From Emticicia agri (GTDB taxonomy: Bacteria > Bacteroidota > Bacteroidia > Cytophagales > Spirosomataceae): DNA of 64,000 nucleotides. Both the position numbers and the translations under genes were made by a program. The stretch lies in NCBI GenBank assembly GCA_945860265.1, contig CAMAQF010000012.1, positions 1 to 64,000 on the forward strand. The letters run 5' to 3'. The notes under the pieces were generated by a model. It saw nothing but the letters and a program-made list of their open reading frames with translations. It ran no database searches and was not told where the DNA came from. Position 1 is the first letter of the stretch; each line of letters opens with the position of its first letter. Of the stretch, positions 1 to 64,000 are shown piece after piece.

Positions 1-1083
1 GATGGTAGCTTAGGCATCAGTTACAGCACTGTATGTAATAATGGAACCTATTCTATTAATTATACGACTTCATTAGCTGGCACAACTGTTACATCATCAA
101 GTGTGAATGGTTTTACAAACTTGACAGGAGCAGTAACATTGACAGTAACGAAACCAGGATGTACAGCACAAACTGTGGCAGTAAGTGCACCAGTATGTGT
201 TTCTAATACCGATGTAAAACTGCAAATGAAAGTATTCCTACAAGGTGCATTCTTTTCGCCAAGTGGAGCTACTGATGCCTTGATGCGTGATAATTTACGC
301 ACACTTAATATCATACCTGCAACAGAACCTTTTTCTGCACTGGCAAATAGTCGTTTTACAAAAAGTGCTGATGATTTAGGTGGTCAAGCGATAGGAGCAA
401 ACGTACTTACAACCTCAGATGCTAATGCAATTGTAGATTGGGTATTTGTTGAATTGAGAGATGCCTCTAACCCAGCCACTATACTTAAAACGAGAGCGGC
501 TCTTGTTCAAAGAGATGGTGATGTGGTTGAAGCAAGTGATGGAACTACGCCAGTAACCTTTACAGGTGCAGTAGGAACAAGCTACTATGTATCAGTCAAA
601 CACCGCAATCACTTGGGAGCCATGACCGCCACAGCAATTACTATGTCAGGCACAGGCACAGTTGTTGATTTTACGACAATGAACTCAGCACAATTGTGGG
701 ATAAAGGTTTGGTCTTGTCAGATGGAACACTTGGTTCATACAATGGTTCAGAGCAAGTGATACTCGGAAATGGTAAAATGGGACTTTGGGCAGGCAATGC
801 AAGAAATGCCGATAACAAAGTAAAATACAGTGGACCTGCCCCAGACCCTGCCACCCTATTGTCGCAAGTTATCACATTTACAAATAATGCAGGAGGTTTA
901 TATAATTACGATCTCGTAACTCCAGTTTACTTATCAGGTGATCTTAACATGGATGGAAAGGTGAAGTACGCAGGAACAAGTACCGATACTGCCTTCATTT
1001 TATTTAATATCATTAATAAGTACCCGAATAATATTGTCAATAAGCCATATAATTTTGACTTTATGATAGAGCAAATTCCTTAA
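1..1083 (+). CDS. Large secreted/adhesin-like protein, C-terminal part (5' end outside window)
   Basis: The reading frame is open from base 1 without a stop, so this is the C-terminal 360 residues of a longer protein. The first ~60 residues are Ser/Thr/Val-rich and look like the end of an Ig-like or gliding-motility-adhesin type repeat. The rest matches the layout of the C-terminal domain that ends many very large Cytophagia surface proteins: a beta-rich region, then a segment with GDLNMDGKVKY and a terminal NFDFMIEQIP. GDLNMDGKV resembles a dockerin-like calcium-binding loop (D-N-D-G spacing). No catalytic motif is visible. It is followed at 1165 by small secreted proteins on the same strand, suggesting co-expression. 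The surface location is inferred; the function is unknown. Confidence 0.75.
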   Translation, partial: DGSLGISYSTVCNNGTYSINYTTSLAGTTVTSSSVNGFTNLTGAVTLTVTKPGCTAQTVAVSAPVCVSNTDVKLQMKVFLQGAFFSPSGATDALMRDNLRTLNIIPATEPFSALANSRFTKSADDLGGQAIGANVLTTSDANAIVDWVFVELRDASNPATILKTRAALVQRDGDVVEASDGTTPVTFTGAVGTSYYVSVKHRNHLGAMTATAITMSGTGTVVDFTTMNSAQLWDKGLVLSDGTLGSYNGSEQVILGNGKMGLWAGNARNADNKVKYSGPAPDPATLLSQVITFTNNAGGLYNYDLVTPVYLSGDLNMDGKVKYAGTSTDTAFILFNIINKYPNNIVNKPYNFDFMIEQIP

Positions 1084-1164
1084 TTAGATAAAGTATGGGC
1101 GGAACATTTATTTCCGCCTATAATTCTTTAAAAATTTAATAATCAATAAAATAAAAAAACTCAA

Positions 1165-1734
1165 ATGAAAAAGATTCTTTTTTTAGCTATACTTGGATTC
1201 ATGTCATTGACATCTTTTGCACAAGGAACAATAGATTTAAGTGTAAAATGGAATTCGGCACTAAGTCGTTATGAAGTTTATGCCAGACCAAATTTTTCCA
1301 GTTCTTCATTTACATGGGGTATTTCCCAGATTACAGTTGTAGTACCAGCTTCAGCCCCTGATGCACTTCTTTCAATAAGCTCATTCAATGGTGGTGGTTG
1401 GGGACTAGCTGCCTCTAACCAGGTTTTTGCTCCTGCCTCTTCACCAGGCAATGATTTTAATGGTATTCAGTCGAGCGGTCAGCCAGTTGCATTAACACAA
1501 GGTCAAGAGACCTTATTGTTTACCTTTACTTTTGCAGATTATCTTTGTAGAGATGGAGTACGTTTATTTATCAATAACTCAGACCCAGCCTCTTCAGCTT
1601 CAGGAATGAAAGGTGGTGATTATAAAAATGCCATAGACAATGGCTTGGTTGCTGATGTTTATAATATAAATTATAACAATGCTGGTACAAGCTGCTCTGC
1701 CTGTGCCATTACAGCACCAGAGCTTATCAAGTAA
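1165..1734 (+). CDS. Secreted protein of unknown function, paralogue of the gene at 2522
   Basis: This is a 189-residue protein with a clear signal peptide (MKKILFLAILGFMSLTSFAQ, cleavage after AQ). The mature part shares a pattern with the protein at 2522-3355: a sequence like YEVYARPNF near residue 35, SQITVVVPA near residue 55, and NSDPASSASGMKGGDY followed by a short tail. It has four Cys in the second half, three of them within a CSAC-containing C-terminal tail. Unlike the paralogue it has no C-terminal sorting-domain extension. I recognise no enzyme motif. It lies 81 bases downstream of the adhesin-like gene and probably belongs to the same surface-protein cluster. Confidence 0.75.
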   Translation: MKKILFLAILGFMSLTSFAQGTIDLSVKWNSALSRYEVYARPNFSSSSFTWGISQITVVVPASAPDALLSISSFNGGGWGLAASNQVFAPASSPGNDFNGIQSSGQPVALTQGQETLLFTFTFADYLCRDGVRLFINNSDPASSASGMKGGDYKNAIDNGLVADVYNINYNNAGTSCSACAITAPELIK

Positions 1735-1768
1735 TTATTAGTTTTTGATTAGTTTAAAATTAAAAGTA

Positions 1769-2473
1769 ATGAAAAATAGAATTAAATTACTCCATAAAGT
1801 ACTATTGATAATGATTATGGTATTGCCATTGATTGTCAATGCACAAGTATGTGATTATACTTCATCAAGTGTAACCTTTAATATAGGTACACCTGCTACC
1901 CTTCCAAGTAACAGTCTAACTTCCTATTTATTAGTTGACAATGCTACAAAAATAATTGTGCAAATTTCAAGCACGCCAAGTTTTTCTGGAATAGTAGTGT
2001 CGAAATTATATGATGTTTACGCTTATTCTTATGTCAATAATAGTACTGTTACTGGATTAACAGTAGGAGGTGCTTTGAGTAATATTACCTCTTCATGCGG
2101 TGATTTTTCAAATCCATTAACGGTTAGAATTTGTCCGCCTTCAGGAAACGGAGGTACATGTGATTATACGACTTCAAGTTTTACAGTAAGAACAGTAACC
2201 TCGCCTACAGGTGGAACAACGCAGTACATTTTAACTGATTTGAGTGGTGTAATCTTACAAGTAGCATCAACCCCAACGTTTACAGGGCTTTCAGGTAGTA
2301 AGTCATATAATGTATATGCAGTGAGTTATACAGGGACTATTACAAATTTAACTGTAGGTAATAGTGTAAATTCAATTACAGGCACATGCTACGATTTATC
2401 AAATCCATTGCCTATGAGAGTATGTGTATGTCAACCAATTTGTTTGCCAGTAACAGTGACAAGAATAAAATAA
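1769..2473 (+). CDS. Secreted protein with two Cys-rich tandem repeats, unknown function
   Basis: I place the start at the ATG at 1769 (MKNRIKLLHKVLLIMIMVLP...), because the upstream in-frame TTG at 1745 would put eight extra residues before a normal signal peptide. The mature 234-residue product consists of two repeats of about 90-100 residues. Each begins CDYT(S/T)SS, contains a YxLxD...(I/V)QxxSTPxFxG segment, then a YxVYAxSY motif, and ends C.DxSNPL.xR(I/V)C. The paired Cys suggest disulfides or a small Ig-like beta-fold. It sits between two paralogous secreted proteins. No function can be assigned. Confidence 0.7.
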   Translation: MKNRIKLLHKVLLIMIMVLPLIVNAQVCDYTSSSVTFNIGTPATLPSNSLTSYLLVDNATKIIVQISSTPSFSGIVVSKLYDVYAYSYVNNSTVTGLTVGGALSNITSSCGDFSNPLTVRICPPSGNGGTCDYTTSSFTVRTVTSPTGGTTQYILTDLSGVILQVASTPTFTGLSGSKSYNVYAVSYTGTITNLTVGNSVNSITGTCYDLSNPLPMRVCVCQPICLPVTVTRIK

Positions 2474-2521
2474 GGGTGTATTTGTAAGTATATTAATTAC
2501 CATATTTTAAGTTTTAAAACA

Positions 2522-3355
2522 ATGAAAAAGATAAAAATAGCAGCCTTGATGCTTGCAATGCTTATAGTTAAAGGGGCTTATGCTCAAAAAGGCCTAGAGC
2601 TTACAATAAAATACAATGCAGATGCTTACAATTATGAAGTATATGCAAAGGCTAATTTTACGGAGAAAAATTTTCTCTTAGGTCCTTCACAGATAACTCT
2701 CGTTCTTCCCGCAACTGTTGGAGATGAAAAGCTAAGAATAATTAATTCAGATGGCGGAACTTGGGAAGATAATACTGCTGTATTTGCTCCAACAGCGAAT
2801 ACCAAGGCAGACTATCATGCGATTAGTACGATGGGAGCAAAGACGGATTTTGTGGAAGGGAATGAATCATTATTGTTTTATTTTTCCTTAACAACTGCCG
2901 TAAATTCATCAACTGTAAAACTATTTGAAAATGGAAGTGACCCCAATTCTGCAGCAACCGGAATGAAAGGAGGAGATTTTTCCAATTCAATAAATGATGC
3001 ATTTGCTGAAGAAGTTTACCTGCGTAATTACAAGGAAGTCAAAAAAAAAGCACCTTCAAAAATTGAAAAAAAGACAGTTCTGTTCGGATTGGAGGAGCAA
3101 AACCTTGTACTTTATCCAAATACGACCAAAGATGATTTTAAAATAGCATTTAATGGTGTTGAAGATTCAGAAGAAGTAACAATGATTATTGCTACAGAAA
3201 TGGGCAGAGAAATAATGAAAGTTAAAGGGACAAAGGCTGACTTAGTAGAAAGAACTTTTAAAATTCCGTCAACAGAGACAAGCCAAAAGTTAGTCGTAAG
3301 AGTATCAACACAGAAAGGCGTTTTTGGCAAAAAACTTGTACTTGATAGAGAGTAA
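2522..3355 (+). CDS. Secreted protein with C-terminal T9SS-like sorting domain, paralogue of the gene at 1165
   Basis: This is a 277-residue protein with a signal peptide (MKKIKIAALMLAMLIVKGAYAQ). Residues about 23-175 are homologous to the protein at 1165: YEVYAKANF, SQITLVLPA and GSDPNSAATGMKGGDF are conserved in order. A Lys-rich linker (KKKAPSKIEKK) then leads to an ~80-residue domain starting near LVLYPNTTKDDFKI and ending GKKLVLDRE. That layout (xYPN....F.I, then beta-strands, ending with a short basic/hydrophobic tail) resembles the type A T9SS C-terminal domain, so export by type IX secretion is likely. The role is unknown. Confidence 0.75.
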   Translation: MKKIKIAALMLAMLIVKGAYAQKGLELTIKYNADAYNYEVYAKANFTEKNFLLGPSQITLVLPATVGDEKLRIINSDGGTWEDNTAVFAPTANTKADYHAISTMGAKTDFVEGNESLLFYFSLTTAVNSSTVKLFENGSDPNSAATGMKGGDFSNSINDAFAEEVYLRNYKEVKKKAPSKIEKKTVLFGLEEQNLVLYPNTTKDDFKIAFNGVEDSEEVTMIIATEMGREIMKVKGTKADLVERTFKIPSTETSQKLVVRVSTQKGVFGKKLVLDRE

Positions 3356-3647
3356 TATCATCCAGAGATAGTATTCATGTTTTTAAGTCAGCCAAGTAAC
3401 AATTTCTTTTCTCGTTTTGCTCACGATGAGTGTTGTACATTTGTGTGAACAAGAAAAAGTCTCAGTTATTTTATAGAAACAGGAAGTGTAGCATAAAATC
3501 ATCTTTAAAAGTAGAGCCGAAGGGTATCGGAAAATTAATGATTATTGCTTCATGTTCATTGAGAGTTTCAATCTAATAGATATTGATGGCCAAAGAGCCA
3601 TAAATACAAACCAATTGCTTAATTGTTTTTATCACGTTGGTCTGAAG

Positions 3648-3700
3648 TAATTTAACACCTTATATTTATAATTGAATTATAAATATAAGGTGTTAAATTA
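3648..3700. repeat. 26-bp perfect inverted repeat with 1-nt spacer
   Basis: The left arm is 3648-3673, the spacer is one G at 3674 and the right arm is 3675-3700. All 26 positions pair. The arms are AT-rich with a central AACACCTTA block. It lies 34 bases upstream of a resolvase-like N-terminal fragment. It could be a cruciform or terminator-type hairpin, a recombination or transposon-end relic, or a MITE-like element; there is no distinct poly-T tail that would favour a simple terminator. Confidence 0.85.
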
Positions 3701-3733
3701 AAAAATATCGTTTCAAACAATTACTTTGGGTTT

Positions 3734-3787
3734 ATGCTAATCGGCTACGCAAGAGTTTTGACACATGACCTAAACTCTAATTCACAA
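3734..3787 (+). pseudogene. N-terminal fragment of a serine recombinase (resolvase/invertase) gene
   Basis: The ATG at 3734 starts a reading frame MLIGYARVLTHDLNSNSQ. This matches the well-known N-terminus of resolvase/DNA-invertase family serine recombinases (consensus like MxIGYARVSTxDQNxxxQ), but the catalytic Ser of the RVST motif reads as Leu (RVLT) and the similarity stops after about 18 codons. What follows is a different broken sequence. It is a relic, not a working gene; the call rests on a short but characteristic motif. Confidence 0.55.
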
Positions 3788-4001
3788 AGTGCAGTTTCCA
3801 GTACTGCAACAAAATGAAGATGATAAATGGTACGATACCAAAGGCAATATTGTATTTACTTGAAGCAAAGGTTTGGTAGGTGTAGATAGACTCTTATGGG
3901 AACCATCCGCCACCCAAAAGCCGTAGAAACCTACAATTATACACCATTGGCAAACGAGACAAAGCCTGCATTGTACCTTAGTGGCATTATACAAAATGCA
4001 T
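3780..4001 (+). pseudogene. Broken fragment, possibly the tail of a DNA-modification enzyme
   Basis: Reading from 3780 gives IHKVQFPVLQQNEDDKWYDT and then KGNIVFT, a TGA stop, and SKGLVGVDRLLWEPS. After a shift of frame it continues as AVETYNYTPLANETKPALYL. The block WYDxxGNIVFTxSKGLVGV resembles, from memory, a conserved region in large Eco57I/type IIG-like or related modification proteins; I cannot verify this by search. It carries at least one stop and one frameshift and is fused directly to the resolvase fragment, so it is a decayed piece of an accessory element. Confidence 0.4.
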
Positions 4002-4039
4002 CTGAACTTTCAACTTTAGCCATTTGTAAAAAAAGAAAT

Positions 4040-5209
4040 TTAATGATAAATCCAAATCAACGGATTTCTAATCGGTAAATTTCGAATTACTTCTTCATTT
4101 TTAGGGAAATGTTCGAGTTTTTTCCAAGTATCAAACCAGGCCTTTTCTTTATATTTTTGATATCCAAAAATCAAAAAAGGCTGTGCCACGGGCCATTCAT
4201 TCCAATACATTACATCTTGAGGATTTTTCCAAGTCGCTTTGTTTTCTACAAAAGGATAAAGAAATTCAACGCCTTTTTTGAGGGTTCTGCCATCTTCTAA
4301 GATAAAATCCCATAGGCTCTCGTTTTCATCAGAAAGTATGTGGCAAACGGTGGTCATGGCATCTAAATTGAAAAGCGAATAGCCATAAGGTTTAGTTCTT
4401 TTGAGCTCGAGTGGAAAGCTGCCATCTTTTTCTATTTGGCTTGGGAGTAAGATCGTTTTGAATCTGTTTTTACAATAATCCAGCATTTCTTGGTTACCTG
4501 TAAGTTTGGCAAATGAGGCTACCTGCATTACCCAACACGTTCCGTGGTTGTTTTTGGCTTCTCTTTCTTCTACACCATAAGGATGTGAATTTACCCAGAC
4601 TAAGTATTTTGAAAACCAATCTTTTACCTTCTCTAATTCTTGTTTATTGATTACTTTGGCATTTTGCATCACGAGTACTCCTTGGGCTACTTCCATCATT
4701 TGTATCATGTCAATCAAGCCTGTGCCGCGACCTGTTACTTTGCCTTTGATAGCTTGGGCGTAAAGCAATGATGGGTTCATGTAAGTTTTTTCGTCAACGA
4801 ACCAAGCATTGAGATGTTCAAACGCTTTCTTGACATATTTTTCGTCTTTGGTTAGCATGTACGCCGATGCTAAAGTGCCAATTATCTGACTAAACCGAAT
4901 CATTGCCTTGCGATGTGCTACAAAGTTATTGGGGTTTGACTGCCCATCTCTTTGAATATAAGGCCCGTTTGGGTTATCTGGATTTTGCCACCAATAATCA
5001 CCTTCCGAATAAAAATCGTGTAGCCCCCCCGCAGAACGTTCACATTGTTGAGCAGTAACTGTGATTGGCTTCTCAGTCATCGCAATTTTTGCGTTGCTTA
5101 ATATTTGGTTTTTTAGAATAGGGCTTATGGTCTTGAAAAAGGAACTTTGTCCAATTCCAATTAATGGAAATAATACGGATATAATCAATATTTTAGCAAA
5201 AACTTTCAT
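4040..5209 (-). CDS. Alginate-lyase-fold polysaccharide lyase (PF05426 family), last gene of the PUL
   Basis: This is a 389-residue protein with an N-terminal hydrophobic signal sequence ending near IGIGQS. The rest is an (alpha/alpha) toroid of the alginate-lyase superfamily: DYWWQNPDNPNGPYIQRDG at residues ~71-89, GRGTGLIDM at ~160 and NNHGTCW with N221-H222 as the likely catalytic pair. These enzymes cleave uronic-acid polymers by beta-elimination. The NNHG form, the DGxxNP motif and the company of sulfatases argue for a glucuronate-type substrate rather than plain alginate, but the CAZy family (PL5-like or PL38-like) cannot be settled here. It is a paralogue of the gene at 8280 and lies 35 bases downstream of a sulfatase. 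Confidence 0.85.
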   Translation of the reverse strand: MKVFAKILIISVLFPLIGIGQSSFFKTISPILKNQILSNAKIAMTEKPITVTAQQCERSAGGLHDFYSEGDYWWQNPDNPNGPYIQRDGQSNPNNFVAHRKAMIRFSQIIGTLASAYMLTKDEKYVKKAFEHLNAWFVDEKTYMNPSLLYAQAIKGKVTGRGTGLIDMIQMMEVAQGVLVMQNAKVINKQELEKVKDWFSKYLVWVNSHPYGVEEREAKNNHGTCWVMQVASFAKLTGNQEMLDYCKNRFKTILLPSQIEKDGSFPLELKRTKPYGYSLFNLDAMTTVCHILSDENESLWDFILEDGRTLKKGVEFLYPFVENKATWKNPQDVMYWNEWPVAQPFLIFGYQKYKEKAWFDTWKKLEHFPKNEEVIRNLPIRNPLIWIYH

Positions 5210-5244
5210 CGAGTGTTTGTTATTTTATTTTGTAATAAGGAATT

Positions 5245-6813
5245 TTACCTTGACTGCTTTTGATTTGTTAAAAATTCTGACATCAATTTCTCGTGGTCTT
5301 TCAGCACAGCCTTATATGCTGTTTTTGATGCTAAGTTTTCGGTTTCTAAGGCATCTTTTTGATAATCATATAATTCCACAGCGACAGGTTTTGCCGTCGA
5401 TGAAATGATTGTGCTTCTGTAATTTTGTTCGTACCAAGCAACATATCGATAGCGTTTTGTCCGAATCGTATAACCCATCATTTTGTCTCCTTTTCTTGGA
5501 TATTGGCTTTGTGTAAATGATTTTAGTTCAATTTTAGGGTTTTTCAAAACAGGAACTAAACTTTTTCCTGCTAAATCTGAGGGTGTTTTTAAACCTGCCA
5601 TTTCGGTTAAAGTTGGAAAAATATCGACAAACTCGCTTAAACCTTGGGCTTTTTGGTCTCCTTTAAATGCTGGCGATGCAATGATAAGTGGGGCTTTGGT
5701 GGCTTGTTCATAATTATCGTGTTTGCACCAAAGTCCATGGTCGCCCAAATGCCAACCGTGATCGCCCCAAAGCACAATAATGGTGTTTTTGTCTAATCCT
5801 TGTTTTTTTAATTCGTCCAACAACTTTCCTACTTGTGCATCCATATAGCTTACAGATGCATAATAGCCATGAATTAACTCTCTTTGAATGGCTTCTGATT
5901 GTGGTAAAGAATTGGCATCATAACGTTCGAAATTGCCGTGCATATACGCATTGTATAATTCCCCTGAATTTTGAGCTGCATAATCAGGAGCACCTACTGG
6001 CATACGTTGAACACCAGAAATCTTGATTTTTGAACGGTCATATAAATCCCAATATTTTTTAGGCGAAATGAAAGGTAAATGTGGTTTAACAAAACCCACC
6101 GCATAGAAAAAAGGCTTCTGGTCTTTGGCAAACTTCCCGAGCATTTCAATGGCATTTTTGGCGACAACACCATCCATGTAGGCATCATCTGGCACATCTG
6201 CTGACTCAACGGCGGGGCCTTTATTGTTTGCCAAAAATTCCGTTAATTCTGTGCCTGTAAGCCCTCTACTTTTGGCATCAGCCTCAATTTTAGCAATTTT
6301 TACTTTCGTTTCGGGCAATTGATAGCCATTTACAGGTTTTTCAAATCCTGCTGCATAATTATTCGGATATTTTCCATAAGATACTGCTGGAATCGTCCAT
6401 GAAGGCACATCCATTCCTTTATCTACCGAACGTTGGTCAAACATTTTACCAATCGTGGCCGTTGTGTAGCCATTTTCTTTAAAATATTGAGGGAGGGTGA
6501 CTACATTTGGTACCATATCTCTGAGCTGGGTTTTCAAATCCCAAATTCTGGTATAATCAGGTCGTTGGCCAGTTAAAAGACTAGCTCGGGTAGGAGCACA
6601 AACTGCTTGCTGGCAGTAATTATTCATAAAAACGGTTCCCATTTTGGCCAATCGATCAATATTTGGCGTTATCATTTGGCTTTCACCATAACAACTCAAC
6701 ATTGGTTTTAAATCATCTACGGCAATAAAAAGCACATTCGGTTTGTTTGGGCTTTGGGCAAAAATGCTTGAAACTGAAAAGCAAAATGCTAAGAGAGTGA
6801 TTATTTTTTTCAT
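5245..6813 (-). CDS. S1-type sulfatase (iduronate-2-sulfatase-like)
   Basis: The 522-residue protein has a signal peptide (cut after SSIFAQ). The alkaline-phosphatase-like sulfatase core begins NVLFIAVDDLKP (metal-binding DD at ~33-34). The formylglycine motif CAPTR starts at Cys72, which must be oxidised for activity. Later motifs include KPHLPF (~245) and LWGDHGWHLGDHG (~350), both typical of iduronate-2-sulfatase-like enzymes. It would remove sulfate esters from oligosaccharides in the periplasm. It closely resembles the sulfatase at 22331 (both begin with the same CYG...MGTVFMNNYCQQAVC layout). The exact sulfate position cannot be read from sequence. Confidence 0.93.
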   Translation of the reverse strand: MKKIITLLAFCFSVSSIFAQSPNKPNVLFIAVDDLKPMLSCYGESQMITPNIDRLAKMGTVFMNNYCQQAVCAPTRASLLTGQRPDYTRIWDLKTQLRDMVPNVVTLPQYFKENGYTTATIGKMFDQRSVDKGMDVPSWTIPAVSYGKYPNNYAAGFEKPVNGYQLPETKVKIAKIEADAKSRGLTGTELTEFLANNKGPAVESADVPDDAYMDGVVAKNAIEMLGKFAKDQKPFFYAVGFVKPHLPFISPKKYWDLYDRSKIKISGVQRMPVGAPDYAAQNSGELYNAYMHGNFERYDANSLPQSEAIQRELIHGYYASVSYMDAQVGKLLDELKKQGLDKNTIIVLWGDHGWHLGDHGLWCKHDNYEQATKAPLIIASPAFKGDQKAQGLSEFVDIFPTLTEMAGLKTPSDLAGKSLVPVLKNPKIELKSFTQSQYPRKGDKMMGYTIRTKRYRYVAWYEQNYRSTIISSTAKPVAVELYDYQKDALETENLASKTAYKAVLKDHEKLMSEFLTNQKQSR

Positions 6814-6836
6814 TTTATAATTTGTTTTTCAAAAGA

Positions 6837-8276
6837 TTAATTTGATTTCACTCCTGGCTTTAATAAGGCTCTGGGACGATTGGCCTCTCCGGCTTTGGGT
6901 ACTTGTGAATTGATAAGAATTGATTTTCCTTTCACTACAAATTTTTGAGCTTTTTGGTCGTTCACCTGATTGATATATTCTTTCGGGTCATTTTTATGAA
7001 TATAGAGTTCTGTGCCTCTTTTACCGCCATCCCATTCGGTATATCGCCATCGTGTGTCGATGATTGTTCTGCCTAAAACATCTACATTTTGGGTACTATC
7101 ATAATGAAAAACCATACTTTTTGCAGGTGGAATTGCTTGGTTTTTCCCACTTAAAAAAGGAACTAAATTTTTTCCTTCTAAATTTGGTTGAGTTAATCCG
7201 CCACTTAAAGCCACCAATGTTGGGTAAATATCTAATAGTTCAACTGGCGAATTGACGACTTTTCCCTTTGGAATTCCAGCTCCTGCCATTATCATCGGAA
7301 CATGGGTAGAAGCGTCAAATTGACTTAACTTTGCCCAAAGACCATCATGATCACCCAAGTGAAACCCATTATCCCCGACCAAAACGACGATGGTGTTTTC
7401 CCATAAAGAAAGTTTATCAATTTCATCTAATAAAAGTCCAATTTTTGAATCTGTAAATGAAATACAGGCATAATAACCTTGAATCGCCTCTTTTCTGTCG
7501 GGTTGAGAAAAACCTGATAGCTCAGTTTGTAAAGCCATTGGCGGTACATTGTACATTTTTGGTTCGGTTGGAATACTAATTTTGTCTTTTGAATATAAAT
7601 CAAAAAAACGTTTTGGGGCAGTCCAAGGCAAGTGTGGTTTATGAAAACCTGCTGCTAAAAAGAAAGGCTTATTCTCCTTTGTTTTTTCTCGTAAAAACTT
7701 TAAAATAGTTTGTATATTCATGGCATCACGGGTTTTTGAACCGTCCGATGACAGTGCCAAAGCACTAGGTTTGCCATCTCCTCCACCTTGGCGAGTTTCC
7801 ACGGCACTTTTTTCTTCTGTATCTTGGCTTGGATTATCTTCGTAAAAATCCCAAGAAGTAGAATCGCTCATTTTGGGATTATGAAAAACCTTACCCGCAC
7901 CTGCCGTAAAATAACCTTTATTCCGAAAATACTGAGGCAACATTACAGCATTTGGAAGGGCCGTTCTGGCTGAAACATTTAAGACATAAATACCCGTTGT
8001 TTCAGGTCTTCTGCCACTTAAAAATGAAGCTCTACTCGGATTACACAAGGGATATTGGCAATAAGCACGATCAAAACGCACTCCTTTTGCAGCCAAACGG
8101 TCAATGTTTGGCGAAAACACTTCTTTATTTCCGTAGCAACCGAGCGAAGTGTTCAAATCATCAACTACGATGAAAAGAACATTGGGTATGTTTTTGGTTA
8201 ATTCTTGCGAATAAACGGGTTTTGAAAATAAAGATATGAGTACAAAAACTTGAATAGCCTTAATCATCCGTGCCAT
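6837..8276 (-). CDS. S1-type sulfatase (iduronate-2-sulfatase-like)
   Basis: The protein has 479 residues; MIKAIQ at codon 4 is an alternative start. A signal peptide ends near KPVYSQ. Sulfatase signatures are NVLFIVVDDLN (DD ~39-40), CNPSRASFLSG with Cys78 as the formylglycine precursor, GFHKPHLPW near residue 210 and LVGDNGFHLGDHDG near 310. It lies 23 bases downstream in the operon from the PF05426 lyase at 8280 and is followed by another sulfatase, so three desulfation/lyase genes are tightly linked. It is probably periplasmic and acts on lyase-released fragments. Specificity is unknown. Confidence 0.92.
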   Translation of the reverse strand: MARMIKAIQVFVLISLFSKPVYSQELTKNIPNVLFIVVDDLNTSLGCYGNKEVFSPNIDRLAAKGVRFDRAYCQYPLCNPSRASFLSGRRPETTGIYVLNVSARTALPNAVMLPQYFRNKGYFTAGAGKVFHNPKMSDSTSWDFYEDNPSQDTEEKSAVETRQGGGDGKPSALALSSDGSKTRDAMNIQTILKFLREKTKENKPFFLAAGFHKPHLPWTAPKRFFDLYSKDKISIPTEPKMYNVPPMALQTELSGFSQPDRKEAIQGYYACISFTDSKIGLLLDEIDKLSLWENTIVVLVGDNGFHLGDHDGLWAKLSQFDASTHVPMIMAGAGIPKGKVVNSPVELLDIYPTLVALSGGLTQPNLEGKNLVPFLSGKNQAIPPAKSMVFHYDSTQNVDVLGRTIIDTRWRYTEWDGGKRGTELYIHKNDPKEYINQVNDQKAQKFVVKGKSILINSQVPKAGEANRPRALLKPGVKSN

Positions 8277-8279
8277 ATT

Positions 8280-9506
8280 TTAAAAGGTTAATTGCCCTAA
8301 AAATGAATTATAAGTTGGTTCATCGACTTCCTTTGCCAATTTATCATAAGCAGAATTTACATATATTTTTGCCGCTATTTTAAGGATATTGACAGTTTCT
8401 TTATACTCTATTTTCTTGATTTGCTTATAGTCCCAAGTTTTTTCTTTTTTGAGATAGGGTAACATCCAATCCACGCATTTTTGAAGGTTTTTACCATCGG
8501 CAGTCTGGTAGTTCCACAAATCAATATTTAGATGTTCAGCTAAACGTGCATTATGAAAAAAGCCCATCAAATTCATATTGACATATCCCCACGAGGTGGT
8601 GCGTTCTAATTCAAAAGGTTGACTTCCATCAGGTTTCAACTGACTTAGCATTCGTTTTTTTGTGGTATCTATTTGACTTTTTGCCAAGTCCATTTTACCC
8701 AAAAACAAGGCATAAGATAGAATTTGGGTATCGTAATGGGTCCCGTGGTTATTATGCTCGTCGGCTTCGTCAATACCCAATGGGCTTTCAATCATCCATG
8801 TCAAGAAATCTGAAAACCATTTTTTTAAATCCTCATGATTTTCTTCTGACCAACTTTTGGAATTTTGCAATAAAATAGCCGCATCAATTACTTTATTTAA
8901 ACCTCTGGTTTCAATCAATCCAATGCCTCTCCCACTGTTGATCCCTGGAATACCTTGCCCGAAATTCAAGTTGGGATTTTGACGAGTTTCCTTATCCAAA
9001 AACCATGTTTTGATGATTTTGGAAGCAAATTCTGCATAGCGTTCGTCTTTTGTAAAGTAATAAGCCAAAGCCAAAATTTCAGCTTCGTCTTCAACTTTGT
9101 CCATTTCATCCGAATCTGTTATTAGATAGTATTCTGGATTTCGTTCGCCATCACGTCGGATATACGGCAATCCGTTTGGTTTTGAAGGGTCAGGCCACCA
9201 ATACGGTCCTATACTCATATAGTCGTGTTTGTCGCCGCTGGGTGGGGTTTGCTTTTTGTGCATTACCGAATACAAACTCCCCTCTATGACAATCTTATCT
9301 GCACTTTTTAAAAGACTTTTTAGAGCTATCTTTTTAGAAGGGTCAGTATTATTGGTAATAATTTTTAGATTTTTTGCTAATAATTCGCCATTCAAAACTA
9401 TAGTTTTAAGCGAATTTTGAGCATTTACAAGGCTTGAAACAAAAAAAAATATGACAAAACCCCAATGTTTAGAAACTTTAGATGCGACAATATTTTCGAT
9501 ATTCAT
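8280..9506 (-). CDS. Alginate-lyase-fold polysaccharide lyase (PF05426 family)
   Basis: This 408-residue protein has a hydrophobic N-terminus (FVIFFFVSSLVNAQ). It shares the domain order of the lyase at 4040: HDYMSIGPYWWPDPSKPNG (~95-112), RRDGERNPE (~118), SGRGIGLIET (~191) and NNHGTHYDTQ with N253-H254 as probable catalytic residues and Tyr257 as a possible acid/base. Tyr is replaced by Trp at the matching site of the other paralogue (NNHGTCW), which hints that the two differ in mechanism or substrate. The product is probably periplasmic. It sits between GH88 and a sulfatase. Confidence 0.87.
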   Translation of the reverse strand: MNIENIVASKVSKHWGFVIFFFVSSLVNAQNSLKTIVLNGELLAKNLKIITNNTDPSKKIALKSLLKSADKIVIEGSLYSVMHKKQTPPSGDKHDYMSIGPYWWPDPSKPNGLPYIRRDGERNPEYYLITDSDEMDKVEDEAEILALAYYFTKDERYAEFASKIIKTWFLDKETRQNPNLNFGQGIPGINSGRGIGLIETRGLNKVIDAAILLQNSKSWSEENHEDLKKWFSDFLTWMIESPLGIDEADEHNNHGTHYDTQILSYALFLGKMDLAKSQIDTTKKRMLSQLKPDGSQPFELERTTSWGYVNMNLMGFFHNARLAEHLNIDLWNYQTADGKNLQKCVDWMLPYLKKEKTWDYKQIKKIEYKETVNILKIAAKIYVNSAYDKLAKEVDEPTYNSFLGQLTF

Positions 9507-9528
9507 ATTAATAGACTGAGACGTGTTT

Positions 9529-10737
9529 TTATTTGTTCAATTTTCTTTTTCTCAACAAAGCTTCCAAATAATAGTAGTCAGCATAAACAATAGGGACGTC
9601 AATTTCTGATTTTGCTGGAAGATTACCCGTACTGTGAATCAATAAAAAACCTCTGTTTGTTAATGGTTCAGCTTTATAGGTTTTGTTGAGATTTTTCATG
9701 ATTTTGTCGGCTGTTTCTTTGTAAAAAACTGCTTTATCAGAAACCATTGTACTGAGTTCATAAAGAGCTGAAGCGGTGATTGAAGCAGCTGAAACGTCTC
9801 TTGGTTCGTTGGGTATTTTTGGAGCATTATAGTCCCAATAAGGCACTAAATCTTTTGGTGTGCTTGGGTTATTTAAAATAAAATTTCCAATATTTTCGGC
9901 TTGCTGTAAATACTTTTTGTCGCCTGTTTCACGATAACACATGGTGTATGAATATAGACCCCAAGCTTGTCCTCTTGCCCAAGAAGATTCATCGCTAAAG
10001 CCCTGATGGGTATTTCTTTTGGTAACAGCACCTGTTTTTGGGTCATAACCAATCACATGGTACGAACTAAAATCAGATCTAAAATGATTTTTCATAGTTG
10101 TATTGGCGTGGCTTATCGCAACCTTATAAAACGTAGAATCTTTGGTTTCTTTAAATGCCCAAAACAGTAATTCAAGATTCATCATATTATCAATAATTAC
10201 CGGAAAATCCCATACTTCGGCGTGGTGATCCCATGAGCGAAGACTGCCAACCGTCGGATTGAAACGAGTAATCAGTGTGCGTGCCGATTGAATCATAATC
10301 TCACGGTATTTTGGTTCTTTTGTGAGACGATAGCCATTGCCAAAGCTGCAATAGATTTTAAAGCCCATATCGTGCGTAACGCCATTTGTTTTTTCTTGCT
10401 CAATAGGTGCAGAAAACTCCTTGGCTTTTTCGAGCCATTTTTTGTCTTTGGTAAGTTCGTACATATACCAAAGGTTTCCTGAAAAGAAACCACTTGTCCA
10501 GTCTTTTGAAGCCACTAAAACCAAGGTGTCTCCTTTGGTTGTTCTTGGACTTACGCCTTTCGCACCACTGGCTTTCGCCTTTGCGACCTCTTCAAAAGCA
10601 TAATCAAACTGAGCTTTAGCGTGGTCAATGGGTGAAACTTTCCCATCTTTGTTTTCCTTCTTTTCTTTATTCTGAGCTAAAGCATTGAGTGAGACAAAAG
10701 CAAAACAAATACTTAGGATTAAAATATACTTTTTCAT
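9529..10737 (-). CDS. GH88/GH105-type unsaturated uronyl hydrolase
   Basis: I chose the ATG at 10737 (MKKYILILSICFAF...), which gives a proper signal peptide ending LNALAQ; the longer in-frame start at 10770 overlaps the upstream gene. The 402-residue mature-type protein is an (alpha/alpha)6 barrel. THDMGF (Asp123) and IIDNMMNLELL (Asp183) match the two catalytic Asp of unsaturated glucuronyl hydrolases, and SWARGQAWGLYSY is the family's conserved barrel segment. These enzymes hydrate and release the 4,5-unsaturated uronic acid left by lyases, so the gene completes the lyase pathway of this locus. GH88 fits better than GH105, but I cannot exclude the latter. Confidence 0.9.
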   Translation of the reverse strand: MKKYILILSICFAFVSLNALAQNKEKKENKDGKVSPIDHAKAQFDYAFEEVAKAKASGAKGVSPRTTKGDTLVLVASKDWTSGFFSGNLWYMYELTKDKKWLEKAKEFSAPIEQEKTNGVTHDMGFKIYCSFGNGYRLTKEPKYREIMIQSARTLITRFNPTVGSLRSWDHHAEVWDFPVIIDNMMNLELLFWAFKETKDSTFYKVAISHANTTMKNHFRSDFSSYHVIGYDPKTGAVTKRNTHQGFSDESSWARGQAWGLYSYTMCYRETGDKKYLQQAENIGNFILNNPSTPKDLVPYWDYNAPKIPNEPRDVSAASITASALYELSTMVSDKAVFYKETADKIMKNLNKTYKAEPLTNRGFLLIHSTGNLPAKSEIDVPIVYADYYYLEALLRKRKLNK

Positions 10738-10762
10738 GTTTTTTTGATTTTTTGTAAAATTC

Positions 10763-11902
10763 TTATTCAACTATAACTTTAAGAGGGTTTTCAATGCGGT
10801 TTTTGTATGATTGCAAATAGCCGAACCATGCTGTGGCCGTAGTGATTACATTTGCTTTGTTCCAAGCTGCTCCTGTATAATACACAAATGGAACGTCTTT
10901 TTGCGAGGTAGCTTGGCTTAATAATTGCGTATTGCTAACTTTCATTTTAATAATTGGGGTAGAAAGAATGGTTCCTAAACCCGTTATACCATCTTCGCCC
11001 ATTTGTGGTTCCCAATAACCCATGATGCCTTGTTTTTCATCCAATAACATCGTTCCTTGGTCTTTTCTTTTAATGATACCGACTACCAAATCCATGCTTG
11101 GTTTATCTACATATTTGTACTGAGCCTCAATCCGATTGAGCTGAGAACCAGCGTCTAATGAAATGGTTTTGGTAGCGTTGACTTTCATCCCAGCCACGTC
11201 CCAGTCATCGTATTCTAATACAAAAATTGTTCTGAGTGGACCATTGTCTAATATTTTCCAACGAACATAATTTTTAGAATAATAGATTGAGTCATTGACG
11301 TAAGGATAGGCATTTCCTGCACCGCAGGTATAACCAACGTGATAATAATCCATGCCATCGCCCAAATTGTCATGGTATTTGCCTCTTTTATAACGTTCGT
11401 TAATAACCATTCTACTGGTACTTTTAACCCAGACATCTATGCCATACGCCATTTCTTTGGGGGTTTGCTCGAGTGCTTTTCCGTACATTCTGAAAGCAAT
11501 TTTATCATTTTCCCAAGCAAAATCATCTTTACGCTCGGGCACATAACGCCCGTAGGTTTTTGTGACAAAAACACTTGATTTTCCTTTCTGAATCAAAAGT
11601 TTAGTCGAAGCATTCGCTGCCAAATCTAATTGGACTAAGAGATTTTGAACGTTTTTTTCACCCCTAAATTCAAATTGAAAAGGTATATCTTTTTTGGTGA
11701 TATTATTAATTATCTTAAAATTGGATGTATCTATATTGGGGTGTTTTAGTAAAATATCTTTCCAAGCAATCGACACTACTTCTTCCTTTCGTTCTGACGC
11801 AGTAGGATTTGAAATAGTAATGATTGCTTTTTGATTTTGAGCTATTAGTGGCTTTGCATATACCCAACTAAAAGCCATTAAAATGAAGCCTAGTTTTTTC
11901 AT
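10763..11902 (-). CDS. DUF4861 family secreted protein, possible novel carbohydrate-active enzyme
   Basis: The start at 11902 (MKKLGFILMAFSWVYA...) gives a signal peptide and begins one base after the stop of the upstream sulfatase. The 379-residue product matches the layout I associate with DUF4861: an N-terminal beta-sandwich (NPTASERKEEVVSIAW), then YVPERKDDFAWENDKIAFRM, then a galactose-mutarotase-like region with YHDNLGDGMDYYHVG and GAGNAYPYV. These proteins recur in PULs for sulfated uronate-containing glycans. I recall, without being able to check, that a related PUL protein for ulvan was reported as an oligosaccharide dehydratase. Its conserved His/Tyr/Arg residues and its place between a sulfatase and GH88 suggest an enzyme acting on oligosaccharides. 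Confidence 0.75.
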   Translation of the reverse strand: MKKLGFILMAFSWVYAKPLIAQNQKAIITISNPTASERKEEVVSIAWKDILLKHPNIDTSNFKIINNITKKDIPFQFEFRGEKNVQNLLVQLDLAANASTKLLIQKGKSSVFVTKTYGRYVPERKDDFAWENDKIAFRMYGKALEQTPKEMAYGIDVWVKSTSRMVINERYKRGKYHDNLGDGMDYYHVGYTCGAGNAYPYVNDSIYYSKNYVRWKILDNGPLRTIFVLEYDDWDVAGMKVNATKTISLDAGSQLNRIEAQYKYVDKPSMDLVVGIIKRKDQGTMLLDEKQGIMGYWEPQMGEDGITGLGTILSTPIIKMKVSNTQLLSQATSQKDVPFVYYTGAAWNKANVITTATAWFGYLQSYKNRIENPLKVIVE

Positions 11903-11903
11903 A

Positions 11904-13250
11904 TTATTCGTTATCATTTTCTTTATTCTTCGATTTTTTAGCATTTTTTTCGACGTTACTACTATGACGGCCACTTCCATCTGCTTCATCCATAATTCCT
12001 CCCGCTGGATTGAGTTGCTCTAAAACTACGGCCAAGCGTTTTTTAGCTTCGCTTGCTTCTTTGTTTTGAGAAATATTGGCGACTAGATTTTCTTCAAAGG
12101 GAGCTTTAATCATATCAAAAAGCTCGCCTGTTCTGTTTAATTTGTAACGTTGGTCTCTAACGTACCATTGGTTACCCAATTCCATAAAAATCCATTCTCT
12201 CGGATTTCCTTTTTGACCTTTGAGTTGTAGAACAAAACTTCTGCCATCTAAAACCTTATTTTCTGGCAATTTTGCACCTGCGATATTTGCCAAGGTTGGT
12301 AAAATATCAGAACCGTCTATCAAATCATCGGTGGTTTTATTAGGCGAAATCACCCCTGGCCAATTGGCAATCATGGGTACTAAACTGCCTCCTTCTAGCA
12401 TTGAGCCCTTTTTTCCTGAAAGAAGTTTGCCACCAATGGTTGCTTTTTGATATTGTTCGTTGGCAGTACCGTTGTCACCCATGAAAACGATTAGGGTATT
12501 TTCTCGAAGTTTAAGTTCTTCCAAAGTCAATATCAATTTACCTACCAACTTATCCATATAAGCCACATTATCGGCATAAAAATCTTTGCTATCGGGTTTG
12601 CTATCGGGTGTTTCTTGTATCAAATTATGTACATGTGACATGGAATAATGAACATAAAATGGCTGGTTTTTATTTTGTTTAATGAAGTTTACCAATTGAT
12701 TATGCATCAAATCAGGCATATATTCTTTATTACCCAATGTTTTGGTTTCTCCATTAACTAAATAATCTTTTTTGTTTTTTGCCCAATATCCACCACTACC
12801 TTTGAAGGTAATATAATTGTCAAAACCAAAATCTGCGGGTGTCAACCCAAACTGACTCCATTTGCCAATCATGGCACTTTTATAACCTTCCGTTTTTAAG
12901 ACTGTTGGTGTTAATGTTTCATCAGAAGGTTTTATTTTTGCCACATTGTCTTGATTTACCGCACCCGTTCTAAAAGCATAACGGCCGGTCAGAATCAAAG
13001 CCCTCGATGGCCCACATAACGGTGCGGTATAGGCGTGGGTAAATTTCAAACCATTTTTGGCGAGCTTGTCAATATTTGGCGTTTTGTTGTTATCAGAACC
13101 ATAACAACCAACTTCACCAGTACCTAAATCATCGGCAAGGATGAAAATGATATTTGGCTTTTTTGTAGTGCTTGATTTCGACTGCTTGGTTTGTGCATAA
13201 ACATTTAAAGTCAAGAATACCAAGAATAGAATAAAACTGTTTTTTTTCAT
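11904..13250 (-). CDS. S1-type arylsulfatase-like sulfatase
   Basis: The ATG at 13250 (MKKNSFILFLVFLTLNVYAQ) is preferred because the longer start at 13274 overlaps the stop of the isomerase gene. The 448-residue protein has NIIFILADDLGTGEVGCYG (metal DD at 40-41), CGPSRALILTG with Cys79 as the formylglycine site, and VFMGDNGT near residue 260. C-terminal residues (KKNAKKSKNKENDNE) form a charged, low-complexity tail that is unusual compared with the other sulfatases here. The layout is arylsulfatase A/N-acetylgalactosamine-sulfatase-like, distinct from the iduronate-2-sulfatase-like genes at 5245 and 22331. Confidence 0.92.
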   Translation of the reverse strand: MKKNSFILFLVFLTLNVYAQTKQSKSSTTKKPNIIFILADDLGTGEVGCYGSDNNKTPNIDKLAKNGLKFTHAYTAPLCGPSRALILTGRYAFRTGAVNQDNVAKIKPSDETLTPTVLKTEGYKSAMIGKWSQFGLTPADFGFDNYITFKGSGGYWAKNKKDYLVNGETKTLGNKEYMPDLMHNQLVNFIKQNKNQPFYVHYSMSHVHNLIQETPDSKPDSKDFYADNVAYMDKLVGKLILTLEELKLRENTLIVFMGDNGTANEQYQKATIGGKLLSGKKGSMLEGGSLVPMIANWPGVISPNKTTDDLIDGSDILPTLANIAGAKLPENKVLDGRSFVLQLKGQKGNPREWIFMELGNQWYVRDQRYKLNRTGELFDMIKAPFEENLVANISQNKEASEAKKRLAVVLEQLNPAGGIMDEADGSGRHSSNVEKNAKKSKNKENDNE

Positions 13251-13273
13251 TTTTCTATTTAAAATTTCCAGCA

Positions 13274-14194
13274 CTAAGCTTCCTTTAATGCTTGTTGAAC
13301 TTCTTTTAAAAATTTACTTACTTTTTCTTTTGGATCGCCTTTACCAAGTGTCTCAATTGGAAGAGACCCTCTATAACCCGATTCTTTAATAATTTTAAAC
13401 AGCCTTTTTAAATCTGTTTTTACTTCGACTCCATGTACAAAAATATTTTCTTTTACTTGCCAATTTACTGCATATTGCACCGTTTGAGCAATTTGCGTAT
13501 AAGGGTCGCCTTGATGATAACTGCCTACATCCAATATCAAACCGAACCATTCCATATTAACCATTTTTATTATTTTAATGACATCATCGGCAGTTTGTAT
13601 AAAATCATTATGGTTTTGAATAGCAACTATTACCCCATGCTTTTGTCCATATTCTACACATTCACGAATGTCTTTAACCATCCAAGTTGCTATTTGATCC
13701 CAAGTATATTCTTTAGGTCTAATTACACCAGAAAAAACACGAATAACAGGGGCACCTAATTTGGAGGCCACTTCAATCCACTGCTTGATCATTTGGACAT
13801 CTGCTTTACGTTTTTCTGGATCAGGATTGGTATAATCATTTCTTATACCAGTTCCCGTGATTTCTAAACCCAATAAATGAGCTTTTCGCTTTATATGATA
13901 TATATATTCATCAGAAGGGACTTTCGGATAATTTGGAAAAAAGTAACCCGTTAAATCTACCCCATCAAAATTTTGTTCTGCACAAAAATCCAATAAATCG
14001 TCTAAGTTCATAGACTTGTCGACTAAAGGAGTATTAAATGAATAGGCATTTAAGCTAGTTTTTAGCTTACTACTTTTTGACTTATCTTCTAAATTTAATG
14101 CCTTTTCATCCTTGTTTTCTGCTATTACTGAACTCAGAGCAGGTACTATTATAAAGGATTTTACAAAATCTCTTCTTGAGGTTTCGGGTTGCAT
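13274..14194 (-). CDS. Xylose isomerase-like TIM-barrel protein with Tat signal
   Basis: The 306-residue protein begins with a twin-arginine export motif (SRRDFVKS) and a short hydrophobic stretch, suggesting folded export to the periplasm. The rest is an AP-endonuclease-2/sugar phosphate isomerase barrel: LNAYSFNTPL, FDGVDLTGYF, GAPVIRVFSG, VAIQNHNDF, ILDVGSYHQGDPY and GSLPIETLG. In many family members the metal-ligand motif reads ENH; here it is QNH, as I recall in a subset of Bacteroidota proteins. A role in isomerising or epimerising a released sugar in the periplasm is inferred. It lies between two sulfatase genes. Confidence 0.8.
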   Translation of the reverse strand: MQPETSRRDFVKSFIIVPALSSVIAENKDEKALNLEDKSKSSKLKTSLNAYSFNTPLVDKSMNLDDLLDFCAEQNFDGVDLTGYFFPNYPKVPSDEYIYHIKRKAHLLGLEITGTGIRNDYTNPDPEKRKADVQMIKQWIEVASKLGAPVIRVFSGVIRPKEYTWDQIATWMVKDIRECVEYGQKHGVIVAIQNHNDFIQTADDVIKIIKMVNMEWFGLILDVGSYHQGDPYTQIAQTVQYAVNWQVKENIFVHGVEVKTDLKRLFKIIKESGYRGSLPIETLGKGDPKEKVSKFLKEVQQALKEA

Positions 14195-14253
14195 AGTTTA
14201 TTTATTTTATTGTGAAACTGGAACAAGATCCATATCAGTAATTTTTTTAAAAA

Positions 14254-15723
14254 TCAATCTTTCCCTTTTCTCCAATGTAAAGTGTCTCCCTTAAATCGAG
14301 TAAGAGCTTTCATTTCAGTTGGAATTCCCAAATCGCCTTGCTGATTCATCCAAGATTTTAATTCAGCAAATAAATTATCTTGGATAACTTTTAACTTAGG
14401 TTCGTTCGCCAAATTATTCAATTCATATTTGTCATTTTTAATGTTATACAATTCTAATTCAGGGCGGTTTCTGTATAAATTGGCGTGGGCGTTTTCTTTC
14501 TTATTGTTTTTAGTTTCTTCTAACCAGCCTTCATACAATTTGTTGCCAAGTCTAGAGGCAGAGCAGTAAAAAGGCTCGTTATAATTGAGATTCCAAATCA
14601 GTTTATAATCATGGTCTTGTACCGACCGAACAGGGTAGTTTTCTGAACCGTTGTTGATACCGCGGGTGGTATGAATGCCATAAACATATTTTCTAATTTC
14701 AGTATTTTTACCTAACAAAGTGGCATAAAAACTTTTACCATCAAGGGACATAGAACCTTCTTTATTTGCTCTTAAGGTAAGTGGGTCTTCACCTGCGGCT
14801 TCGTAAAGCGTAGGTACGACATCAATGTATTGTGAAAGAATGCTTGTGCGAGTTGCTGGTTTTATGGCTTTCGGCCAACGTGCGATAAATGCCGCTTTCA
14901 ATCCCATATTATAGCAAGTCCATTTTCCAAAAGGTAAAGAAGTGCCATGTTCGCTGGCAAACATAAAAATAGTATTGTCTTTTTTGGGTTGATTGTCAAC
15001 AATTTTCATGCAGTGACCTACGAGGCTATCGGCATAAGTAATTTCGGCATAGTATTTTACCAATTCTTTTCTTGTCTCTTTGGTATCTACCATATAAGGA
15101 GCAATTTTAAGTTTTTTAGCGTCATATTGTGCAGGATTCCCACGAGTCCAAGGGCCATGGGGTTGGTTGGATGCTACAACCAATAAATAAGGTTTGGTTT
15201 TATCTTTGTTTATCCATGCTTCGGCATCGGCCAAATTTATGTCTTGCCCTTCGCCGTTGTCACTGTCTCTGCCACCAAGGTATTCGTATGGGAAAGATGA
15301 TAATGGAGCCGTATGCCTTTTGCCAATCAATGCTACTCGATACCCCATTTTTTTGAAGTGGGTAAAAACGCTAATTACGTCCTCATAAACTTTGGCGTGG
15401 TTGGGATAACTGCCATTTTTTACTGGAAAAACCCCTGTGTATAAACTTTGGCGGGTAGGGCCACACATAGCGGTTGCGTTGTTCATATTATCAAAACACA
15501 AACCTTGTTGGGCCAATTTTGCCAAATTGGGCGTTTTCACATCTGGGCTGCCATAAGGTTCGCAATCCACAGAAGTCATATCGTCGGCGATAAAGAAAAG
15601 GATATCAGGCTTTTTCTGTAAATCATCGGTTGATTTTTTTGAAAATTGAATAAAAGATGCCAACAATGTAATAATTGCTATGGCACTCAGCGATAAGGAT
15701 AATTTTTTAAACATTTTATTCAT
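14254..15723 (-). CDS. S1-type sulfatase (N-sulfoglucosamine sulfohydrolase-like layout)
   Basis: This 489-residue protein has a hydrophobic N-terminal segment (SLSAIAIITLLASFI) that could be a signal peptide or anchor. The core starts PDILFFIADDMT (DD 47-48). The formylglycine site is Cys87 in CGPTRQSLYTG, followed by PVKNGSYPNHAKVY. That ending, and ASEHGTSLPFGKWTCYNMG near residue 265, resemble N-sulfoglucosamine sulfohydrolase-type enzymes. If correct, part of the substrate could carry sulfated amino sugars, but this subfamily also contains O-sulfatases. It is 5 bases downstream of the large PL6 gene, so translation may be coupled. Confidence 0.88.
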   Translation of the reverse strand: MNKMFKKLSLSLSAIAIITLLASFIQFSKKSTDDLQKKPDILFFIADDMTSVDCEPYGSPDVKTPNLAKLAQQGLCFDNMNNATAMCGPTRQSLYTGVFPVKNGSYPNHAKVYEDVISVFTHFKKMGYRVALIGKRHTAPLSSFPYEYLGGRDSDNGEGQDINLADAEAWINKDKTKPYLLVVASNQPHGPWTRGNPAQYDAKKLKIAPYMVDTKETRKELVKYYAEITYADSLVGHCMKIVDNQPKKDNTIFMFASEHGTSLPFGKWTCYNMGLKAAFIARWPKAIKPATRTSILSQYIDVVPTLYEAAGEDPLTLRANKEGSMSLDGKSFYATLLGKNTEIRKYVYGIHTTRGINNGSENYPVRSVQDHDYKLIWNLNYNEPFYCSASRLGNKLYEGWLEETKNNKKENAHANLYRNRPELELYNIKNDKYELNNLANEPKLKVIQDNLFAELKSWMNQQGDLGIPTEMKALTRFKGDTLHWRKGKD

Positions 15724-15727
15724 GAAT

Positions 15728-17989
15728 TTAATTTGAATTGTTTTCTAACTTTACATATTTGTCAACAAGTACCTCACCCGAATTTGAGACTTTATTATTA
15801 CTAAAAATATGAGTTGCTTTTACGGTATCCTCAAAAAAGAATAGTTTTTTATTGGTATTACATTCCTTGAAAATATTGTTGTTGGTAAAACTTCGATTAA
15901 TTCCGCTGATGAAGAAAAGTGGTTCTTCGTTTGCTGTTTCACAGGCTGAAATTTTATTTTCTGTCAATATCAACCAAGGCCCCATCGTACTTTCATCTTT
16001 CCCGCTTCTGATGATGCTCAGGATTTTCCCTTTATTGTTGGTAAAAACATTTTTATTTATTTTCAATTTTTCAACATTATAATAGCCTTTTTTATCAGTT
16101 TCGGAATTTAAGCTGAATAGAGTTCCAATAATGTAACTAAACTGGCAGTTCGCAACCACCACGCTATCTAAAACACTTGATTTGGATGCTTTAAAAAAGT
16201 CGCCATTCAGGTGCTCAACGGTACTATTCCGAAAAGTAAAACTACTATGATTTGGATTGGCGGTTGTATCTGAAATAATGAAACTTTTAGGACTTAGATT
16301 TGAAAAGTCAATCTTCAAATCATTAATTAACAAGGATTTACCCGCCAAAATTTGAAAACAATAAGTTGATTTTAAATCGTTTAAATTGAATTTTGTCGGC
16401 GTTTTCAAGGAGGAACTAATAATTACATCACCAGAAATAATGATTGGTTTGGTAAAATTATATTCATTAGAAGTTAAGTTAATAAACAATTTTGAGTCTT
16501 TATTTTTTGCCAACTGTTCTACTAACTCAGCAACATTTTTGCAATTTGCCTTTACTATTCTTTGTTTATTTTTGATTGGTTTATACCATTTTGCACCACA
16601 AAGATTGCTTGCATTCGACTCAACAGCTTTTAGTCTATTCAAGTCTGCGTAACCATTTTTGTTAGAAAAACCATAGGATAATCTCGAAACACCTACTTTT
16701 TGAATAGAATCATTGAGCGTAATGCCATTTTTGAAATCCCCCTTCATTTCAAATGGATTCCTTGGATTTGAGAATAGTGTAGTTTTGGAAAATCCTTCTG
16801 AAAGTGGCTGTTTTATGGTATTACTCACTAAATTACTTGCAAAAGTTATTCCCTTGATATCATCAAATTGATAGTATAAAAGCGTGTCTTTTGTACTGTA
16901 AAAAATATTATTGACAAACTGCACTTTGCTTGGTGTTTCACTTCGCTCGGCATCGCTACCTTCGCAAAAACTTATCGCTGAACAATCGTTGAAAGTATTA
17001 TTTGCAATCACCGCATTTGAAACGGAAACGTATCTGATGGCGGGCGAGTTGGGTACACCATTCATTAATGTTAAAGGTGAGCGAAAACCTACGCCACGGC
17101 ATTTATAAAAATAATTATTGACCACCATTTGGCCTTTATTTATCAAACGAACCCCACCAGTACCTTCTTTATCATTGCCTAAAAACACATTATTTTCGAC
17201 TGTATTGTAATTTCCATGACGAAAAACCACACTTCCTTGACATTCTTTGAAAAGATTATTTCGAACCACGTTTTGACAAGATTTGATAGAGATAATTTCA
17301 GCCTCTCCATCACAATGCTCAAAGAAATTATCGGTAATTTGGGTATTTGAGTTGAATTCACAGGTTTCAGAAACACCTATTCGGATGATTTCACCCGCAT
17401 TAGAAGCCAATGGAATACGTATCCCAAAATAATTATGGTCAATTTGGTGAAAGTTGTCTTGGTTTATTTTACCCTCTAACATAACTGCTACCAGCACACC
17501 AATATTCTTTTTATTAGAAAAACTACAATGGTCAATACGGTTGTTTTTACCATAAAAAGCTACCCAATAATTTTCTTTTAGCCTATTTGGATTATTAAAA
17601 TCATCAATCACGGTATTGGTAACTCTACAGTGATTGGCAACTTGTTTTTCGTCTATTCTGAAACTAATCACATCTTCATTGGCAAAACCATTTTTAAATA
17701 ATAGACCATCTACCACGATAAAATTACCTCCAAAATTTAATTTAGATTTGCCAGTAATCATTACTTTCCCAGCTGTTTCAGCTTTGAAAATTATTGGCAT
17801 TTTCTCGGTTCCGTTGCACGTAAGGCTAATCACGACATCTTTCCATTCGCCATTCTTTAAAATTATTATATCGCCAGGTTGGGCAAGATTGTTTGCTTTT
17901 TGCAATTCAATCAGATTCTTTACCTCGATGTTTTTCGACAAAGAGTCAAAAGAAATGAATATCAAAAGGCTAAAAATCAATAATTTCAT
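15728..17989 (-). CDS. Two-domain PL6 lyase (chondroitinase B/alginate lyase family)
   Basis: The 753-residue secreted protein (signal peptide ending SLS) has an N-terminal parallel beta-helix of about 420 residues and a second, more diverged helix-like domain to the end. In the first domain the catalytic pair of the family is visible: Lys236 in SIKSCQNVV and Arg257 in VVFRHGN, 21 residues apart, the same spacing as Lys250/Arg271 of chondroitinase B. GEIIRIG (200-205) fits the calcium-site region. The two-domain length is that of larger PL6 enzymes. It would cleave uronate linkages by beta-elimination. The paralogue at 20880 has only one domain. Confidence 0.9.
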   Translation of the reverse strand: MKLLIFSLLIFISFDSLSKNIEVKNLIELQKANNLAQPGDIIILKNGEWKDVVISLTCNGTEKMPIIFKAETAGKVMITGKSKLNFGGNFIVVDGLLFKNGFANEDVISFRIDEKQVANHCRVTNTVIDDFNNPNRLKENYWVAFYGKNNRIDHCSFSNKKNIGVLVAVMLEGKINQDNFHQIDHNYFGIRIPLASNAGEIIRIGVSETCEFNSNTQITDNFFEHCDGEAEIISIKSCQNVVRNNLFKECQGSVVFRHGNYNTVENNVFLGNDKEGTGGVRLINKGQMVVNNYFYKCRGVGFRSPLTLMNGVPNSPAIRYVSVSNAVIANNTFNDCSAISFCEGSDAERSETPSKVQFVNNIFYSTKDTLLYYQFDDIKGITFASNLVSNTIKQPLSEGFSKTTLFSNPRNPFEMKGDFKNGITLNDSIQKVGVSRLSYGFSNKNGYADLNRLKAVESNASNLCGAKWYKPIKNKQRIVKANCKNVAELVEQLAKNKDSKLFINLTSNEYNFTKPIIISGDVIISSSLKTPTKFNLNDLKSTYCFQILAGKSLLINDLKIDFSNLSPKSFIISDTTANPNHSSFTFRNSTVEHLNGDFFKASKSSVLDSVVVANCQFSYIIGTLFSLNSETDKKGYYNVEKLKINKNVFTNNKGKILSIIRSGKDESTMGPWLILTENKISACETANEEPLFFISGINRSFTNNNIFKECNTNKKLFFFEDTVKATHIFSNNKVSNSGEVLVDKYVKLENNSN

Positions 17990-18023
17990 ATTTTGTTTGT
18001 TTTAAAATCTACATTTAAACAAT

Positions 18024-19739
18024 TTATTTGGCTGGTTTCCAAGGCCATGGTTTTGCTTTGTTTCTGAGAGCTTCGGTTTCCCATTTTTGAGCCATTCCCT
18101 TGGCTATTTCTGGGTACGTCGTAACCAAATTGTTTCGCTCGGTTGGGTCCTTTTTCAAATCATATAGTTCCCATTTATTTTCATCAGCTTCGCCGAAGGT
18201 TTTTTGTTTTCCTGTTTTTGAAACCAATTTCCAATCGCCTATTCTGATAGCACGATTGGCGGAATGTTCCCAAAAGATATAATCTCGGGCTACGGGTTTA
18301 TTAGTAAATGCTGGTACAAGACTTTTTCCTTCTAATGCTTGAATTTCATTCCCATTAAATTGTTTTGGATAGGTTAAACCTGTAATTGCCAAACACGTAG
18401 CCATGATGTCAATCAAATGAGAAGGTTGCGTTCTTAATTGTCCTTTTGCGGCAATACCTTTGGGCCAGTGGACAATCAAAGGCGAGGCAATTCCGCCTTC
18501 GTGGGTATATTGCTTATAACTTCTGAAAGGCGTATTTGATACATTTGCCCATTCTTCCCCGTAAGTTGACCACGAGTTAGCGTCGCCAGGCATTACCCCT
18601 CTGCCACTTTGTACGAATCTTCCGTCACGGGTATATTCAGGTTTTTTATCTAAAAAAATGGCTTCTTGTGGCGTTGGCTTTAATAATTTTTGTGCCTCAG
18701 TAAGCGGCTTTGCTGGTTTATCCGTCTCTACTGGTTCGGCACAACCGCCGTTGTCGTGCATGTAAAAGATAATTGTGTTCTCTAATTCGCCCTTCTTTTC
18801 GAGTGCCGTAATTATTTTGCCAATACCTTCGTCCATAATGTCCACCATGGCGGCATACACTTCCATTCGTTTTACCTGCCAATCTTTTAGTGGTTCATCT
18901 TTCCAAGCAGGTACGTCGACACCACGGTCGGTTAGGACACATTTATCGCTGATAATTCCTAATTTTTTGAGTTTATTGAATCTTTGCTCTCGCATCACAT
19001 CCCAACCTTTATCATAGAAACCTTTGTATTTTTTTACATCGTTTTCTGGGGCATGAAGTGGCCAATGAGCGGCCGTATAAGCGACATAAAAGAAAAAAGG
19101 TTGCTGTTTTGGATGTTCCTGAATGAATTTTACGGTGGTATCGCTGATAGCTCGGGTATAATAAAAGTCTTTGTGAGGAGCAACGAACTTGTTATTGCTA
19201 ATCAAAGTGCCAGGGTCATAATAACTGCCTGAGCCGTTGAGCGTACCGAAATAACGCTGAAAACCACGTTGCAAAGGCCAATTACTTTTATCACCGTTCG
19301 GTTTCATGTCTTTGGCTACGTGCCATTTACCGGTCATGTAGGTTGCATAGCCTGCTTTTTTAAAAACCTCAGCCATCGTAACGGCATTTTTACTCAAATC
19401 GTCCTTATAGCCTTCTTCGATATAGTTTTCCGTAGAAAGATGACCCATGCCTGCTTGATGCGGATATAAACCCGTGAGCAAAGCCGCCCGCGTGGGACTG
19501 CAACGAGCAGTATTATAAAAGCTCGTAAAACGTATGCCATTTTCTGCCAATCGGTCAATATTGGGTGTTTTGATTTCTGAGCCAAAACAACCAATGTCAG
19601 AGTAGCCCATGTCGTCTGTAAGAATTACTATGACATTTGGTTTCTTGGTTTGAGCATTTATGGCTGAATATCCAAACAAAAGGCATGTTAGGACGAAGAA
19701 AAAGGGAAATTTCTGAGGGCTTATTTTGAAGTTATTCAC
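18024..19739 (-). CDS. S1-type arylsulfatase
   Basis: This is the longest sulfatase here, with 571 residues and a signal peptide ending SAINAQ. It has NVIVILTDDMGYSDIGCFG (DD 42-43), CSPTRAALLTGLYPHQAGMGH with Cys80 as the formylglycine precursor, MTGKWHV (~130) and MHDNGGCAE near residue 325. These are classical arylsulfatase A-type motifs. The C-terminal RIGDWKLV segment is also typical. It lies immediately downstream of the sulfatase-maturing enzyme gene (16 bases), which suggests coordinated production. The substrate position is unknown. Confidence 0.94.
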   Translation of the reverse strand: MNNFKISPQKFPFFFVLTCLLFGYSAINAQTKKPNVIVILTDDMGYSDIGCFGSEIKTPNIDRLAENGIRFTSFYNTARCSPTRAALLTGLYPHQAGMGHLSTENYIEEGYKDDLSKNAVTMAEVFKKAGYATYMTGKWHVAKDMKPNGDKSNWPLQRGFQRYFGTLNGSGSYYDPGTLISNNKFVAPHKDFYYTRAISDTTVKFIQEHPKQQPFFFYVAYTAAHWPLHAPENDVKKYKGFYDKGWDVMREQRFNKLKKLGIISDKCVLTDRGVDVPAWKDEPLKDWQVKRMEVYAAMVDIMDEGIGKIITALEKKGELENTIIFYMHDNGGCAEPVETDKPAKPLTEAQKLLKPTPQEAIFLDKKPEYTRDGRFVQSGRGVMPGDANSWSTYGEEWANVSNTPFRSYKQYTHEGGIASPLIVHWPKGIAAKGQLRTQPSHLIDIMATCLAITGLTYPKQFNGNEIQALEGKSLVPAFTNKPVARDYIFWEHSANRAIRIGDWKLVSKTGKQKTFGEADENKWELYDLKKDPTERNNLVTTYPEIAKGMAQKWETEALRNKAKPWPWKPAK

Positions 19740-19755
19740 GGAAATGAAATTAAAA

Positions 19756-20874
19756 TTATTTATCTGCTACACATCTAAAACCCAAATGTTCCATGCCCGA
19801 ATCTGGCGAACTTTTCATTCGGGCTGCAACTCTATAACCGCTACAATAGGATTCATTACAAAGAAATGAGCCGCCACGCATGGTTCTTTTGGGTACCGTT
19901 GGTTCGTCGGGGTCGTAGCTACTTTTAGGGCCTTTAGGGTTATCAATCACCTTGATATTTGCTATCTGTTCATAATAATCGTGGTGATATAAATCGGCAC
20001 ACCATTCCCACACATTACCTGCCATATCATACAAACCATAGCCATTTGCCGCAAAAGATTTTATGGGTGAAGCACCATAAAAACCATCTTTCGTATCATT
20101 TTTATATGGAAAACTACCTTCCCAATAATTACATTTATTTTTGCCTTGTTCTACGTTTTCATTTCCCCAAGTATAAACATTGTTTTTGAGATTTCCTCTT
20201 GCGGCAAATTCCCATTCGGCTTCAGTAGGTAATCGTTTGCCAGCCCATTGGCAATAAGCCATGGCATCGTCCCAACTAATATGAACAACTGGAAATTTAT
20301 CTCTGCCCTTTATGCTGCTATTGGGGCCTTTTGGGTGTTTCCAGTCTGCCCCGTGAGTCCATTGCCACCATTGGCTGTAATCTTGTAGATTTACGGCACT
20401 TTGAGTAGGCACAAAAACCAATGATGCCGCTTTTAGCATTTCAGGTTTTGGCTTTGGGGTATTAGGTGGCAAAGTGGCTTTGATTTCTTCCCAGTTTACA
20501 TCTTTTTCGGCAGTGGTTATATAGCCTGTCGCTTTTACAAATGCAGCAAATTGTTCATTGCTTACTTCGGTAACATCCATAAAGAAGCCATTGAGTTTTA
20601 CTTGGTGTTTAGGCAATTCATCCCTTCTACCTTGCTCATTATCAGCCCCCATTTCAAAGGTTCCGCCTTCTATCCAAACCATACCGTCTCGATTTGTGGC
20701 AACATTGGTTGTTGTAGAATCTGTGCCTTTATTTTGGGCTGCAAATCGACTTGGTATTTTGGAAGTACAACAAGTCATGGCTTCCGCTTTCTTCTTTTCA
20801 TTATATTTATAAAAAGAAAAAGCCGCTATACTTGCTATTGCTATTGTTAATAAAACCCATTTTAAGTTTTTCAT
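19756..20874 (-). CDS. Formylglycine-generating enzyme family protein, membrane-anchored
   Basis: The ATG at 20874 (MKNLKWVLLTIAIASIAAFSF) gives an N-terminal transmembrane anchor; the longer start at 20895 overlaps the previous gene. The SUMF1 domain covers roughly residues 60-372: GMVWIEGGTFEMGADNEQGR, VTEVSNEQFAAFV, KRLPTEAEWEFAARG, YDMAGNVWEWCAD and the C-terminal RGGSFLCNESYCSGYR. The two Cys at about 339 and 344 match the catalytic copper-binding pair of genuine FGE, and SSPDSGMEHLGFRC also matches, so this is likely a true maturase rather than a SUMF1-fold relative. It would convert the active-site Cys of sulfatases to formylglycine. Its anchor implies action at the periplasmic face on the six sulfatases of this locus. 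Confidence 0.9.
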   Translation of the reverse strand: MKNLKWVLLTIAIASIAAFSFYKYNEKKKAEAMTCCTSKIPSRFAAQNKGTDSTTTNVATNRDGMVWIEGGTFEMGADNEQGRRDELPKHQVKLNGFFMDVTEVSNEQFAAFVKATGYITTAEKDVNWEEIKATLPPNTPKPKPEMLKAASLVFVPTQSAVNLQDYSQWWQWTHGADWKHPKGPNSSIKGRDKFPVVHISWDDAMAYCQWAGKRLPTEAEWEFAARGNLKNNVYTWGNENVEQGKNKCNYWEGSFPYKNDTKDGFYGASPIKSFAANGYGLYDMAGNVWEWCADLYHHDYYEQIANIKVIDNPKGPKSSYDPDEPTVPKRTMRGGSFLCNESYCSGYRVAARMKSSPDSGMEHLGFRCVADK

Positions 20875-20879
20875 TTTCT

Positions 20880-22334
20880 TTAATTTTTTATCCAAATAAC
20901 GCCAACATCTTTTTTGAATACAATTTTTGAAACATCAAATACCATTATTTCTTTTTCTGAAAGTTTGATTTGATGAACGAGAAGGCGTTGGTTGATAGCG
21001 TCGATTATAGATTTATCAGTTAATTGTCGTCCAAAGTAAAAACCATCTTTTAAAACCAAATCTTTTATTTTTATTTGTAAAAAGCCTTCTTCTGATGTCG
21101 CTCCATTGGTATAAAAGTTATCAGTTAAAGTATAAGTTGATGTTGGGTCTTCAATTACAATAGGTTCAATATTTTTTCCGACGGTATTTACAACAGTATT
21201 TCCCACCAACAAAACATTTTTAGGAGCAACCAAAGATTTGCCATTATTTTTATTTCCAACGCCAATTTTTATGGCTGCACCAACCGAATTAACGATTGTA
21301 TTATAGGCCAAAATGGCGTTATCGGCTGGATAATACTCATTTAAAGCAGCGTTTTCTAAACCAGACATCACTGTTATTGGTGATTTTAGGTCTTTGTCAC
21401 TACCTTCCAGATTCTCTACATAATTATTAAAAAAAGTATTGTTGGGGTTGATGACTCTCAATCCTGCACTTTCTTTTCTTCCCGCCTTACCGTTGATATA
21501 ATTACCATAAACAAAACACTTTTGTCCGTGTCTGATTACCATACCGCCATCATTTCCGATGAAAGTATTGAAGCGATAAATATTATCCCAGCTTTTATTA
21601 CTCACTACTTCCGTTTCGATGCGTTCGTCTTCAAAATAATTATATTCAATGATATTAAAACCGTGCGAAAAAGAAGTTGTACTTGTTCCCACTCTGATTT
21701 GTTCACCCCCATTTTCTGAAAAAGTACGATAAGCAAAATAATTATGATCAATATGATGATGTGATGAAGGGGCAACATCTGAGCCTGGAATATAGCCTTT
21801 TTCTTGTTTGTATTTTACAAGCAGCGTTGGCCCTTTATTGGTTTTTCCAGAAAAATAGCAATGCTGAACTTCATTATATGTCCCTACTAGATTGACATAA
21901 TAATTGGTTTTTCCCGTTGTTTCAGCATGAGTATAGTTTATGATGGCACAATTACTGATTTTTGAATGATGGGCTTCTTTACTGCCAATAGCAAAACTAA
22001 TGACGTGTTCTTTGTCTTCTAGTGTGCATTTTCCTTCAAACAAAAAGCCTTCGACTTGTAAATAATTACCGCTTAAAAGTAGCTGAGAATTACCTGAAAA
22101 TGAAACTTTTCCTGCCGTTTGGGCTTTCAATACGATTGGTTTTTCAGCTGTACCATTTCTTTTAAAATTGATTTTAATATCCACATAATTACCCTCTTTC
22201 CAAACAATGACATCACCCGCTTTTGAGTTTGACAAAGCAGTTTCAAATTCGTTTAAATTGTTTACTATGAATTCGGTAGCGTTTGCTTGAAAACAAAGAA
22301 AAAATAAAATGAATATGAAAAGTTTTGTAGTCAT
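20880..22334 (-). CDS. Single-domain PL6 lyase
   Basis: The 484-residue protein has a signal peptide (MTTKLFIFILFFLCFQANA). The parallel beta-helix carries the PL6 motifs GEQIRVGTST (~210), Lys247 in SNKSWDNIYRFN and Arg268 in GGMVIRHGQ. The Lys-Arg spacing of 21 is the same as in chondroitinase B and in the paralogue at 15728. Its start codon overlaps the stop of the sulfatase at 22331 by four bases, so the two are translationally coupled. It probably cleaves the same acidic polymer, or shorter fragments of it, with different action from the two-domain enzyme. Confidence 0.91.
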   Translation of the reverse strand: MTTKLFIFILFFLCFQANATEFIVNNLNEFETALSNSKAGDVIVWKEGNYVDIKINFKRNGTAEKPIVLKAQTAGKVSFSGNSQLLLSGNYLQVEGFLFEGKCTLEDKEHVISFAIGSKEAHHSKISNCAIINYTHAETTGKTNYYVNLVGTYNEVQHCYFSGKTNKGPTLLVKYKQEKGYIPGSDVAPSSHHHIDHNYFAYRTFSENGGEQIRVGTSTTSFSHGFNIIEYNYFEDERIETEVVSNKSWDNIYRFNTFIGNDGGMVIRHGQKCFVYGNYINGKAGRKESAGLRVINPNNTFFNNYVENLEGSDKDLKSPITVMSGLENAALNEYYPADNAILAYNTIVNSVGAAIKIGVGNKNNGKSLVAPKNVLLVGNTVVNTVGKNIEPIVIEDPTSTYTLTDNFYTNGATSEEGFLQIKIKDLVLKDGFYFGRQLTDKSIIDAINQRLLVHQIKLSEKEIMVFDVSKIVFKKDVGVIWIKN

Positions 22335-23920
22335 TTTTGATTCATTTTGAAGAAAGCCAACATTTTAGCATTCATATCTTTTGCAGTTGTTGCATATTTT
22401 TTGTCTTTCACTACGTTCACCTTCTCTAATGGGTCTTTTTCGTAATCATACAATTCGCTGGCATAAACTTTTTTAGCTGAATAGGGTTCGTTGCTAGTAA
22501 AGTCACTCATCCAAATCACATACCGATATTTTTCAGTTCGCATGGCATAGCCCATCAATTTATTGTTGGCATAACCCAAACTTTTCTGTTCTTCTTTTTT
22601 CAATTTTCTAGGATATTGACTTATCGAAAAGTCTTTTACCTTCGCTTTATTATTGACCATAATAGGCTTTAAACTTTTTCCATCTAAAAAAGCAGGAATG
22701 GACGTACCTGCCAAATCACAAATCGTCGGAAAAATGTCTAAATGTTCGGTCTGCGAACTTGTTTTTCCTGATTTTATTCCCGGTGCGGCAATAATGAGTG
22801 GAGCTCTAGTTGCTTGTTCAAAATTGGTATGTTTTTCCCATAAATCATGGTCGCCTAAATGCCAACCGTGGTCGCCCCAAAGTACAATCACTGTATTGTT
22901 TAAGGTCCCTAATGAATCAAGCGTATTTAAGAGAATTCCTACTTGGGCATCCATGTAAGAAACCGCAGCATAGTATCCATGAATTAATTCTCGTTGCTTT
23001 TCTTCTTTAATATTGACATGAAGACCGCCTTCTTCATTGTAAGTAGCAAAGGCGGGAATATCTGTATAATTTCTTAATTCTCCCGAACGGTGATAAGCCA
23101 TTTCAACGCCATTTTTTGAATGCTCTTGAAAAGTCGCCAAAGGCATATCAGCATCTTTGTACAAATCCCAATATTTTTTGGGTGCTACAAAAGGTAAATG
23201 TGGCTTATGAAACCCAACCGCCATGAAGTAAGGCTGAGTGTTTTTTGAAAACTTTATCAATTGTTGTTTTGCCAATAGAGCATCTACGCCATCGGTATAG
23301 GCATGATCTGGTACGTCCAAATTTTCAAACGAAGGGCCTTTTCTACTAGTTGGATTTTCATCGTCACCGTCATCTACTTTTGGTTTTTGAACTTTTTTAT
23401 CGAAGAAAGCCTTCATTTCAGCCTTTTGGTATTGACCGTTGGCTGGTTTACCCAACCCATTGGCATAGTCATTATCCTGTTCCAAAAGATAGGGAACACT
23501 CCAAGAAACTGGATCTACTTTTTTAATGGCACTTGAAGGGTGGAAAATTTTTCCAACTCCGGAGGTAGCATAACCTTGCGTAATGAGATATTGAGGAAGT
23601 GTAATAATATCGGGGTTTATATCCCGCATTTGGGTTTTTAGGTCCCAAATCTGCGTATAATCGGGTCTTTTACCGGTCATTAAGCTTGCACGGGTAGGTC
23701 CACAAACCGCTTGTTGGCAATAATTATTCATAAAAACCGTCCCCATTTTTGCCAAACGGTCAATATTAGGCGTCTTTATTTGCGTATTTCCATAACAACT
23801 CAATACGGGTTTTAAATCATCCACTGCAATAAACAGGACGTTAGGTTTGCTCTTTTGTTGGGCAAAAATGCTTGTTCCTAATAAAATTAGGAACAAGCTA
23901 AATAATGATACTTTTTTCAT
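22331..23920 (-). CDS. S1-type sulfatase (iduronate-2-sulfatase-like), first enzyme gene after SusCD
   Basis: The 529-residue protein has a signal peptide ending SIFAQ. It has NVLFIAVDDLKPVLSCYG, CGPTRASLMTGKRPD with Cys73 as the formylglycine precursor, GFHKPHLPFV and WGDHGWHLGDHDLW. It is closely related to the sulfatase at 5245, to the point that the segment around MGTVFMNNYCQQAVC is identical, so the two likely arose by duplication inside the locus. The gene follows SusD by 9 bases and overlaps the PL6 gene by four. It is probably periplasmic. Confidence 0.93.
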   Translation of the reverse strand: MKKVSLFSLFLILLGTSIFAQQKSKPNVLFIAVDDLKPVLSCYGNTQIKTPNIDRLAKMGTVFMNNYCQQAVCGPTRASLMTGKRPDYTQIWDLKTQMRDINPDIITLPQYLITQGYATSGVGKIFHPSSAIKKVDPVSWSVPYLLEQDNDYANGLGKPANGQYQKAEMKAFFDKKVQKPKVDDGDDENPTSRKGPSFENLDVPDHAYTDGVDALLAKQQLIKFSKNTQPYFMAVGFHKPHLPFVAPKKYWDLYKDADMPLATFQEHSKNGVEMAYHRSGELRNYTDIPAFATYNEEGGLHVNIKEEKQRELIHGYYAAVSYMDAQVGILLNTLDSLGTLNNTVIVLWGDHGWHLGDHDLWEKHTNFEQATRAPLIIAAPGIKSGKTSSQTEHLDIFPTICDLAGTSIPAFLDGKSLKPIMVNNKAKVKDFSISQYPRKLKKEEQKSLGYANNKLMGYAMRTEKYRYVIWMSDFTSNEPYSAKKVYASELYDYEKDPLEKVNVVKDKKYATTAKDMNAKMLAFFKMNQK

Positions 23921-23929
23921 TGTAATTGA

Positions 23930-25477
23930 TTAGTAACCAGCGTTTTGAGAGATTACAATTTGCGTATTATTATCAATTTCTCGTTGTGGAATTGGCAACA
24001 ATAAACGATTAGGATTGGCATTAGTTTGCAAATCTATCACAGATAACCTCGGGGCCGAATAGGTACCATAATGAGTTGGATACATTAGTGCAAAGTGGTC
24101 TTGCAATGTTTTTTCTGCCTTGATAGTTGAAAATGTTGTATTGAATCGCAACAAATCGAACAGTCGTTGGTTTTCAAAAGCAAATTCGAGCCTTCTTTCG
24201 TCGGCTAATGCCTTTTCAAATAATGCTACCGAATTCACTTGCGTTGCCGTTAAATCTGGCAATGCAGCACGTTTACGAACTTGGTTAATGAGTGTTAAAC
24301 TTGCAGCGGTATTTCCTTGTGCTTCAGCCAACATTAATAATACATCAGCATACCGAATTACTGGCCAATCACTTTCAGAATCTTTGGCAACAACCATCAC
24401 AGAAATATGTTTTTTGGGATACAGTTTTGCGGCAGATCCTGTTCCATATACGCCAATATTTACCGCTTTTCTTACGTCAGTGGTTGTATATAGGTTATTA
24501 ACCTCGGAAGTTGGGAAATTATAACCACTGCCGTCCCCGTTAGCTACCGCTGCACCACTATTTAAAGGAGCAAAAAGGTTTGAAAACTGTGAACCTAATC
24601 CCAATCCACCCGCTTTGTAACGAACAGCGAAAAGAATTTCAGAACTCATTTCTGTAGCAGTAGAGAAGATATTTGCATATGAAGCAAGTAAACTATAACC
24701 GCTATTAGTAATAATATCTTGTAATAAGGTAGCCGCTTCGGTTTTTCTATTGAGTGTGAGATAAACCTTCGCCAACAATGCCTTAGCAGACCAAGCATTT
24801 GCCCGACCTAAATCAGCGGCAGGAATTGAAGAAAATTTTACCTGACTTCCATTTGCCGAAGCAAATTGTAAATCAGCCACAATAAGTTTGTAAATCTCCT
24901 CTTTTGAAACCCGATTGATATCTTTTGCTTCCTGAGGTGTTACTGGTTCATGTGCTAAGAACACACCACCATACAACCTCACCAAATTGAAATAATGGTT
25001 AGCTCTAATAAAAGACGCCTCGGCAGCGAGTTTTTTACGATTAGGCTCATCAATTGCTATTTTGATTTCACCGAAAGAAAGTGTTCCTGAACTTGGTGAA
25101 TAATTTGAACCCAATGCGTCTAAAACGAGGTTAGTATTTCGAATATTATAGTAAACTGAAAGCCAGTAATTATAATTGCCGGCATGTGAGGTGCTTGGAT
25201 AAAGCATATCCAACTCGGTTAAATCACGGTTTACCTGTGAGGTACTGCCAGTGGCTCCCATCACACTATTATCACTTCTAAGTTCGGTTAAAGTCCATTC
25301 CTCAACAAGTGGTTTTTGCATTCCACCGTAACAACCTGTTAATGCACTACTCACCTCTGCTTGATTTGAGTAAAAAGTACTGGCGTTTAGATTTGATTGC
25401 GGATACAGGTCTATGATTTGGTTACAACTGCTTAAACCTATCAGTGAGAAAAGAATAATATATTTGAATGTTTTCAT
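23930..25477 (-). CDS. SusD/RagB family surface glycan-binding lipoprotein
   Basis: The 515-residue lipoprotein has a lipobox (FSLIGLSSCNQ). The opening LYPQSNLNASTFYSN, the TPR-like region with AEASFIRANHYFNLVRLYGG near residue 150, and the C-terminal RRLEFAFENQRLFDLLRF and LLPIPQREIDNNTQI motifs are the standard SusD signature. It binds oligosaccharides at the cell surface and forms a lid on the SusC channel. It is encoded directly after SusC (11 bases), as expected. Confidence 0.96.
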   Translation of the reverse strand: MKTFKYIILFSLIGLSSCNQIIDLYPQSNLNASTFYSNQAEVSSALTGCYGGMQKPLVEEWTLTELRSDNSVMGATGSTSQVNRDLTELDMLYPSTSHAGNYNYWLSVYYNIRNTNLVLDALGSNYSPSSGTLSFGEIKIAIDEPNRKKLAAEASFIRANHYFNLVRLYGGVFLAHEPVTPQEAKDINRVSKEEIYKLIVADLQFASANGSQVKFSSIPAADLGRANAWSAKALLAKVYLTLNRKTEAATLLQDIITNSGYSLLASYANIFSTATEMSSEILFAVRYKAGGLGLGSQFSNLFAPLNSGAAVANGDGSGYNFPTSEVNNLYTTTDVRKAVNIGVYGTGSAAKLYPKKHISVMVVAKDSESDWPVIRYADVLLMLAEAQGNTAASLTLINQVRKRAALPDLTATQVNSVALFEKALADERRLEFAFENQRLFDLLRFNTTFSTIKAEKTLQDHFALMYPTHYGTYSAPRLSVIDLQTNANPNRLLLPIPQREIDNNTQIVISQNAGY

Positions 25478-25488
25478 TGTGATTATGA

Positions 25489-28400
25489 TTAAAAATTAAT
25501 GTCAATGCCAAAAATAAAAGTTTTAGGAATAGGAAAACTTCCTCTTTGATAACCATCTATCAGCGAAGAGCGATACGATCCGTTCGTGAAGCGTCCTTCT
25601 GGATTTAAGCCTCTGTAGCCCTTAGCCGTTTGAAAAAACAAGTTTTGTCCAGAAAAGTATATTCTTGCTGTTTTTATATTTGCTAGACTTGATATTTTCG
25701 ATGGTAGTTTATAACCTGCATTTATCTCTCTAAGAGTAAAATATGAAGCATCTTCAACCACATAATCGGTTAAAAGCCAATTAAATCCGTTTGTAGTGTA
25801 TGGCGTTTTACCATCACCAGGGAACAATGGACTCAGCCAGCGATTAGAATTATAGGCTCTGTTTCTACTTCTTGTCTCAGTATAATTCGGGTCTCCATTA
25901 ACAATTGAACCCCCTTGTACACCTTGCAATGAAAAGCTAATATCAAATGACTTAAAAATAAAGTTGTTTGTTATGCCCCAAGTAAAATCAGGATATGGAT
26001 TCCCAATGACAGTTCTATCTTTATTGTCAATGATTTTATCGCCATTTATATCCACCAGTTTTAGTCCTCCTGGAACAAAATAGTTTGTTAAGCTACTCTT
26101 TACACCATCGGCCTTGGCTTTATCTACATCGGCTTGTGAAAGCCATACGCCATCTGTTTTATATCCTAAGAATTGAATTAATGGGTCTCCCACTTTATTC
26201 TGATACACTTCCGTTCGTTCTCCTTGATTTAGTAAATAGGCTTCGTTTCCTAATTCTAAAATTTTGTTTTTGGTATGAGAAAAATTAGCTGAAGTTGTCC
26301 ATTTAAAGTTTTTGGTAGAAATATTCCTCGTTGTTAATTCAAATTCTATTCCTTTGTTTTGTAAACTTCCAATGTTATTCCAGAAAAGAGGAACGCCAAT
26401 AAATGCCATGGATGATTGTTGCAGTAACAACTTATCTGTTTTTGACTGGTAAACATCTACAGACAATTCTATTTTATTTTTAAGAATTCCCAAATCTATT
26501 CCTAAGTTAGTTTGAAAGGTACTTTCCCAAGTAATATTCTTATTGGCTACAATTGTTGGTGAGGTTGATTGCCCTGCAACTAAGTTTCCGTTACCAGTAC
26601 CCAAGGGATAATTAGCTGAGTACATTAAATCAAGAAAACCAAAATCAAGAATTCTGTTATTTCCAGATATTCCATAGCTTGCTCTTACCTTTAATTTATC
26701 TAACCATGTAATGTTTTTCATAAACTTTTCCTCAGTTGCTACCCAACCAACTGAAATCGATGGGAATGTTCCCCATTTATTACCCGGTCCAAAATATGAG
26801 CTACCATCTGCACGAAAGCTTGCCGAAAGTAAATACTTATCATTAAACTCGTAATTTACTCTGCCCAAATATGAAAGAAGGCCAATTTGATTGATTGAAC
26901 TGGTTGTTCCTGCTTTGTCTATTTGAGAAGCATTGTTGATGGTTCTAATATTATCACTTGGATAATCCAATCCTGTAACCGTGCTTCTGCTCACTTTTGT
27001 AGTTTGTGCGGTGTAACCAATTAATGCATTGATTGAGTGCTTTCCGATACTTTTTACGTAATTCAAGGTATTTTCTGAAAGGAGGTCAACATAGGAGCTA
27101 TTCGTATATACGCCTTTACTTACAATACCATCACCTGTGGCATTTCTATTCTCCCAGTCCAATCCTGAAGTGTTGTTAATGTAAACACTTGCCATAGTTT
27201 TGAAATCTAAACCTTTCATTAGATTAAAAGTAAGATTTCCCGAACTTTGTAATCGATATTCATTTGTATTTACATCTTGATTGATCACGGCCGACTTTGG
27301 ATTGTTCTGTGAAGAACCAGTTTGTGGACCCGTTGGGCCTGTTGAAGTCCAGATTGAACCATCGGGCATAGTGCCAGAATAAACTTGATTACTAAAATGT
27401 CTCGGATGGGCAAAGTCGCCCTCTTTGATATTTACCCATTGCGGGTTTTGTCTTACCCAAGCAGCCGTTAGCTGATTGTGGTAAACTGGTAATGAGCTCG
27501 GGAACCTTGTAAAATTGGTAAAATTTTCAGAAGGTGTTTCTCTCGTTGAGTAGGAGGGATTTAAGTTTAGCGACAATTTTACTCTTTTGGTTAAATCGAC
27601 ATCTACTTTTGCTCGAATATTAAGTTTTTCGTAATTACTCTTGTACATCATACCCTCATCTGACTGGTATCCTCCCGAAATAAAATATCGAACATCCTTT
27701 TTCCCTCCAGAAGCACTCAATAAGATATTTTGGAATTGCCCCGTTCTGAGTGACTCGTTTTGGTAATCAGCACCTTTTCCACCCAACAATGTTTGTTCGA
27801 TTATATAAGCTGACCTTTCATTATCACCAGCAGTATTTGCAATTGTTCGAATTGGTGCACTTGGGTCAGTTGCCTTCAGTGCAGCCTCCTGAAACAACAA
27901 CTCAACGTACTCAGTCGCTGACATGGTATTATATCTTTTATAGGGAGATTTTTGGCCAATCGAATATTTGAAAGAATAAGTTGGTTTATCAGATTTTCCG
28001 CTTTTGGTAGTTATTAAAATTACTCCACTTGCTCCACGCGAGCCGTAAATGGCAGCTGAAGCAGCGTCTTTTAAAACTTCCACAGATTCAACATCAGCCA
28101 TGTTAACAAAAGCAAGTCCATCTGGCACAGGCTGTCCATCAACAACAACTAATGGTGTTGCACCTGCATTAACTGAACTGATACCTCTAATTGTAATTTT
28201 TGGTGCTGCACCAGCTTCTGAGGATATATTTTGAATCTGAACTCCAGCGATTTTTCCTTGTAAAGCTTGGTCAAGTCTGGTTACAGGTGCCTCATCTAAT
28301 CGTTCGTTTTTGTATTTTGATACAGCTCCTGTTAAACTAGTTTTCTTTTGAGTACCATACCCAACAACAATAACTTCGTCCAATGCTTTATTGTCCGAAC

Positions 28401-29115
28401 TAAGTGAGACATCTATCTTGTTTTTGTTTCCAACAAGCACTTCTTGGCTTTCATAACCTACGAAGCTAAACACTAAAGTTGTTTTTTCATCAATCGACTT
28501 TATTGAATACTCTCCTGCCCCGTCTGTGGTAGTTCCACGAGTTGTACCTTTAATCGTAATACTAACACCTGGTAATCCATCTCCACTTAAAGCATCCGTT
28601 ACCTTTCCCTTTACATTTTTTTCAATGTTTGAATATTCAGTTTTATTACCAATATTTGACATATTGATATTTGCCACGAGCGATTTTTCGGTAGATTCGA
28701 TTGGTGTAGTACTTTCCACATTATTTTCTTGAAATCGCTCATTCGATAATGCACCTACTTTGATGCTCTTATCTGCAAAAACTGTATAAGAAGTACGGTT
28801 TATTTTTTTGTATTTTAAACCTACAGGCCCTAATACATTTTCAAGATTTTGCTCAAGACTTAAATCCGTATTGACCAATCTACTGTTGATTGTAATTCCT
28901 TGTACGGTTTTAAGCTCGAATAAAATGTCTGCTCGATAATGATTTTTAAGTTCATTTAATACATCGTTCAATAAACGAAGTGCTTCGTACTTTGATCTCT
29001 CCAATGGCCTAGTTTGCTTTGTCATAGCAAACATCTGCGAATGGCTCGGTAAGCCCGTAATTAATAGAATAACCATAAGCCTCCACGAAGAAGCTTTTAG
29101 TAAACGTTTTATCAT
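25489..29115 (-). CDS. SusC/RagA TonB-dependent transporter with N-terminal STN signalling domain
   Basis: The 1208-residue protein has an N-terminal hydrophobic signal stretch, an STN (secretin/TonB N-terminal) domain at about residues 50-115, then a carboxypeptidase-regulatory-like domain (GKVTDALSGDGLPGVSITIKG, ~170-235), a plug with VVVGYGTQKKTSLTGAVS (~250) and an outer-membrane beta-barrel to the end. It imports oligosaccharides using TonB energy. The STN domain is the part that contacts FecR-type anti-sigma factors, and a FecI/FecR pair lies immediately upstream, so this is a transporter that also senses its substrate. Confidence 0.96.
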   Translation of the reverse strand: MIKRLLKASSWRLMVILLITGLPSHSQMFAMTKQTRPLERSKYEALRLLNDVLNELKNHYRADILFELKTVQGITINSRLVNTDLSLEQNLENVLGPVGLKYKKINRTSYTVFADKSIKVGALSNERFQENNVESTTPIESTEKSLVANINMSNIGNKTEYSNIEKNVKGKVTDALSGDGLPGVSITIKGTTRGTTTDGAGEYSIKSIDEKTTLVFSFVGYESQEVLVGNKNKIDVSLSSDNKALDEVIVVGYGTQKKTSLTGAVSKYKNERLDEAPVTRLDQALQGKIAGVQIQNISSEAGAAPKITIRGISSVNAGATPLVVVDGQPVPDGLAFVNMADVESVEVLKDAASAAIYGSRGASGVILITTKSGKSDKPTYSFKYSIGQKSPYKRYNTMSATEYVELLFQEAALKATDPSAPIRTIANTAGDNERSAYIIEQTLLGGKGADYQNESLRTGQFQNILLSASGGKKDVRYFISGGYQSDEGMMYKSNYEKLNIRAKVDVDLTKRVKLSLNLNPSYSTRETPSENFTNFTRFPSSLPVYHNQLTAAWVRQNPQWVNIKEGDFAHPRHFSNQVYSGTMPDGSIWTSTGPTGPQTGSSQNNPKSAVINQDVNTNEYRLQSSGNLTFNLMKGLDFKTMASVYINNTSGLDWENRNATGDGIVSKGVYTNSSYVDLLSENTLNYVKSIGKHSINALIGYTAQTTKVSRSTVTGLDYPSDNIRTINNASQIDKAGTTSSINQIGLLSYLGRVNYEFNDKYLLSASFRADGSSYFGPGNKWGTFPSISVGWVATEEKFMKNITWLDKLKVRASYGISGNNRILDFGFLDLMYSANYPLGTGNGNLVAGQSTSPTIVANKNITWESTFQTNLGIDLGILKNKIELSVDVYQSKTDKLLLQQSSMAFIGVPLFWNNIGSLQNKGIEFELTTRNISTKNFKWTTSANFSHTKNKILELGNEAYLLNQGERTEVYQNKVGDPLIQFLGYKTDGVWLSQADVDKAKADGVKSSLTNYFVPGGLKLVDINGDKIIDNKDRTVIGNPYPDFTWGITNNFIFKSFDISFSLQGVQGGSIVNGDPNYTETRSRNRAYNSNRWLSPLFPGDGKTPYTTNGFNWLLTDYVVEDASYFTLREINAGYKLPSKISSLANIKTARIYFSGQNLFFQTAKGYRGLNPEGRFTNGSYRSSLIDGYQRGSFPIPKTFIFGIDINF

Positions 29116-29145
29116 TTTGGTAAAAGTTAAATATAAAATATTAAA

Positions 29146-30141
29146 TTATTTTTCTGAAAGTTGTACTTTGTCCTCTTGTCTAATTACATTAACATCTAAA
29201 AGTTCGGAAATCGTGTGTAGAAGTTCATCTACATTTTCGGCACGGAACGAACCCATTATTTTTCGTTCAGCCAATTCTGTATTATTTATTGTAACTTTTA
29301 AACCATAAGTTTCCTCTAACATCTGAGCTACATCCGAAAGTTTTGTTTCATCAAAAACGAAACGCTTCTCTTTCCACAACGAAAAATTGGATGGTTGTAT
29401 AACTGGTTTTAATATAGCTTTGTTATTTTTATTAAAAGTAACAAGCTCGCCCGGTTTCATTATTAATCGTTTAGCAATTTTGCCTTCTTTATAATTTACC
29501 AAAACCTTACCTTTCTTTAAAACAATATTTGCACCTCTTGGACGGGCAAAAACAGAAAACTCTGTACCTAACACAACCACCTCAAAATTTTTATCCGTTT
29601 TTACAATAAATTTTTGATTTATTGAAGAATGTGTTACCGAAAAATCTGCTTCTCCGTTTAAATAAACCTCTCTCTTAGAATCTCCAAATCCCCAGCGTGG
29701 TACTTTAAATGATGAATTGGCATTGAGTGTAACTTGTGTACCATCTGTGAGTACAAATGACTTCACTTCGCCGTATGCTGTTCGATAAGTTGTATAAATG
29801 ATTGAATCTTGTAATAACCATAATCCTATTGATAAAAATAATAATATTGATGCGGCTATTGAGCATTTTACAATTTTGGATTTTCTACCTAATATTTTCA
29901 AAGGTTGTCTTACCATTGGAGCTTCGGAGTTAATATTAAAAAAGTTTTTATAACGTTCAGCCAAAACTTGGCTATCGGGATAATATTCAAAGTTGCTATT
30001 TTCCCATTCTTCCAACCATTTATAATATAATTCTTCATTTGAAGGATTTTGTAACCAATTATCTATCTGTTTTCGCTGTAAAGGTGTGGTCTTATTTGCG
30101 AAATTATCTAATATCAGCTCTTTTGTAATATCAGTATTCAT
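29146..30141 (-). CDS. FecR-type anti-sigma factor
   Basis: The 331-residue protein has a ~90-residue cytoplasmic N-terminal part, one transmembrane helix (CSIAASILLFLSIGLWLL, ~93-110), a periplasmic FecR domain (YGEVKSFVLTDGTQVTLNANSS) and a C-terminal STN-like DUF4974 region (VAQMLEETYGLKVTIN to VIRQEDKVQLSEK). It would hold the sigma factor at 30194 inactive until the STN domain of SusC signals substrate binding. Its position between sigma factor and SusC is the standard arrangement. Confidence 0.94.
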   Translation of the reverse strand: MNTDITKELILDNFANKTTPLQRKQIDNWLQNPSNEELYYKWLEEWENSNFEYYPDSQVLAERYKNFFNINSEAPMVRQPLKILGRKSKIVKCSIAASILLFLSIGLWLLQDSIIYTTYRTAYGEVKSFVLTDGTQVTLNANSSFKVPRWGFGDSKREVYLNGEADFSVTHSSINQKFIVKTDKNFEVVVLGTEFSVFARPRGANIVLKKGKVLVNYKEGKIAKRLIMKPGELVTFNKNNKAILKPVIQPSNFSLWKEKRFVFDETKLSDVAQMLEETYGLKVTINNTELAERKIMGSFRAENVDELLHTISELLDVNVIRQEDKVQLSEK

Positions 30142-30193
30142 ATTTTTTTCTTTTTTAGCAAGATGTTTTTTATTTAAAAACCCTTAGTTTTTA

Positions 30194-30883
30194 TTATTTC
30201 AATAATAAAAATACAATCAGTCCTACTGAGAAAGTAAGGTAGTCTTTCATGCCATTCTTTAAAATAGTTAAACCCTTGCTTAGATGAGCTTCAACAGTTT
30301 TTAAAGAAATTTCTAATTCATTGGCAATTTCTTGGTGCTTTTTACCTTCAAATCTACTCATTAAAAATACTTTTCGACATTGCGGTGGCAACGACTCTAC
30401 CAGCTCTTTGACTCTATTATAAGATTCTTCAAATTGAGTAATATTATCAGGGCGAAGGCTATCCGAACTCATATTTTGGTCCGTATTCTCTAGGCTATCT
30501 AAACCCTTAAACTCTGACCTCAAGTAGGAGTATGCTTCGTTTCTAACACTTCTAAAAAGATAAAAACGATAGGAGGAATTAATTGAGTTAAACACCTTTT
30601 TTGTCCAAAACTTAACAAAAACATCGCTCACAATGTCTTCAGCTATTTCTCTTGAGTACACATATCTCACAGCATGACTACACAAGGCTCGATGGTACCT
30701 TCGAAACAACAACTCACAACCTTCCTCAGGGCTTTGGTCAAAAGCTCTCTTAATAAATATCTCATCATCTGAGAATGATTTAGTATTTACCTCAATATCC
30801 AACTTCAAATCAGAGTCTTTTAATATTGAAAACTCTGTTTCATGTAATAAGTTGTTTGACCTTTTAGGTACCTGTTCCTGCAT
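30194..30883 (-). CDS. ECF-type RNA polymerase sigma factor (FecI/Bacteroidota type)
   Basis: The 229-residue protein has sigma region 2 (CELLFRRYHRALCSHAVRYV...EDIVSDVFVKFW, ~55-95) and region 4 (LPPQCRKVFLMSRFEGKKHQEIA...SLKTVEAHLSKGL, ~165-210). A short hydrophobic C-terminal tail (YLTFSVGLIVFLLLK) is common in Bacteroidota members of this family. It is the first gene of the minus-strand array and would switch on SusC and downstream genes after release by FecR. The first ~45 residues before region 2 are longer than usual and a later start is possible. Confidence 0.94.
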   Translation of the reverse strand: MQEQVPKRSNNLLHETEFSILKDSDLKLDIEVNTKSFSDDEIFIKRAFDQSPEEGCELLFRRYHRALCSHAVRYVYSREIAEDIVSDVFVKFWTKKVFNSINSSYRFYLFRSVRNEAYSYLRSEFKGLDSLENTDQNMSSDSLRPDNITQFEESYNRVKELVESLPPQCRKVFLMSRFEGKKHQEIANELEISLKTVEAHLSKGLTILKNGMKDYLTFSVGLIVFLLLK

Positions 30884-31283
30884 TTTATGTCCATATAAAT
30901 CTGACCTCTATTTAACTAGACGCAAAATCTATTAAATACCCTTAGTCAAAATATAATATTTTTTATGAAATTTTGTGTTTTTCTGTTTTAATGCAAATTG
31001 ATTGTTGATAATTAATCTTACAGCTTGTATTGCCTCACATATTTTATTCCTTTCTGACACATTCTCACGGCTAAAGACAGCTAGGTTCTAACATCTACGC
31101 ACAAGCTAATGCTTCACGGATTACGATGCAAGGCGATGCCCTCGCCTAAAATATCGTTTGAATGTCTTGTCCTGAAATAGCTTGACTCCAAGGCATTATA
31201 ACTATGATTATCAAGCAAGACTTGTAATGCTAAAAAGTAGTATGGAGGGGGAGGAAATAGTTTCGAAAGCTAGTAAAAAAGGC

Positions 31284-31306
31284 ACTTAAAAAATACTTTT
31301 TTAAGT
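31284..31306. repeat. 10-bp AT-rich inverted repeat
   Basis: The arms at 31284-31293 and 31297-31306 (acttaaaaaa / ttttttaagt) are separated by TAC. It could act as a weak terminator or be a structural element; there is no gene end directly beside it. Confidence 0.5.
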
Positions 31307-31580
31307 CGTTTTCATGTATTTTTAAACAAATGACTGAATAATCATAAAAATTTGATGTCAATACTATTTGTTCCAAAAGTTCTATTTGATTTCAAATTCA
31401 ATGTAGCAAGAGAATTTTTCTGTAGCTGAAGCTTATTTACAATAGGCGGGATTTTGTGGCCTGCATTAATATTTATGGTGAAAGTGACCAATACGCCAAG
31501 CTGCAAACCGTTAGCGGTAAGCATAACAGACCCCATAAGACCTCTAAAAATCTGAGCTAAAAATACAATTGCATTTTTAT

Positions 31581-31611
31581 TTGTACAGACCGTTCTGTTT
31601 GAGTATATTTG
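31581..31611 (+). promoter_or_regulatory. Promoter and TetR operator of the tetR-SRPBCC operon
   Basis: A Bacteroidota-type promoter is visible: TTG at 31581-31583 (-33 element) and TATATTTG at 31604-31611 (-7 element, TAnnTTTG), 20 bases apart. Exactly between them lies ACAGACCGTTCTGT (31585-31598), whose ends ACAGA and TCTGT are perfect inverted repeats. This is the form often seen for TetR-family operators. A repressor bound there would block RNA polymerase, so autoregulation of the downstream TetR gene (start 31638) is likely. Confidence 0.75.
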
Positions 31612-31637
31612 CAACGTCAATTAATCAAAATTTACTA

Positions 31638-32225
31638 ATGAACATAAAACATGACAAAGAAAATGTATTAAAAACAGGACTCAGCTTATTTTGTAATAAA
31701 GGCTATAACAGTCTTGGTATTGACGAGATATGTAAAGTAACAGGAATGACCAAAGGTGCGTTTTATAATGCATTTAAAAGCAAAGAGCAGTTTTTAATTG
31801 AAGCCATTTTGCTTTATGCAAAAAACAACGTGAACCGAATAAAAACCCAACTTAAATCAAATACTGATAAACCTGCTTTTGAACGCCTTTTTCAATTTTA
31901 CATCAATATGCTTGAAGTACAGCCAAAAGTGAATTTTATGGGTTGTTTTATCAATAACATTATGTCTGAATTAGGGGCTGCAAATGACAAGGTTGGATTA
32001 GCTTCTACGCAAGCATTTGATGAATTTATAGATGCAATAGAATCGACAGTTAAGGATGCTCAACAAAATAATGAATTGAGTTCAGAATGGAACTCCAGAC
32101 AAATTACAGAACTTTTTCATTCGACATTTTACGGTTCTCTTACCAGAGCCAAAAGTTCTAGAGACAATCAACAAAGCATTAACACAATGAAATTATTATT
32201 CGACAATTTAAAAACAAATAAATAA
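31638..32225 (+). CDS. TetR/AcrR family transcriptional regulator
   Basis: The ATG at 31638 is chosen because the upstream in-frame extension to 31569 runs through the operator and promoter. The 195-residue protein has a TetR N-terminal HTH: VLKTGLSLFCNKGYNSLGID followed by EICKVTGMTKGAFYNAFKSKEQF (~8-50). The helical C-terminal ligand-binding domain contains three Cys-poor helices and NFMGCFINN. It likely represses its own operon (two SRPBCC genes and DUF1330) through the operator at 31585. The ligand is unknown. Confidence 0.92.
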   Translation: MNIKHDKENVLKTGLSLFCNKGYNSLGIDEICKVTGMTKGAFYNAFKSKEQFLIEAILLYAKNNVNRIKTQLKSNTDKPAFERLFQFYINMLEVQPKVNFMGCFINNIMSELGAANDKVGLASTQAFDEFIDAIESTVKDAQQNNELSSEWNSRQITELFHSTFYGSLTRAKSSRDNQQSINTMKLLFDNLKTNK

Positions 32226-32227
32226 AA

Positions 32228-32740
32228 ATGGGAAAAATAACCACAATTAAAAGAGAGATTGAAATCAATCAATCAAAGGACAAAGTTTGGAACGCTTTAG
32301 CAGACTTTGGCAACATTTGCCACGGACACCCAGCGGTAAGTAAATCATTTATTACTTCTTCCCAAAAAGTTGGAGTTGGTGCAACTCGACATTGTGATTT
32401 TACAATGATGGGAGCAAGTGCCGAAGAAAAAGTAACGGAATGGAATGAAGGTAAAAATATCAAAATTGAAGTTGCTGAACTTAAAAAAATGCCCGGAATT
32501 GATACTATGGCGTTAGACTTGGCTATCAGACAAAATGGTGATAAAACCATTTTATCCAGCACTATGGCTTACTCAATGAAAAACAGTTTTTTCGATGTAA
32601 TGAACAGTCTAATGATCAAAAATATGAATGCCAAATTATTGGACGGCATTATGGCTGGTCACAAACTGTATATCGAAACAGGAACTATCGTAAATGAAAA
32701 AACAAAATTAGACACCTCAATTGTTAAACAATTAAATTAA
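32228..32740 (+). CDS. SRPBCC (START/Bet v1-like) family protein, cytoplasmic
   Basis: The 170-residue protein lacks a signal peptide. The pattern TIKREIEINQSKDKVWNALADFGNICHGHP at the start, VGVGATRHCDF and the final SMKNSFFDVMNSLMIKN helix are those of polyketide-cyclase/SRPBCC lipid- or small-molecule-binding proteins. It is related to the next gene (the T.LSST..YSMKN segment is shared) but without export signal. It begins 2 bases after the TetR stop, so it is co-transcribed and translationally coupled. The ligand is unknown. Confidence 0.85.
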   Translation: MGKITTIKREIEINQSKDKVWNALADFGNICHGHPAVSKSFITSSQKVGVGATRHCDFTMMGASAEEKVTEWNEGKNIKIEVAELKKMPGIDTMALDLAIRQNGDKTILSSTMAYSMKNSFFDVMNSLMIKNMNAKLLDGIMAGHKLYIETGTIVNEKTKLDTSIVKQLN

Positions 32741-33355
32741 ATGAAATACGTATTAATTATTTTGCTTGGATTTTTTGCGATAAAATCAGCAACTGCACAA
32801 ACAGTAAAATTAGGTAGAAGTGCTACCGAAATAACAATGGAAGTAGAAATTGACGCCCCTATTGAAAAAGTTTGGGCAAATTTCAAAGACGTTGGAGGTA
32901 TTTATAAAAACAGCCCAACGGTGGACACTTCTTATGTTATTTCAACAATCAATGAAGGAGTTGGTGCAAAAAGACACATGATAATGTCAAAGGCTTTTAA
33001 AGGTGCAATTTTAGAAGAAGAAAATCAAATTTGGGACGAATCGGAGCGTTATCAAAAATTCAACGCTTATACCATTTATAAAGTACAAGGCATTCAGACA
33101 ATGGGAGGCGATTTTAGACTTACTGCAAAAGGCGATAAGACCATTCTTACTTCTACTTTAAACTATTCTATGAAAAACAAGGTGTTTGGAATGATGAACG
33201 GAATGATGGGGCGTAAGAAATTCAAAAAAACGTGGGCTTCAATTCTTGCAGGATACAATTATTATTCGGAAACTGGTATCAGAGTTACAGAAAATACAGC
33301 TTTGCCAATAGAGGTAGTAAAACTATTGGAAGTGAAGAAAAACTTGACTAAATAG
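32741..33355 (+). CDS. SRPBCC family protein, exported
   Basis: This 204-residue protein starts on the base after the stop of the previous gene. It has a signal peptide (MKYVLIILLGFFAIKSATAQ) followed by an SRPBCC domain (MEVEIDAPIEKVWANFKDVGG, VGAKRHMIMS, TILTSTLNYSMKNKVFGMMN). It looks like an exported duplicate of the preceding cytoplasmic protein, giving one ligand-binding protein on each side of the inner membrane. Its function is unknown. Confidence 0.85.
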   Translation: MKYVLIILLGFFAIKSATAQTVKLGRSATEITMEVEIDAPIEKVWANFKDVGGIYKNSPTVDTSYVISTINEGVGAKRHMIMSKAFKGAILEEENQIWDESERYQKFNAYTIYKVQGIQTMGGDFRLTAKGDKTILTSTLNYSMKNKVFGMMNGMMGRKKFKKTWASILAGYNYYSETGIRVTENTALPIEVVKLLEVKKNLTK

Positions 33356-33357
33356 AT

Positions 33358-33672
33358 ATGGTAGAAAATAAAACATTTTTAATAATTAACGCCACACCAA
33401 ATACAGATGATTTAGCAAGTTTTCAATCCTATATTTCACAAATCATAGGTATCTTTACAAAGTTTGATGGAAATGGAATGCTGCGTTAGAAAACAAACGA
33501 GCAAGTAATGGGACAAGGTGGAATAAAAGCAATTGCCGTTTTTGAATTTCCTTCTCAACAATCTATATAAGATATGATGGCAAGTTAAGAATTTACTGCT
33601 CTGAACGAAGTTCGTAAAAAAGCATATAAACAAGAAGTAGATTTGATGATTTGCGAAAGCGTAAAAAAATGA
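33358..33672 (+). pseudogene. DUF1330-like gene with three in-frame stop codons
   Basis: One frame from the ATG at 33358 reads MVENKTFLIINATPNTDDLA... to ...VDLMICESVKK and the final TGA at 33670. It is interrupted by TAG at 33487-33489, TAA at 33568-33570 and TAA at 33586-33588, with no frameshift. The context (NEQVMGQGGIKAIAVFEFPS, ALNEVRKKAYKQEVDLMICE) is that of DUF1330 proteins. The stops sit where comparable proteins usually have sense residues such as Lys or Glu. It follows the SRPBCC gene by 2 bases, so it was the last gene of the TetR operon. Either a young pseudogene or, less likely, sequencing error. Confidence 0.75.
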
Positions 33673-34158
33673 AAGCAGCTAATAGCACCTACAGGAAATT
33701 GGCGGTTCTGTGGCTAAATGAACCTTTGTGCTGAGTATCAAGTTCAGTTGTGAAGAGACTATTTTTTAAACTGTGTCAAGTAATAATTTCACAAAAGACC
33801 TAAGTCAATAATATTATTGCAAGATGGGCTTAATTGAGGGCTTACAGAAGTTCCGGCAATTTTAAAACAATAGTGTAGATTAGCCATTTTTTCAACGGCA
33901 TCTCATAAACTTATCTTTATAGTTGCGTCGTACGTTAAGTTCCATCGTGGCAATGGAACTTAACGTATTACGGATAACAAAACATTTCCTCGTATAGGAA
34001 AATTTTTCATCATTATGGAAGTTTGAAGTCTTAAATGATACGTTTTATTTTACTGATTTTTAACTCCACCTGACTAGTATTTTTATCGCAAACAATTGAC
34101 TTTAAGCAATTTGACTTTTTTTCAAAAATCACTAATTTAAGACAAAAATACAATTAAC
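33673..34158. other. Intergenic region with a hairpin, no gene seen
   Basis: About 490 bases between the DUF1330 pseudogene (+) and the DUF1080 gene (-). The only clear structure is the inverted repeat at 33931-33967. The rest shows no coding pattern that I can support. Confidence 0.6.
33931..33967. repeat. 15-bp perfect inverted repeat with 7-nt loop
   Basis: Arms 33931-33945 (tacgttaagttccat) and 33953-33967 pair at all 15 positions around the loop cgtggca. There is no T-run on either side, so a simple Rho-independent terminator is unlikely. It could be an operator, an RNA hairpin or the remnant of a small mobile element. Confidence 0.7.
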
Positions 34159-34788
34159 CTACTTCAAAATCTTAACCTTAATATCTTTAAAATAGGCGAT
34201 ACTTTTTGGGTCGTGGCCTTGTAGGGCTACTGTACCCGAACTCAATCTTTTTAGTCCACGATTTTCTGGAAGAGTGTCAGGCTCGGTATAATCAACTGCT
34301 ACTTTATCATCAATTTTTATAATAATGTGCTTGTTTTGCACAATTATATGATATTCGTACCACTCATTATCTTTCGCAAAATTTTCTTTCACATCATTTA
34401 TGCCATACAAACTTCCCGTTTTACGCCAGTCGGTGTGCGTTTGGTTTACCTGAACTTCGTAGCCTTTTTCGGGCCAGCCTTTTGCCTGGTATGCCGTATG
34501 AATAAATATACCAGAGTTTGAACCGGGCAGCGTTTTAGCTTTTAATTTAAACTCAAAATTTTTAAAGTCATGGTTGCCAACTTTTCCTTCGTAGAAAAGG
34601 TGGGTTCGTTCGCCTGCAACTTTAATTGTTCCGTCTTCGATAGAGAATGTGGCGGGGTGGTCTTCGTTTATTTTCCAGCCATCAAAAGATTTGCCATCAA
34701 AAAGCGAAACCCAGCCTTTTTCTTTTTTCTGCGAAAACGCCAAACTGACCGACAATAACAAACACAATAACAATGATAGTTTTTTCAT
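34159..34788 (-). CDS. DUF1080 (3-keto-disaccharide hydrolase-like) secreted protein
   Basis: The 209-residue protein has a signal peptide (MKKLSLLLCLLLSVSLAFSQ). GWVSLFDGKSFDGWKI at the start, NSGIFIHT (~97), GYEVQVNQTHTDW (~115) and GTVALQGHDPKSIAYFKDIKVK at the end are the hallmarks of the concanavalin-like DUF1080 fold. Members have been linked to hydrolysis of 3-keto-glycosides, and many are of unknown function. It stands alone, facing away from the AEC transporter gene. Confidence 0.9.
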   Translation of the reverse strand: MKKLSLLLCLLLSVSLAFSQKKEKGWVSLFDGKSFDGWKINEDHPATFSIEDGTIKVAGERTHLFYEGKVGNHDFKNFEFKLKAKTLPGSNSGIFIHTAYQAKGWPEKGYEVQVNQTHTDWRKTGSLYGINDVKENFAKDNEWYEYHIIVQNKHIIIKIDDKVAVDYTEPDTLPENRGLKRLSSGTVALQGHDPKSIAYFKDIKVKILK

Positions 34789-34936
34789 GATTAAAATTGA
34801 TTCTTAAGGTTGAATATTTGTTTAAAAACTCTAATTTACGATATTCATACAGGCTTACAAAATTGTATTTCAGCTAATTTTATCTCTCAAAACTATTTAT
34901 TTACTTGGCAATTACCACTCTGTCTTAATATTTACT

Positions 34937-34944
34937 TAATTTTG
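34937..34944 (+). promoter_or_regulatory. -7 promoter element for the AEC transporter gene
   Basis: TAATTTTG fits the Bacteroidota TAnnTTTG -7 consensus and lies 26 bases before the start codon at 34971. No good TTG is found at the expected distance upstream, so the call is tentative. Confidence 0.4.
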
Positions 34945-34970
34945 CGAAAAAAACAGCATAATTTAGCGTA

Positions 34971-35891
34971 ATGGGTCAAACTAACAACGTTTTTATACTT
35001 ACCTTATCTATTATTGGTTTAGGGTTTTTTATAAAAAAATATAATTTCATATCAGAAAAAGAGGGCAAAACCATCTCGAAGTTTTTGATGCACACCACAT
35101 TTCCTGCTTTGATGATTTTCTCAACGGCTCGTATAAAACTCGATTCTTCGCTCCTACTACTCCCATTATTTTGCATTGTTTTTTGTTCAATAATGATTGC
35201 CATTGCATGGATTTGGTTTGCTAAATATCCGAATGATTTGCGTGGCGTATTAACAATGGGGGCAGGCGGCCTAAATGTTGGTCTTTTTGGTTTTCCGCTC
35301 ATCGAGGGACTTTTTGGAAAAGAAGCAATGGTATATGCGGTGATGTTTGATATAGGCAATACAATTATGACTTTTGGCGTGGTTTATCCAATTGGAAGTT
35401 ATTTTTCTTCAAATCATAAAGGTTTACCTAAATTCGGCACTCTGATTAAGAAGATTTTTAGTTTACCACCCGTCTTAGGTTTATTTATTGGTTTGGTAAT
35501 CAATGTTTCAAATATTGAAATGCCCACTTTGTTTTTTGATTTTTTAGGTACTCTGGCACAAGCCAATAAGGCATTGGTATTGCTCTTGATGGGTGTTTAT
35601 TTGAGTTTTGAGCTAAATAAAAAACAAGTGATAGCAATCTCGAAGGTATTGATTATTCGCTATGCTGTAGGAATATTATTTGTGTTGGTTATCTACTTTA
35701 GTTTTTCGCACGATACACTATTATATGCAGTCTTGATTATATGCGTAATGCTTCCATCAGGTATGACAATTTTGCCTTTCGCTGACGAACTCAATTATGA
35801 TACACGTATTCCGGGTACGCTGGTCAATATATCGCTACTAATTAGTTTTGTACTAATGTGGGGTTTAGTTTTGGGGCTGCGTTTGAATTGA
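34971..35891 (+). CDS. AEC family permease (auxin efflux carrier type)
   Basis: The 306-residue integral membrane protein has about ten hydrophobic segments arranged as two halves around a polar middle. MGAGGLNVGLFGFPLIEGLFG (first half) and PSGMTILPFADELNYD (second half) match the conserved broken-helix regions of AEC transporters. The family exports or imports small organic acids and related anions; no substrate can be inferred. It is a single-gene unit. Confidence 0.9.
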   Translation: MGQTNNVFILTLSIIGLGFFIKKYNFISEKEGKTISKFLMHTTFPALMIFSTARIKLDSSLLLLPLFCIVFCSIMIAIAWIWFAKYPNDLRGVLTMGAGGLNVGLFGFPLIEGLFGKEAMVYAVMFDIGNTIMTFGVVYPIGSYFSSNHKGLPKFGTLIKKIFSLPPVLGLFIGLVINVSNIEMPTLFFDFLGTLAQANKALVLLLMGVYLSFELNKKQVIAISKVLIIRYAVGILFVLVIYFSFSHDTLLYAVLIICVMLPSGMTILPFADELNYDTRIPGTLVNISLLISFVLMWGLVLGLRLN

Positions 35892-35940
35892 TTACTTCAC
35901 CACAGGCCACTTCAACACAGCCGAGTTGATTGGTTCTAAG

Positions 35941-35994
35941 AATTCCCCTACTTATTCAAGGAGGGGTGTCCTGACGAAGTCAGACGGGGTGGTT
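35941..35994. repeat. REP-like palindromic intergenic repeat
   Basis: This GC-rich island in AT-rich surroundings contains CTGAC-GAA-GTCAG (35971-35983) and CCCCT...AGGGG arms flanking TTATTCAA. The type, with GGAGGGG and GACGGGGTGG blocks, is a familiar dispersed repeat in Bacteroidota genomes. A related G/C-rich palindrome occurs inside the GH3 gene at 60532-60564. Confidence 0.6.
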
Positions 35995-36605
35995 CTTGGC
36001 ATATAAATGCTAGAAAAATGTATTGTTGGAACAAACCACAAAAAATTAATTATCATCTTCGTCCTTATCTTATTCGCTACCAGCCATTTTTGCGGGGTAT
36101 GCTTTTGAGCCTTTGGCTGAATACCACAAAATTTTGTCTACGGTAAAGGCTCACGTTTTTGCAGTAAAACATAAGAACCAAAAAAATATACTTTTTTGGT
36201 CTAAATCCTAAATAAAAGCTTCGCCGTAAATTCTGATACTCTTTCAGTGGTCGAGGGCATTATTCAGGATTAATTCTTTTTGATTATACGCCAACGAATC
36301 GCATAGTAAATGAGGGTAACTACCAAACCTCGCTTGCATGCTCTTTTTGGTATAATCACTAACCATTCTAGCACTTGCCCAAAGATGTTCTTCGGACGAA
36401 AATTTACCCGAAAAAAGACAATTATCCATCAAAATATGCACGTGAGAGACTATGCTGATTTGGCTTGATTTTATCAAAAAAATACATAACGAAGCTATCC
36501 CATCGCCTTCTTTATATGTAATCTAAAAATTGGTCATAGGTGCTGAATGTTTATTAAAGTTACAAATAGTTAAAAACTTAGCCTACAAATTTCATAAAAT
36601 CTCAT

Positions 36606-36613
36606 TATATTTG
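36606..36613 (+). promoter_or_regulatory. -7 promoter element for the acylase gene
   Basis: TATATTTG matches TAnnTTTG and is 23 bases before the ATG at 36637. No TTG is seen at the usual distance upstream. Confidence 0.4.
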
Positions 36614-36636
36614 GCTTATTCAAACTAAACCTAAAC

Positions 36637-39009
36637 ATGAAAATCTTCATCAAAACCCTGCTTGTCTCAATAATAAGCATTTCTGCCTTTGCCCAAACAA
36701 TTAATATCAAAATCCTGCAACAACCCGTGGAGGTTTATAAAGATAAATGGGGAGTTTCGCATATTTATGCCCAAAATGAACATGATTTGTTTGTAACACA
36801 AGGCTATATGGCAGCCTCAGACCGACTTTTTCAACTAGAAATGTGGCGAAGACAAGCAACAGGTACAATGGCCGAACTTCTGGGCGAGCGTGAACTAAAG
36901 CGTGATATTGGCACAAGATTATTTAAGTTTAGGGGAAATCTAAATGCTGAACTGCAACATTATCATCCACGAAGCAAGCAAATCATTGAGGCTTTTGTGG
37001 CAGGAATAAATGCCTATATTACCGAAGCCCGACAAAAACCCGATGATCTACCTTTTGAATTTAAGTTACTCAAGACATTACCAAATTTTTGGACACCTGA
37101 AGTGGTTATTAGTCGCCATCAAGGGCTTTTGAGCAATATAGAAGATGAAATTAATAATGCTCGACTTGTAAAAATTTTAGGGGCAGATAAAATGCGTGAA
37201 TTATCGTGGTTTCATCCAAAAACCTCAGATAACGAACCCAACCTAAAGCTCGACAAAATTCTTGATAATGATGTGCTCTTTGAGCATATTTTAGAATATT
37301 ATGAAGCATTTAGAGCTCCATTAAAATTTCCAAAACCTGACAATAAAGTAGGATTACTCGATGATTTTCAGGATTGGTACAAAGACGAAAAAGACAATGT
37401 TGGCTCGAATAACTGGATAGTTTCGGGCAAACTTACCGAAAGTGGCTACCCAATGTTGGCCAATGACCCGCATCGAGCTCAATCGACGCCTTCGTTGCGT
37501 TATTGGGTGCATTTAAACGCTCCTAATTGGAATGTCATTGGTGGAGGCGAACCAACTTTACCTGGAGTTTCGATTGGTCATAACGAATACGGTGCTTGGG
37601 GATTGACTATTTTTGAAACCGATAATGAAGACTTGTACGTTTACGAAACCAACCCTAAAAACCCTGATCAGTATAAATACAAGGGTATTTGGGAAACCAT
37701 AAAAGTTATTTCGGATACAATTAAGGTCAAAGGGCAAGCCCCAAAAATAGTTCAGCTAAAATATACCCGGCACGGGCCAGTTGTTTTTGAAGATGCCAAA
37801 AAAAATCATTTGTATGCCGTTCGGGCGGGTTGGCAAGAAGTAGGCTGTGCTCCTTATTTAGCTAGTTTACGCATGAATCAAGCTCAAAGCTGGGAAGGAT
37901 TTCGTAAAGCTTGTACGTTTAGCCGAATTCCAGGCGAAAATATGATTTGGGCAGATAAAAAAGGACATATCGGCTGGCAAGCGGTGGGCATTTCACCAAT
38001 TCGTAAAAATTGGTCGGGCTTAGTTCCTGTTCCGGGCGATGGCCGTTTTGAATGGGGCGGTTATTTGCCCATCGAACTTTTGCCAAATAAGTTCGACCCA
38101 AGCGAAGGTTTTGTGGTTACGGCTAATAATAATCTGACTCCCAACAATTTTCCGAATAGAAATGCAATTGGTTGGCGTTGGGCAAATCCTGTGCGAGCCA
38201 ATAGAATCGAAGAAGTGCTGAGTTCGGGCAAAAAGCATACCTTAGAAGAGTTTGCTTTGTTGCAAAGCGACTATGTTTCGCTCACGGCTCGTGTGTTAGC
38301 TCCGATGTTAAAAAGATTACCAATTGATGCACAATATCGCTATCTAAAATCAAAACTCGAAAACTGGGATAATTTTGAGCTGAGTCCAGAATCGACCAAC
38401 GCTACGGTTTATGTTGAATGGGAAAGTTTATTGCAAAAGGCTGTTCATAAACTGGCAGTTCCCGAAAAAGCCCAAAAATACATGAAAACCATTCCGACCA
38501 AACGCATGACCGATTGGCTCGTAACTCCTCCGCCATTTTTAGGGGCAAATCCATTGGCAAGTCGAGATTCGTTACTAATTGCTTGTTTCAAACAAGCGGT
38601 TGAAAATATTGCCGCAAGATTGGGAAAAGATGAAAACCAATGGCAATACGGCCAAGCCAATAATAAGCATATTAAACTGACGCACGCACTTTCGGATTGG
38701 GTGACAGACCCAGCATTGAAGGCGAAAATTAATCTTGGCCCAATGCCTCGCGGTGGTTATGGCGAAACTGTCAATAACTCAAGCAATAACCTCAACCAAA
38801 CGCACGGAGCATCATTTAAAATAATTGTTGATACTGAAAATTGGGACAGAACTTTGGGTATAAATAACCCTGGTCAATCAGGTGACCCACGCTCAGAGCA
38901 TTATGGAGATTTATTTAACTTGTGGGGAACTGGCGGTTATTTTCCAGTATATTTCACGAAATCAAAAATTGTGGCCGTTTCAGAGAAAGTTATGGTTTTG
39001 AAGCCATAA
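36637..39009 (+). CDS. Penicillin acylase family Ntn-hydrolase
   Basis: The 790-residue precursor has a signal peptide (ending SAFAQ), an alpha subunit (VEVYKDKWGVSHIYAQNEHD, GYMAASDRLFQLEMWRRQATG), a linker, and a beta subunit starting at the autocatalytic cleavage site VGSNNWIVSG. Ser257 would become the new N-terminal nucleophile. ANDPHRAQSTPSLRYWVHL, LPGVSIGHNEYGAWGLT and the later VTANNNLTPNNFP also fit. Family members cleave amides such as beta-lactam side chains or acyl-homoserine lactones in the periplasm; the real substrate is not deducible. Confidence 0.93.
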   Translation: MKIFIKTLLVSIISISAFAQTINIKILQQPVEVYKDKWGVSHIYAQNEHDLFVTQGYMAASDRLFQLEMWRRQATGTMAELLGERELKRDIGTRLFKFRGNLNAELQHYHPRSKQIIEAFVAGINAYITEARQKPDDLPFEFKLLKTLPNFWTPEVVISRHQGLLSNIEDEINNARLVKILGADKMRELSWFHPKTSDNEPNLKLDKILDNDVLFEHILEYYEAFRAPLKFPKPDNKVGLLDDFQDWYKDEKDNVGSNNWIVSGKLTESGYPMLANDPHRAQSTPSLRYWVHLNAPNWNVIGGGEPTLPGVSIGHNEYGAWGLTIFETDNEDLYVYETNPKNPDQYKYKGIWETIKVISDTIKVKGQAPKIVQLKYTRHGPVVFEDAKKNHLYAVRAGWQEVGCAPYLASLRMNQAQSWEGFRKACTFSRIPGENMIWADKKGHIGWQAVGISPIRKNWSGLVPVPGDGRFEWGGYLPIELLPNKFDPSEGFVVTANNNLTPNNFPNRNAIGWRWANPVRANRIEEVLSSGKKHTLEEFALLQSDYVSLTARVLAPMLKRLPIDAQYRYLKSKLENWDNFELSPESTNATVYVEWESLLQKAVHKLAVPEKAQKYMKTIPTKRMTDWLVTPPPFLGANPLASRDSLLIACFKQAVENIAARLGKDENQWQYGQANNKHIKLTHALSDWVTDPALKAKINLGPMPRGGYGETVNNSSNNLNQTHGASFKIIVDTENWDRTLGINNPGQSGDPRSEHYGDLFNLWGTGGYFPVYFTKSKIVAVSEKVMVLKP

Positions 39010-39013
39010 AAAT

Positions 39014-39056
39014 AAAAAGAGCCGTAAGCGAAAAATGTTTTATGGCTCTTTTTTTA
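39014..39056. terminator. Bidirectional terminator between convergent genes
   Basis: The stem AAAGAGCCGTAA (39016-39027) pairs with TTATGGCTCTTT (39040-39051, one G-U pair) around a short A-rich loop, with a T-run to the right and an A-run to the left. It sits between the stops of the acylase gene (+) and the amine oxidase gene (-), so it can serve both. Confidence 0.75.
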
Positions 39057-40394
39057 ACCCAATATTTCCTTCGCAACTCTTTCACCCGAGCGAATCGCTC
39101 CGTCGATGTAGCCATTCCAGACATCGGAGGTTTCTGTGCCTGCCCAATGAATATTTCCAACTGGCTCACGCAGTGCTTTTCCGAGTGATGTCCACGCTCC
39201 CGTCGGCATAAGGCCTGCATAACAACCACGAGTAAATTCCTCAGCAGCCCAACTATGGTCGATGTAAGCAATCGGATTTCGTGCTTTTTCACCGAAAAAT
39301 TTAGCAAAAGAATTTAAAATCGACGCTTTTCGTTCTTCTTCCGATAGATTAGAAAATGCTTTTGCTTGATTTCCCAATACAAAACCCATCATTATTCCTT
39401 TGCTTCCATCTTTGGGCGAATTATCAAAAGTCACAGTTGTATAGCCTTCATTAGTAGCCGATAAGCCATTTAAGCCAGCTTCTCGCCAAAAAGGTTTGTC
39501 ATAAATCGCATACGTTTTCCAAACGGTTCCCATTGGCATTCGTTGTGTAAGTTGCTCACGATTAGCAGGCAAAAGCGGAAAATAATTGATTCGACCAGCC
39601 AAAGTTGGCGGAAGTGCTACCACCACTTTTTTTGCCAAAAACTCAAAATCATCGCCTTTGACGTTTACAATATTGTTTTCTTGAGAAATACTCCTTACAA
39701 ACGAATTAAATCCGATTTTATCTTTAAAAGTTTCGGCTAAACGCAAAGCAGGCTGCGAGGCTCCACCCAAAATCCGTTCTTCTTGGGCTCCATTTTTTAC
39801 ATTCATCAAAGTATCTAAATTTCGCCCCGATTTTGTGTAGAAAAGTGCATGAAGCATGGAAACCTCGTTGGGGTCAGCTGCCCAAATAGCTTCGGCAGCA
39901 AGCTTAAACATAATTTTAGCAGTCTTAAAATTCATCTGCTTATCCATCCATGTTGCCAACGTCATTGAGTCATAGTATTCCGCATTGGGCGACTCCCAAG
40001 GTTTTTCTAGGTCAATAGTTTTTGAGAGTTTATTTATTTGTTTGATTGCAAAATCTAAACTTAGCAACGAACCAATCGGTAGCGGAGGAATCAGTCCTTT
40101 GTAGCGTTTTACTTTACCATTAAAAAGCAAGGTGCTTTTTCCTTCATCATAAGTCGGAAAAGTCTGCACTCCAAATTCTTTTGCCAAAGCATAAATTTTA
40201 TCTTGAGTAGGCCCAACCCAAGCTGCTCCTAAATCTAAATACGTGCCATCGTCGTAATATTTTGTATAAACTCGCCCTCCTACCCTATCACGAGCTTCAA
40301 GTAGTAAAACATCTTTTCTAGCTTTGAGTAGCTCACGGGTAGCGGTCAGACCAGCATAGCCTGCCCCAATGACAATGGCATCATAAATTTTCAT
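39054..40394 (-). CDS. Flavin-dependent amine oxidase family protein
   Basis: The 446-residue protein has an N-terminal FAD-binding Rossmann fold (AIVIGAGYAGLTATRELLKA, then LLLEARDRVGGRVYT), the middle substrate region and the C-terminal GNIHWAGTETSDVWNGYIDGAIRSGERVA motif that closes the FAD site of monoamine oxidases. There is no signal peptide, so it is cytoplasmic. It would oxidise an amine; the substrate is unknown. Genes on both sides are not obviously related. Confidence 0.93.
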   Translation of the reverse strand: MKIYDAIVIGAGYAGLTATRELLKARKDVLLLEARDRVGGRVYTKYYDDGTYLDLGAAWVGPTQDKIYALAKEFGVQTFPTYDEGKSTLLFNGKVKRYKGLIPPLPIGSLLSLDFAIKQINKLSKTIDLEKPWESPNAEYYDSMTLATWMDKQMNFKTAKIMFKLAAEAIWAADPNEVSMLHALFYTKSGRNLDTLMNVKNGAQEERILGGASQPALRLAETFKDKIGFNSFVRSISQENNIVNVKGDDFEFLAKKVVVALPPTLAGRINYFPLLPANREQLTQRMPMGTVWKTYAIYDKPFWREAGLNGLSATNEGYTTVTFDNSPKDGSKGIMMGFVLGNQAKAFSNLSEEERKASILNSFAKFFGEKARNPIAYIDHSWAAEEFTRGCYAGLMPTGAWTSLGKALREPVGNIHWAGTETSDVWNGYIDGAIRSGERVAKEILG

Positions 40395-40498
40395 ATTTTT
40401 ATTTTTTAGGTTTTTGGAGTATGCTGACTTTAATCAGAAATTTAGAAAAATAAATTCTGTTAAAACCTAAAACCTAACTCATAAAACCTATCCCGTTC

Positions 40499-41698
40499 TC
40501 AAAACCTCTTTAAAACCAATTCACTCACTGTTTGTCCAATCGAGAGTGAAGAAGTTGCCGCTGGCGATGGTGCATTACAAACATTGATAGCTTGCTGATT
40601 CTCGAAAATGGTAAAATCATCTAGCAATCCACCTTCACGGTCGCAAGCTTGAGCTCTCACACCTGCAGGGCCCGTCAGGAGGTCATCGGACTGAATTTCG
40701 GGAATTAATTCCTGCAAAGCCTTCGTAAATGCAGCTTTCGAGAACGAACGATACATTTCACCCAAACCAGTTTGCCAATATTTGGCTGCCACTTTTCTAA
40801 ACCCTGGCCAAGCGAGCGTTTCAAATAGTTCGCCAAAATGAATATCCAATTTCTTATACCCTTCTCTACGGAAAGCCAAAACTGCATTTGGCCCCGCCTC
40901 CACGCCACCATGAATCATACGAGTAAAATGCACACCCAAGAATGGAAAGTTAGGGTCCGGTACAGGATAAATGAGGTTTTTTACGAGATATTGTCTTTCG
41001 GGCTTTATCTCAAAATATTCTCCTCTAAATGGCGTAATTCTGAGATTGTTGGAACGCTCATCGGTCATTTGTCCAACTTTATCGGAGTAAAGCCCAGCAC
41101 AGTTGACGACCAATTTTGTTTCGTAAGTATTTTTGGAAGTTTTTATTACTGAAACGCCATTTTTTGTTACAATACTTTCTACTTTTTCATTGAATGCAAT
41201 TTCTCCACCCAGTTTCTGAGTTTTAGCTAAATATTTTTTACAAACATCAGTATAATTAATGATACCAGTTTGAGGCACAAAAAATCCTTTTAAACCTTTT
41301 ACATGCGGTTCGTATTCTTTGATTTGATCGGCATTCAACATCTTGAAGCCATCTAAGCCATTTTGTTTGCCACGCTCAAAAAGTCCGTCAAGAATCGAAA
41401 TTTGTTCGGGTTTTGTAGCCACAACAATTTTTCCGCAGAGTTCGTATTTTATATCTTCTTTTTGGCAGAAATCAAGAAGCATATCGTAGCCTTTGATACA
41501 ATTAATAGCTTTCAAACTACCTGGTTTGTAATAAAGTCCCGAGTGAATAACGCCGCTATTATGGCCCGTTTGGTGTTTGGCCACTACATCTTCTTTTTCG
41601 ATGATGAGCAATTTCAAACTCGGATTTTGTTCTTTTATTCGCAAGGCAGTGGCCAAGCCAACTATTCCTCCACCGATTATTGTTACATCATAAATCAT
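40499..41698 (-). CDS. lhgO: L-2-hydroxyglutarate oxidase/dehydrogenase
   Basis: The ATG at 41698 (MIYDVTIIGGGIVGLATALR) is used; the listed upstream TTG adds four residues without support. The 399-residue FAD protein has the DAO-type Rossmann motif and the family-specific TGHNSGVIHSGLYY, FRGEYFEIKPE, PFLGVHFTRMIHGGVEAGPNAV and GPAGVRAQA motifs. It oxidises L-2-hydroxyglutarate to 2-oxoglutarate and passes electrons to the membrane, a metabolite repair role. It is a single gene. Confidence 0.93.
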   Translation of the reverse strand: MIYDVTIIGGGIVGLATALRIKEQNPSLKLLIIEKEDVVAKHQTGHNSGVIHSGLYYKPGSLKAINCIKGYDMLLDFCQKEDIKYELCGKIVVATKPEQISILDGLFERGKQNGLDGFKMLNADQIKEYEPHVKGLKGFFVPQTGIINYTDVCKKYLAKTQKLGGEIAFNEKVESIVTKNGVSVIKTSKNTYETKLVVNCAGLYSDKVGQMTDERSNNLRITPFRGEYFEIKPERQYLVKNLIYPVPDPNFPFLGVHFTRMIHGGVEAGPNAVLAFRREGYKKLDIHFGELFETLAWPGFRKVAAKYWQTGLGEMYRSFSKAAFTKALQELIPEIQSDDLLTGPAGVRAQACDREGGLLDDFTIFENQQAINVCNAPSPAATSSLSIGQTVSELVLKRF

Positions 41699-41801
41699 TT
41701 TAACTATCAATTATCAAATATCAATTATTAAGAAAAAAAGATTGAAAATCAATTTCTACAATAACAAAATAACCTTGTTCATTTAAAAAGTACAATTTTT
41801 C

Positions 41802-41832
41802 TTGGCGTTTTGAATTACCAAACTTAAATTTG
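41802..41832 (+). promoter_or_regulatory. Promoter of the small lipoprotein gene
   Basis: TTG at 41802-41804 and TAAATTTG at 41825-41832 are 20 bases apart, matching the Bacteroidota -33/-7 promoter. Transcription would begin around 41838, leaving a leader of about 20 bases before the ATG at 41859. Confidence 0.7.
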
Positions 41833-41858
41833 TACAAATTTAACAACAACATTTAGAT

Positions 41859-42107
41859 ATGAAAAAGTTTAGTGTTTTATTATTTGCAGGAGTAGCGATT
41901 TCGTTGACTTCTTGCGATTATCAAAAAAACAATCGTATCGAACAAAAAGATGTTCGTCAAGGTGATGAGTGGGTTTATGGTGTAAGTCCGGATTCAGCAG
42001 CAAGTCAATTAAAAAATAAATATACAGCAAATCCTGAACTTGAAAAACGCACAAAAGCGATTCAAGAAAAAATGTTTGGTGCAGGAAAATCTAATGAAGG
42101 TGCATAA
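41859..42107 (+). CDS. Small lipoprotein of unknown function
   Basis: The 82-residue protein has a lipobox (VAISLTSCDYQ), so the mature lipoprotein starts at Cys19. The rest is hydrophilic and rich in Lys/Glu/Gln (RIEQKDVRQGDEWVYGVSPD), with a predicted helix near the C-terminus (LEKRTKAIQEKMFG). It has its own good promoter and no linked partner. I do not recognise a family. Confidence 0.8.
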   Translation: MKKFSVLLFAGVAISLTSCDYQKNNRIEQKDVRQGDEWVYGVSPDSAASQLKNKYTANPELEKRTKAIQEKMFGAGKSNEGA

Positions 42108-42247
42108 TTAACACCGATGATTTTGCTTACAGTAGGCGGGTTACAGTTTATCATGGCATTTCTGTGCTACATATCCTGTAATATGCCTATTTTTATTTTT
42201 TTAAATCTCAGTGTTAACCTTATGTCAATAAAAAGAAACATTAATAA

Positions 42248-43309
42248 ATGAACATAGCACTTGTAACAGGATCGGCAGGTTTAATTGGTAGTGAATCAGT
42301 TGCCTTTTTTGCCGAAAAATTTGATTTGGTAATTGGTATCGACAATAACCTTCGTTCGTATTTTTTTGGAGCAGAGGCTTCTACCGATTGGAATCGTAAA
42401 GGTTTAGAAGAAAAATACAATAATTATCGACATTATTCAGCAGATATTCGTTCGGAAGAAGAAATCGGTAAAATATTTGAAGAATACGGTACTGATATTA
42501 AGCTCGTCGTGCATACTGCCGCACAACCAAGTCATGATTGGGCCGCTCGTGAACCCTTCACTGACTTTACGGTAAATGCCAATGGTACACTCGTAATGCT
42601 CGAATCGACTCGTAAATATTGCCCAGAGGCAGTGTTTATTTTTACATCGACCAATAAAGTTTATGGCGATACGCCTAACTTTTTGCCATTGGTAGAATTA
42701 GAAACTCGCTGGGAAATCGACCAAAATCATCCATACTTTTTAAATGGAATCGACGAGTTGATGTCAATAGACCATTCAAAGCACTCAGTTTTTGGTGCAT
42801 CGAAAGTTGCGGCTGATGTAATGGTTCAAGAATACGGTAGATATTTTGGAATGAAAACCGCAGTTTTTCGTGGAGGATGTTTGACTGGACCCAATCACTC
42901 GGGAGCTCAATTACACGGTTTCTTAGCTTATTTAATGAAATGTGCTATTACTGGAAATCACTATACGATTTTTGGTTACAAAGGAAAGCAGGTTCGTGAT
43001 AATATCCATAGCTGGGATTTAGTGAATATGTTTTGGCATTTTTACCAAAATCCTAGTGCAGGCGAAGTTTATAACGCTGGCGGTGGACGCTTCTCGAACT
43101 GCTCAATGCAGGAAGGAATTGCGATTTGTGAGGAAATCACAGGCAATAAAATGAGCTTTAGCTATGCTGATGACAATCGCAGTGGCGACCATATCTGGTA
43201 TATTTCTGACCTTACGAAGTTCAAAAATCACTATCCAGAATGGACTTGGAAATATGATTTAAAAACTACACTTACACAGATGTACGATAACATCAGTAAG
43301 CGTGTATAG
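42248..43309 (+). CDS. NAD-dependent sugar epimerase/dehydratase (CDP-paratose 2-epimerase-like)
   Basis: The 353-residue protein is an extended short-chain dehydrogenase: [10 protein letters not shown] for NAD binding at the N-terminus, [24 protein letters not shown] and [14 protein letters not shown] plus [12 protein letters not shown], the layout of CDP-tyvelose/paratose 2-epimerases. The usual catalytic Tyr-x-x-x-Lys reads [11 protein letters not shown] here, with Phe at the Tyr position and Lys conserved. It likely makes an activated sugar for the glycosyltransferases downstream. It ends with a good terminator, so it may be a separate transcript. Confidence 0.87.
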
Positions 43310-43333
43310 TTGATTAGAAAAATATTGAGATTT

Positions 43334-43384
43334 AAAAAAGCCCAAATATTTGCACAATTAAGTGCTTTATTTGGGCTTTTTTTT
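43334..43384 (+). terminator. Rho-independent terminator after the epimerase gene
   Basis: The stem AAAAAGCCCAAATA pairs with TATTTGGGCTTTTT (right arm about 43368-43382) around a 19-base loop that includes TGCACAATTAAGTG, and is followed by a long T-run. Confidence 0.85.
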
Positions 43385-43425
43385 GAATAAAAAACAAATA
43401 ATGGATACAGATGATAGATTTTACG

Positions 43426-43433
43426 TATTTTTG
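43426..43433 (+). promoter_or_regulatory. -7 promoter element for the coiled-coil protein gene
   Basis: TATTTTTG fits TAnnTTTG and lies 24 bases before the start codon at 43458. There is no clear TTG at the ideal upstream distance. Confidence 0.4.
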
Positions 43434-43457
43434 TAAATAATATTAACACTTATTGAA

Positions 43458-44186
43458 ATGAGTGCACCAACAGTTGAGTATCGATTGGATACCTTAGAAA
43501 CGGTTTTGGCAGAATATATCATGCAACAAAACCGAAATCTTGCCCGACTTGAAAGAGAAATGTCAGATTTTAAAAACGAAATGTCGGATTTTAAAAACGA
43601 AATGTCGGATTTTAAAAATGAAATGATGGATTTCAAAAACGAAATGACGGATTTTAAAAATGAATCAAGAATTTCTCGAGATAAAACTACCGAAAACATT
43701 GATAATTATGTAAAAGAAGGGCGTGAGGCAAGAAAAGAAATGAACAAAAAATGGGGAGAGGTAACTAATAAGTTAGGTACTTTTGCTGAAGACTTTGTTG
43801 CTCCAAATATCCCAAGAATTGCAACTGATTTTTTTAAGTTTCCGAGTATTGATATTTTCAATCGCCGACAAGATAGACGAAATCCAAATGATGCATCGCA
43901 GGTATTTGAGTTTGATGTTTTTGCGGTATGTCACGCCGAAAAGAAAATTCTTTTGACTGATGTGAAATTTACCGTCAGAATGATTTATTTGGAAAGAGTA
44001 CAGCAAACTGCTGAGAATTTCAGGCTTGCATTTCCAGAATATGCTGATTATCAATTAATTGTGGTCTTTGCGAGCATGGCTATTGCCCAAGACCAAGTAA
44101 AATATCTTACAAAGATGGGTGTTTATGCCCTTGCTTTAGGTAATGACAATATGGATTTATTAAATTTTGAAGACATCAATCAATGA
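43458..44186 (+). CDS. Coiled-coil protein with C-terminal PD-(D/E)XK-like domain
   Basis: The 242-residue cytoplasmic protein has an N-terminal coiled coil dominated by five tandem copies of a 7-residue unit (MSDFKNE and variants, residues ~35-69), then a basic helix (RISRDKTTE...EGREARKEMNKKW). The C-terminal half resembles DUF3782/PD-(D/E)XK nuclease-like proteins: WGEVTNKLGTFAEDFVAPNI, FEFDVFAVCHAEKKILLTDVKFTV (D...x(n)...DxK form) and ENFRLAFPEY. The catalytic triad is not canonical, so nuclease activity is uncertain. Its stop overlaps the start of the GT2 gene by four bases. Confidence 0.75.
   Translation: MSAPTVEYRLDTLETVLAEYIMQQNRNLARLEREMSDFKNEMSDFKNEMSDFKNEMMDFKNEMTDFKNESRISRDKTTENIDNYVKEGREARKEMNKKWGEVTNKLGTFAEDFVAPNIPRIATDFFKFPSIDIFNRRQDRRNPNDASQVFEFDVFAVCHAEKKILLTDVKFTVRMIYLERVQQTAENFRLAFPEYADYQLIVVFASMAIAQDQVKYLTKMGVYALALGNDNMDLLNFEDINQ
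43560..43664 (+). repeat. Five tandem 21-bp in-frame repeats (coiled-coil heptads)
   Basis: Units of 21 bases start at 43560, 43581, 43602, 43623 and 43644, each reading ATG-xxG/xxA-GAT-TT(T/C)-AAA-AA(T/C)-GAA. Copies 1-3 are nearly identical; 4 and 5 differ by a few bases. Each unit is one heptad, so copy number can change without shifting the frame. Confidence 0.93.
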
Positions 44187-44917
44187 AGCTAAGCGTTGTA
44201 ATTCCCGCCTATAACGAAGAAGAAAGTATCTCAGAAACCCTCAGAAGTTTATATGCTACCTTAAAGAAATACGATATTCCGCACGAAATTTGGGTGACAA
44301 ACGATAACTCTAAAGATAATACTTTAGGCGTTTTGCAGGATTTACAGAAAGAAATACCCACGCTGGTTTTCGAGACAAACAAAGAGCCAAATGGCTTTGG
44401 ATACGCTGTTCGCTACGGTTTAGAGCGTTTTTCTGGCGATTGCGTGGCGGTTTTCATGGCCGATATGTCGGACGACCCCGAGGATTTGGTGAAATACTAC
44501 AAAACCATGCTCGCCGATAACGTCGATGCCGTCTTTGGTAGCCGTTGGATAAAAGGCGGAAAAGTTATTGACTATCCTGCCGTTAAGAAAATCATTAATC
44601 GGGTCGCTAATTTTATTATAAAAATGGTGATTGGCATCAAATATAATGATACTACGAATGCCTTTAAACTTTACAAACGTGAAACAATGGAAGGCTTGAA
44701 ACCTTTCCTTTCTCCTCACTTTAACTTGACGGTTGAACTTCCGCTAAAAACCATCGTTCGTGGATATTCTTACAGCGTAGTACCCAATAGCTGGACGAAC
44801 AGAAAATACGGAGAATCGAAACTTAAAATCAAAGAAATGGGTAGCCGCTATTTCTTTATTTTAGTGTATTGTTTTGTAGAAAAATTCTTCTCGAGAGGAG
44901 ATTATATGAAGAAATAG
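44183..44917 (+). CDS. GT2 family glycosyltransferase (dolichyl-phosphate mannose synthase-like)
   Basis: The 244-residue protein has the GT-A fold of GT2: VVIPAYNEEESISETLRSL, VTNDNSKDNT, GFGYAVRYGL and the DxD-like ADMSDDPEDLV. The later FNLTVELPLKTIVRGYSYSVVP region is typical of lipid-phosphate sugar synthases. It would transfer a sugar from a nucleotide donor to a polyprenyl phosphate, supplying GT-C enzymes such as the two large membrane proteins that follow. It has no transmembrane tail. Start overlaps the preceding stop by four bases, and it ends with a weak hairpin at 44934-44959. Confidence 0.92.
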   Translation: MKLSVVIPAYNEEESISETLRSLYATLKKYDIPHEIWVTNDNSKDNTLGVLQDLQKEIPTLVFETNKEPNGFGYAVRYGLERFSGDCVAVFMADMSDDPEDLVKYYKTMLADNVDAVFGSRWIKGGKVIDYPAVKKIINRVANFIIKMVIGIKYNDTTNAFKLYKRETMEGLKPFLSPHFNLTVELPLKTIVRGYSYSVVPNSWTNRKYGESKLKIKEMGSRYFFILVYCFVEKFFSRGDYMKK

Positions 44918-44933
44918 AAAGTTTACAAGTATC

Positions 44934-44959
44934 GCACGACTAAAATAAAAAGGTCGTGC
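44934..44959. repeat. Small inverted repeat after the GT2 gene
   Basis: GCACGAC (44934-44940) pairs with GTCGTGC (44953-44959) with a 12-base A-rich loop. There is no long T-run, so it is a weak terminator or an RNA structure at most. Confidence 0.45.
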
Positions 44960-45011
44960 TTGGCTATTATTCCACACTTTTTTGACTGTCGAGGCATAAC
45001 CAAAAAATCTA

Positions 45012-46631
45012 ATGCAGGACCAAAAATGCTTATCGAAAATACTTTTCTATCTTATTTTTTCGATTCCTTTTCTTATTTTTTTACAAATACTCTGGTCGTA
45101 TGCTTTGAATGTGCCCTTCGAAGATGAACATGGCATTTTGCGAAATCTCTACGATATTGACATAAAGACTGACTTAAAGGAACAATTTAAAATCTTAATT
45201 GCACCTTGCAACGAACATTCAATTATTATTTCAAAAATATTTTTTGGCTTACACATTTGGCTTTTAAAAAGTATCAACTTTAAAAACCTGATGTTTGTTG
45301 GTAACCTTATCTTCTGCTCTATTTTTATTTTCTTTTTCAGATTACTTAAACAACACAAAATTTCTATTTGGGTCTTATTACCAATTCCGTACATTTTGCT
45401 TTCAGCACACATTTATGAAAATAGCCTTTGGGCAATGTGTGCATTTGAAAACAATGATGTCGTTGTTTTTCTGTGCTGGGCCATTTTCTTGATTTTCAGT
45501 ATCACACCGAGCAAAACTAAATTTTATATTGGTCTATTTTTATTGGGTTGTGCCTTGATTTGCAATGGCAATGGAATTTTGTCTTTTGTGGTTGTTGGTT
45601 TCGGACTTATTTATCAACGACGCTGGCAAGAATTAATCATTGTTCTAGCTACATTATTGATAATGAAGTTTGTCTTTTTGTCGGGTAGCCAATACAAAAC
45701 CCCGAATTCAATAATGACAACAATTTCAAGTTTTAGTGTTTTGGTTGGCGGTTTTATAAAAACAAGTTCACTCAATTTTATTATAAAACTGATTGGACTT
45801 GGAGTGATATTGACTATTAGTGGTGCAGTTCTCATGTATGTTTTTAAGAGAAAAAAAGATTTTTTTGAGCTAAACGTAGTCCTTCTTTCATTATTTTGTC
45901 TCGGAACACTGCTTGCAGTTGCCCTCTTCCGAGATGTCGTAAGTTCCGATTTTCCTGACCGCTACCGACTGTATCCTCAATTATTACTAATATGTATTTA
46001 CTTACTGATAATCAAACAATTACCACAATATTTCAATCGTATTGTAGTGTTTTCTAGTATTTTTGGCATATTTTACTTTGTATATTCATACTATATTTCG
46101 TTTCCAAATATTCTGCAAGGCTACCAAAAAAGGCTTTTATCATCGGTTAATATGGCTCACAATGGCTCATCTTTAAATGGTTCTTATTATCGATTATTTT
46201 TTGACCAAACCATAAATTTTTATCAGAAAACGGGTAATTACAATTTCGAGCAACCTATTTTCGACATAAAAAATGCCATAATTAGCACAGACAGCATCAA
46301 TCTTAAGACCGAAGAAACAAAGCAGGGCTTTATCTTATATTTTAAAAATATTGATGCCCAAAAAGTAAATAAAGAGCATGGTTATTACATAAGTTTAAAA
46401 ACAATTGATAATAAATTTTATTTCTTACCGCTCTATCACACCCGTAATTCGTTGAGGCAAATACTTTCAAGTAAGCAATACTTAAGCAATGATTTCTTTG
46501 GAATGATTACTCATGCCGAAATTCCTGCTGACACCTACCAAATAGGTCTCATTTCAACTTTAGATGCTTCTGTGAAATATTTCAAGACCGACATAATCGT
46601 AAGCACTCACAAAGTTGGTTATCAGCAATAA
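45012..46631 (+). CDS. Polytopic membrane protein, likely GT-C type glycosyltransferase
   Basis: The 539-residue protein has around 10-12 hydrophobic helices over residues 1-400 and a soluble C-terminal domain of ~130 residues. A NVPFEDEHGIL motif follows the first helix; acidic pairs in this first loop are typical of GT-C enzymes that use polyprenyl-linked sugars. NEHSIIISKI, in the same loop, also resembles that group. No family can be named, and the cluster with a GT2 sugar-lipid synthase supports the glycosyltransferase idea. The start at 45012 has no strong upstream signal. Confidence 0.65.
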   Translation: MQDQKCLSKILFYLIFSIPFLIFLQILWSYALNVPFEDEHGILRNLYDIDIKTDLKEQFKILIAPCNEHSIIISKIFFGLHIWLLKSINFKNLMFVGNLIFCSIFIFFFRLLKQHKISIWVLLPIPYILLSAHIYENSLWAMCAFENNDVVVFLCWAIFLIFSITPSKTKFYIGLFLLGCALICNGNGILSFVVVGFGLIYQRRWQELIIVLATLLIMKFVFLSGSQYKTPNSIMTTISSFSVLVGGFIKTSSLNFIIKLIGLGVILTISGAVLMYVFKRKKDFFELNVVLLSLFCLGTLLAVALFRDVVSSDFPDRYRLYPQLLLICIYLLIIKQLPQYFNRIVVFSSIFGIFYFVYSYYISFPNILQGYQKRLLSSVNMAHNGSSLNGSYYRLFFDQTINFYQKTGNYNFEQPIFDIKNAIISTDSINLKTEETKQGFILYFKNIDAQKVNKEHGYYISLKTIDNKFYFLPLYHTRNSLRQILSSKQYLSNDFFGMITHAEIPADTYQIGLISTLDASVKYFKTDIIVSTHKVGYQQ

Positions 46632-46686
46632 TTAAAAAGGAGAGATTGACAATAATAAGTTTGGTAGATAAAAGTTTTAAGATAAT

Positions 46687-48615
46687 ATGATAAAACGATT
46701 TTTAAATTGGCCAATCTATAGTTCATGGCTAGTTATAAGCTATTTAGTATTGCTGATAGTTTTACTTTTTCCTTATTATCAGATTTCTAACATACCAACT
46801 ACGGGCATTGATAATTCTTGGCGAATTGCCTTAGAAATGGCTTACCAAAAAGGTTTGATTTTTGGGAAAGATATAATTTATACTTATGGCCCACTTGGCA
46901 GACTCACCCAAAGAATTTCTATCGAAACCAGTAATTTTCAATTCTTCCTTTTTGATATTTTATGCTTCGGAAATGTAGCATTTTTTCTTTACTACTTATT
47001 GCCAAAGCCTCTTAAACTTTATCATTTATTTGTACATTTTGGGCTTTTCTTGCTTTTATCTTCCATTTATGGCGAGTGGCAGAGCTTTTTACTTTTTTTC
47101 GTTAGTATTTTTTCGGGGCTTTTATTTCTGAAAAAACAAAATCAATGGTTTCTTGTCCATGCGATTGCGATGGGTATAATCAATTTTTACATCAAAGCAA
47201 ATTATGGCGTTATCGCTCTCGGATTTGTCTTTATTCTATTGTTTTATGCCTTTTTCTCGAAACGATTATCGCTTCAAAACTTACTTTTATATTTCTTCGG
47301 AAGTATGTTTTTTTTGATTTTATTGGCTTTTTTATTAAAAACAGACCTCATAGCTTACTTTTTTTCCAGTATCGAAATCATTAAGGGATATAACGAATCT
47401 CAGTCTTTTTTTCCTACCGATAGACTTCGAGCAGTGGCAGCTTCATATAGTATTTTTGTGTTATTTATATTTATTTTTGTGGCGTTTATCTTGCAAAAAC
47501 TGCTAAAAAAAGATTTTTCTATACCTTCTCTTGATTCTTTTTTTGTGTTGGGTTGCGTGGGCGTTTGCTCGTTTGTACTTATAAAATATGCTTTTGTGCG
47601 AGCTGACGACGGCCATTTAATGTCCTTTGTTCGCAGTGCAAGTTTGCCTTTTTTACTTTTATGCAGTTTTGCAACTGAAAAATGGCTTAAAGTAGGCGGT
47701 TGGCTCTTAATTTCGCTCAATTTGATAAGTTATCTTGTTTTCTATCAGTCAATTTATGGACAATTATCAATTTCCATAATTGATAATTTGCGAACAAAAA
47801 GCTACATTTTGCCCGAATATTTTAAGGATATTTCAAAAAAATATACGCCTCACTACAATTTTTCTTACCCGAAAGAGGTCTTAGATATAATTGGAAACAA
47901 AACCGTTGATTTAGTACCCAACGAAACATCGGAAATATACCTAAACAAACTCAATTATAATCCTCGTCCAGTTATTCAATCTTATCAGGCTTACAATGCA
48001 TATTTGGATAGAAAAAACCAAGAAAAATACCTGTCAGCTACCGCTCCAGATTTTGTAGTATATAGCATAGAAAGCACCGATAATAAATATGCAATTGGCG
48101 ATGAAACTCTAACTTTAGTTGCTCTTTTACAACGTTATGAACCAATAAAGACTTGGCCAAATCGTTTATTATTAAAGAAGAAAGACCAAACCAAAACCTT
48201 AAAGTTAGTCAAGCAGTCAAGCACAGCTTGGGAAATGGGCAAAAGTTTTACCCTGAATTCTGTAATTAAGGCCGACTCTTCTAATCAAAAGCTACTTTCT
48301 ATTATCAAAGTAAAAACCACATACAACTCGTTCGGTAAATTACTAAATTTGTTGTTCCAGCCGCCGCACCTTAATATGGAAATTGCGACGAGCAAAGGAG
48401 AAAAAACAATTTATCGAACTGTACCAATTTTACTGAATAAAGGTTTGATTGTGAATGCAAAAATGGATGATGTAGCGGAAGTAAAGCAGTATTTTGAAAC
48501 AGGTTTGGTAGCAAATAAAAACATAAAAAGCGTAAAATTTGATGAAATTCTGAGAAGAAAAGCAGGTTTTGATAAGAAAATCGAAATTTTAGAGGAACTT
48601 TACGAGTTAAAATAA
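46687..48615 (+). CDS. Polytopic membrane protein, likely GT-C type glycosyltransferase
   Basis: The 642-residue protein has a first helix (SSWLVISYLVLLIVLLFP), a loop with TGIDNSWRIALEMAYQKGLIFG and IIYTYGPLGRL, and further helices to about residue 380, then a ~250-residue soluble C-terminal part. The Asp after the first helix and the YTYGPLG motif are common in bacterial GT-C membrane glycosyltransferases. It follows a similar protein at 45012, making a pair of distinct but related enzymes. The C-terminal part ends in charged, Lys/Glu-rich sequence. Confidence 0.65.
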   Translation: MIKRFLNWPIYSSWLVISYLVLLIVLLFPYYQISNIPTTGIDNSWRIALEMAYQKGLIFGKDIIYTYGPLGRLTQRISIETSNFQFFLFDILCFGNVAFFLYYLLPKPLKLYHLFVHFGLFLLLSSIYGEWQSFLLFFVSIFSGLLFLKKQNQWFLVHAIAMGIINFYIKANYGVIALGFVFILLFYAFFSKRLSLQNLLLYFFGSMFFLILLAFLLKTDLIAYFFSSIEIIKGYNESQSFFPTDRLRAVAASYSIFVLFIFIFVAFILQKLLKKDFSIPSLDSFFVLGCVGVCSFVLIKYAFVRADDGHLMSFVRSASLPFLLLCSFATEKWLKVGGWLLISLNLISYLVFYQSIYGQLSISIIDNLRTKSYILPEYFKDISKKYTPHYNFSYPKEVLDIIGNKTVDLVPNETSEIYLNKLNYNPRPVIQSYQAYNAYLDRKNQEKYLSATAPDFVVYSIESTDNKYAIGDETLTLVALLQRYEPIKTWPNRLLLKKKDQTKTLKLVKQSSTAWEMGKSFTLNSVIKADSSNQKLLSIIKVKTTYNSFGKLLNLLFQPPHLNMEIATSKGEKTIYRTVPILLNKGLIVNAKMDDVAEVKQYFETGLVANKNIKSVKFDEILRRKAGFDKKIEILEELYELK

Positions 48616-48622
48616 AGACCTT

Positions 48623-50938
48623 ATGAAGCATTTACGAACATTCTTTGTCATTTTTTTTAGTATGGTTATTTGGCCTAATCAAACGACTGCTCAAAAATAT
48701 GTCTGTCAGGGAATTGGAAATCTGAGCGACGACCCCAACCATGCCCTTTCTGTGATGAATAAGTTGGTTGGTATTGGTTGCAATTCAGCGATGCTAACGG
48801 TGTGGTGGGAAAGAGTATATCCACAAACAAACTCCAAACCTAATTGGGTTCAACTTGATAATCAGATGAATCATGCGATTAATAAATTGGGCATAAAAGT
48901 AGTGATTCGCATACATCTTGGACGAAACTATGGCCTTACAAAGGGCTTTTGGGACGAAGCAGAGGCCGTCAAGGATTTTCGGGGGAAAGTTCTTACTAAT
49001 TATTATGACAATAATCACTTTAGCTTTGCCCATCAGCCTTCGATTGATAAAGCCAAAGAATTTGTAAAAGAAGTTTGTGAGCGTTATAAAAACTATCAAA
49101 AGGCTGGTAAAATAATTTTTATAACAGTAGTTAATACTCCACAACAAGAATTAGGCTTTACCTTTCAGAATCAGCAATGGCCTGAAAAAGAATATGTTGC
49201 TGTTTTCGACCATTCAAAGTGGGCAATGATTAAGTTTAAAGATTGGGCAAAGGAAAAATATACAACCATTCGCACACTAAATACTTACTGGGGAACAAAT
49301 TACAAGAGTTTTTTGGAAGTAGAACCCTATGTGAATTGGTGGAATGTCAATGATTCATTCAGAGGTCGTCGTGGAAAAGATTGGTATGTTTTTCGACACC
49401 AAATGATAAAGAATTATTATGACCAACTCATCAAAACCATTAAGACCGTTGAGCCATCCTACAAAGTAGCTTGTGAGTACGGAGGAATAGCCGATAACCT
49501 TACTTTACTCCGCAATACTTTTGGCTTTAAAGATTTATCTGACAATGCCGATATTATCAAGACAGCTACTGAGGGCTTACAAGGAGACCTCCTTTTTAGC
49601 AATACCAAACCAAACCAAAAAGCCTACACAGAAATAGCTTTTTTTGACCTTCCAACTTCAGAAGACCTCAAAAACTACGTAAAACGTGCAGTCAGCTATA
49701 ATTGTGAGTTTATAATGTTGGGGGTTGAATATGATAATCTAGCACAATATGATAAAATACTTCCTGCCTTTCAAGAGGCAATCAAAAGTATCAATACAGT
49801 AAATAATCCAATAACATATACTGATTCGGTTCGATATCGCATTTCCCAACTCACTGACAGCGGAGAATTAGTTATCAATGATTGGAAAACAAGGTCGGAT
49901 AATGGCAGAAAAAAAGTAAAGGTAATTTTGGAGGAAGATTTAATTATTGAAAACAAAAAAATTGAAAATCCATTACCTGATATTGTTCAGACAACTCCGA
50001 TATTTACGCCGCCACCTGTCGTAACGCCACCTGGTAATCTACCGAATCAACTTCCACGAGAAAGCATCAGTCAATACTCAAAAGAGGTTGTTGTAAATCA
50101 GAATTTTCAGTTTAGAATCCCCGAAAATTTATATTATGATACCGATGGTTTTATTGCTTACATCGAAATGATTGAAGCTCCAAAATGGATAGAATTTAAT
50201 CGTTTTGAGTTGAATTTTTACGGAAAAGCTCCATATTTAGGTAAATATAAAGTAAAATTAAGGATTTATGATAATTTAGGTGGAATGCTTGAATCAGCTA
50301 TTTTTGTGGATATTGTTCCGCCAATTATTGATTTTGAATTGATAAAAGGAGATTATTTCGATGTACTAATTGAGCCTTGGGGGCCTGTTTACAACAAGCG
50401 TACACTTTATTTAGATGCCCTTCCCGACTTGGTCAATATACTTGCTCGCTGTAATCTGGATTCAGTAAATATGGTTTTTGAACTAAACGGACCTTATAAA
50501 TTCAAACGTGGCTCTGATAAATTGCCTTATAATCTTTTTGGTGAAGGTCGAGGTATGAAGTTACCCGTTGGAACTTATACGCTCAATGCCAAAGCCTACA
50601 AACAGGATTCAGTGATTTCGTCTAAATCAATTCAGTTTTTTGTAAAAGCATCAACCAATTCCTCTAATAGCATGGCCGATTGGAATGCCTATCCCATTCC
50701 ATTCCAACAAATTTGTAACGTCAAAGTTCCCGAAACTGAAGATATAGAAAAGCTTAGTTTTGCCTATTATACATTGGCGGGAAAAAAACAGACCATCCAA
50801 AAAGAACACATCAATATTGTAGAAAAAACAGCCTATCTTGATTTAGGAAATGCTGAACTACCAACAGGAAATTATATTTTGGAAATTAGCCGTGGTACAG
50901 AAGTATTAAAGACCATCAAAGTTAGTAAAAACAATTAA
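48623..50938 (+). CDS. Secreted glycosidase-like protein with putative-Ig domain and T9SS-like tail
   Basis: The 771-residue protein has a signal peptide (ending TTAQ) and an N-terminal TIM-barrel-like part of ~380 residues with TVWWERVYPQ, HLGRNYGL, SFAHQPSIDKAKEFV, TVVNTPQQELGF and ACEYGGIAD. This resembles beta-galactosidase-type (GH42-like) folds, where Glu residues act as acid/base and nucleophile, but I cannot pin the catalytic pair. A Pro-rich linker (TPPPVVTPPGN), a putative-Ig domain (NQNFQFRIPENLYYDTDG, YLGKYKVKLRIYD) and a C-terminal domain starting WNAYPIPFQQICNV and ending LKTIKVSKNN follow; the last looks like a T9SS sorting domain. It is 7 bases after the GT-C gene, so it is co-transcribed. 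Confidence 0.7.
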   Translation: MKHLRTFFVIFFSMVIWPNQTTAQKYVCQGIGNLSDDPNHALSVMNKLVGIGCNSAMLTVWWERVYPQTNSKPNWVQLDNQMNHAINKLGIKVVIRIHLGRNYGLTKGFWDEAEAVKDFRGKVLTNYYDNNHFSFAHQPSIDKAKEFVKEVCERYKNYQKAGKIIFITVVNTPQQELGFTFQNQQWPEKEYVAVFDHSKWAMIKFKDWAKEKYTTIRTLNTYWGTNYKSFLEVEPYVNWWNVNDSFRGRRGKDWYVFRHQMIKNYYDQLIKTIKTVEPSYKVACEYGGIADNLTLLRNTFGFKDLSDNADIIKTATEGLQGDLLFSNTKPNQKAYTEIAFFDLPTSEDLKNYVKRAVSYNCEFIMLGVEYDNLAQYDKILPAFQEAIKSINTVNNPITYTDSVRYRISQLTDSGELVINDWKTRSDNGRKKVKVILEEDLIIENKKIENPLPDIVQTTPIFTPPPVVTPPGNLPNQLPRESISQYSKEVVVNQNFQFRIPENLYYDTDGFIAYIEMIEAPKWIEFNRFELNFYGKAPYLGKYKVKLRIYDNLGGMLESAIFVDIVPPIIDFELIKGDYFDVLIEPWGPVYNKRTLYLDALPDLVNILARCNLDSVNMVFELNGPYKFKRGSDKLPYNLFGEGRGMKLPVGTYTLNAKAYKQDSVISSKSIQFFVKASTNSSNSMADWNAYPIPFQQICNVKVPETEDIEKLSFAYYTLAGKKQTIQKEHINIVEKTAYLDLGNAELPTGNYILEISRGTEVLKTIKVSKNN

Positions 50939-50986
50939 TATTTTCGTATGAACATCCAATCTGGACGTTCCTACGAAAATGCCTAT

Positions 50987-51415
50987 TTAACTGAATATCA
51001 ATACTTTAACATAGAAAAAAAACAATGTCTGTGCAATCGCCCATGCCACTGCACTGATGAACATTTGTACAATAATTGCTTTTTTATCAAAGCGAAAAGC
51101 CATACTTAATGCCGCTCCAACGGGCGGTGTAAACAAAAGTGGCGTGAGAAAAGCAATGCCAGCTAAACCAAACTTTTGTCGAATTTTAACACCATAGCGA
51201 GTCATTTTTGTAAACTTTTTTGGCTTATCTTTGCGAAACATATTTCTAATAAAATCGCCCGAAAAAACGATTAGAGAAACCGTAATCATCATCCCTACAA
51301 CTGAACAGATAGCTGTTTCAATCCAAGATAATTTGATGGCCAGACCAGTCAAAGGCCCACCCGCAAACTTCAACATACTTATAGCAATTACTGACAGATA
51401 TTTAGCAAAATTCAT
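50987..51415 (-). CDS. Small multi-drug export-like membrane protein
   Basis: I choose the ATG at 51415 (MNFAKYLSVIAISMLKFAGG). The 142-residue protein has three to four helices, and KFAGGPLTGLAIKL and KFGLAGIAFLTPLLFTPPVGAALS are similar to the small multi-drug export (PF06695) or DedA-like type. The function in efflux is a family guess. It is transcribed away from the glycan cluster. Confidence 0.7.
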   Translation of the reverse strand: MNFAKYLSVIAISMLKFAGGPLTGLAIKLSWIETAICSVVGMMITVSLIVFSGDFIRNMFRKDKPKKFTKMTRYGVKIRQKFGLAGIAFLTPLLFTPPVGAALSMAFRFDKKAIIVQMFISAVAWAIAQTLFFFYVKVLIFS

Positions 51416-51568
51416 AGTCGAACGTATTTTGTTGTGTAATTCTTTTTTCAATTATTGTATTTCTAACCAAGAAATGCAAATTTTGTTCAAATATAACACA
51501 TTGCTTTCAAATCAGCCAATTAAACATATAAACGGTCATTTATACATATAAACAATAAACTAAAACTT

Positions 51569-52426
51569 ATGAAATTATCACTCCTTACTTTTCTGCTTAG
51601 CTTTTTTTATTTGACAACCAAAGCTCAAGATGCTCCCCCCGAAACCCCTCAATCAATAAAACCTGACACTAACATGCCCGCTGACTCAACTGCCGAAGGC
51701 GAAGAGGAAGAGGAAGAAAGTGGCGAAGAGGAAGAGGAAGAAGAAAAAGATAATACACCAGCCAAATTTCGCTACCGAATTGCGACTGACGGTACCTATA
51801 CATCAGGAAACGTCAATCGTGCGTTGATTCAGTTTTCGTCGGCACTTGATTTCAATAATAGCAAAATCATCAAGTTTTCGAGTAGCCCATCTTACATTTA
51901 TGGACAGCAAAACAAAGTTTTAGCAGAAAAAGAACTTTTTGTTGATATCCGAACGAGTATTTTGCACGAACGAAAATTTTATTATTTAGCCTTTACATCC
52001 TTCGAAAAAAGTAATCTCCGAAAAATCAATAACCGCTTTATTGGAGCGGCTGGTGTTGGACTAAAGCTAGTTCAGAAGAGCCATGCCTACATATCGGTCA
52101 CGAATGTTTTACTTTACGAAAAAACTGACTTTGTGATTAACGAAAAATTTCCTGACCGTAACCTTTGGCGTAATTCATCGCGTATTTTTGGCGAATATAC
52201 TTTCCGTGATAGTAAGTTGAGTCTCTCACATACGCTTTTCTTACAGCCAAGTATTACCGAGAAAAACTTCCGCTGGAATGGCAATTTGATTCTGAAATAT
52301 CAGCTTTCAAAAAACATCAGCCTCCGCAGTTTAGTCGAAAACTCTTATGAAAGTATCGTAGTGCCTGGCCGACAAAACAATGATTTACGCTGGACATTTG
52401 GAATAGCCTATGAAGGGAAAAAGTAG
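51569..52426 (+). CDS. DUF481-like outer-membrane protein with Glu-rich segment
   Basis: The 285-residue protein has a signal peptide (ending TTKAQ), a Pro/Glu low-complexity linker (residues ~40-60, almost only Glu) and a C-terminal beta-barrel of DUF481 type: FRYRIATDGTYTSGNVNRAL, FSSSPSYIYG, and alternating hydrophobic strands to the end. Proteins of this family are called salt-induced outer-membrane proteins; their function is not clear. Transcription ends at the terminator overlapping its stop. Confidence 0.8.
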   Translation: MKLSLLTFLLSFFYLTTKAQDAPPETPQSIKPDTNMPADSTAEGEEEEEESGEEEEEEEKDNTPAKFRYRIATDGTYTSGNVNRALIQFSSALDFNNSKIIKFSSSPSYIYGQQNKVLAEKELFVDIRTSILHERKFYYLAFTSFEKSNLRKINNRFIGAAGVGLKLVQKSHAYISVTNVLLYEKTDFVINEKFPDRNLWRNSSRIFGEYTFRDSKLSLSHTLFLQPSITEKNFRWNGNLILKYQLSKNISLRSLVENSYESIVVPGRQNNDLRWTFGIAYEGKK

Positions 52427-52442
52427 CTTTTAGCTACTTTTT
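52418..52442. terminator. Bidirectional terminator overlapping both stop codons
   Basis: AAAAAGTAGC (52418-52427) pairs with GCTACTTTTT (52433-52442) around TTTTA. The stem contains the TAG stop of the + strand DUF481 gene (52424-52426) and the TAG of the - strand DUF983 gene (52434-52436). It serves both convergent genes. Confidence 0.85.
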
Positions 52443-52805
52443 TTGTGGTTTATAATCATTGAAAATCTCCAACCATATTGAGCGAGAAAGGCGATAAAGT
52501 AAAGGAGTTATCAGTACCGTAAAACCAACATAACTCCAGATATAAACTCGCCAATCGACTCTTACATCAAAATAAACATAGTAAGCAACGGTAGCTGCCA
52601 CAAAAAACATCATGTTGATGATTGAACTGATATACATTGCTCCGTAAAAAAAACCACTTTCACGCTCGTATTTCAAACCACAAACTGAGCAGTTAGTGTG
52701 CATTTTTGATAGTTTTCGCCAAGAGAAAAAACTTTTATTTTCAAACAATTCGCCCTCGTGGCAACGTGGACATTTTAACTTAACGGTCGCTTCTAATTTT
52801 TTCAT
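52434..52805 (-). CDS. DUF983 family protein
   Basis: The 123-residue protein has a zinc-binding N-terminus (KCPRCHEGELF...HTNCSVCGLKYERESGFFYGAMY) with CxxC pairs, two transmembrane helices and a basic tail. This is the standard DUF983 layout, found widely in Bacteroidota and alphaproteobacteria; function unknown. It lies next to the TauE-type gene, 38 bases upstream. Confidence 0.92.
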   Translation of the reverse strand: MKKLEATVKLKCPRCHEGELFENKSFFSWRKLSKMHTNCSVCGLKYERESGFFYGAMYISSIINMMFFVAATVAYYVYFDVRVDWRVYIWSYVGFTVLITPLLYRLSRSIWLEIFNDYKPQKK

Positions 52806-52842
52806 ATTTGTTATCTCTTCGAGAAGTTTTCTTTTTATAAAT

Positions 52843-53637
52843 TTATTGTAAGATTAACTCCTTGATTATCACCCAACAGCCTACTACCAACACAAACCAA
52901 CCAAAAGCAGGTTTTAGTTGGTCGCTATCAATTTTTTTCGATAAATAGCCACCTGCCAAAATTCCTGCGATTGTAAGTATTGCAAATTTCGTCAAAAAAT
53001 ACCAGTCGAAAGCTATTCCTGCCGAAAAATCGCCGATTGCACCAAAAGTAGAATTGATTGTAATAATCAAAAGTGATGTTCCAACGGCCTTTTTCATTGG
53101 TAATTTTGCAAAAACAACCATGGCAGGAATAATCATAAAACCGCCACCTGCACCCACAAAACCCGTCAAAATTCCGACAAAAACACCTTCCACAAAAATC
53201 ATCCAATAACTTACTTTATGCCCGATTTGTTCGCTTGGTTTTTTATCACTTTTTATCATCGAATAGGAAGCACCAATCATTAAAACCGCAAAAATGAGCA
53301 TCACCATCAGATTCTTAGAAACCGTAAACTCGGCCGACTGATAAACAACTTGTGGAATATGCGGCATTACGAATTTTCGCATCAAAAACACCATAATGAA
53401 GGCAGGAAACGAAAAAAAGAGGCCTTTTTTTAAATCGACCAAGCCTTTTCTAAAATAATCTATCGAGCCAACCAATGATGTAACTCCAACTATAAAAAGC
53501 GAGTAAGTTGTGGCCATTATTGGCGGAATACCAACAATATATACCAAAACAGTAATAGTCAGTATTGAGCCACCTGCTCCTACTAAACCAAGCGTTATGC
53601 CAATGATAAAAGCAAATATAAACCCTATAATTTCCAT
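52843..53637 (-). CDS. Sulfite exporter TauE/SafE family permease
   Basis: The 264-residue protein has about eight transmembrane helices in two related halves, each starting with a GxxxGxxGxGG pattern (GITLGLVGAGGSILTITVLV and GILTGFVGAGGGFMIIPAMV). The family carries sulfite, sulfonates or other small anions. The sulfate-releasing PUL makes a link to sulfur balance conceivable but the distance (23 kb) makes that only a suggestion. Confidence 0.93.
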   Translation of the reverse strand: MEIIGFIFAFIIGITLGLVGAGGSILTITVLVYIVGIPPIMATTYSLFIVGVTSLVGSIDYFRKGLVDLKKGLFFSFPAFIMVFLMRKFVMPHIPQVVYQSAEFTVSKNLMVMLIFAVLMIGASYSMIKSDKKPSEQIGHKVSYWMIFVEGVFVGILTGFVGAGGGFMIIPAMVVFAKLPMKKAVGTSLLIITINSTFGAIGDFSAGIAFDWYFLTKFAILTIAGILAGGYLSKKIDSDQLKPAFGWFVLVVGCWVIIKELILQ

Positions 53638-53850
53638 AGATTTTAATCAATTCTATCTTTCGTACAATATTGCAATTTATAGAAATTAAACACTAAAACG
53701 CAACTTTTATTGTATTTTTCTAATATACTTAATTGATAAAAAAGTAAATTTTTGTGAGGGTTCTTGAAAAAAATAACCAAAAACTATAAATCTAAAAAAT
53801 GATGATTAAATTTGCTAAAAACCTATCGCGGTGACAAACCATCAAATACT

Positions 53851-55479
53851 ATGTTTAAAAAAATTACACTTCCTTTCATTAAAGTTTTTCTTCCCTTTAT
53901 CGCTTCTGTGGCTTTTGCCCAAATCGAAAAAGCACCCGATCGTGCTGAGGGCGAATATGCCAATCGTACCATCATTAGAGGAGTAACCCTCATTAATAGT
54001 ACAGGAGCTCCACCCGTTGGGCCCATTGACATTGTGATTGAAAAAAACAAAATTGCTCAAATCAAACAAGTGGGCTACCCCGGTGTACCAATTGACCCAA
54101 AAAGTCGCCCAAAACTCAACGAAGGCGATAAAGAACTTGACTGCACAGGCATGTATCTTATGCCAGGTTTTATAGATATGCACGGCCACATTGGCGGAAA
54201 ACAACAAGGGACTCCTGCCGAATACGTTTTCAAACTTTGGCTCGGTCACGGAATCACGACCATCCGTGACCCCTCGGCAGGAAATGGTCTTGACTGGACA
54301 CTCGACCAAAAACGTAGAAGTGAGAAAAACGAAATTACAGCCCCGCGTATCAAAGCTTACACGGCTTTCGGTATGGGAAGCGATAAGCCTATTAACACGC
54401 CAGAAGAGGCACGTCAGTGGGTACAAGATAATGCTGCCAAAGGTGCGGATGGAATCAAGTTTTTTGGTGCAGAACCTGCGGTTTTCAGAGCAGCTTTGGA
54501 AGAAAACAAAAAAATCGGACTTCGCTCGGCTTGCCATCATGCTCAACTCGAAGTGGCGAGAATGAACGTTTTAGCAACGGCAAAAGCGGGTTTAACTTCA
54601 ATGGAACATTGGTATGGCTTGCCAGAAGCTCTATTTGATGAGCGTACCTTGCAAAATTACCCTGCCGATTATAATTACAGTAATGAGCAAAATCGTTTTG
54701 AAGAAGCAGGAAAACTTTGGAAGCAATCTGCTGAGCCAGGTTCTGCCAAATGGAATCAAGTAATGGACGAGCTTTTGAAAATTGATTTTACGCTTGACCC
54801 AACTTTCAATATCTACGAAGCTAATAGAGATTTAATGATGGCTCGACGTGCCGAATGGCATGATGATTATACACTTCCAGCCGTTTGGCGTTTTTATGGG
54901 CCGAGCCGTATTTCGCACGGGTCGTATTGGCTAAATTGGGGAACAGAACAAGAAGTTGCGTGGAAAGAAAACTATCGTATTTGGATGCGTTTTGTAAACG
55001 AATATAAAAATAAAGGTGGCCGTGTAACTACTGGTTCGGATTCTGGCTTCATTTATCAGCTTTACGGCTTTGCATATATTCGTGAACTTGAGTTATTGCG
55101 TGAAGCAGGTTTCCACCCACTTGAAGTGATTCGTGCTGCAACCATCAAAGGAGCAGAAGCACTCGGAATGGCTGACCAAATTGGTTCGGTAGAAGTTGGA
55201 AAATTGGCCGATTTTGTAATTACCGAAGAAAATCCTTTGGCAAATCTTAAAACGCTTTACGGCACAGGGGCTATTAAAGTAAATGATAAAAATGAGGTTA
55301 CGAGAGTCGGTGGCGTAAAATATACTGTAAAAGACGGTGTAATTTATGATGCTAAGAAACTCTTGGCTGATGTTCGTAAAATGGTTTCAGAGGCCAAAGT
55401 AAAAGAAAACTTTGAGATTACCCAACCTGGTATTCCACAAAAAGGATCTTCAAAAGTACAAGGAGCTGATAAGAACTAA
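53851..55479 (+). CDS. Exported amidohydrolase
   Basis: The ATG at 53851 (MFKKITLPFIKVFLPFIASVAFAQ) supplies a signal peptide; the in-frame TTG at 53812 does not. The 542-residue protein has the amidohydrolase-superfamily metal site: GFIDMHGHIGG (HxH), SACHHAQ and SMEHWYG, plus TTGSDSGFIYQLYG carrying the catalytic Asp, and ADFVITEENPLANL near the end. A long insert between His ligands (LPEALFDERTL...DFTLDPTFNIYEANRD) sets it apart. It hydrolyses an amide or related bond in the periplasm; the substrate is unknown. Confidence 0.88.
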   Translation: MFKKITLPFIKVFLPFIASVAFAQIEKAPDRAEGEYANRTIIRGVTLINSTGAPPVGPIDIVIEKNKIAQIKQVGYPGVPIDPKSRPKLNEGDKELDCTGMYLMPGFIDMHGHIGGKQQGTPAEYVFKLWLGHGITTIRDPSAGNGLDWTLDQKRRSEKNEITAPRIKAYTAFGMGSDKPINTPEEARQWVQDNAAKGADGIKFFGAEPAVFRAALEENKKIGLRSACHHAQLEVARMNVLATAKAGLTSMEHWYGLPEALFDERTLQNYPADYNYSNEQNRFEEAGKLWKQSAEPGSAKWNQVMDELLKIDFTLDPTFNIYEANRDLMMARRAEWHDDYTLPAVWRFYGPSRISHGSYWLNWGTEQEVAWKENYRIWMRFVNEYKNKGGRVTTGSDSGFIYQLYGFAYIRELELLREAGFHPLEVIRAATIKGAEALGMADQIGSVEVGKLADFVITEENPLANLKTLYGTGAIKVNDKNEVTRVGGVKYTVKDGVIYDAKKLLADVRKMVSEAKVKENFEITQPGIPQKGSSKVQGADKN

Positions 55480-55572
55480 ATGTTTCTTTTAGCAACGAAT
55501 ATTACCAAGGAAGTTTTCACTTTTAGCGAGTGTCGCCCAGCGAAGGCTTACTTGTTTTTTATATAAGATTGA

Positions 55573-58074
55573 CTAAACCACCACAACATCCAAAGGAGCA
55601 ACCATGGCTGTTTCTTCCTTTTCTTCTGGAAGAATAAAATTCAATGGATCTGCTACTTTTTCTTGTAAAAGAGCAATTTCAAGCACTTCTTCTACATAAT
55701 CAACGTAATGAAACGTTAATCCAACGGTATATACTTCACCTACTTCTTCAACATCTTTACGGTTTTTATAACACATAATGATGTTTTTAATTCCTGCACG
55801 TTTGGCAGCTAAGATTTTCTCTTTGATACCTCCAACTGGTAATACTTTTCCACGAAGTGTAATTTCGCCAGTCATGGCCGTATTTGCCTTTATCTTGCGT
55901 TGCGTAAACATCGAAGCCATTGAAGTAAGCATCGTGATACCCGCAGAAGGCCCATCTTTTGGCACTGCTCCTTGTGGAACGTGTACGTGAAGGTCGTAAT
56001 TTTGGAAAATTCGATAATCAATTCCAATCTTTTCCGCATGAGATTTTAGATAAGAAAGAGCCGTAATTGCCGATTCCTTCATCACATCGCCCAACTGACC
56101 AGAAAGCGTAATTTGACCTTTGCCACGACTTAGACTTGATTCTATGAAAAGAATATCGCCTCCAACCGAAGTCCAAGCCAAACCTGTAACAACCCCTGGA
56201 ACGTCGTTTCCTTCGTATAAATCTCTATCAAAAATTACACCACCGAGCATTTTTTCTACGTGTTCGACTTTTACAGTTTTTACATATTCTTCGTCCATCG
56301 CAATTGATTTGGCAATCTTACGAATTAATGACCCAATTTGCTGTTCCAAACGACGCACACCCGACTCACGAGTATAGCCCTCGATTACTTTCTGAATGGC
56401 TTTATCGTCGATTTTTAAATCTTTTGGCTTAATTCCATGCTGTTCTAATTGCTTCGGAACGAGGTGTTTACGAGCAATTTCTATCTTTTCCTCAACGGTA
56501 TAGCCCGAAATTTCAATAATTTCCATTCTGTCTCGCAATGGCCCTTGAACGGTGTCGAGCGAGTTGGCAGTTGCGATGAAAAGCACTTTCGAAAGGTCAT
56601 AATCAACTTCTAAATAATTATCTTTAAAAGCGACATTTTGCTCAGGGTCAAGCACTTCGAGCAAGGCCGACGAAGGGTCGCCGCGTTGGTCACGGTTTAC
56701 TTTATCAATTTCATCCAATACAAAAACAGGATTTGATGATTTTGCTTTTTGTAAATTCGTAATCAATTTTCCAGGCATTGCCCCGATATACGTTTTGCGG
56801 TGTCCACGAATTTCGGCTTCGTCATGCAAACCACCAAGTGCCATTCTGACGTAATTTCTGCCCAAAGCCTTTGCGATTGATTTTCCCAAAGAAGTTTTAC
56901 CAACTCCTGGAGGGCCGTATAAACACAAAATTGGGGCTTTCATGTCTTTTCTGAGCTTCAAAACTGCCAAATATTCTATGATACGCTCTTTTACTTTTTC
57001 AAGACCAGAGTGGTCGGCATCTAATATTTTTTTGGCACGTTTGAGGTCAAAATTATCTTTTGTATATTCATTCCATGGTAAATCGACCATTGTTTCGGCA
57101 TAATTCAATGAAACACCGTATTCGGGCGACATCGAATTCATACGTAAAATTTTGTTCAATTCTTTACTAAAATGGTCATTAGCTTCTTTTGTCCACTTCT
57201 TTTTTAAGCCTTTTGCACGGAGTTTTTCTACTTCTTGGTCAGGCGATTCCATGCCCAATTCTTCCTGCAAAACCTTGATTTGTTGACGCAAATAATATTC
57301 CTTTTGTTGTTGGTCAATATCAATGCTTGCTTTGCTCTGAATATCACGCTTGATTTCCAACAATTGAATCTCCTTCATCATGTGTTCGAGTAGCTTGTGG
57401 GCTTGTTCGCCACCGTCGAAAGTTTCGAGAAGTAATTGCTTTTCGCTTATTTCGATGTTGAGATTGGATGAAAGAAAATGAGTCAAGAAACTCGGACTAT
57501 CAATATTACTTATAGCCATTTGGGCATCGCGTGGAATATCGGGATTGAGGTTCAGAATTTTATAAGAAGCTTCCTTCAAGCTCCGAATCAGTGCTTTTGT
57601 TTCTTTCTTGCGTACATTCGGAAAACTTTCTGGAATATACTTCACCTTTGCCATCAAATGTGGGTCGGTTTGGGTATATTCTTCGACCTCAAAACGACGA
57701 CGACCTTGAATGATAACTGTTACGTTTCCATCGGGCAACACAATCATTTTCAAGATATGGGCAATCGTTCCGACTTTAAATAAATCGTCGGGGGTAGGTT
57801 CATTTTGTGTGTTGCGTAATTGTGCTATAACTCCAACGGTGCGGTCGGATCGGTAGGCTTTTTTTACCATTTTGATAAATTTCTGGCGAGTAACCGTGAC
57901 TGGTATCACGATGCCGGGAAATAAAACGGTATTTCGTAAAGATAAAAGAGCCAAATCTATTGGCAAATTGTCTTCATTTTCCATTACTTCTTCGGGCGAA
58001 GCAATTTCTATCATTTCAACGTTTTCAACGTCTTGTCTAGCCATTTCAAGTCTTGAGATAAGGTCTCTATTCAT
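55573..58074 (-). CDS. lon: ATP-dependent protease Lon
   Basis: The 833-residue protein has an N-terminal substrate-binding LAN domain ([20 protein letters not shown]), a long coiled middle, an AAA+ module with Walker [16 protein letters not shown] and Walker [10 protein letters not shown], and a C-terminal peptidase with Ser in [10 protein letters not shown] and the second Lys of the dyad in [14 protein letters not shown]. It is full length. The start is supported by an upstream AT-rich region; the N-terminal ~30 residues are acidic and unusual. It degrades misfolded and regulatory proteins in the cytoplasm. Confidence 0.97.
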
Positions 58075-58538
58075 TCACCACTATATTTTTATGCCGTAGA
58101 TTTGAAAATGATTTTATTGATTTCATTGGTTTTGCAATGAAGTCTTTATTATCTAATTTCAATAACGGATTTAGTTAGATTAAAATCTTGTTTTGACGTA
58201 ATTTTTCGTAAATATTAATAATCGAGGCTTTAACAAAATTACAAGATTATCTGACAGATTGGCTTACTTAAAATACTAAACCTTTCTGACAATTAAAACA
58301 TTTAAGTGGAAAATTAATATTTCAATACTCATGCCAAGGTACTCATGCATGGCAGTTTGGCAGGAAAATGTTTTTGTGATTAATAAATGCCTATACCCTA
58401 CTGGCAATATGACTTGGAAGTTGATAAATCCAAATCTCACAATCTTATACACTCGGCACTTTGATTAAACGCAGGTTTTTTGATGATTTTTTATTTACTT
58501 TGAGTAATGGTTCAATAATCATCAAACCTAACGCATTA
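58075..58538. other. Divergent intergenic region between lon and the GH3 gene
   Basis: About 460 bases of AT-rich sequence hold the promoters of lon (-) and of the GH3/beta-lactamase gene (+). No open frame or convincing promoter element is visible and I see no RNA gene. Confidence 0.6.
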
Positions 58539-61500
58539 ATGAAAAAAATCTTTTTCCTTTTCCTCTTTATTATCAATACTTTATCAAGTTTTGCACAAAA
58601 AGAGCCTGATTTTCTGAAAAACTACAATAAACCTTGGGTTGATTCAGTCTTTACGACTTTAACGCTGGACGAAAAAATCGGCCAACTACTCATGCCCCGT
58701 GGCAATACTTCGGGCAGGCCACACGACGTAGAAAAACTCAAAAATTGGGTAAAAGATAACCGAATAGGTGGAATTGTGATGTTTGCTGCTCCACCAACTG
58801 TGCAAGCACGCATCGTGAACGAGCTACAAGCATTATCAAAAGTTCCGCTTCTAATTGGGATGGATTTGGAATGGGGTTTGGCCATGCGACTGGACAGCAC
58901 GGTGCGTTTTCCATATCAAATGACACTCGGAGCAATGCAAGGTAACGAAAAATTACTTTATGAAATGGGCCTTGAAGTAGGCAAACAATGCCGCAGAATG
59001 GGTGTGCATATTAATTATGCTCCTGTGGTTGATGTCAATATTAATCCAAATAATCCCGTTATCAATTTCCGTTCATTTGGTGAAAACCAAGAGGATGTTG
59101 CCAATAAGGCCCTCGCTTATATGCAAGGAATGAATAGCGAACATTTGCTTACCACTGCCAAACATTTTCCTGGGCATGGCGATACTGGTGTTGATTCTCA
59201 CTTCGATTTGCCATTGATTCCACATGACCGTAAGCGTTTGGATGAAGTAGAATTTTATCCATATAAAAAACTGATAGACAATGGTTTAAGTGGAATAATG
59301 ACTTCTCATTTGAGCGTACCGGTGCTTGATACAACCAAGAATTTAGCAGCAACTTTTTCTAAAAGAATCGTTACGGATATTTTGCGTAAAGACCTCAATT
59401 TCAAAGGATTGACCTTTACCGACGCAATGGATATGGAAGGTGCCATAAAATACTTTTCAAAAGGACAGGCAAATGTACGTGCAGTTTTGGCCGGAAACGA
59501 TATTCTTGAAACTTTTGAAGATGCTGGAGGTGCTATTACAGCCATAAAAGCAGCAATTTCAAACAAAGAGATTTCGATGGAAGAAATTGATTTCCGTGTT
59601 CGTAAAATTCTAATGGCAAAATCATGGGTTGGATTGGATAAATATCGCCCAACTGATGTCAAAAACTTGATTATAGAGCTCAATACTACAAAATCAGATT
59701 TACTAAATCGCCAGTTGGCCGAGACAACAATTACTTTAATAAAAAATGATGAAAAAATACTGCCTATCAAGGATTTAACCAAAAGAATCGCCAGTATTTC
59801 GATTGATGCTGTACAGCAGACGGCTTTTCAGAAAATGACCGATAATTATACTATAATCGACCATTTTCTGTTGCCTCCAAATGCCCCAGATTCAAGCATC
59901 AATAAGGTTTTAGAACAAACCAAAAACTATGATTTGATTTTAGTAAACTTACACCTTAATAATATTCGTCCAGCCGCCAAGTATGGCGTTACGGATGCCA
60001 ATAAAAAGGCATTGAAAGCTCTTATAAATACAAATAAGGCTATTACAACTATTTTCGGAAACCCTTATTCACTTGATAAATTTGACGATTTAGAAAAGTC
60101 AAAAGCCATCATAATGGCCTATCAGCTAACCAATTACATGGAAGAAGCTGCTGCTCAAGCAATTTTTGGAGCGATTCCAATTTTGGGAAAATTGCCCGTT
60201 TCTGTCAACGCTTCATATAAATATGGCATCGGAGAAAATACACAATCAATCGGGCGTTTAGCTTATGGAATTCCAGAAATGGTCGGACTCGACGGCGTAG
60301 AGTTTAACAGAAGAATCGACTCGGTAATTAACCTCGGACTTAAAGAAAAAGCCTATCCGGGAGCAACCATGCAAGTAGCTAAAGATGGTCGAGTGATTTA
60401 TCAGAAAGCATTTGGGTTTCATACTTACGAGGCGGCAAATGGAGCTATTTTAGCAAATAACGCTGCTAACTTTAAAGCTGATTTTAAAAATGATGTTATG
60501 GACGAAGCAGTGAAAAAAAGCTCCCAATCCGCCAGAGGGGGAACTCTTTCAACTCCCCCTTTGGGGCTTAGTGGGACTGTCCGCCTAACCGACCTATACG
60601 ACCTTGCATCGGTTACGAAGGTAAGTACTTCGGCTTTGGCTGTAATGCAATTAATGAGTGAAGGAAAATTTGATTTAGATAAATCTTTCAGAGATTATTA
60701 TCCAGAATATGCCGATGGTAATAAAGCCAACTTGCATTTCCGTGATATGCTTACACACAAAGCTGGCCTAAAAGCTTGGATTTCTTTTTGGAATAACTGC
60801 ATCGACTCCTTAAAAACTGTTAAAAATAGTATGGTTTTTAAAGAGAGGTATGCTTCTCAATATAGGAAGAAGCTATTTATGAGCAAAAAGAAACATAACC
60901 TACTCCTTGCGAAAGCCATCAAAACTGACAAAAACCTTTGGAAAGACTGTCTTTCACCAAAAACAATAGTATGGAAGCCAAACACACTTTCTGCCACACA
61001 ATCAGCTGATTTTTCGGTGCAAATATCTGATTCTCTTTGGTTACATAAAGACTATAAAAAAATCATATTCGACGCCATCGAAAATTCATCCTTGAAGCCC
61101 GAACAAGGCTATGTTTATAGCGATTTGCATTACTATACATACCCAACTTTAATGGCATCGTTGACGGGTATGGAGTGGGAAGATTATTTAAAGAAAACCT
61201 ATAAACAAATTGGAGCTAACTCGCTGACTTACAACCCATTGCGTTTTTATTCGAAAGACAATATTGTGCCGACAGAAATGGACACTTTATTCAGAAAAAC
61301 CCTTGTTCATGGATACGTACATGATGAAGGTGCAGGAATGTTAAATGGCGTATCGGGGCACGCAGGTCTTTTCGGAAACGTAAACGACCTCACCAAATTG
61401 ATGCAAATGTATTTGCAAAAAGGATTTTATGGTGGAACCCAATTTATCAAGCCGGAAGTACTTGCCGAATGCACGAAATACCAGTTTCCAGAGCTAAAAA

Positions 61501-61751
61501 ATCGCCGTGCGATTGCCTTCGATAAATTAGATTTTAATCCGAAAGTAGGGAATGGTCCGACATCGGCATCTCCCGAAAGTTTCGGGCATTCAGGTTTTAC
61601 TGGTACATTCGTTTGGGTTGAGCCGAAGTATAATTTTGTTTATACCTTCTTATCGAATCGAGTATATCCAACCCGTGAGAATGGAAAAATCAGTTCGCTC
61701 AATATCAGAACCGAAGTCGGCGAACAGATTTATAAGATGGTGAAAAAGTAA
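58539..61751 (+). CDS. GH3 beta-N-acetylglucosaminidase-like fused to beta-lactamase-type serine hydrolase
   Basis: The ATG at 58539 (MKKIFFLFLFIINTLSSFAQ) gives a signal peptide; the listed upstream start lacks support. The 1070-residue protein has a GH3 N-terminal TIM barrel (GQLLMPRG, GMDLEWGLAMRL, KHFPGHGDTGVDSH with the Asp/His pair of NagZ-like enzymes, and FTDAMDMEGA) and a GH3 C-terminal domain to about residue 600. A C-terminal serine beta-lactamase/penicillin-binding-like domain follows, with SxxK in DLASVTKVS and YSD in VYSDLHYY. This fusion probably handles muropeptides or chitobiose-type sugars. A palindromic insert lies between the domains. Confidence 0.9.
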   Translation: MKKIFFLFLFIINTLSSFAQKEPDFLKNYNKPWVDSVFTTLTLDEKIGQLLMPRGNTSGRPHDVEKLKNWVKDNRIGGIVMFAAPPTVQARIVNELQALSKVPLLIGMDLEWGLAMRLDSTVRFPYQMTLGAMQGNEKLLYEMGLEVGKQCRRMGVHINYAPVVDVNINPNNPVINFRSFGENQEDVANKALAYMQGMNSEHLLTTAKHFPGHGDTGVDSHFDLPLIPHDRKRLDEVEFYPYKKLIDNGLSGIMTSHLSVPVLDTTKNLAATFSKRIVTDILRKDLNFKGLTFTDAMDMEGAIKYFSKGQANVRAVLAGNDILETFEDAGGAITAIKAAISNKEISMEEIDFRVRKILMAKSWVGLDKYRPTDVKNLIIELNTTKSDLLNRQLAETTITLIKNDEKILPIKDLTKRIASISIDAVQQTAFQKMTDNYTIIDHFLLPPNAPDSSINKVLEQTKNYDLILVNLHLNNIRPAAKYGVTDANKKALKALINTNKAITTIFGNPYSLDKFDDLEKSKAIIMAYQLTNYMEEAAAQAIFGAIPILGKLPVSVNASYKYGIGENTQSIGRLAYGIPEMVGLDGVEFNRRIDSVINLGLKEKAYPGATMQVAKDGRVIYQKAFGFHTYEAANGAILANNAANFKADFKNDVMDEAVKKSSQSARGGTLSTPPLGLSGTVRLTDLYDLASVTKVSTSALAVMQLMSEGKFDLDKSFRDYYPEYADGNKANLHFRDMLTHKAGLKAWISFWNNCIDSLKTVKNSMVFKERYASQYRKKLFMSKKKHNLLLAKAIKTDKNLWKDCLSPKTIVWKPNTLSATQSADFSVQISDSLWLHKDYKKIIFDAIENSSLKPEQGYVYSDLHYYTYPTLMASLTGMEWEDYLKKTYKQIGANSLTYNPLRFYSKDNIVPTEMDTLFRKTLVHGYVHDEGAGMLNGVSGHAGLFGNVNDLTKLMQMYLQKGFYGGTQFIKPEVLAECTKYQFPELKNRRAIAFDKLDFNPKVGNGPTSASPESFGHSGFTGTFVWVEPKYNFVYTFLSNRVYPTRENGKISSLNIRTEVGEQIYKMVKK
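60532..60564. repeat. Palindromic insert inside the GH3/beta-lactamase gene
   Basis: CCAGAGGGGGA (60532-60542) pairs with TCCCCCTTTGG (60554-60564; one G-U pair) around an 11-base loop. The GC-rich element is read through in frame as SARGGTLSTPPLG, between the GH3 and beta-lactamase domains where this family normally has a short linker. It resembles the dispersed REP-like repeat at 35941. Confidence 0.7.
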
Positions 61752-62066
61752 CATAACGCTCCCAAATTTTCAAGCGAAAAATTAGGAAAATTATTTTACA
61801 AAAAAGGCTTAGAGATTAGTTTCTAAGCCTTTTTTGTATTTATTGTTTAAGGCTTGCTTAAAAAGTCATAACTATTTGACTATCATATATATAGATGAAT
61901 ATTTTGTTGTAAAAGTGTAAGGATATTCGTATATTTAAATAAAAAACCTTGCAGAGGTCAACAATAAATCTGAGAAACAACTGTCTATATTTGGGTTAAT
62001 GGACATGTATGGTGCTAAAACCTTTGTAACGTGTTTATTATCATATCTTTACAGAAACGAAAGGTT
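61752..62066. other. Intergenic region between GH3 gene and transposase remnant
   Basis: About 315 bases that contain the terminator at 61799-61836. The rest is AT-rich, without an open frame or recognised structure; it may include an insertion-sequence end. Confidence 0.6.
61799..61836 (+). terminator. Rho-independent terminator after the GH3 gene
   Basis: A stem of AAAAAGGCTTAGA and TCTAAGCCTTTTT (arms about 61801-61813 and 61822-61835), with a loop of GATTAGTT-type sequence and a following T-run. Confidence 0.8.
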
Positions 62067-62733
62067 ATGAAAAAAAAACTGCTTTTACTGTAAGAGCATA
62101 ATTGTTACAAAAGATGGTAAATTTAATGACAAACAACGTTATAAATATGCGGTTTGTGGAAAACGATTTATTGGTGGTGAGCGTTTGGACAATATCAATT
62201 TATGGATAGAGTACACCAAAGTGCAGCAACCTTATGGACAGCTATCTAACAAATATTACTGTTCAATAAAGACCATTCAACTTCAATTAGATTTGATTAA
62301 GACTACTTATAAAATTAGCTTTCCCTCAGTAGTAAATGTACTTATAGATACGTCTGGGTGGCACTCCGCATATTTTGGAAAGAATTTTGGTGTTGTAGTC
62401 TATAAAGATAGTCTAAGTGGTATTATTCTTTTCACACAATTTGTCAAGCAAGAAACGAATCAAATTTATTTGGATGGTGTGAAAGAAATTTCACGCAGAT
62501 GTATAAAAATTCAGTCTATCATCTTTGGAGGACGCAAGGGTTTAATGCAACTATTTTCTGATATACCGATTCAATATTGTCAATTTCATCAAGTAAAAAC
62601 AATTCGGACATATTTGAGCAAAAAGCCTAAATTAGAGGTCAGTAAGGAACTTTGGGAGCATACTTTGCTACTTACTCGCACAGAGCCATTACTCCGTTTC
62701 AGAGACTCGTCCAAAGCCTGTACCACGAAGTAA
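62067..62733 (+). pseudogene. Truncated, frameshifted transposase (IS256-like, zinc-binding variant)
   Basis: The ATG at 62067 is followed by a run of nine A's; removing one would restore MKKNCFYCKSIIVTKDGKF and the body frame. This continues as QRYKYAVCGKRF (second Cys pair, with one Cys replaced), then WIEYTKVQQPYGQLSNKYYC (HTH) and VLIDTSGWHSAYFGKNFGVVVYKD. Later comes the block GRKGLMQLFSDIPIQYCQFHQ. The family is usually annotated as IS256 family, zinc-binding variant. The expected second Asp before GRKG is Gly here (FGGRKG), and about half of the C-terminus is missing. It is inactive. Confidence 0.8.
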
Positions 62734-63175
62734 AGAACGACCTACGGTTTTCGTAGGGTGTTTGATCACTTACCTGTGGTACAAACTATGTACAGAAAAA
62801 TTTGGACGATTTCTGAAACAGGTATTTTTGAGCTATAACGCTACAATATTTTCTGTTGGTTTTTAATTTTTTCTAATACCTTTTTATGGGTTATTTTATA
62901 TGGGAATGAAAAAAAAGTAATGAAATTGAAATAAATTTTTGTTGAAAAATTTATTCTAATGTTTGAAAAAACAGAGAAAAAAGAGAAATTGAGACATGTT
63001 TGGATTAATAATCAATTTTGGCAAAAGATTACTTTTAATGATTTTTTATTTTTGGGGTTTTGGTAATTTTTCGTTCTATCAGATTTTTCTGAGGCTTTGT
63101 GGGAATTACTTTAGGTGCGACGAATCGCTTCGAATCATCGCCCCAATATTCAAAATATATTTCTCAAAAAACTTC
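62734..63175. other. Intergenic region with truncated tRNA/terminator copy
   Basis: About 440 bases after the transposase remnant. It has a small hairpin at 62741-62757 (CCTACG/CGTAGG) and a partial copy of the tRNA-Val 3' end at 63081-63110. A reading frame at 62996-63202 is AT-rich, low-complexity and runs into the tRNA terminator, so it is not called as a gene. Confidence 0.6.
63081..63110. repeat. Partial duplication of tRNA-Val 3' end and terminator half
   Basis: Bases 63081-63110 match 63191-63220 with one mismatch (30 bases, 110 apart). The copied block holds the right half of the tRNA terminator stem and the last ten bases of tRNA-Val (+ strand reading GGGAATTACT). Such tRNA-end duplications are left by integrases that use the 3' end of a tRNA as attachment site. 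Confidence 0.75.
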
Positions 63176-63208
63176 AACAAAAAAAGCCTCAGATTATTCT
63201 GAGGCTTT
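63176..63208 (-). terminator. Terminator of the tRNA-Val transcript
   Basis: Arms 63183-63192 (AAAGCCTCAG) and 63199-63208 (CTGAGGCTTT) with loop ATTATT. On the minus strand the stem is followed by a T-run (complement of the A-run at 63176-63185), so it ends the leftward tRNA transcript. Confidence 0.85.
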
Positions 63209-63209
63209 G

Positions 63210-63284
63210 TGGGAATTACTGGGTTCGAACCAGTGACCCCCTGCTTGTAAGGCAGGTGCTCTGAACCAGCTGAGCTAAACTCCC
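63210..63284 (-). tRNA. tRNA-Val (anticodon UAC), second of two tandem copies
   Basis: The minus strand reads GGGAGTTTAGCTCAGCTGG at the 5' end, an anticodon arm CCTGC-CTTACAA-GCAGG with TAC as anticodon, and GGTTCGAACCC T-arm to AATTCCC(A). The acceptor stem pairs 7/7 with one G-U. It is 75 bases including the discriminator A. Both copies are identical in the core. Confidence 0.96.
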
Positions 63285-63314
63285 ATAACGTACTATAATT
63301 TTTCTTGAAAAGAG

Positions 63315-63389
63315 TGGGAATTACTGGGTTCGAACCAGTGACCCCCTGCTTGTAAGGCAGGTGCTCTGAACCAGCTGAGCTAAACTCCC
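63315..63389 (-). tRNA. tRNA-Val (anticodon UAC), first of two tandem copies
   Basis: The sequence is the same as the copy at 63210-63284: 5' GGGAGTTTAGCTC, anticodon loop CTTACAA, TTCGAACC T-loop and AATTCCC acceptor end. The copies are separated by 30 bases and are transcribed leftward together into the terminator at 63176. Confidence 0.96.
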
Positions 63390-63599
63390 TTTTCGTAAAC
63401 AAACTAGGTTTTTGTTTGGGACTGCAAAGATGCACGTCTGTTTTTTCATTTCCAAATATTCAGGTGAAAAAAATGTTGGTGTTTATATTTTCCTGCAAAA
63501 ATTATATTTAAAATTTGTTTAGTATAAGCTCATTTCAAGTTTTTGACATATTCATGTGCGATACTGTCAAAAAAGTATTTGTTCCTGACAAAATATTAG

Positions 63600-63630
63600 T
63601 TGGAGACTTCTCGCCTTAGTTATATTTTTG
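63600..63630 (+). promoter_or_regulatory. Promoter of uxuA
   Basis: TTG at 63600-63602 and TATTTTTG at 63623-63630 are 20 bases apart, matching the Bacteroidota promoter. The leader to the ATG at 63659 is about 20-25 bases. Confidence 0.65.
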
Positions 63631-63658
63631 TGAATAATTTTATTTCAATCTTAAAAAT

Positions 63659-64000
63659 ATGGCTCTTGAACAAACATGGCGATGGTTTGGCCCAAATGAC
63701 CCCGTAAGTTTATACGATGTTCGACAAGCTGGGGCAACTGGCATTGTTTCGGCACTTCACCATATTCCAAACGGTCAGGTTTGGACAAAAGCAGAAATTC
63801 AAGCCCGTAAATCTCAGATCGAGAGCAGCGGTTTGGTTTGGTCGGTCGTAGAAAGTGTGCCTGTGCATGAAGATATCAAAAAGGCTTCTGGGAAATATAA
63901 GCAATACATCGAAAACTACAAAGAAAGCCTTGTAAACTTGGCCGAATGTGGTATTGATACTGTTTGCTACAATTTCATGCCGATTTTGGATTGGACTCGT
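63659..64000 (+). CDS. uxuA: Mannonate dehydratase, N-terminal part (runs off window)
   Basis: The first 114 codons from ATG 63659 read [20 protein letters not shown], then [22 protein letters not shown], then [15 protein letters not shown] and [22 protein letters not shown], a near-textbook UxuA N-terminus. The enzyme dehydrates D-mannonate to 2-keto-3-deoxygluconate, the cytoplasmic step of glucuronate use. The window ends before the rest of the gene. It could handle uronates released by the lyase/GH88 system 33 kb upstream, but no direct link is shown. Confidence 0.95.

Follow-up and report, generated by a model that had tools for sequence, protein, structure and literature searches.

A probably exported formylglycine-generating enzyme in a sulfatase-rich locus of Emticicia agri, and a bacterial cysteine tail resembling the enzyme's own target

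Results

A sulfatase-rich polysaccharide utilization locus

The window, a stretch of 64,000 nucleotides of Emticicia agri DNA, contains a locus with six PF00884 sulfatases, two PF14592 chondroitinase B-family proteins, two PF05426 proteins, a GH88-like protein and a pair of SusD-like and SusC-like genes (23930..29115, -), the marker of a polysaccharide utilization locus (PUL). Within it, a gene for a formylglycine-generating enzyme (FGE; 19756..20874, -) encodes 372 aa between an ATG at 20874 and a stop at 19756, the start given in the list of open reading frames (ORFs) being a TTG 21 bases further upstream of this ATG. Directly downstream, beginning 16 bases after the FGE stop, lies a sulfatase with the motif CSPTR and a hydrophobic N-terminus ending in INAQ (18024..19739, -). 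Upstream, the gene is adjoined by a PF14592 protein (20880..22334, -), the ORF of which ends 5 bases before the FGE ATG, so that the two probably share one transcript; the second gene upstream is another sulfatase (22331..23920, -; CGPTR, signal ending in IFAQ). The proximity to sulfatases that a preliminary description had pointed out is thus borne out by these two neighbours and by the six sulfatases of the locus, the others carrying CGPTR (14254..15723, -), CGPSR (11904..13274, -), CNPSR (6837..8276, -) and CAPTR (5245..6813, -). The second PF14592 protein lies at 15728..17989 (-), and the two PF05426 genes, of the alginate-lyase family, at 4040-5209 and 8280-9506. An ECF sigma factor gene and a FecR-type anti-sigma gene, probably the regulator of the locus, stand beside the SusC gene (29146-30883). 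As for the polysaccharide target, our guess would be a sulfated uronate-containing polymer.

The protein is an FGE with an intact catalytic pair

The FGE/SUMF1 catalytic domain, as delimited by the PF03781 match and Foldseek, covers residues 63-369 (19768..20688, -). The profile PF03781 (FGE-sulfatase) matches with E 7e-84 over positions 3-254 of 255, i.e. the whole core, and the nearest solved structures are FGEs (6s07, 4e-82; 5nxl from T. curvata, 2e-81; human FGE, 1e-74), with the catalytic FGE of S. coelicolor also among the closest solved proteins. Foldseek with the AlphaFold2 model (mean pLDDT 89.6) returned FGE chains, human and bacterial, at all ranks from 1 to 26 (TMt 0.82-0.91). The stretch RGGSFLCNESYC fits the pattern GGS[FYH]xCxxxxC and supplies the catalytic pair Cys339-x4-Cys344 (GGSFLCNESYC; 19843..19860, -), the expected Cu(I) ligands, neither of which varies in any of the 27 aligned sequences (the window sequence counted). 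The domain and the pair can be read directly from the sequence, and the enzyme belongs to a known family; a PUL-encoded FGE with the catalytic Cys pair, as originally described, is what the profile match, the invariant cysteines and the sulfatase-rich SusC/SusD locus support. Although GldK was the top NCBIfam match, its score of 150.4 bits lies far below the cut-off of 350, and the GldJ equivalog cut-off is likewise missed (71.9 against 458.2 bits); given these scores and the intact Cys pair, we dropped a GldK/GldJ-type scaffold as the identity of this protein.

Residues 2-33 form a hydrophobic helix (20776..20871, -), likely a signal anchor, which is evident both from hydropathy and from the AlphaFold2 model (block pLDDT 84, 91 and 80), confirming the hydrophobic segment first proposed for this N-terminus. 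A pattern scan of the N-terminus found neither a lipobox nor an AxA-Q cleavage site. By the helix, K2 and K5 stand before, and K23 and K27-K29 together with E26 and E31 after, a distribution of charges that leaves the orientation unsettled. The topology would follow that of homologues, and near relatives with a signal peptide or a lipobox-like N-terminus include L066 (66% identity), L037 (65%), L040 (62%), and L038 and L039 (59%).

The sole Cys-pair SUMF1 protein found in its genome

Three PF03781 matches are present in the genome of the window (G000; 4.43 Mb, about 90% complete), and by sequence the FGE is the only SUMF1 protein among them with the Cys pair: strict and relaxed patterns alike found none in the other two, one of which (L002) has a lipobox-like N-terminus and is the likelier GldK/GldJ-type candidate. 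PF00884 gave 27 matches over the cut-off. All 26 canonical sulfatases found are Cys-type, with CxPxR or CxAxR (two CxAxR), and all 26 have a hydrophobic N-terminal segment, the N-termini of L015 and L025, mis-cut in the main listing, being taken from another reading. L028, a PF00884 match with a 612-residue frame and a hydrophobic N-terminal half, has no C/SxPxR-type site anywhere and was set aside as LtaS-like. The other maturase sought, anSME (TIGR03942), had no match in this about 90% complete genome at E 1e-3. A sole Cys-pair FGE, exported-looking sulfatases and no anSME found imply that the window FGE serves exported sulfatases, unless the assembly lacks a gene, for instance one for an anSME or a cytosolic FGE, as this completeness allows; the sulfatases it serves are probably those of the whole cell, beyond its own locus.

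In three genomes of the same genus (L063 in G008, L064 in G001, L065 in G003), the best match is a lipoprotein-like SUMF1 protein with the motif GGSFLCEPSWC, 47-48% identical to the window FGE over residues 164-371 only, and the best matches in the other seven same-genus genomes are similar in score and extent. This suggests a gain of the window FGE, or its loss in the other genomes of the genus.

Export-type N-termini are common among related FGEs

With the window protein as query, matches were found for 50 of 78 relatives at E 1e-40, for 47 of 395 members of the phylum at E 1e-70 and, at E 1e-50, for 20 of 246 Actinomycetota, 48 of 398 Pseudomonadota, 32 of 149 Planctomycetota, 17 of 145 Verrucomicrobiota and 74 of 149 Paenibacillales, the group names at E 1e-50 following the record titles of the centre loci. 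At most the 30 best matches per search to the exported query were taken as loci, and a further search kept the best 80 of 572 relatives; because only the best matches per search were sampled, frequencies in this survey are not prevalence. G[GA]S[FYW]xCx4C was present in 220 of 284 best ORFs (one per locus), the 64 dropped comprising 37 with GGSHxC-type pairs and 27 with neither. After removal of 8 rows that were duplicates or had no core start, 212 were kept, and 211 were classified, one more lacking a usable tail. A hydropathy rule, which also picks the start codon and chose some starts wrongly (L068, L080, L110, L157), called 140 of them exported and 71 signal-less.

An export-type hydrophobic N-terminus was found in all 59 distinct Bacteroidota Cys-pair FGEs from whole-genome samples, a set that includes the window FGE as well as L063-L065, which belong to another SUMF1 subfamily with the Cys pair. 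By pattern, 35 of these N-termini have a lipobox, one has AxAQ and 23 are otherwise hydrophobic, several of the latter being lipoprotein-like too. The window FGE, with its plain hydrophobic helix and no lipobox, is in the minority, together with FGEs like that of Flavobacterium defluvii (L083, L168, L170, L171, L173, L174). L068 and L080, named Bacteroidota rows that were called signal-less, have frames continuing upstream into lipobox-like stretches. Exported FGEs also occur among the rows from Planctomycetota, Verrucomicrobiota and Pseudomonadota.

These counts bear on the proposal that the window FGE matures sulfatases outside the cytoplasm, an arrangement said in the preliminary description to be unusual for a bacterial aerobic FGE. 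Maturation outside the cytoplasm is favoured by the export-type N-terminus, by the exported appearance of 26 of 26 sulfatases and by no other maturase having been found in the genome; the supposed rarity does not survive, with 59 of 59 Bacteroidota FGEs from whole-genome samples being export-type and more occurring in three other phyla, and we therefore abandoned the view of FGE export as exceptional.

Predicted locations of FGE and sulfatase tend to match

Considering sulfatase ORFs with their N-terminus inside the DNA fetched around Cys-pair FGEs, a hydrophobic signal is present in 21 of 28 beside exported FGEs versus 5 of 30 beside signal-less ones (Fisher p 1.4e-5), in a statistic that relies on the hydropathy rule, counts related loci as independent and contains 12 exceptions in 58. 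Some of the exceptions look like artefacts of the start codon or of a 60-residue cut (L068, L110, L077, L081), and the counts include them. Both proteins are signal-less in the Peribacillus, Paenibacillus, Streptomyces, Arthrobacter and Microtetraspora loci, and both are exported in Spirosoma, Verrucomicrobiales (L084), Variovorax and most cases in Flavobacteriaceae. In an alphaproteobacterial metagenome-assembled genome (MAG; L111), the FGE is signal-less and has two sulfatases beside it, one of which passes the signal rule and one of which narrowly fails it.

Sulfatases by the exported FGEs L077 (Cupriavidus), L081 (Pandoraea), L215, L087, L094 and L047 have CTAGR in place of CxPxR, in several cases after a long Pro/Ala-rich linker.

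A cysteine tail between anchor and core

The N-terminal extension of the window FGE holds a Cys pair, C35-C36, in the linker after the anchor (C35-C36-T-S-K-I-P-S-R43; 20746..20772, -), where extra residues stand between Cys and Pro, so that the form is not a strict CxPxR; the preliminary description makes no mention of this motif. The tail of L066, from a Flavobacteriaceae MAG (66% identity), reads CCTAKIPSRY; others have CHSNIPDRF, CHKGIPDRF, CMKVPSRF or, in Verrucomicrobiota, CCGVLPSRF, and signal-less FGEs have CCSASR, CCAPQR, CCTPAR, CCALSR and similar forms near their start. Scanned over the last 60 residues before the core, a pattern chosen after seeing examples (CC.{2,6}[RK] or C.{2,5}P.[RK]) matches 59 of 71 FGEs called signal-less and 32 of 140 called exported, for which shuffles of the same tails expect 7.4 and 6.5, the exported matches including weak ones that probably caught a lipobox Cys (L067, L149, L158, L163, L255), two rows that look signal-less (L285, L319) and two doubtful ones (L058, L251). 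Since the motif is commoner in signal-less than in exported FGEs, it is not an adaptation to export alone.

Because the pattern is post hoc and some exported matches are weak, the positions that it does not force give a cleaner test. In the 50 rows with CC.{3}R, out of 248 distinct Cys-pair rows, C+1 is S, T, A or G in 48 (background 0.36), C+2 is P or A in 42 (background 0.20) and C+3 is S, T or A in 30 (background 0.28); with one row per 66% cluster, the counts at C+1, C+2 and C+3 are 17, 14 and 11 of 19 (p 2e-6, 2e-7 and 5e-3). The commonest form is CC-[STAG]-[PA]-x-R, and the sulfatase signature is C-[STACG]-P-[STA]-R (accessible part of PMC7279497). As the unforced positions share the preferences of the signature, the tail resembles the FGE's own target.

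The motif is not universal, an idea that we dropped: among exported FGEs it is absent from 37 of 59 in Bacteroidota, 24 of 26 in Planctomycetota and 9 of 9 in Pseudomonadota, and 33 of 37 GGSHxC-type rows have no CC before the core. In the AlphaFold2 models, the window tail (residues 34-42 and 44-55) and a Paenibacillus tail (1-22; a poor model, mean 68.8) have pLDDT below 50, which gives no support for a tail docked in the active site, and the notion of seeing it docked there was dropped, the models leaving it disordered.

Two Verrucomicrobiota tails (L286, L287) contain further cysteines, e.g. CCTPGEKRCSC and CCTPGKKRCGC, and are reminiscent of metal-binding peptides. CC tails of divergent spacing (CCESNIPAR, CCAPAQAGR, CCAPPDAMMLR, CCPVAPASLR) are also present in a small number of exported FGEs from Bacteroidota and Planctomycetota/Phycisphaerae (L151, L157, L240, L086).

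A quick tree of 125 cores, in which 58 of 122 inner branches are open and two long branches meet (L063, L123), assigns human and T. curvata FGE to a 30-row clade, mostly signal-less and CC-tailed (SH-aLRT 91), and the window FGE to the other one, which has 93 rows and is largely exported (SH-aLRT 96). A mostly GGSHxC, signal-less group of 19, with no tail motif labels, is nested in the exported clade (SH-aLRT 97). For the motif labels of this tree the core was taken to start at a slightly different point than for the motif count, and a few labels differ (L201).

Discussion

We consider it likely that the product of the window gene is a true aerobic FGE of the copper type, which is exported and stays membrane-bound, its catalytic domain lying outside the cytoplasm. 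With human FGE/SUMF1 (1y1e, 2aii) it has in common the catalytic domain, the Cys pair and, by its putative topology, an extracytoplasmic compartment; in contrast, the human enzyme is soluble in the ER, the window FGE is membrane-anchored in a bacterium, and human FGE groups with the mostly signal-less, CC-tailed bacterial clade, apart from the clade of the window FGE. A further likeness is an N-terminal extension with a Cys pair, in human FGE C50 and C52 (PMC7279497, in part). The S. coelicolor and T. curvata FGEs (2q17, 5nxl and others) share the fold and the Cys pair and, to our knowledge, have neither a signal nor a CC tail. They are also alike in the expected linear Cu(I) site (excerpt of PMC12123546), and differ in that prokaryotic FGE is described as cytosolic (excerpt of PMC4505483). 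GldK/PorK and GldJ, SUMF1-fold proteins of gliding and the T9SS that are exported lipoproteins by family name, share the Pfam domain, with the window FGE far under their score cut-offs. The same product, FGly, is made by anSME, a radical SAM enzyme and the one without a match in this genome at E 1e-3.

Maturation before export is the usual view for bacterial sulfatases. It could be reconciled with the hydrophobic helix if the helix anchored an FGE whose catalytic domain stays in the cytoplasm, near the Sec channel, and the four lysines after the helix would fit such an orientation, as would the statement, in the accessible text of PMC4505483, that prokaryotic FGE resides in the cytosol. We nevertheless think this unlikely, since the lipobox pattern in 35 of the 59 Bacteroidota rows would put the C-terminal part outside, and the locations of FGE and sulfatase go together across loci. 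Another reading, that of a non-catalytic SUMF1-fold scaffold, similar to GldK/GldJ or pFGE and with a structural role in the locus, would be in keeping with the absence of the Cys pair from the genome's two further PF03781 proteins and with GldK being the top NCBIfam match. This reading is highly improbable, considering the GldK score (150 bits against a cut-off of 350), the Cys pair, the catalytic FGEs that are the best solved matches, and the 26 Cys-type sulfatases for which no other maturase was found.

The tail is a separate matter. It is quite conceivable, though less likely than not, that it is a disordered spacer whose CC/PxR motif is an ancestral residue or a composition bias without function: its pLDDT is below 50 in both models, 37 of 59 Bacteroidota FGEs do without the motif, and we know of no such motif in the S. 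coelicolor FGE. That enzyme is active in vitro, and human FGE without its extension was as active in vitro as with it, against an earlier report cited in the same paper (PMC4505483, in part). Against a functionless spacer stand the 59 of 71 and 32 of 140 tails with the motif where shuffles expect 7.4 and 6.5, and the unforced positions, which fit the sulfatase signature in 48 of 50 ([STAG]) and 42 of 50 ([PA]) rows, or in 17 and 14 of 19 at below 66% identity.

Returning to the exported FGE, its orientation, catalysis and timing may be pictured as follows. Exported and membrane-held, with its catalytic domain outside the cytoplasm, the enzyme would oxidize the Cys of CxPxR/CxAxR in Sec-exported sulfatases as they reach the same compartment, presumably before they fold, as with human FGE in the ER. 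Cu(I) is held between the two active-site cysteines of FGE, the substrate Cys becoming the third thiolate, and closure of the cycle needs a two-electron reductant, the physiological one being unidentified (accessible parts of PMC12123546 and PMC4505483). The Cys tail after the anchor might help the FGE to receive electrons or Cu(I) at its active site: where the compartment is oxidizing, a dithiol tethered to the enzyme and accompanied by residues like those of the target might extend into the groove and deliver one or the other. More tentatively still, and as a possibility that we ourselves regard with some doubt, the flexible CC-x-[PA]-x-R arm carried by FGEs of numerous bacteria may mimic the CxPxR target, dock in the substrate groove and pass Cu(I) or two electrons to the Cys pair, thus acting as the missing reductant relay or copper loader; the human extension (Cys50/Cys52) would then have inherited a bacterial device, of which the window enzyme is the exported version. 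As AlphaFold2 leaves the tail unplaced and many exported FGEs do without the motif, we hold the conclusion on export firmly and the tail mechanism loosely.

The homology of the window C35-C36 with the human extension rests on the human letters around Cys50/Cys52, which we take to be C50-G-C52-G-T-P-Q-R. On this basis, and given the position of human FGE in the tree, the human extension probably descends from the bacterial CC tail. The extension is said to occur only in higher eukaryotes, and replacement of C50 and C52 by Ala abolished both sulfatase activation and the interaction with ERp44 (excerpts of PMC7279497). Neither an exported bacterial FGE nor the CC tail is described in the open-access texts that our searches brought up, a body of work that leaves most subscription papers outside. 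A Bacteroidota FGE has been used before: the enzyme of F. agariphila was co-expressed with sulfatases in E. coli (PMC8511951, in part).

The exported FGEs point to a maturation of sulfatases that, in many aerobic Bacteroidota, follows export and does not precede it, which would bear on how the sulfatases of this phylum are expressed and studied. The bacterial dithiol tail, in turn, is a likely counterpart of the human FGE extension, the cysteines of which are reported to be necessary in cells (PMC7279497, in part), even though the extension was dispensable in vitro in one study, contrary to an earlier report cited there (PMC4505483, in part). With a bacterial counterpart of the human Cys extension at hand, this discrepancy between cells and in vitro assays becomes addressable in simple bacteria.
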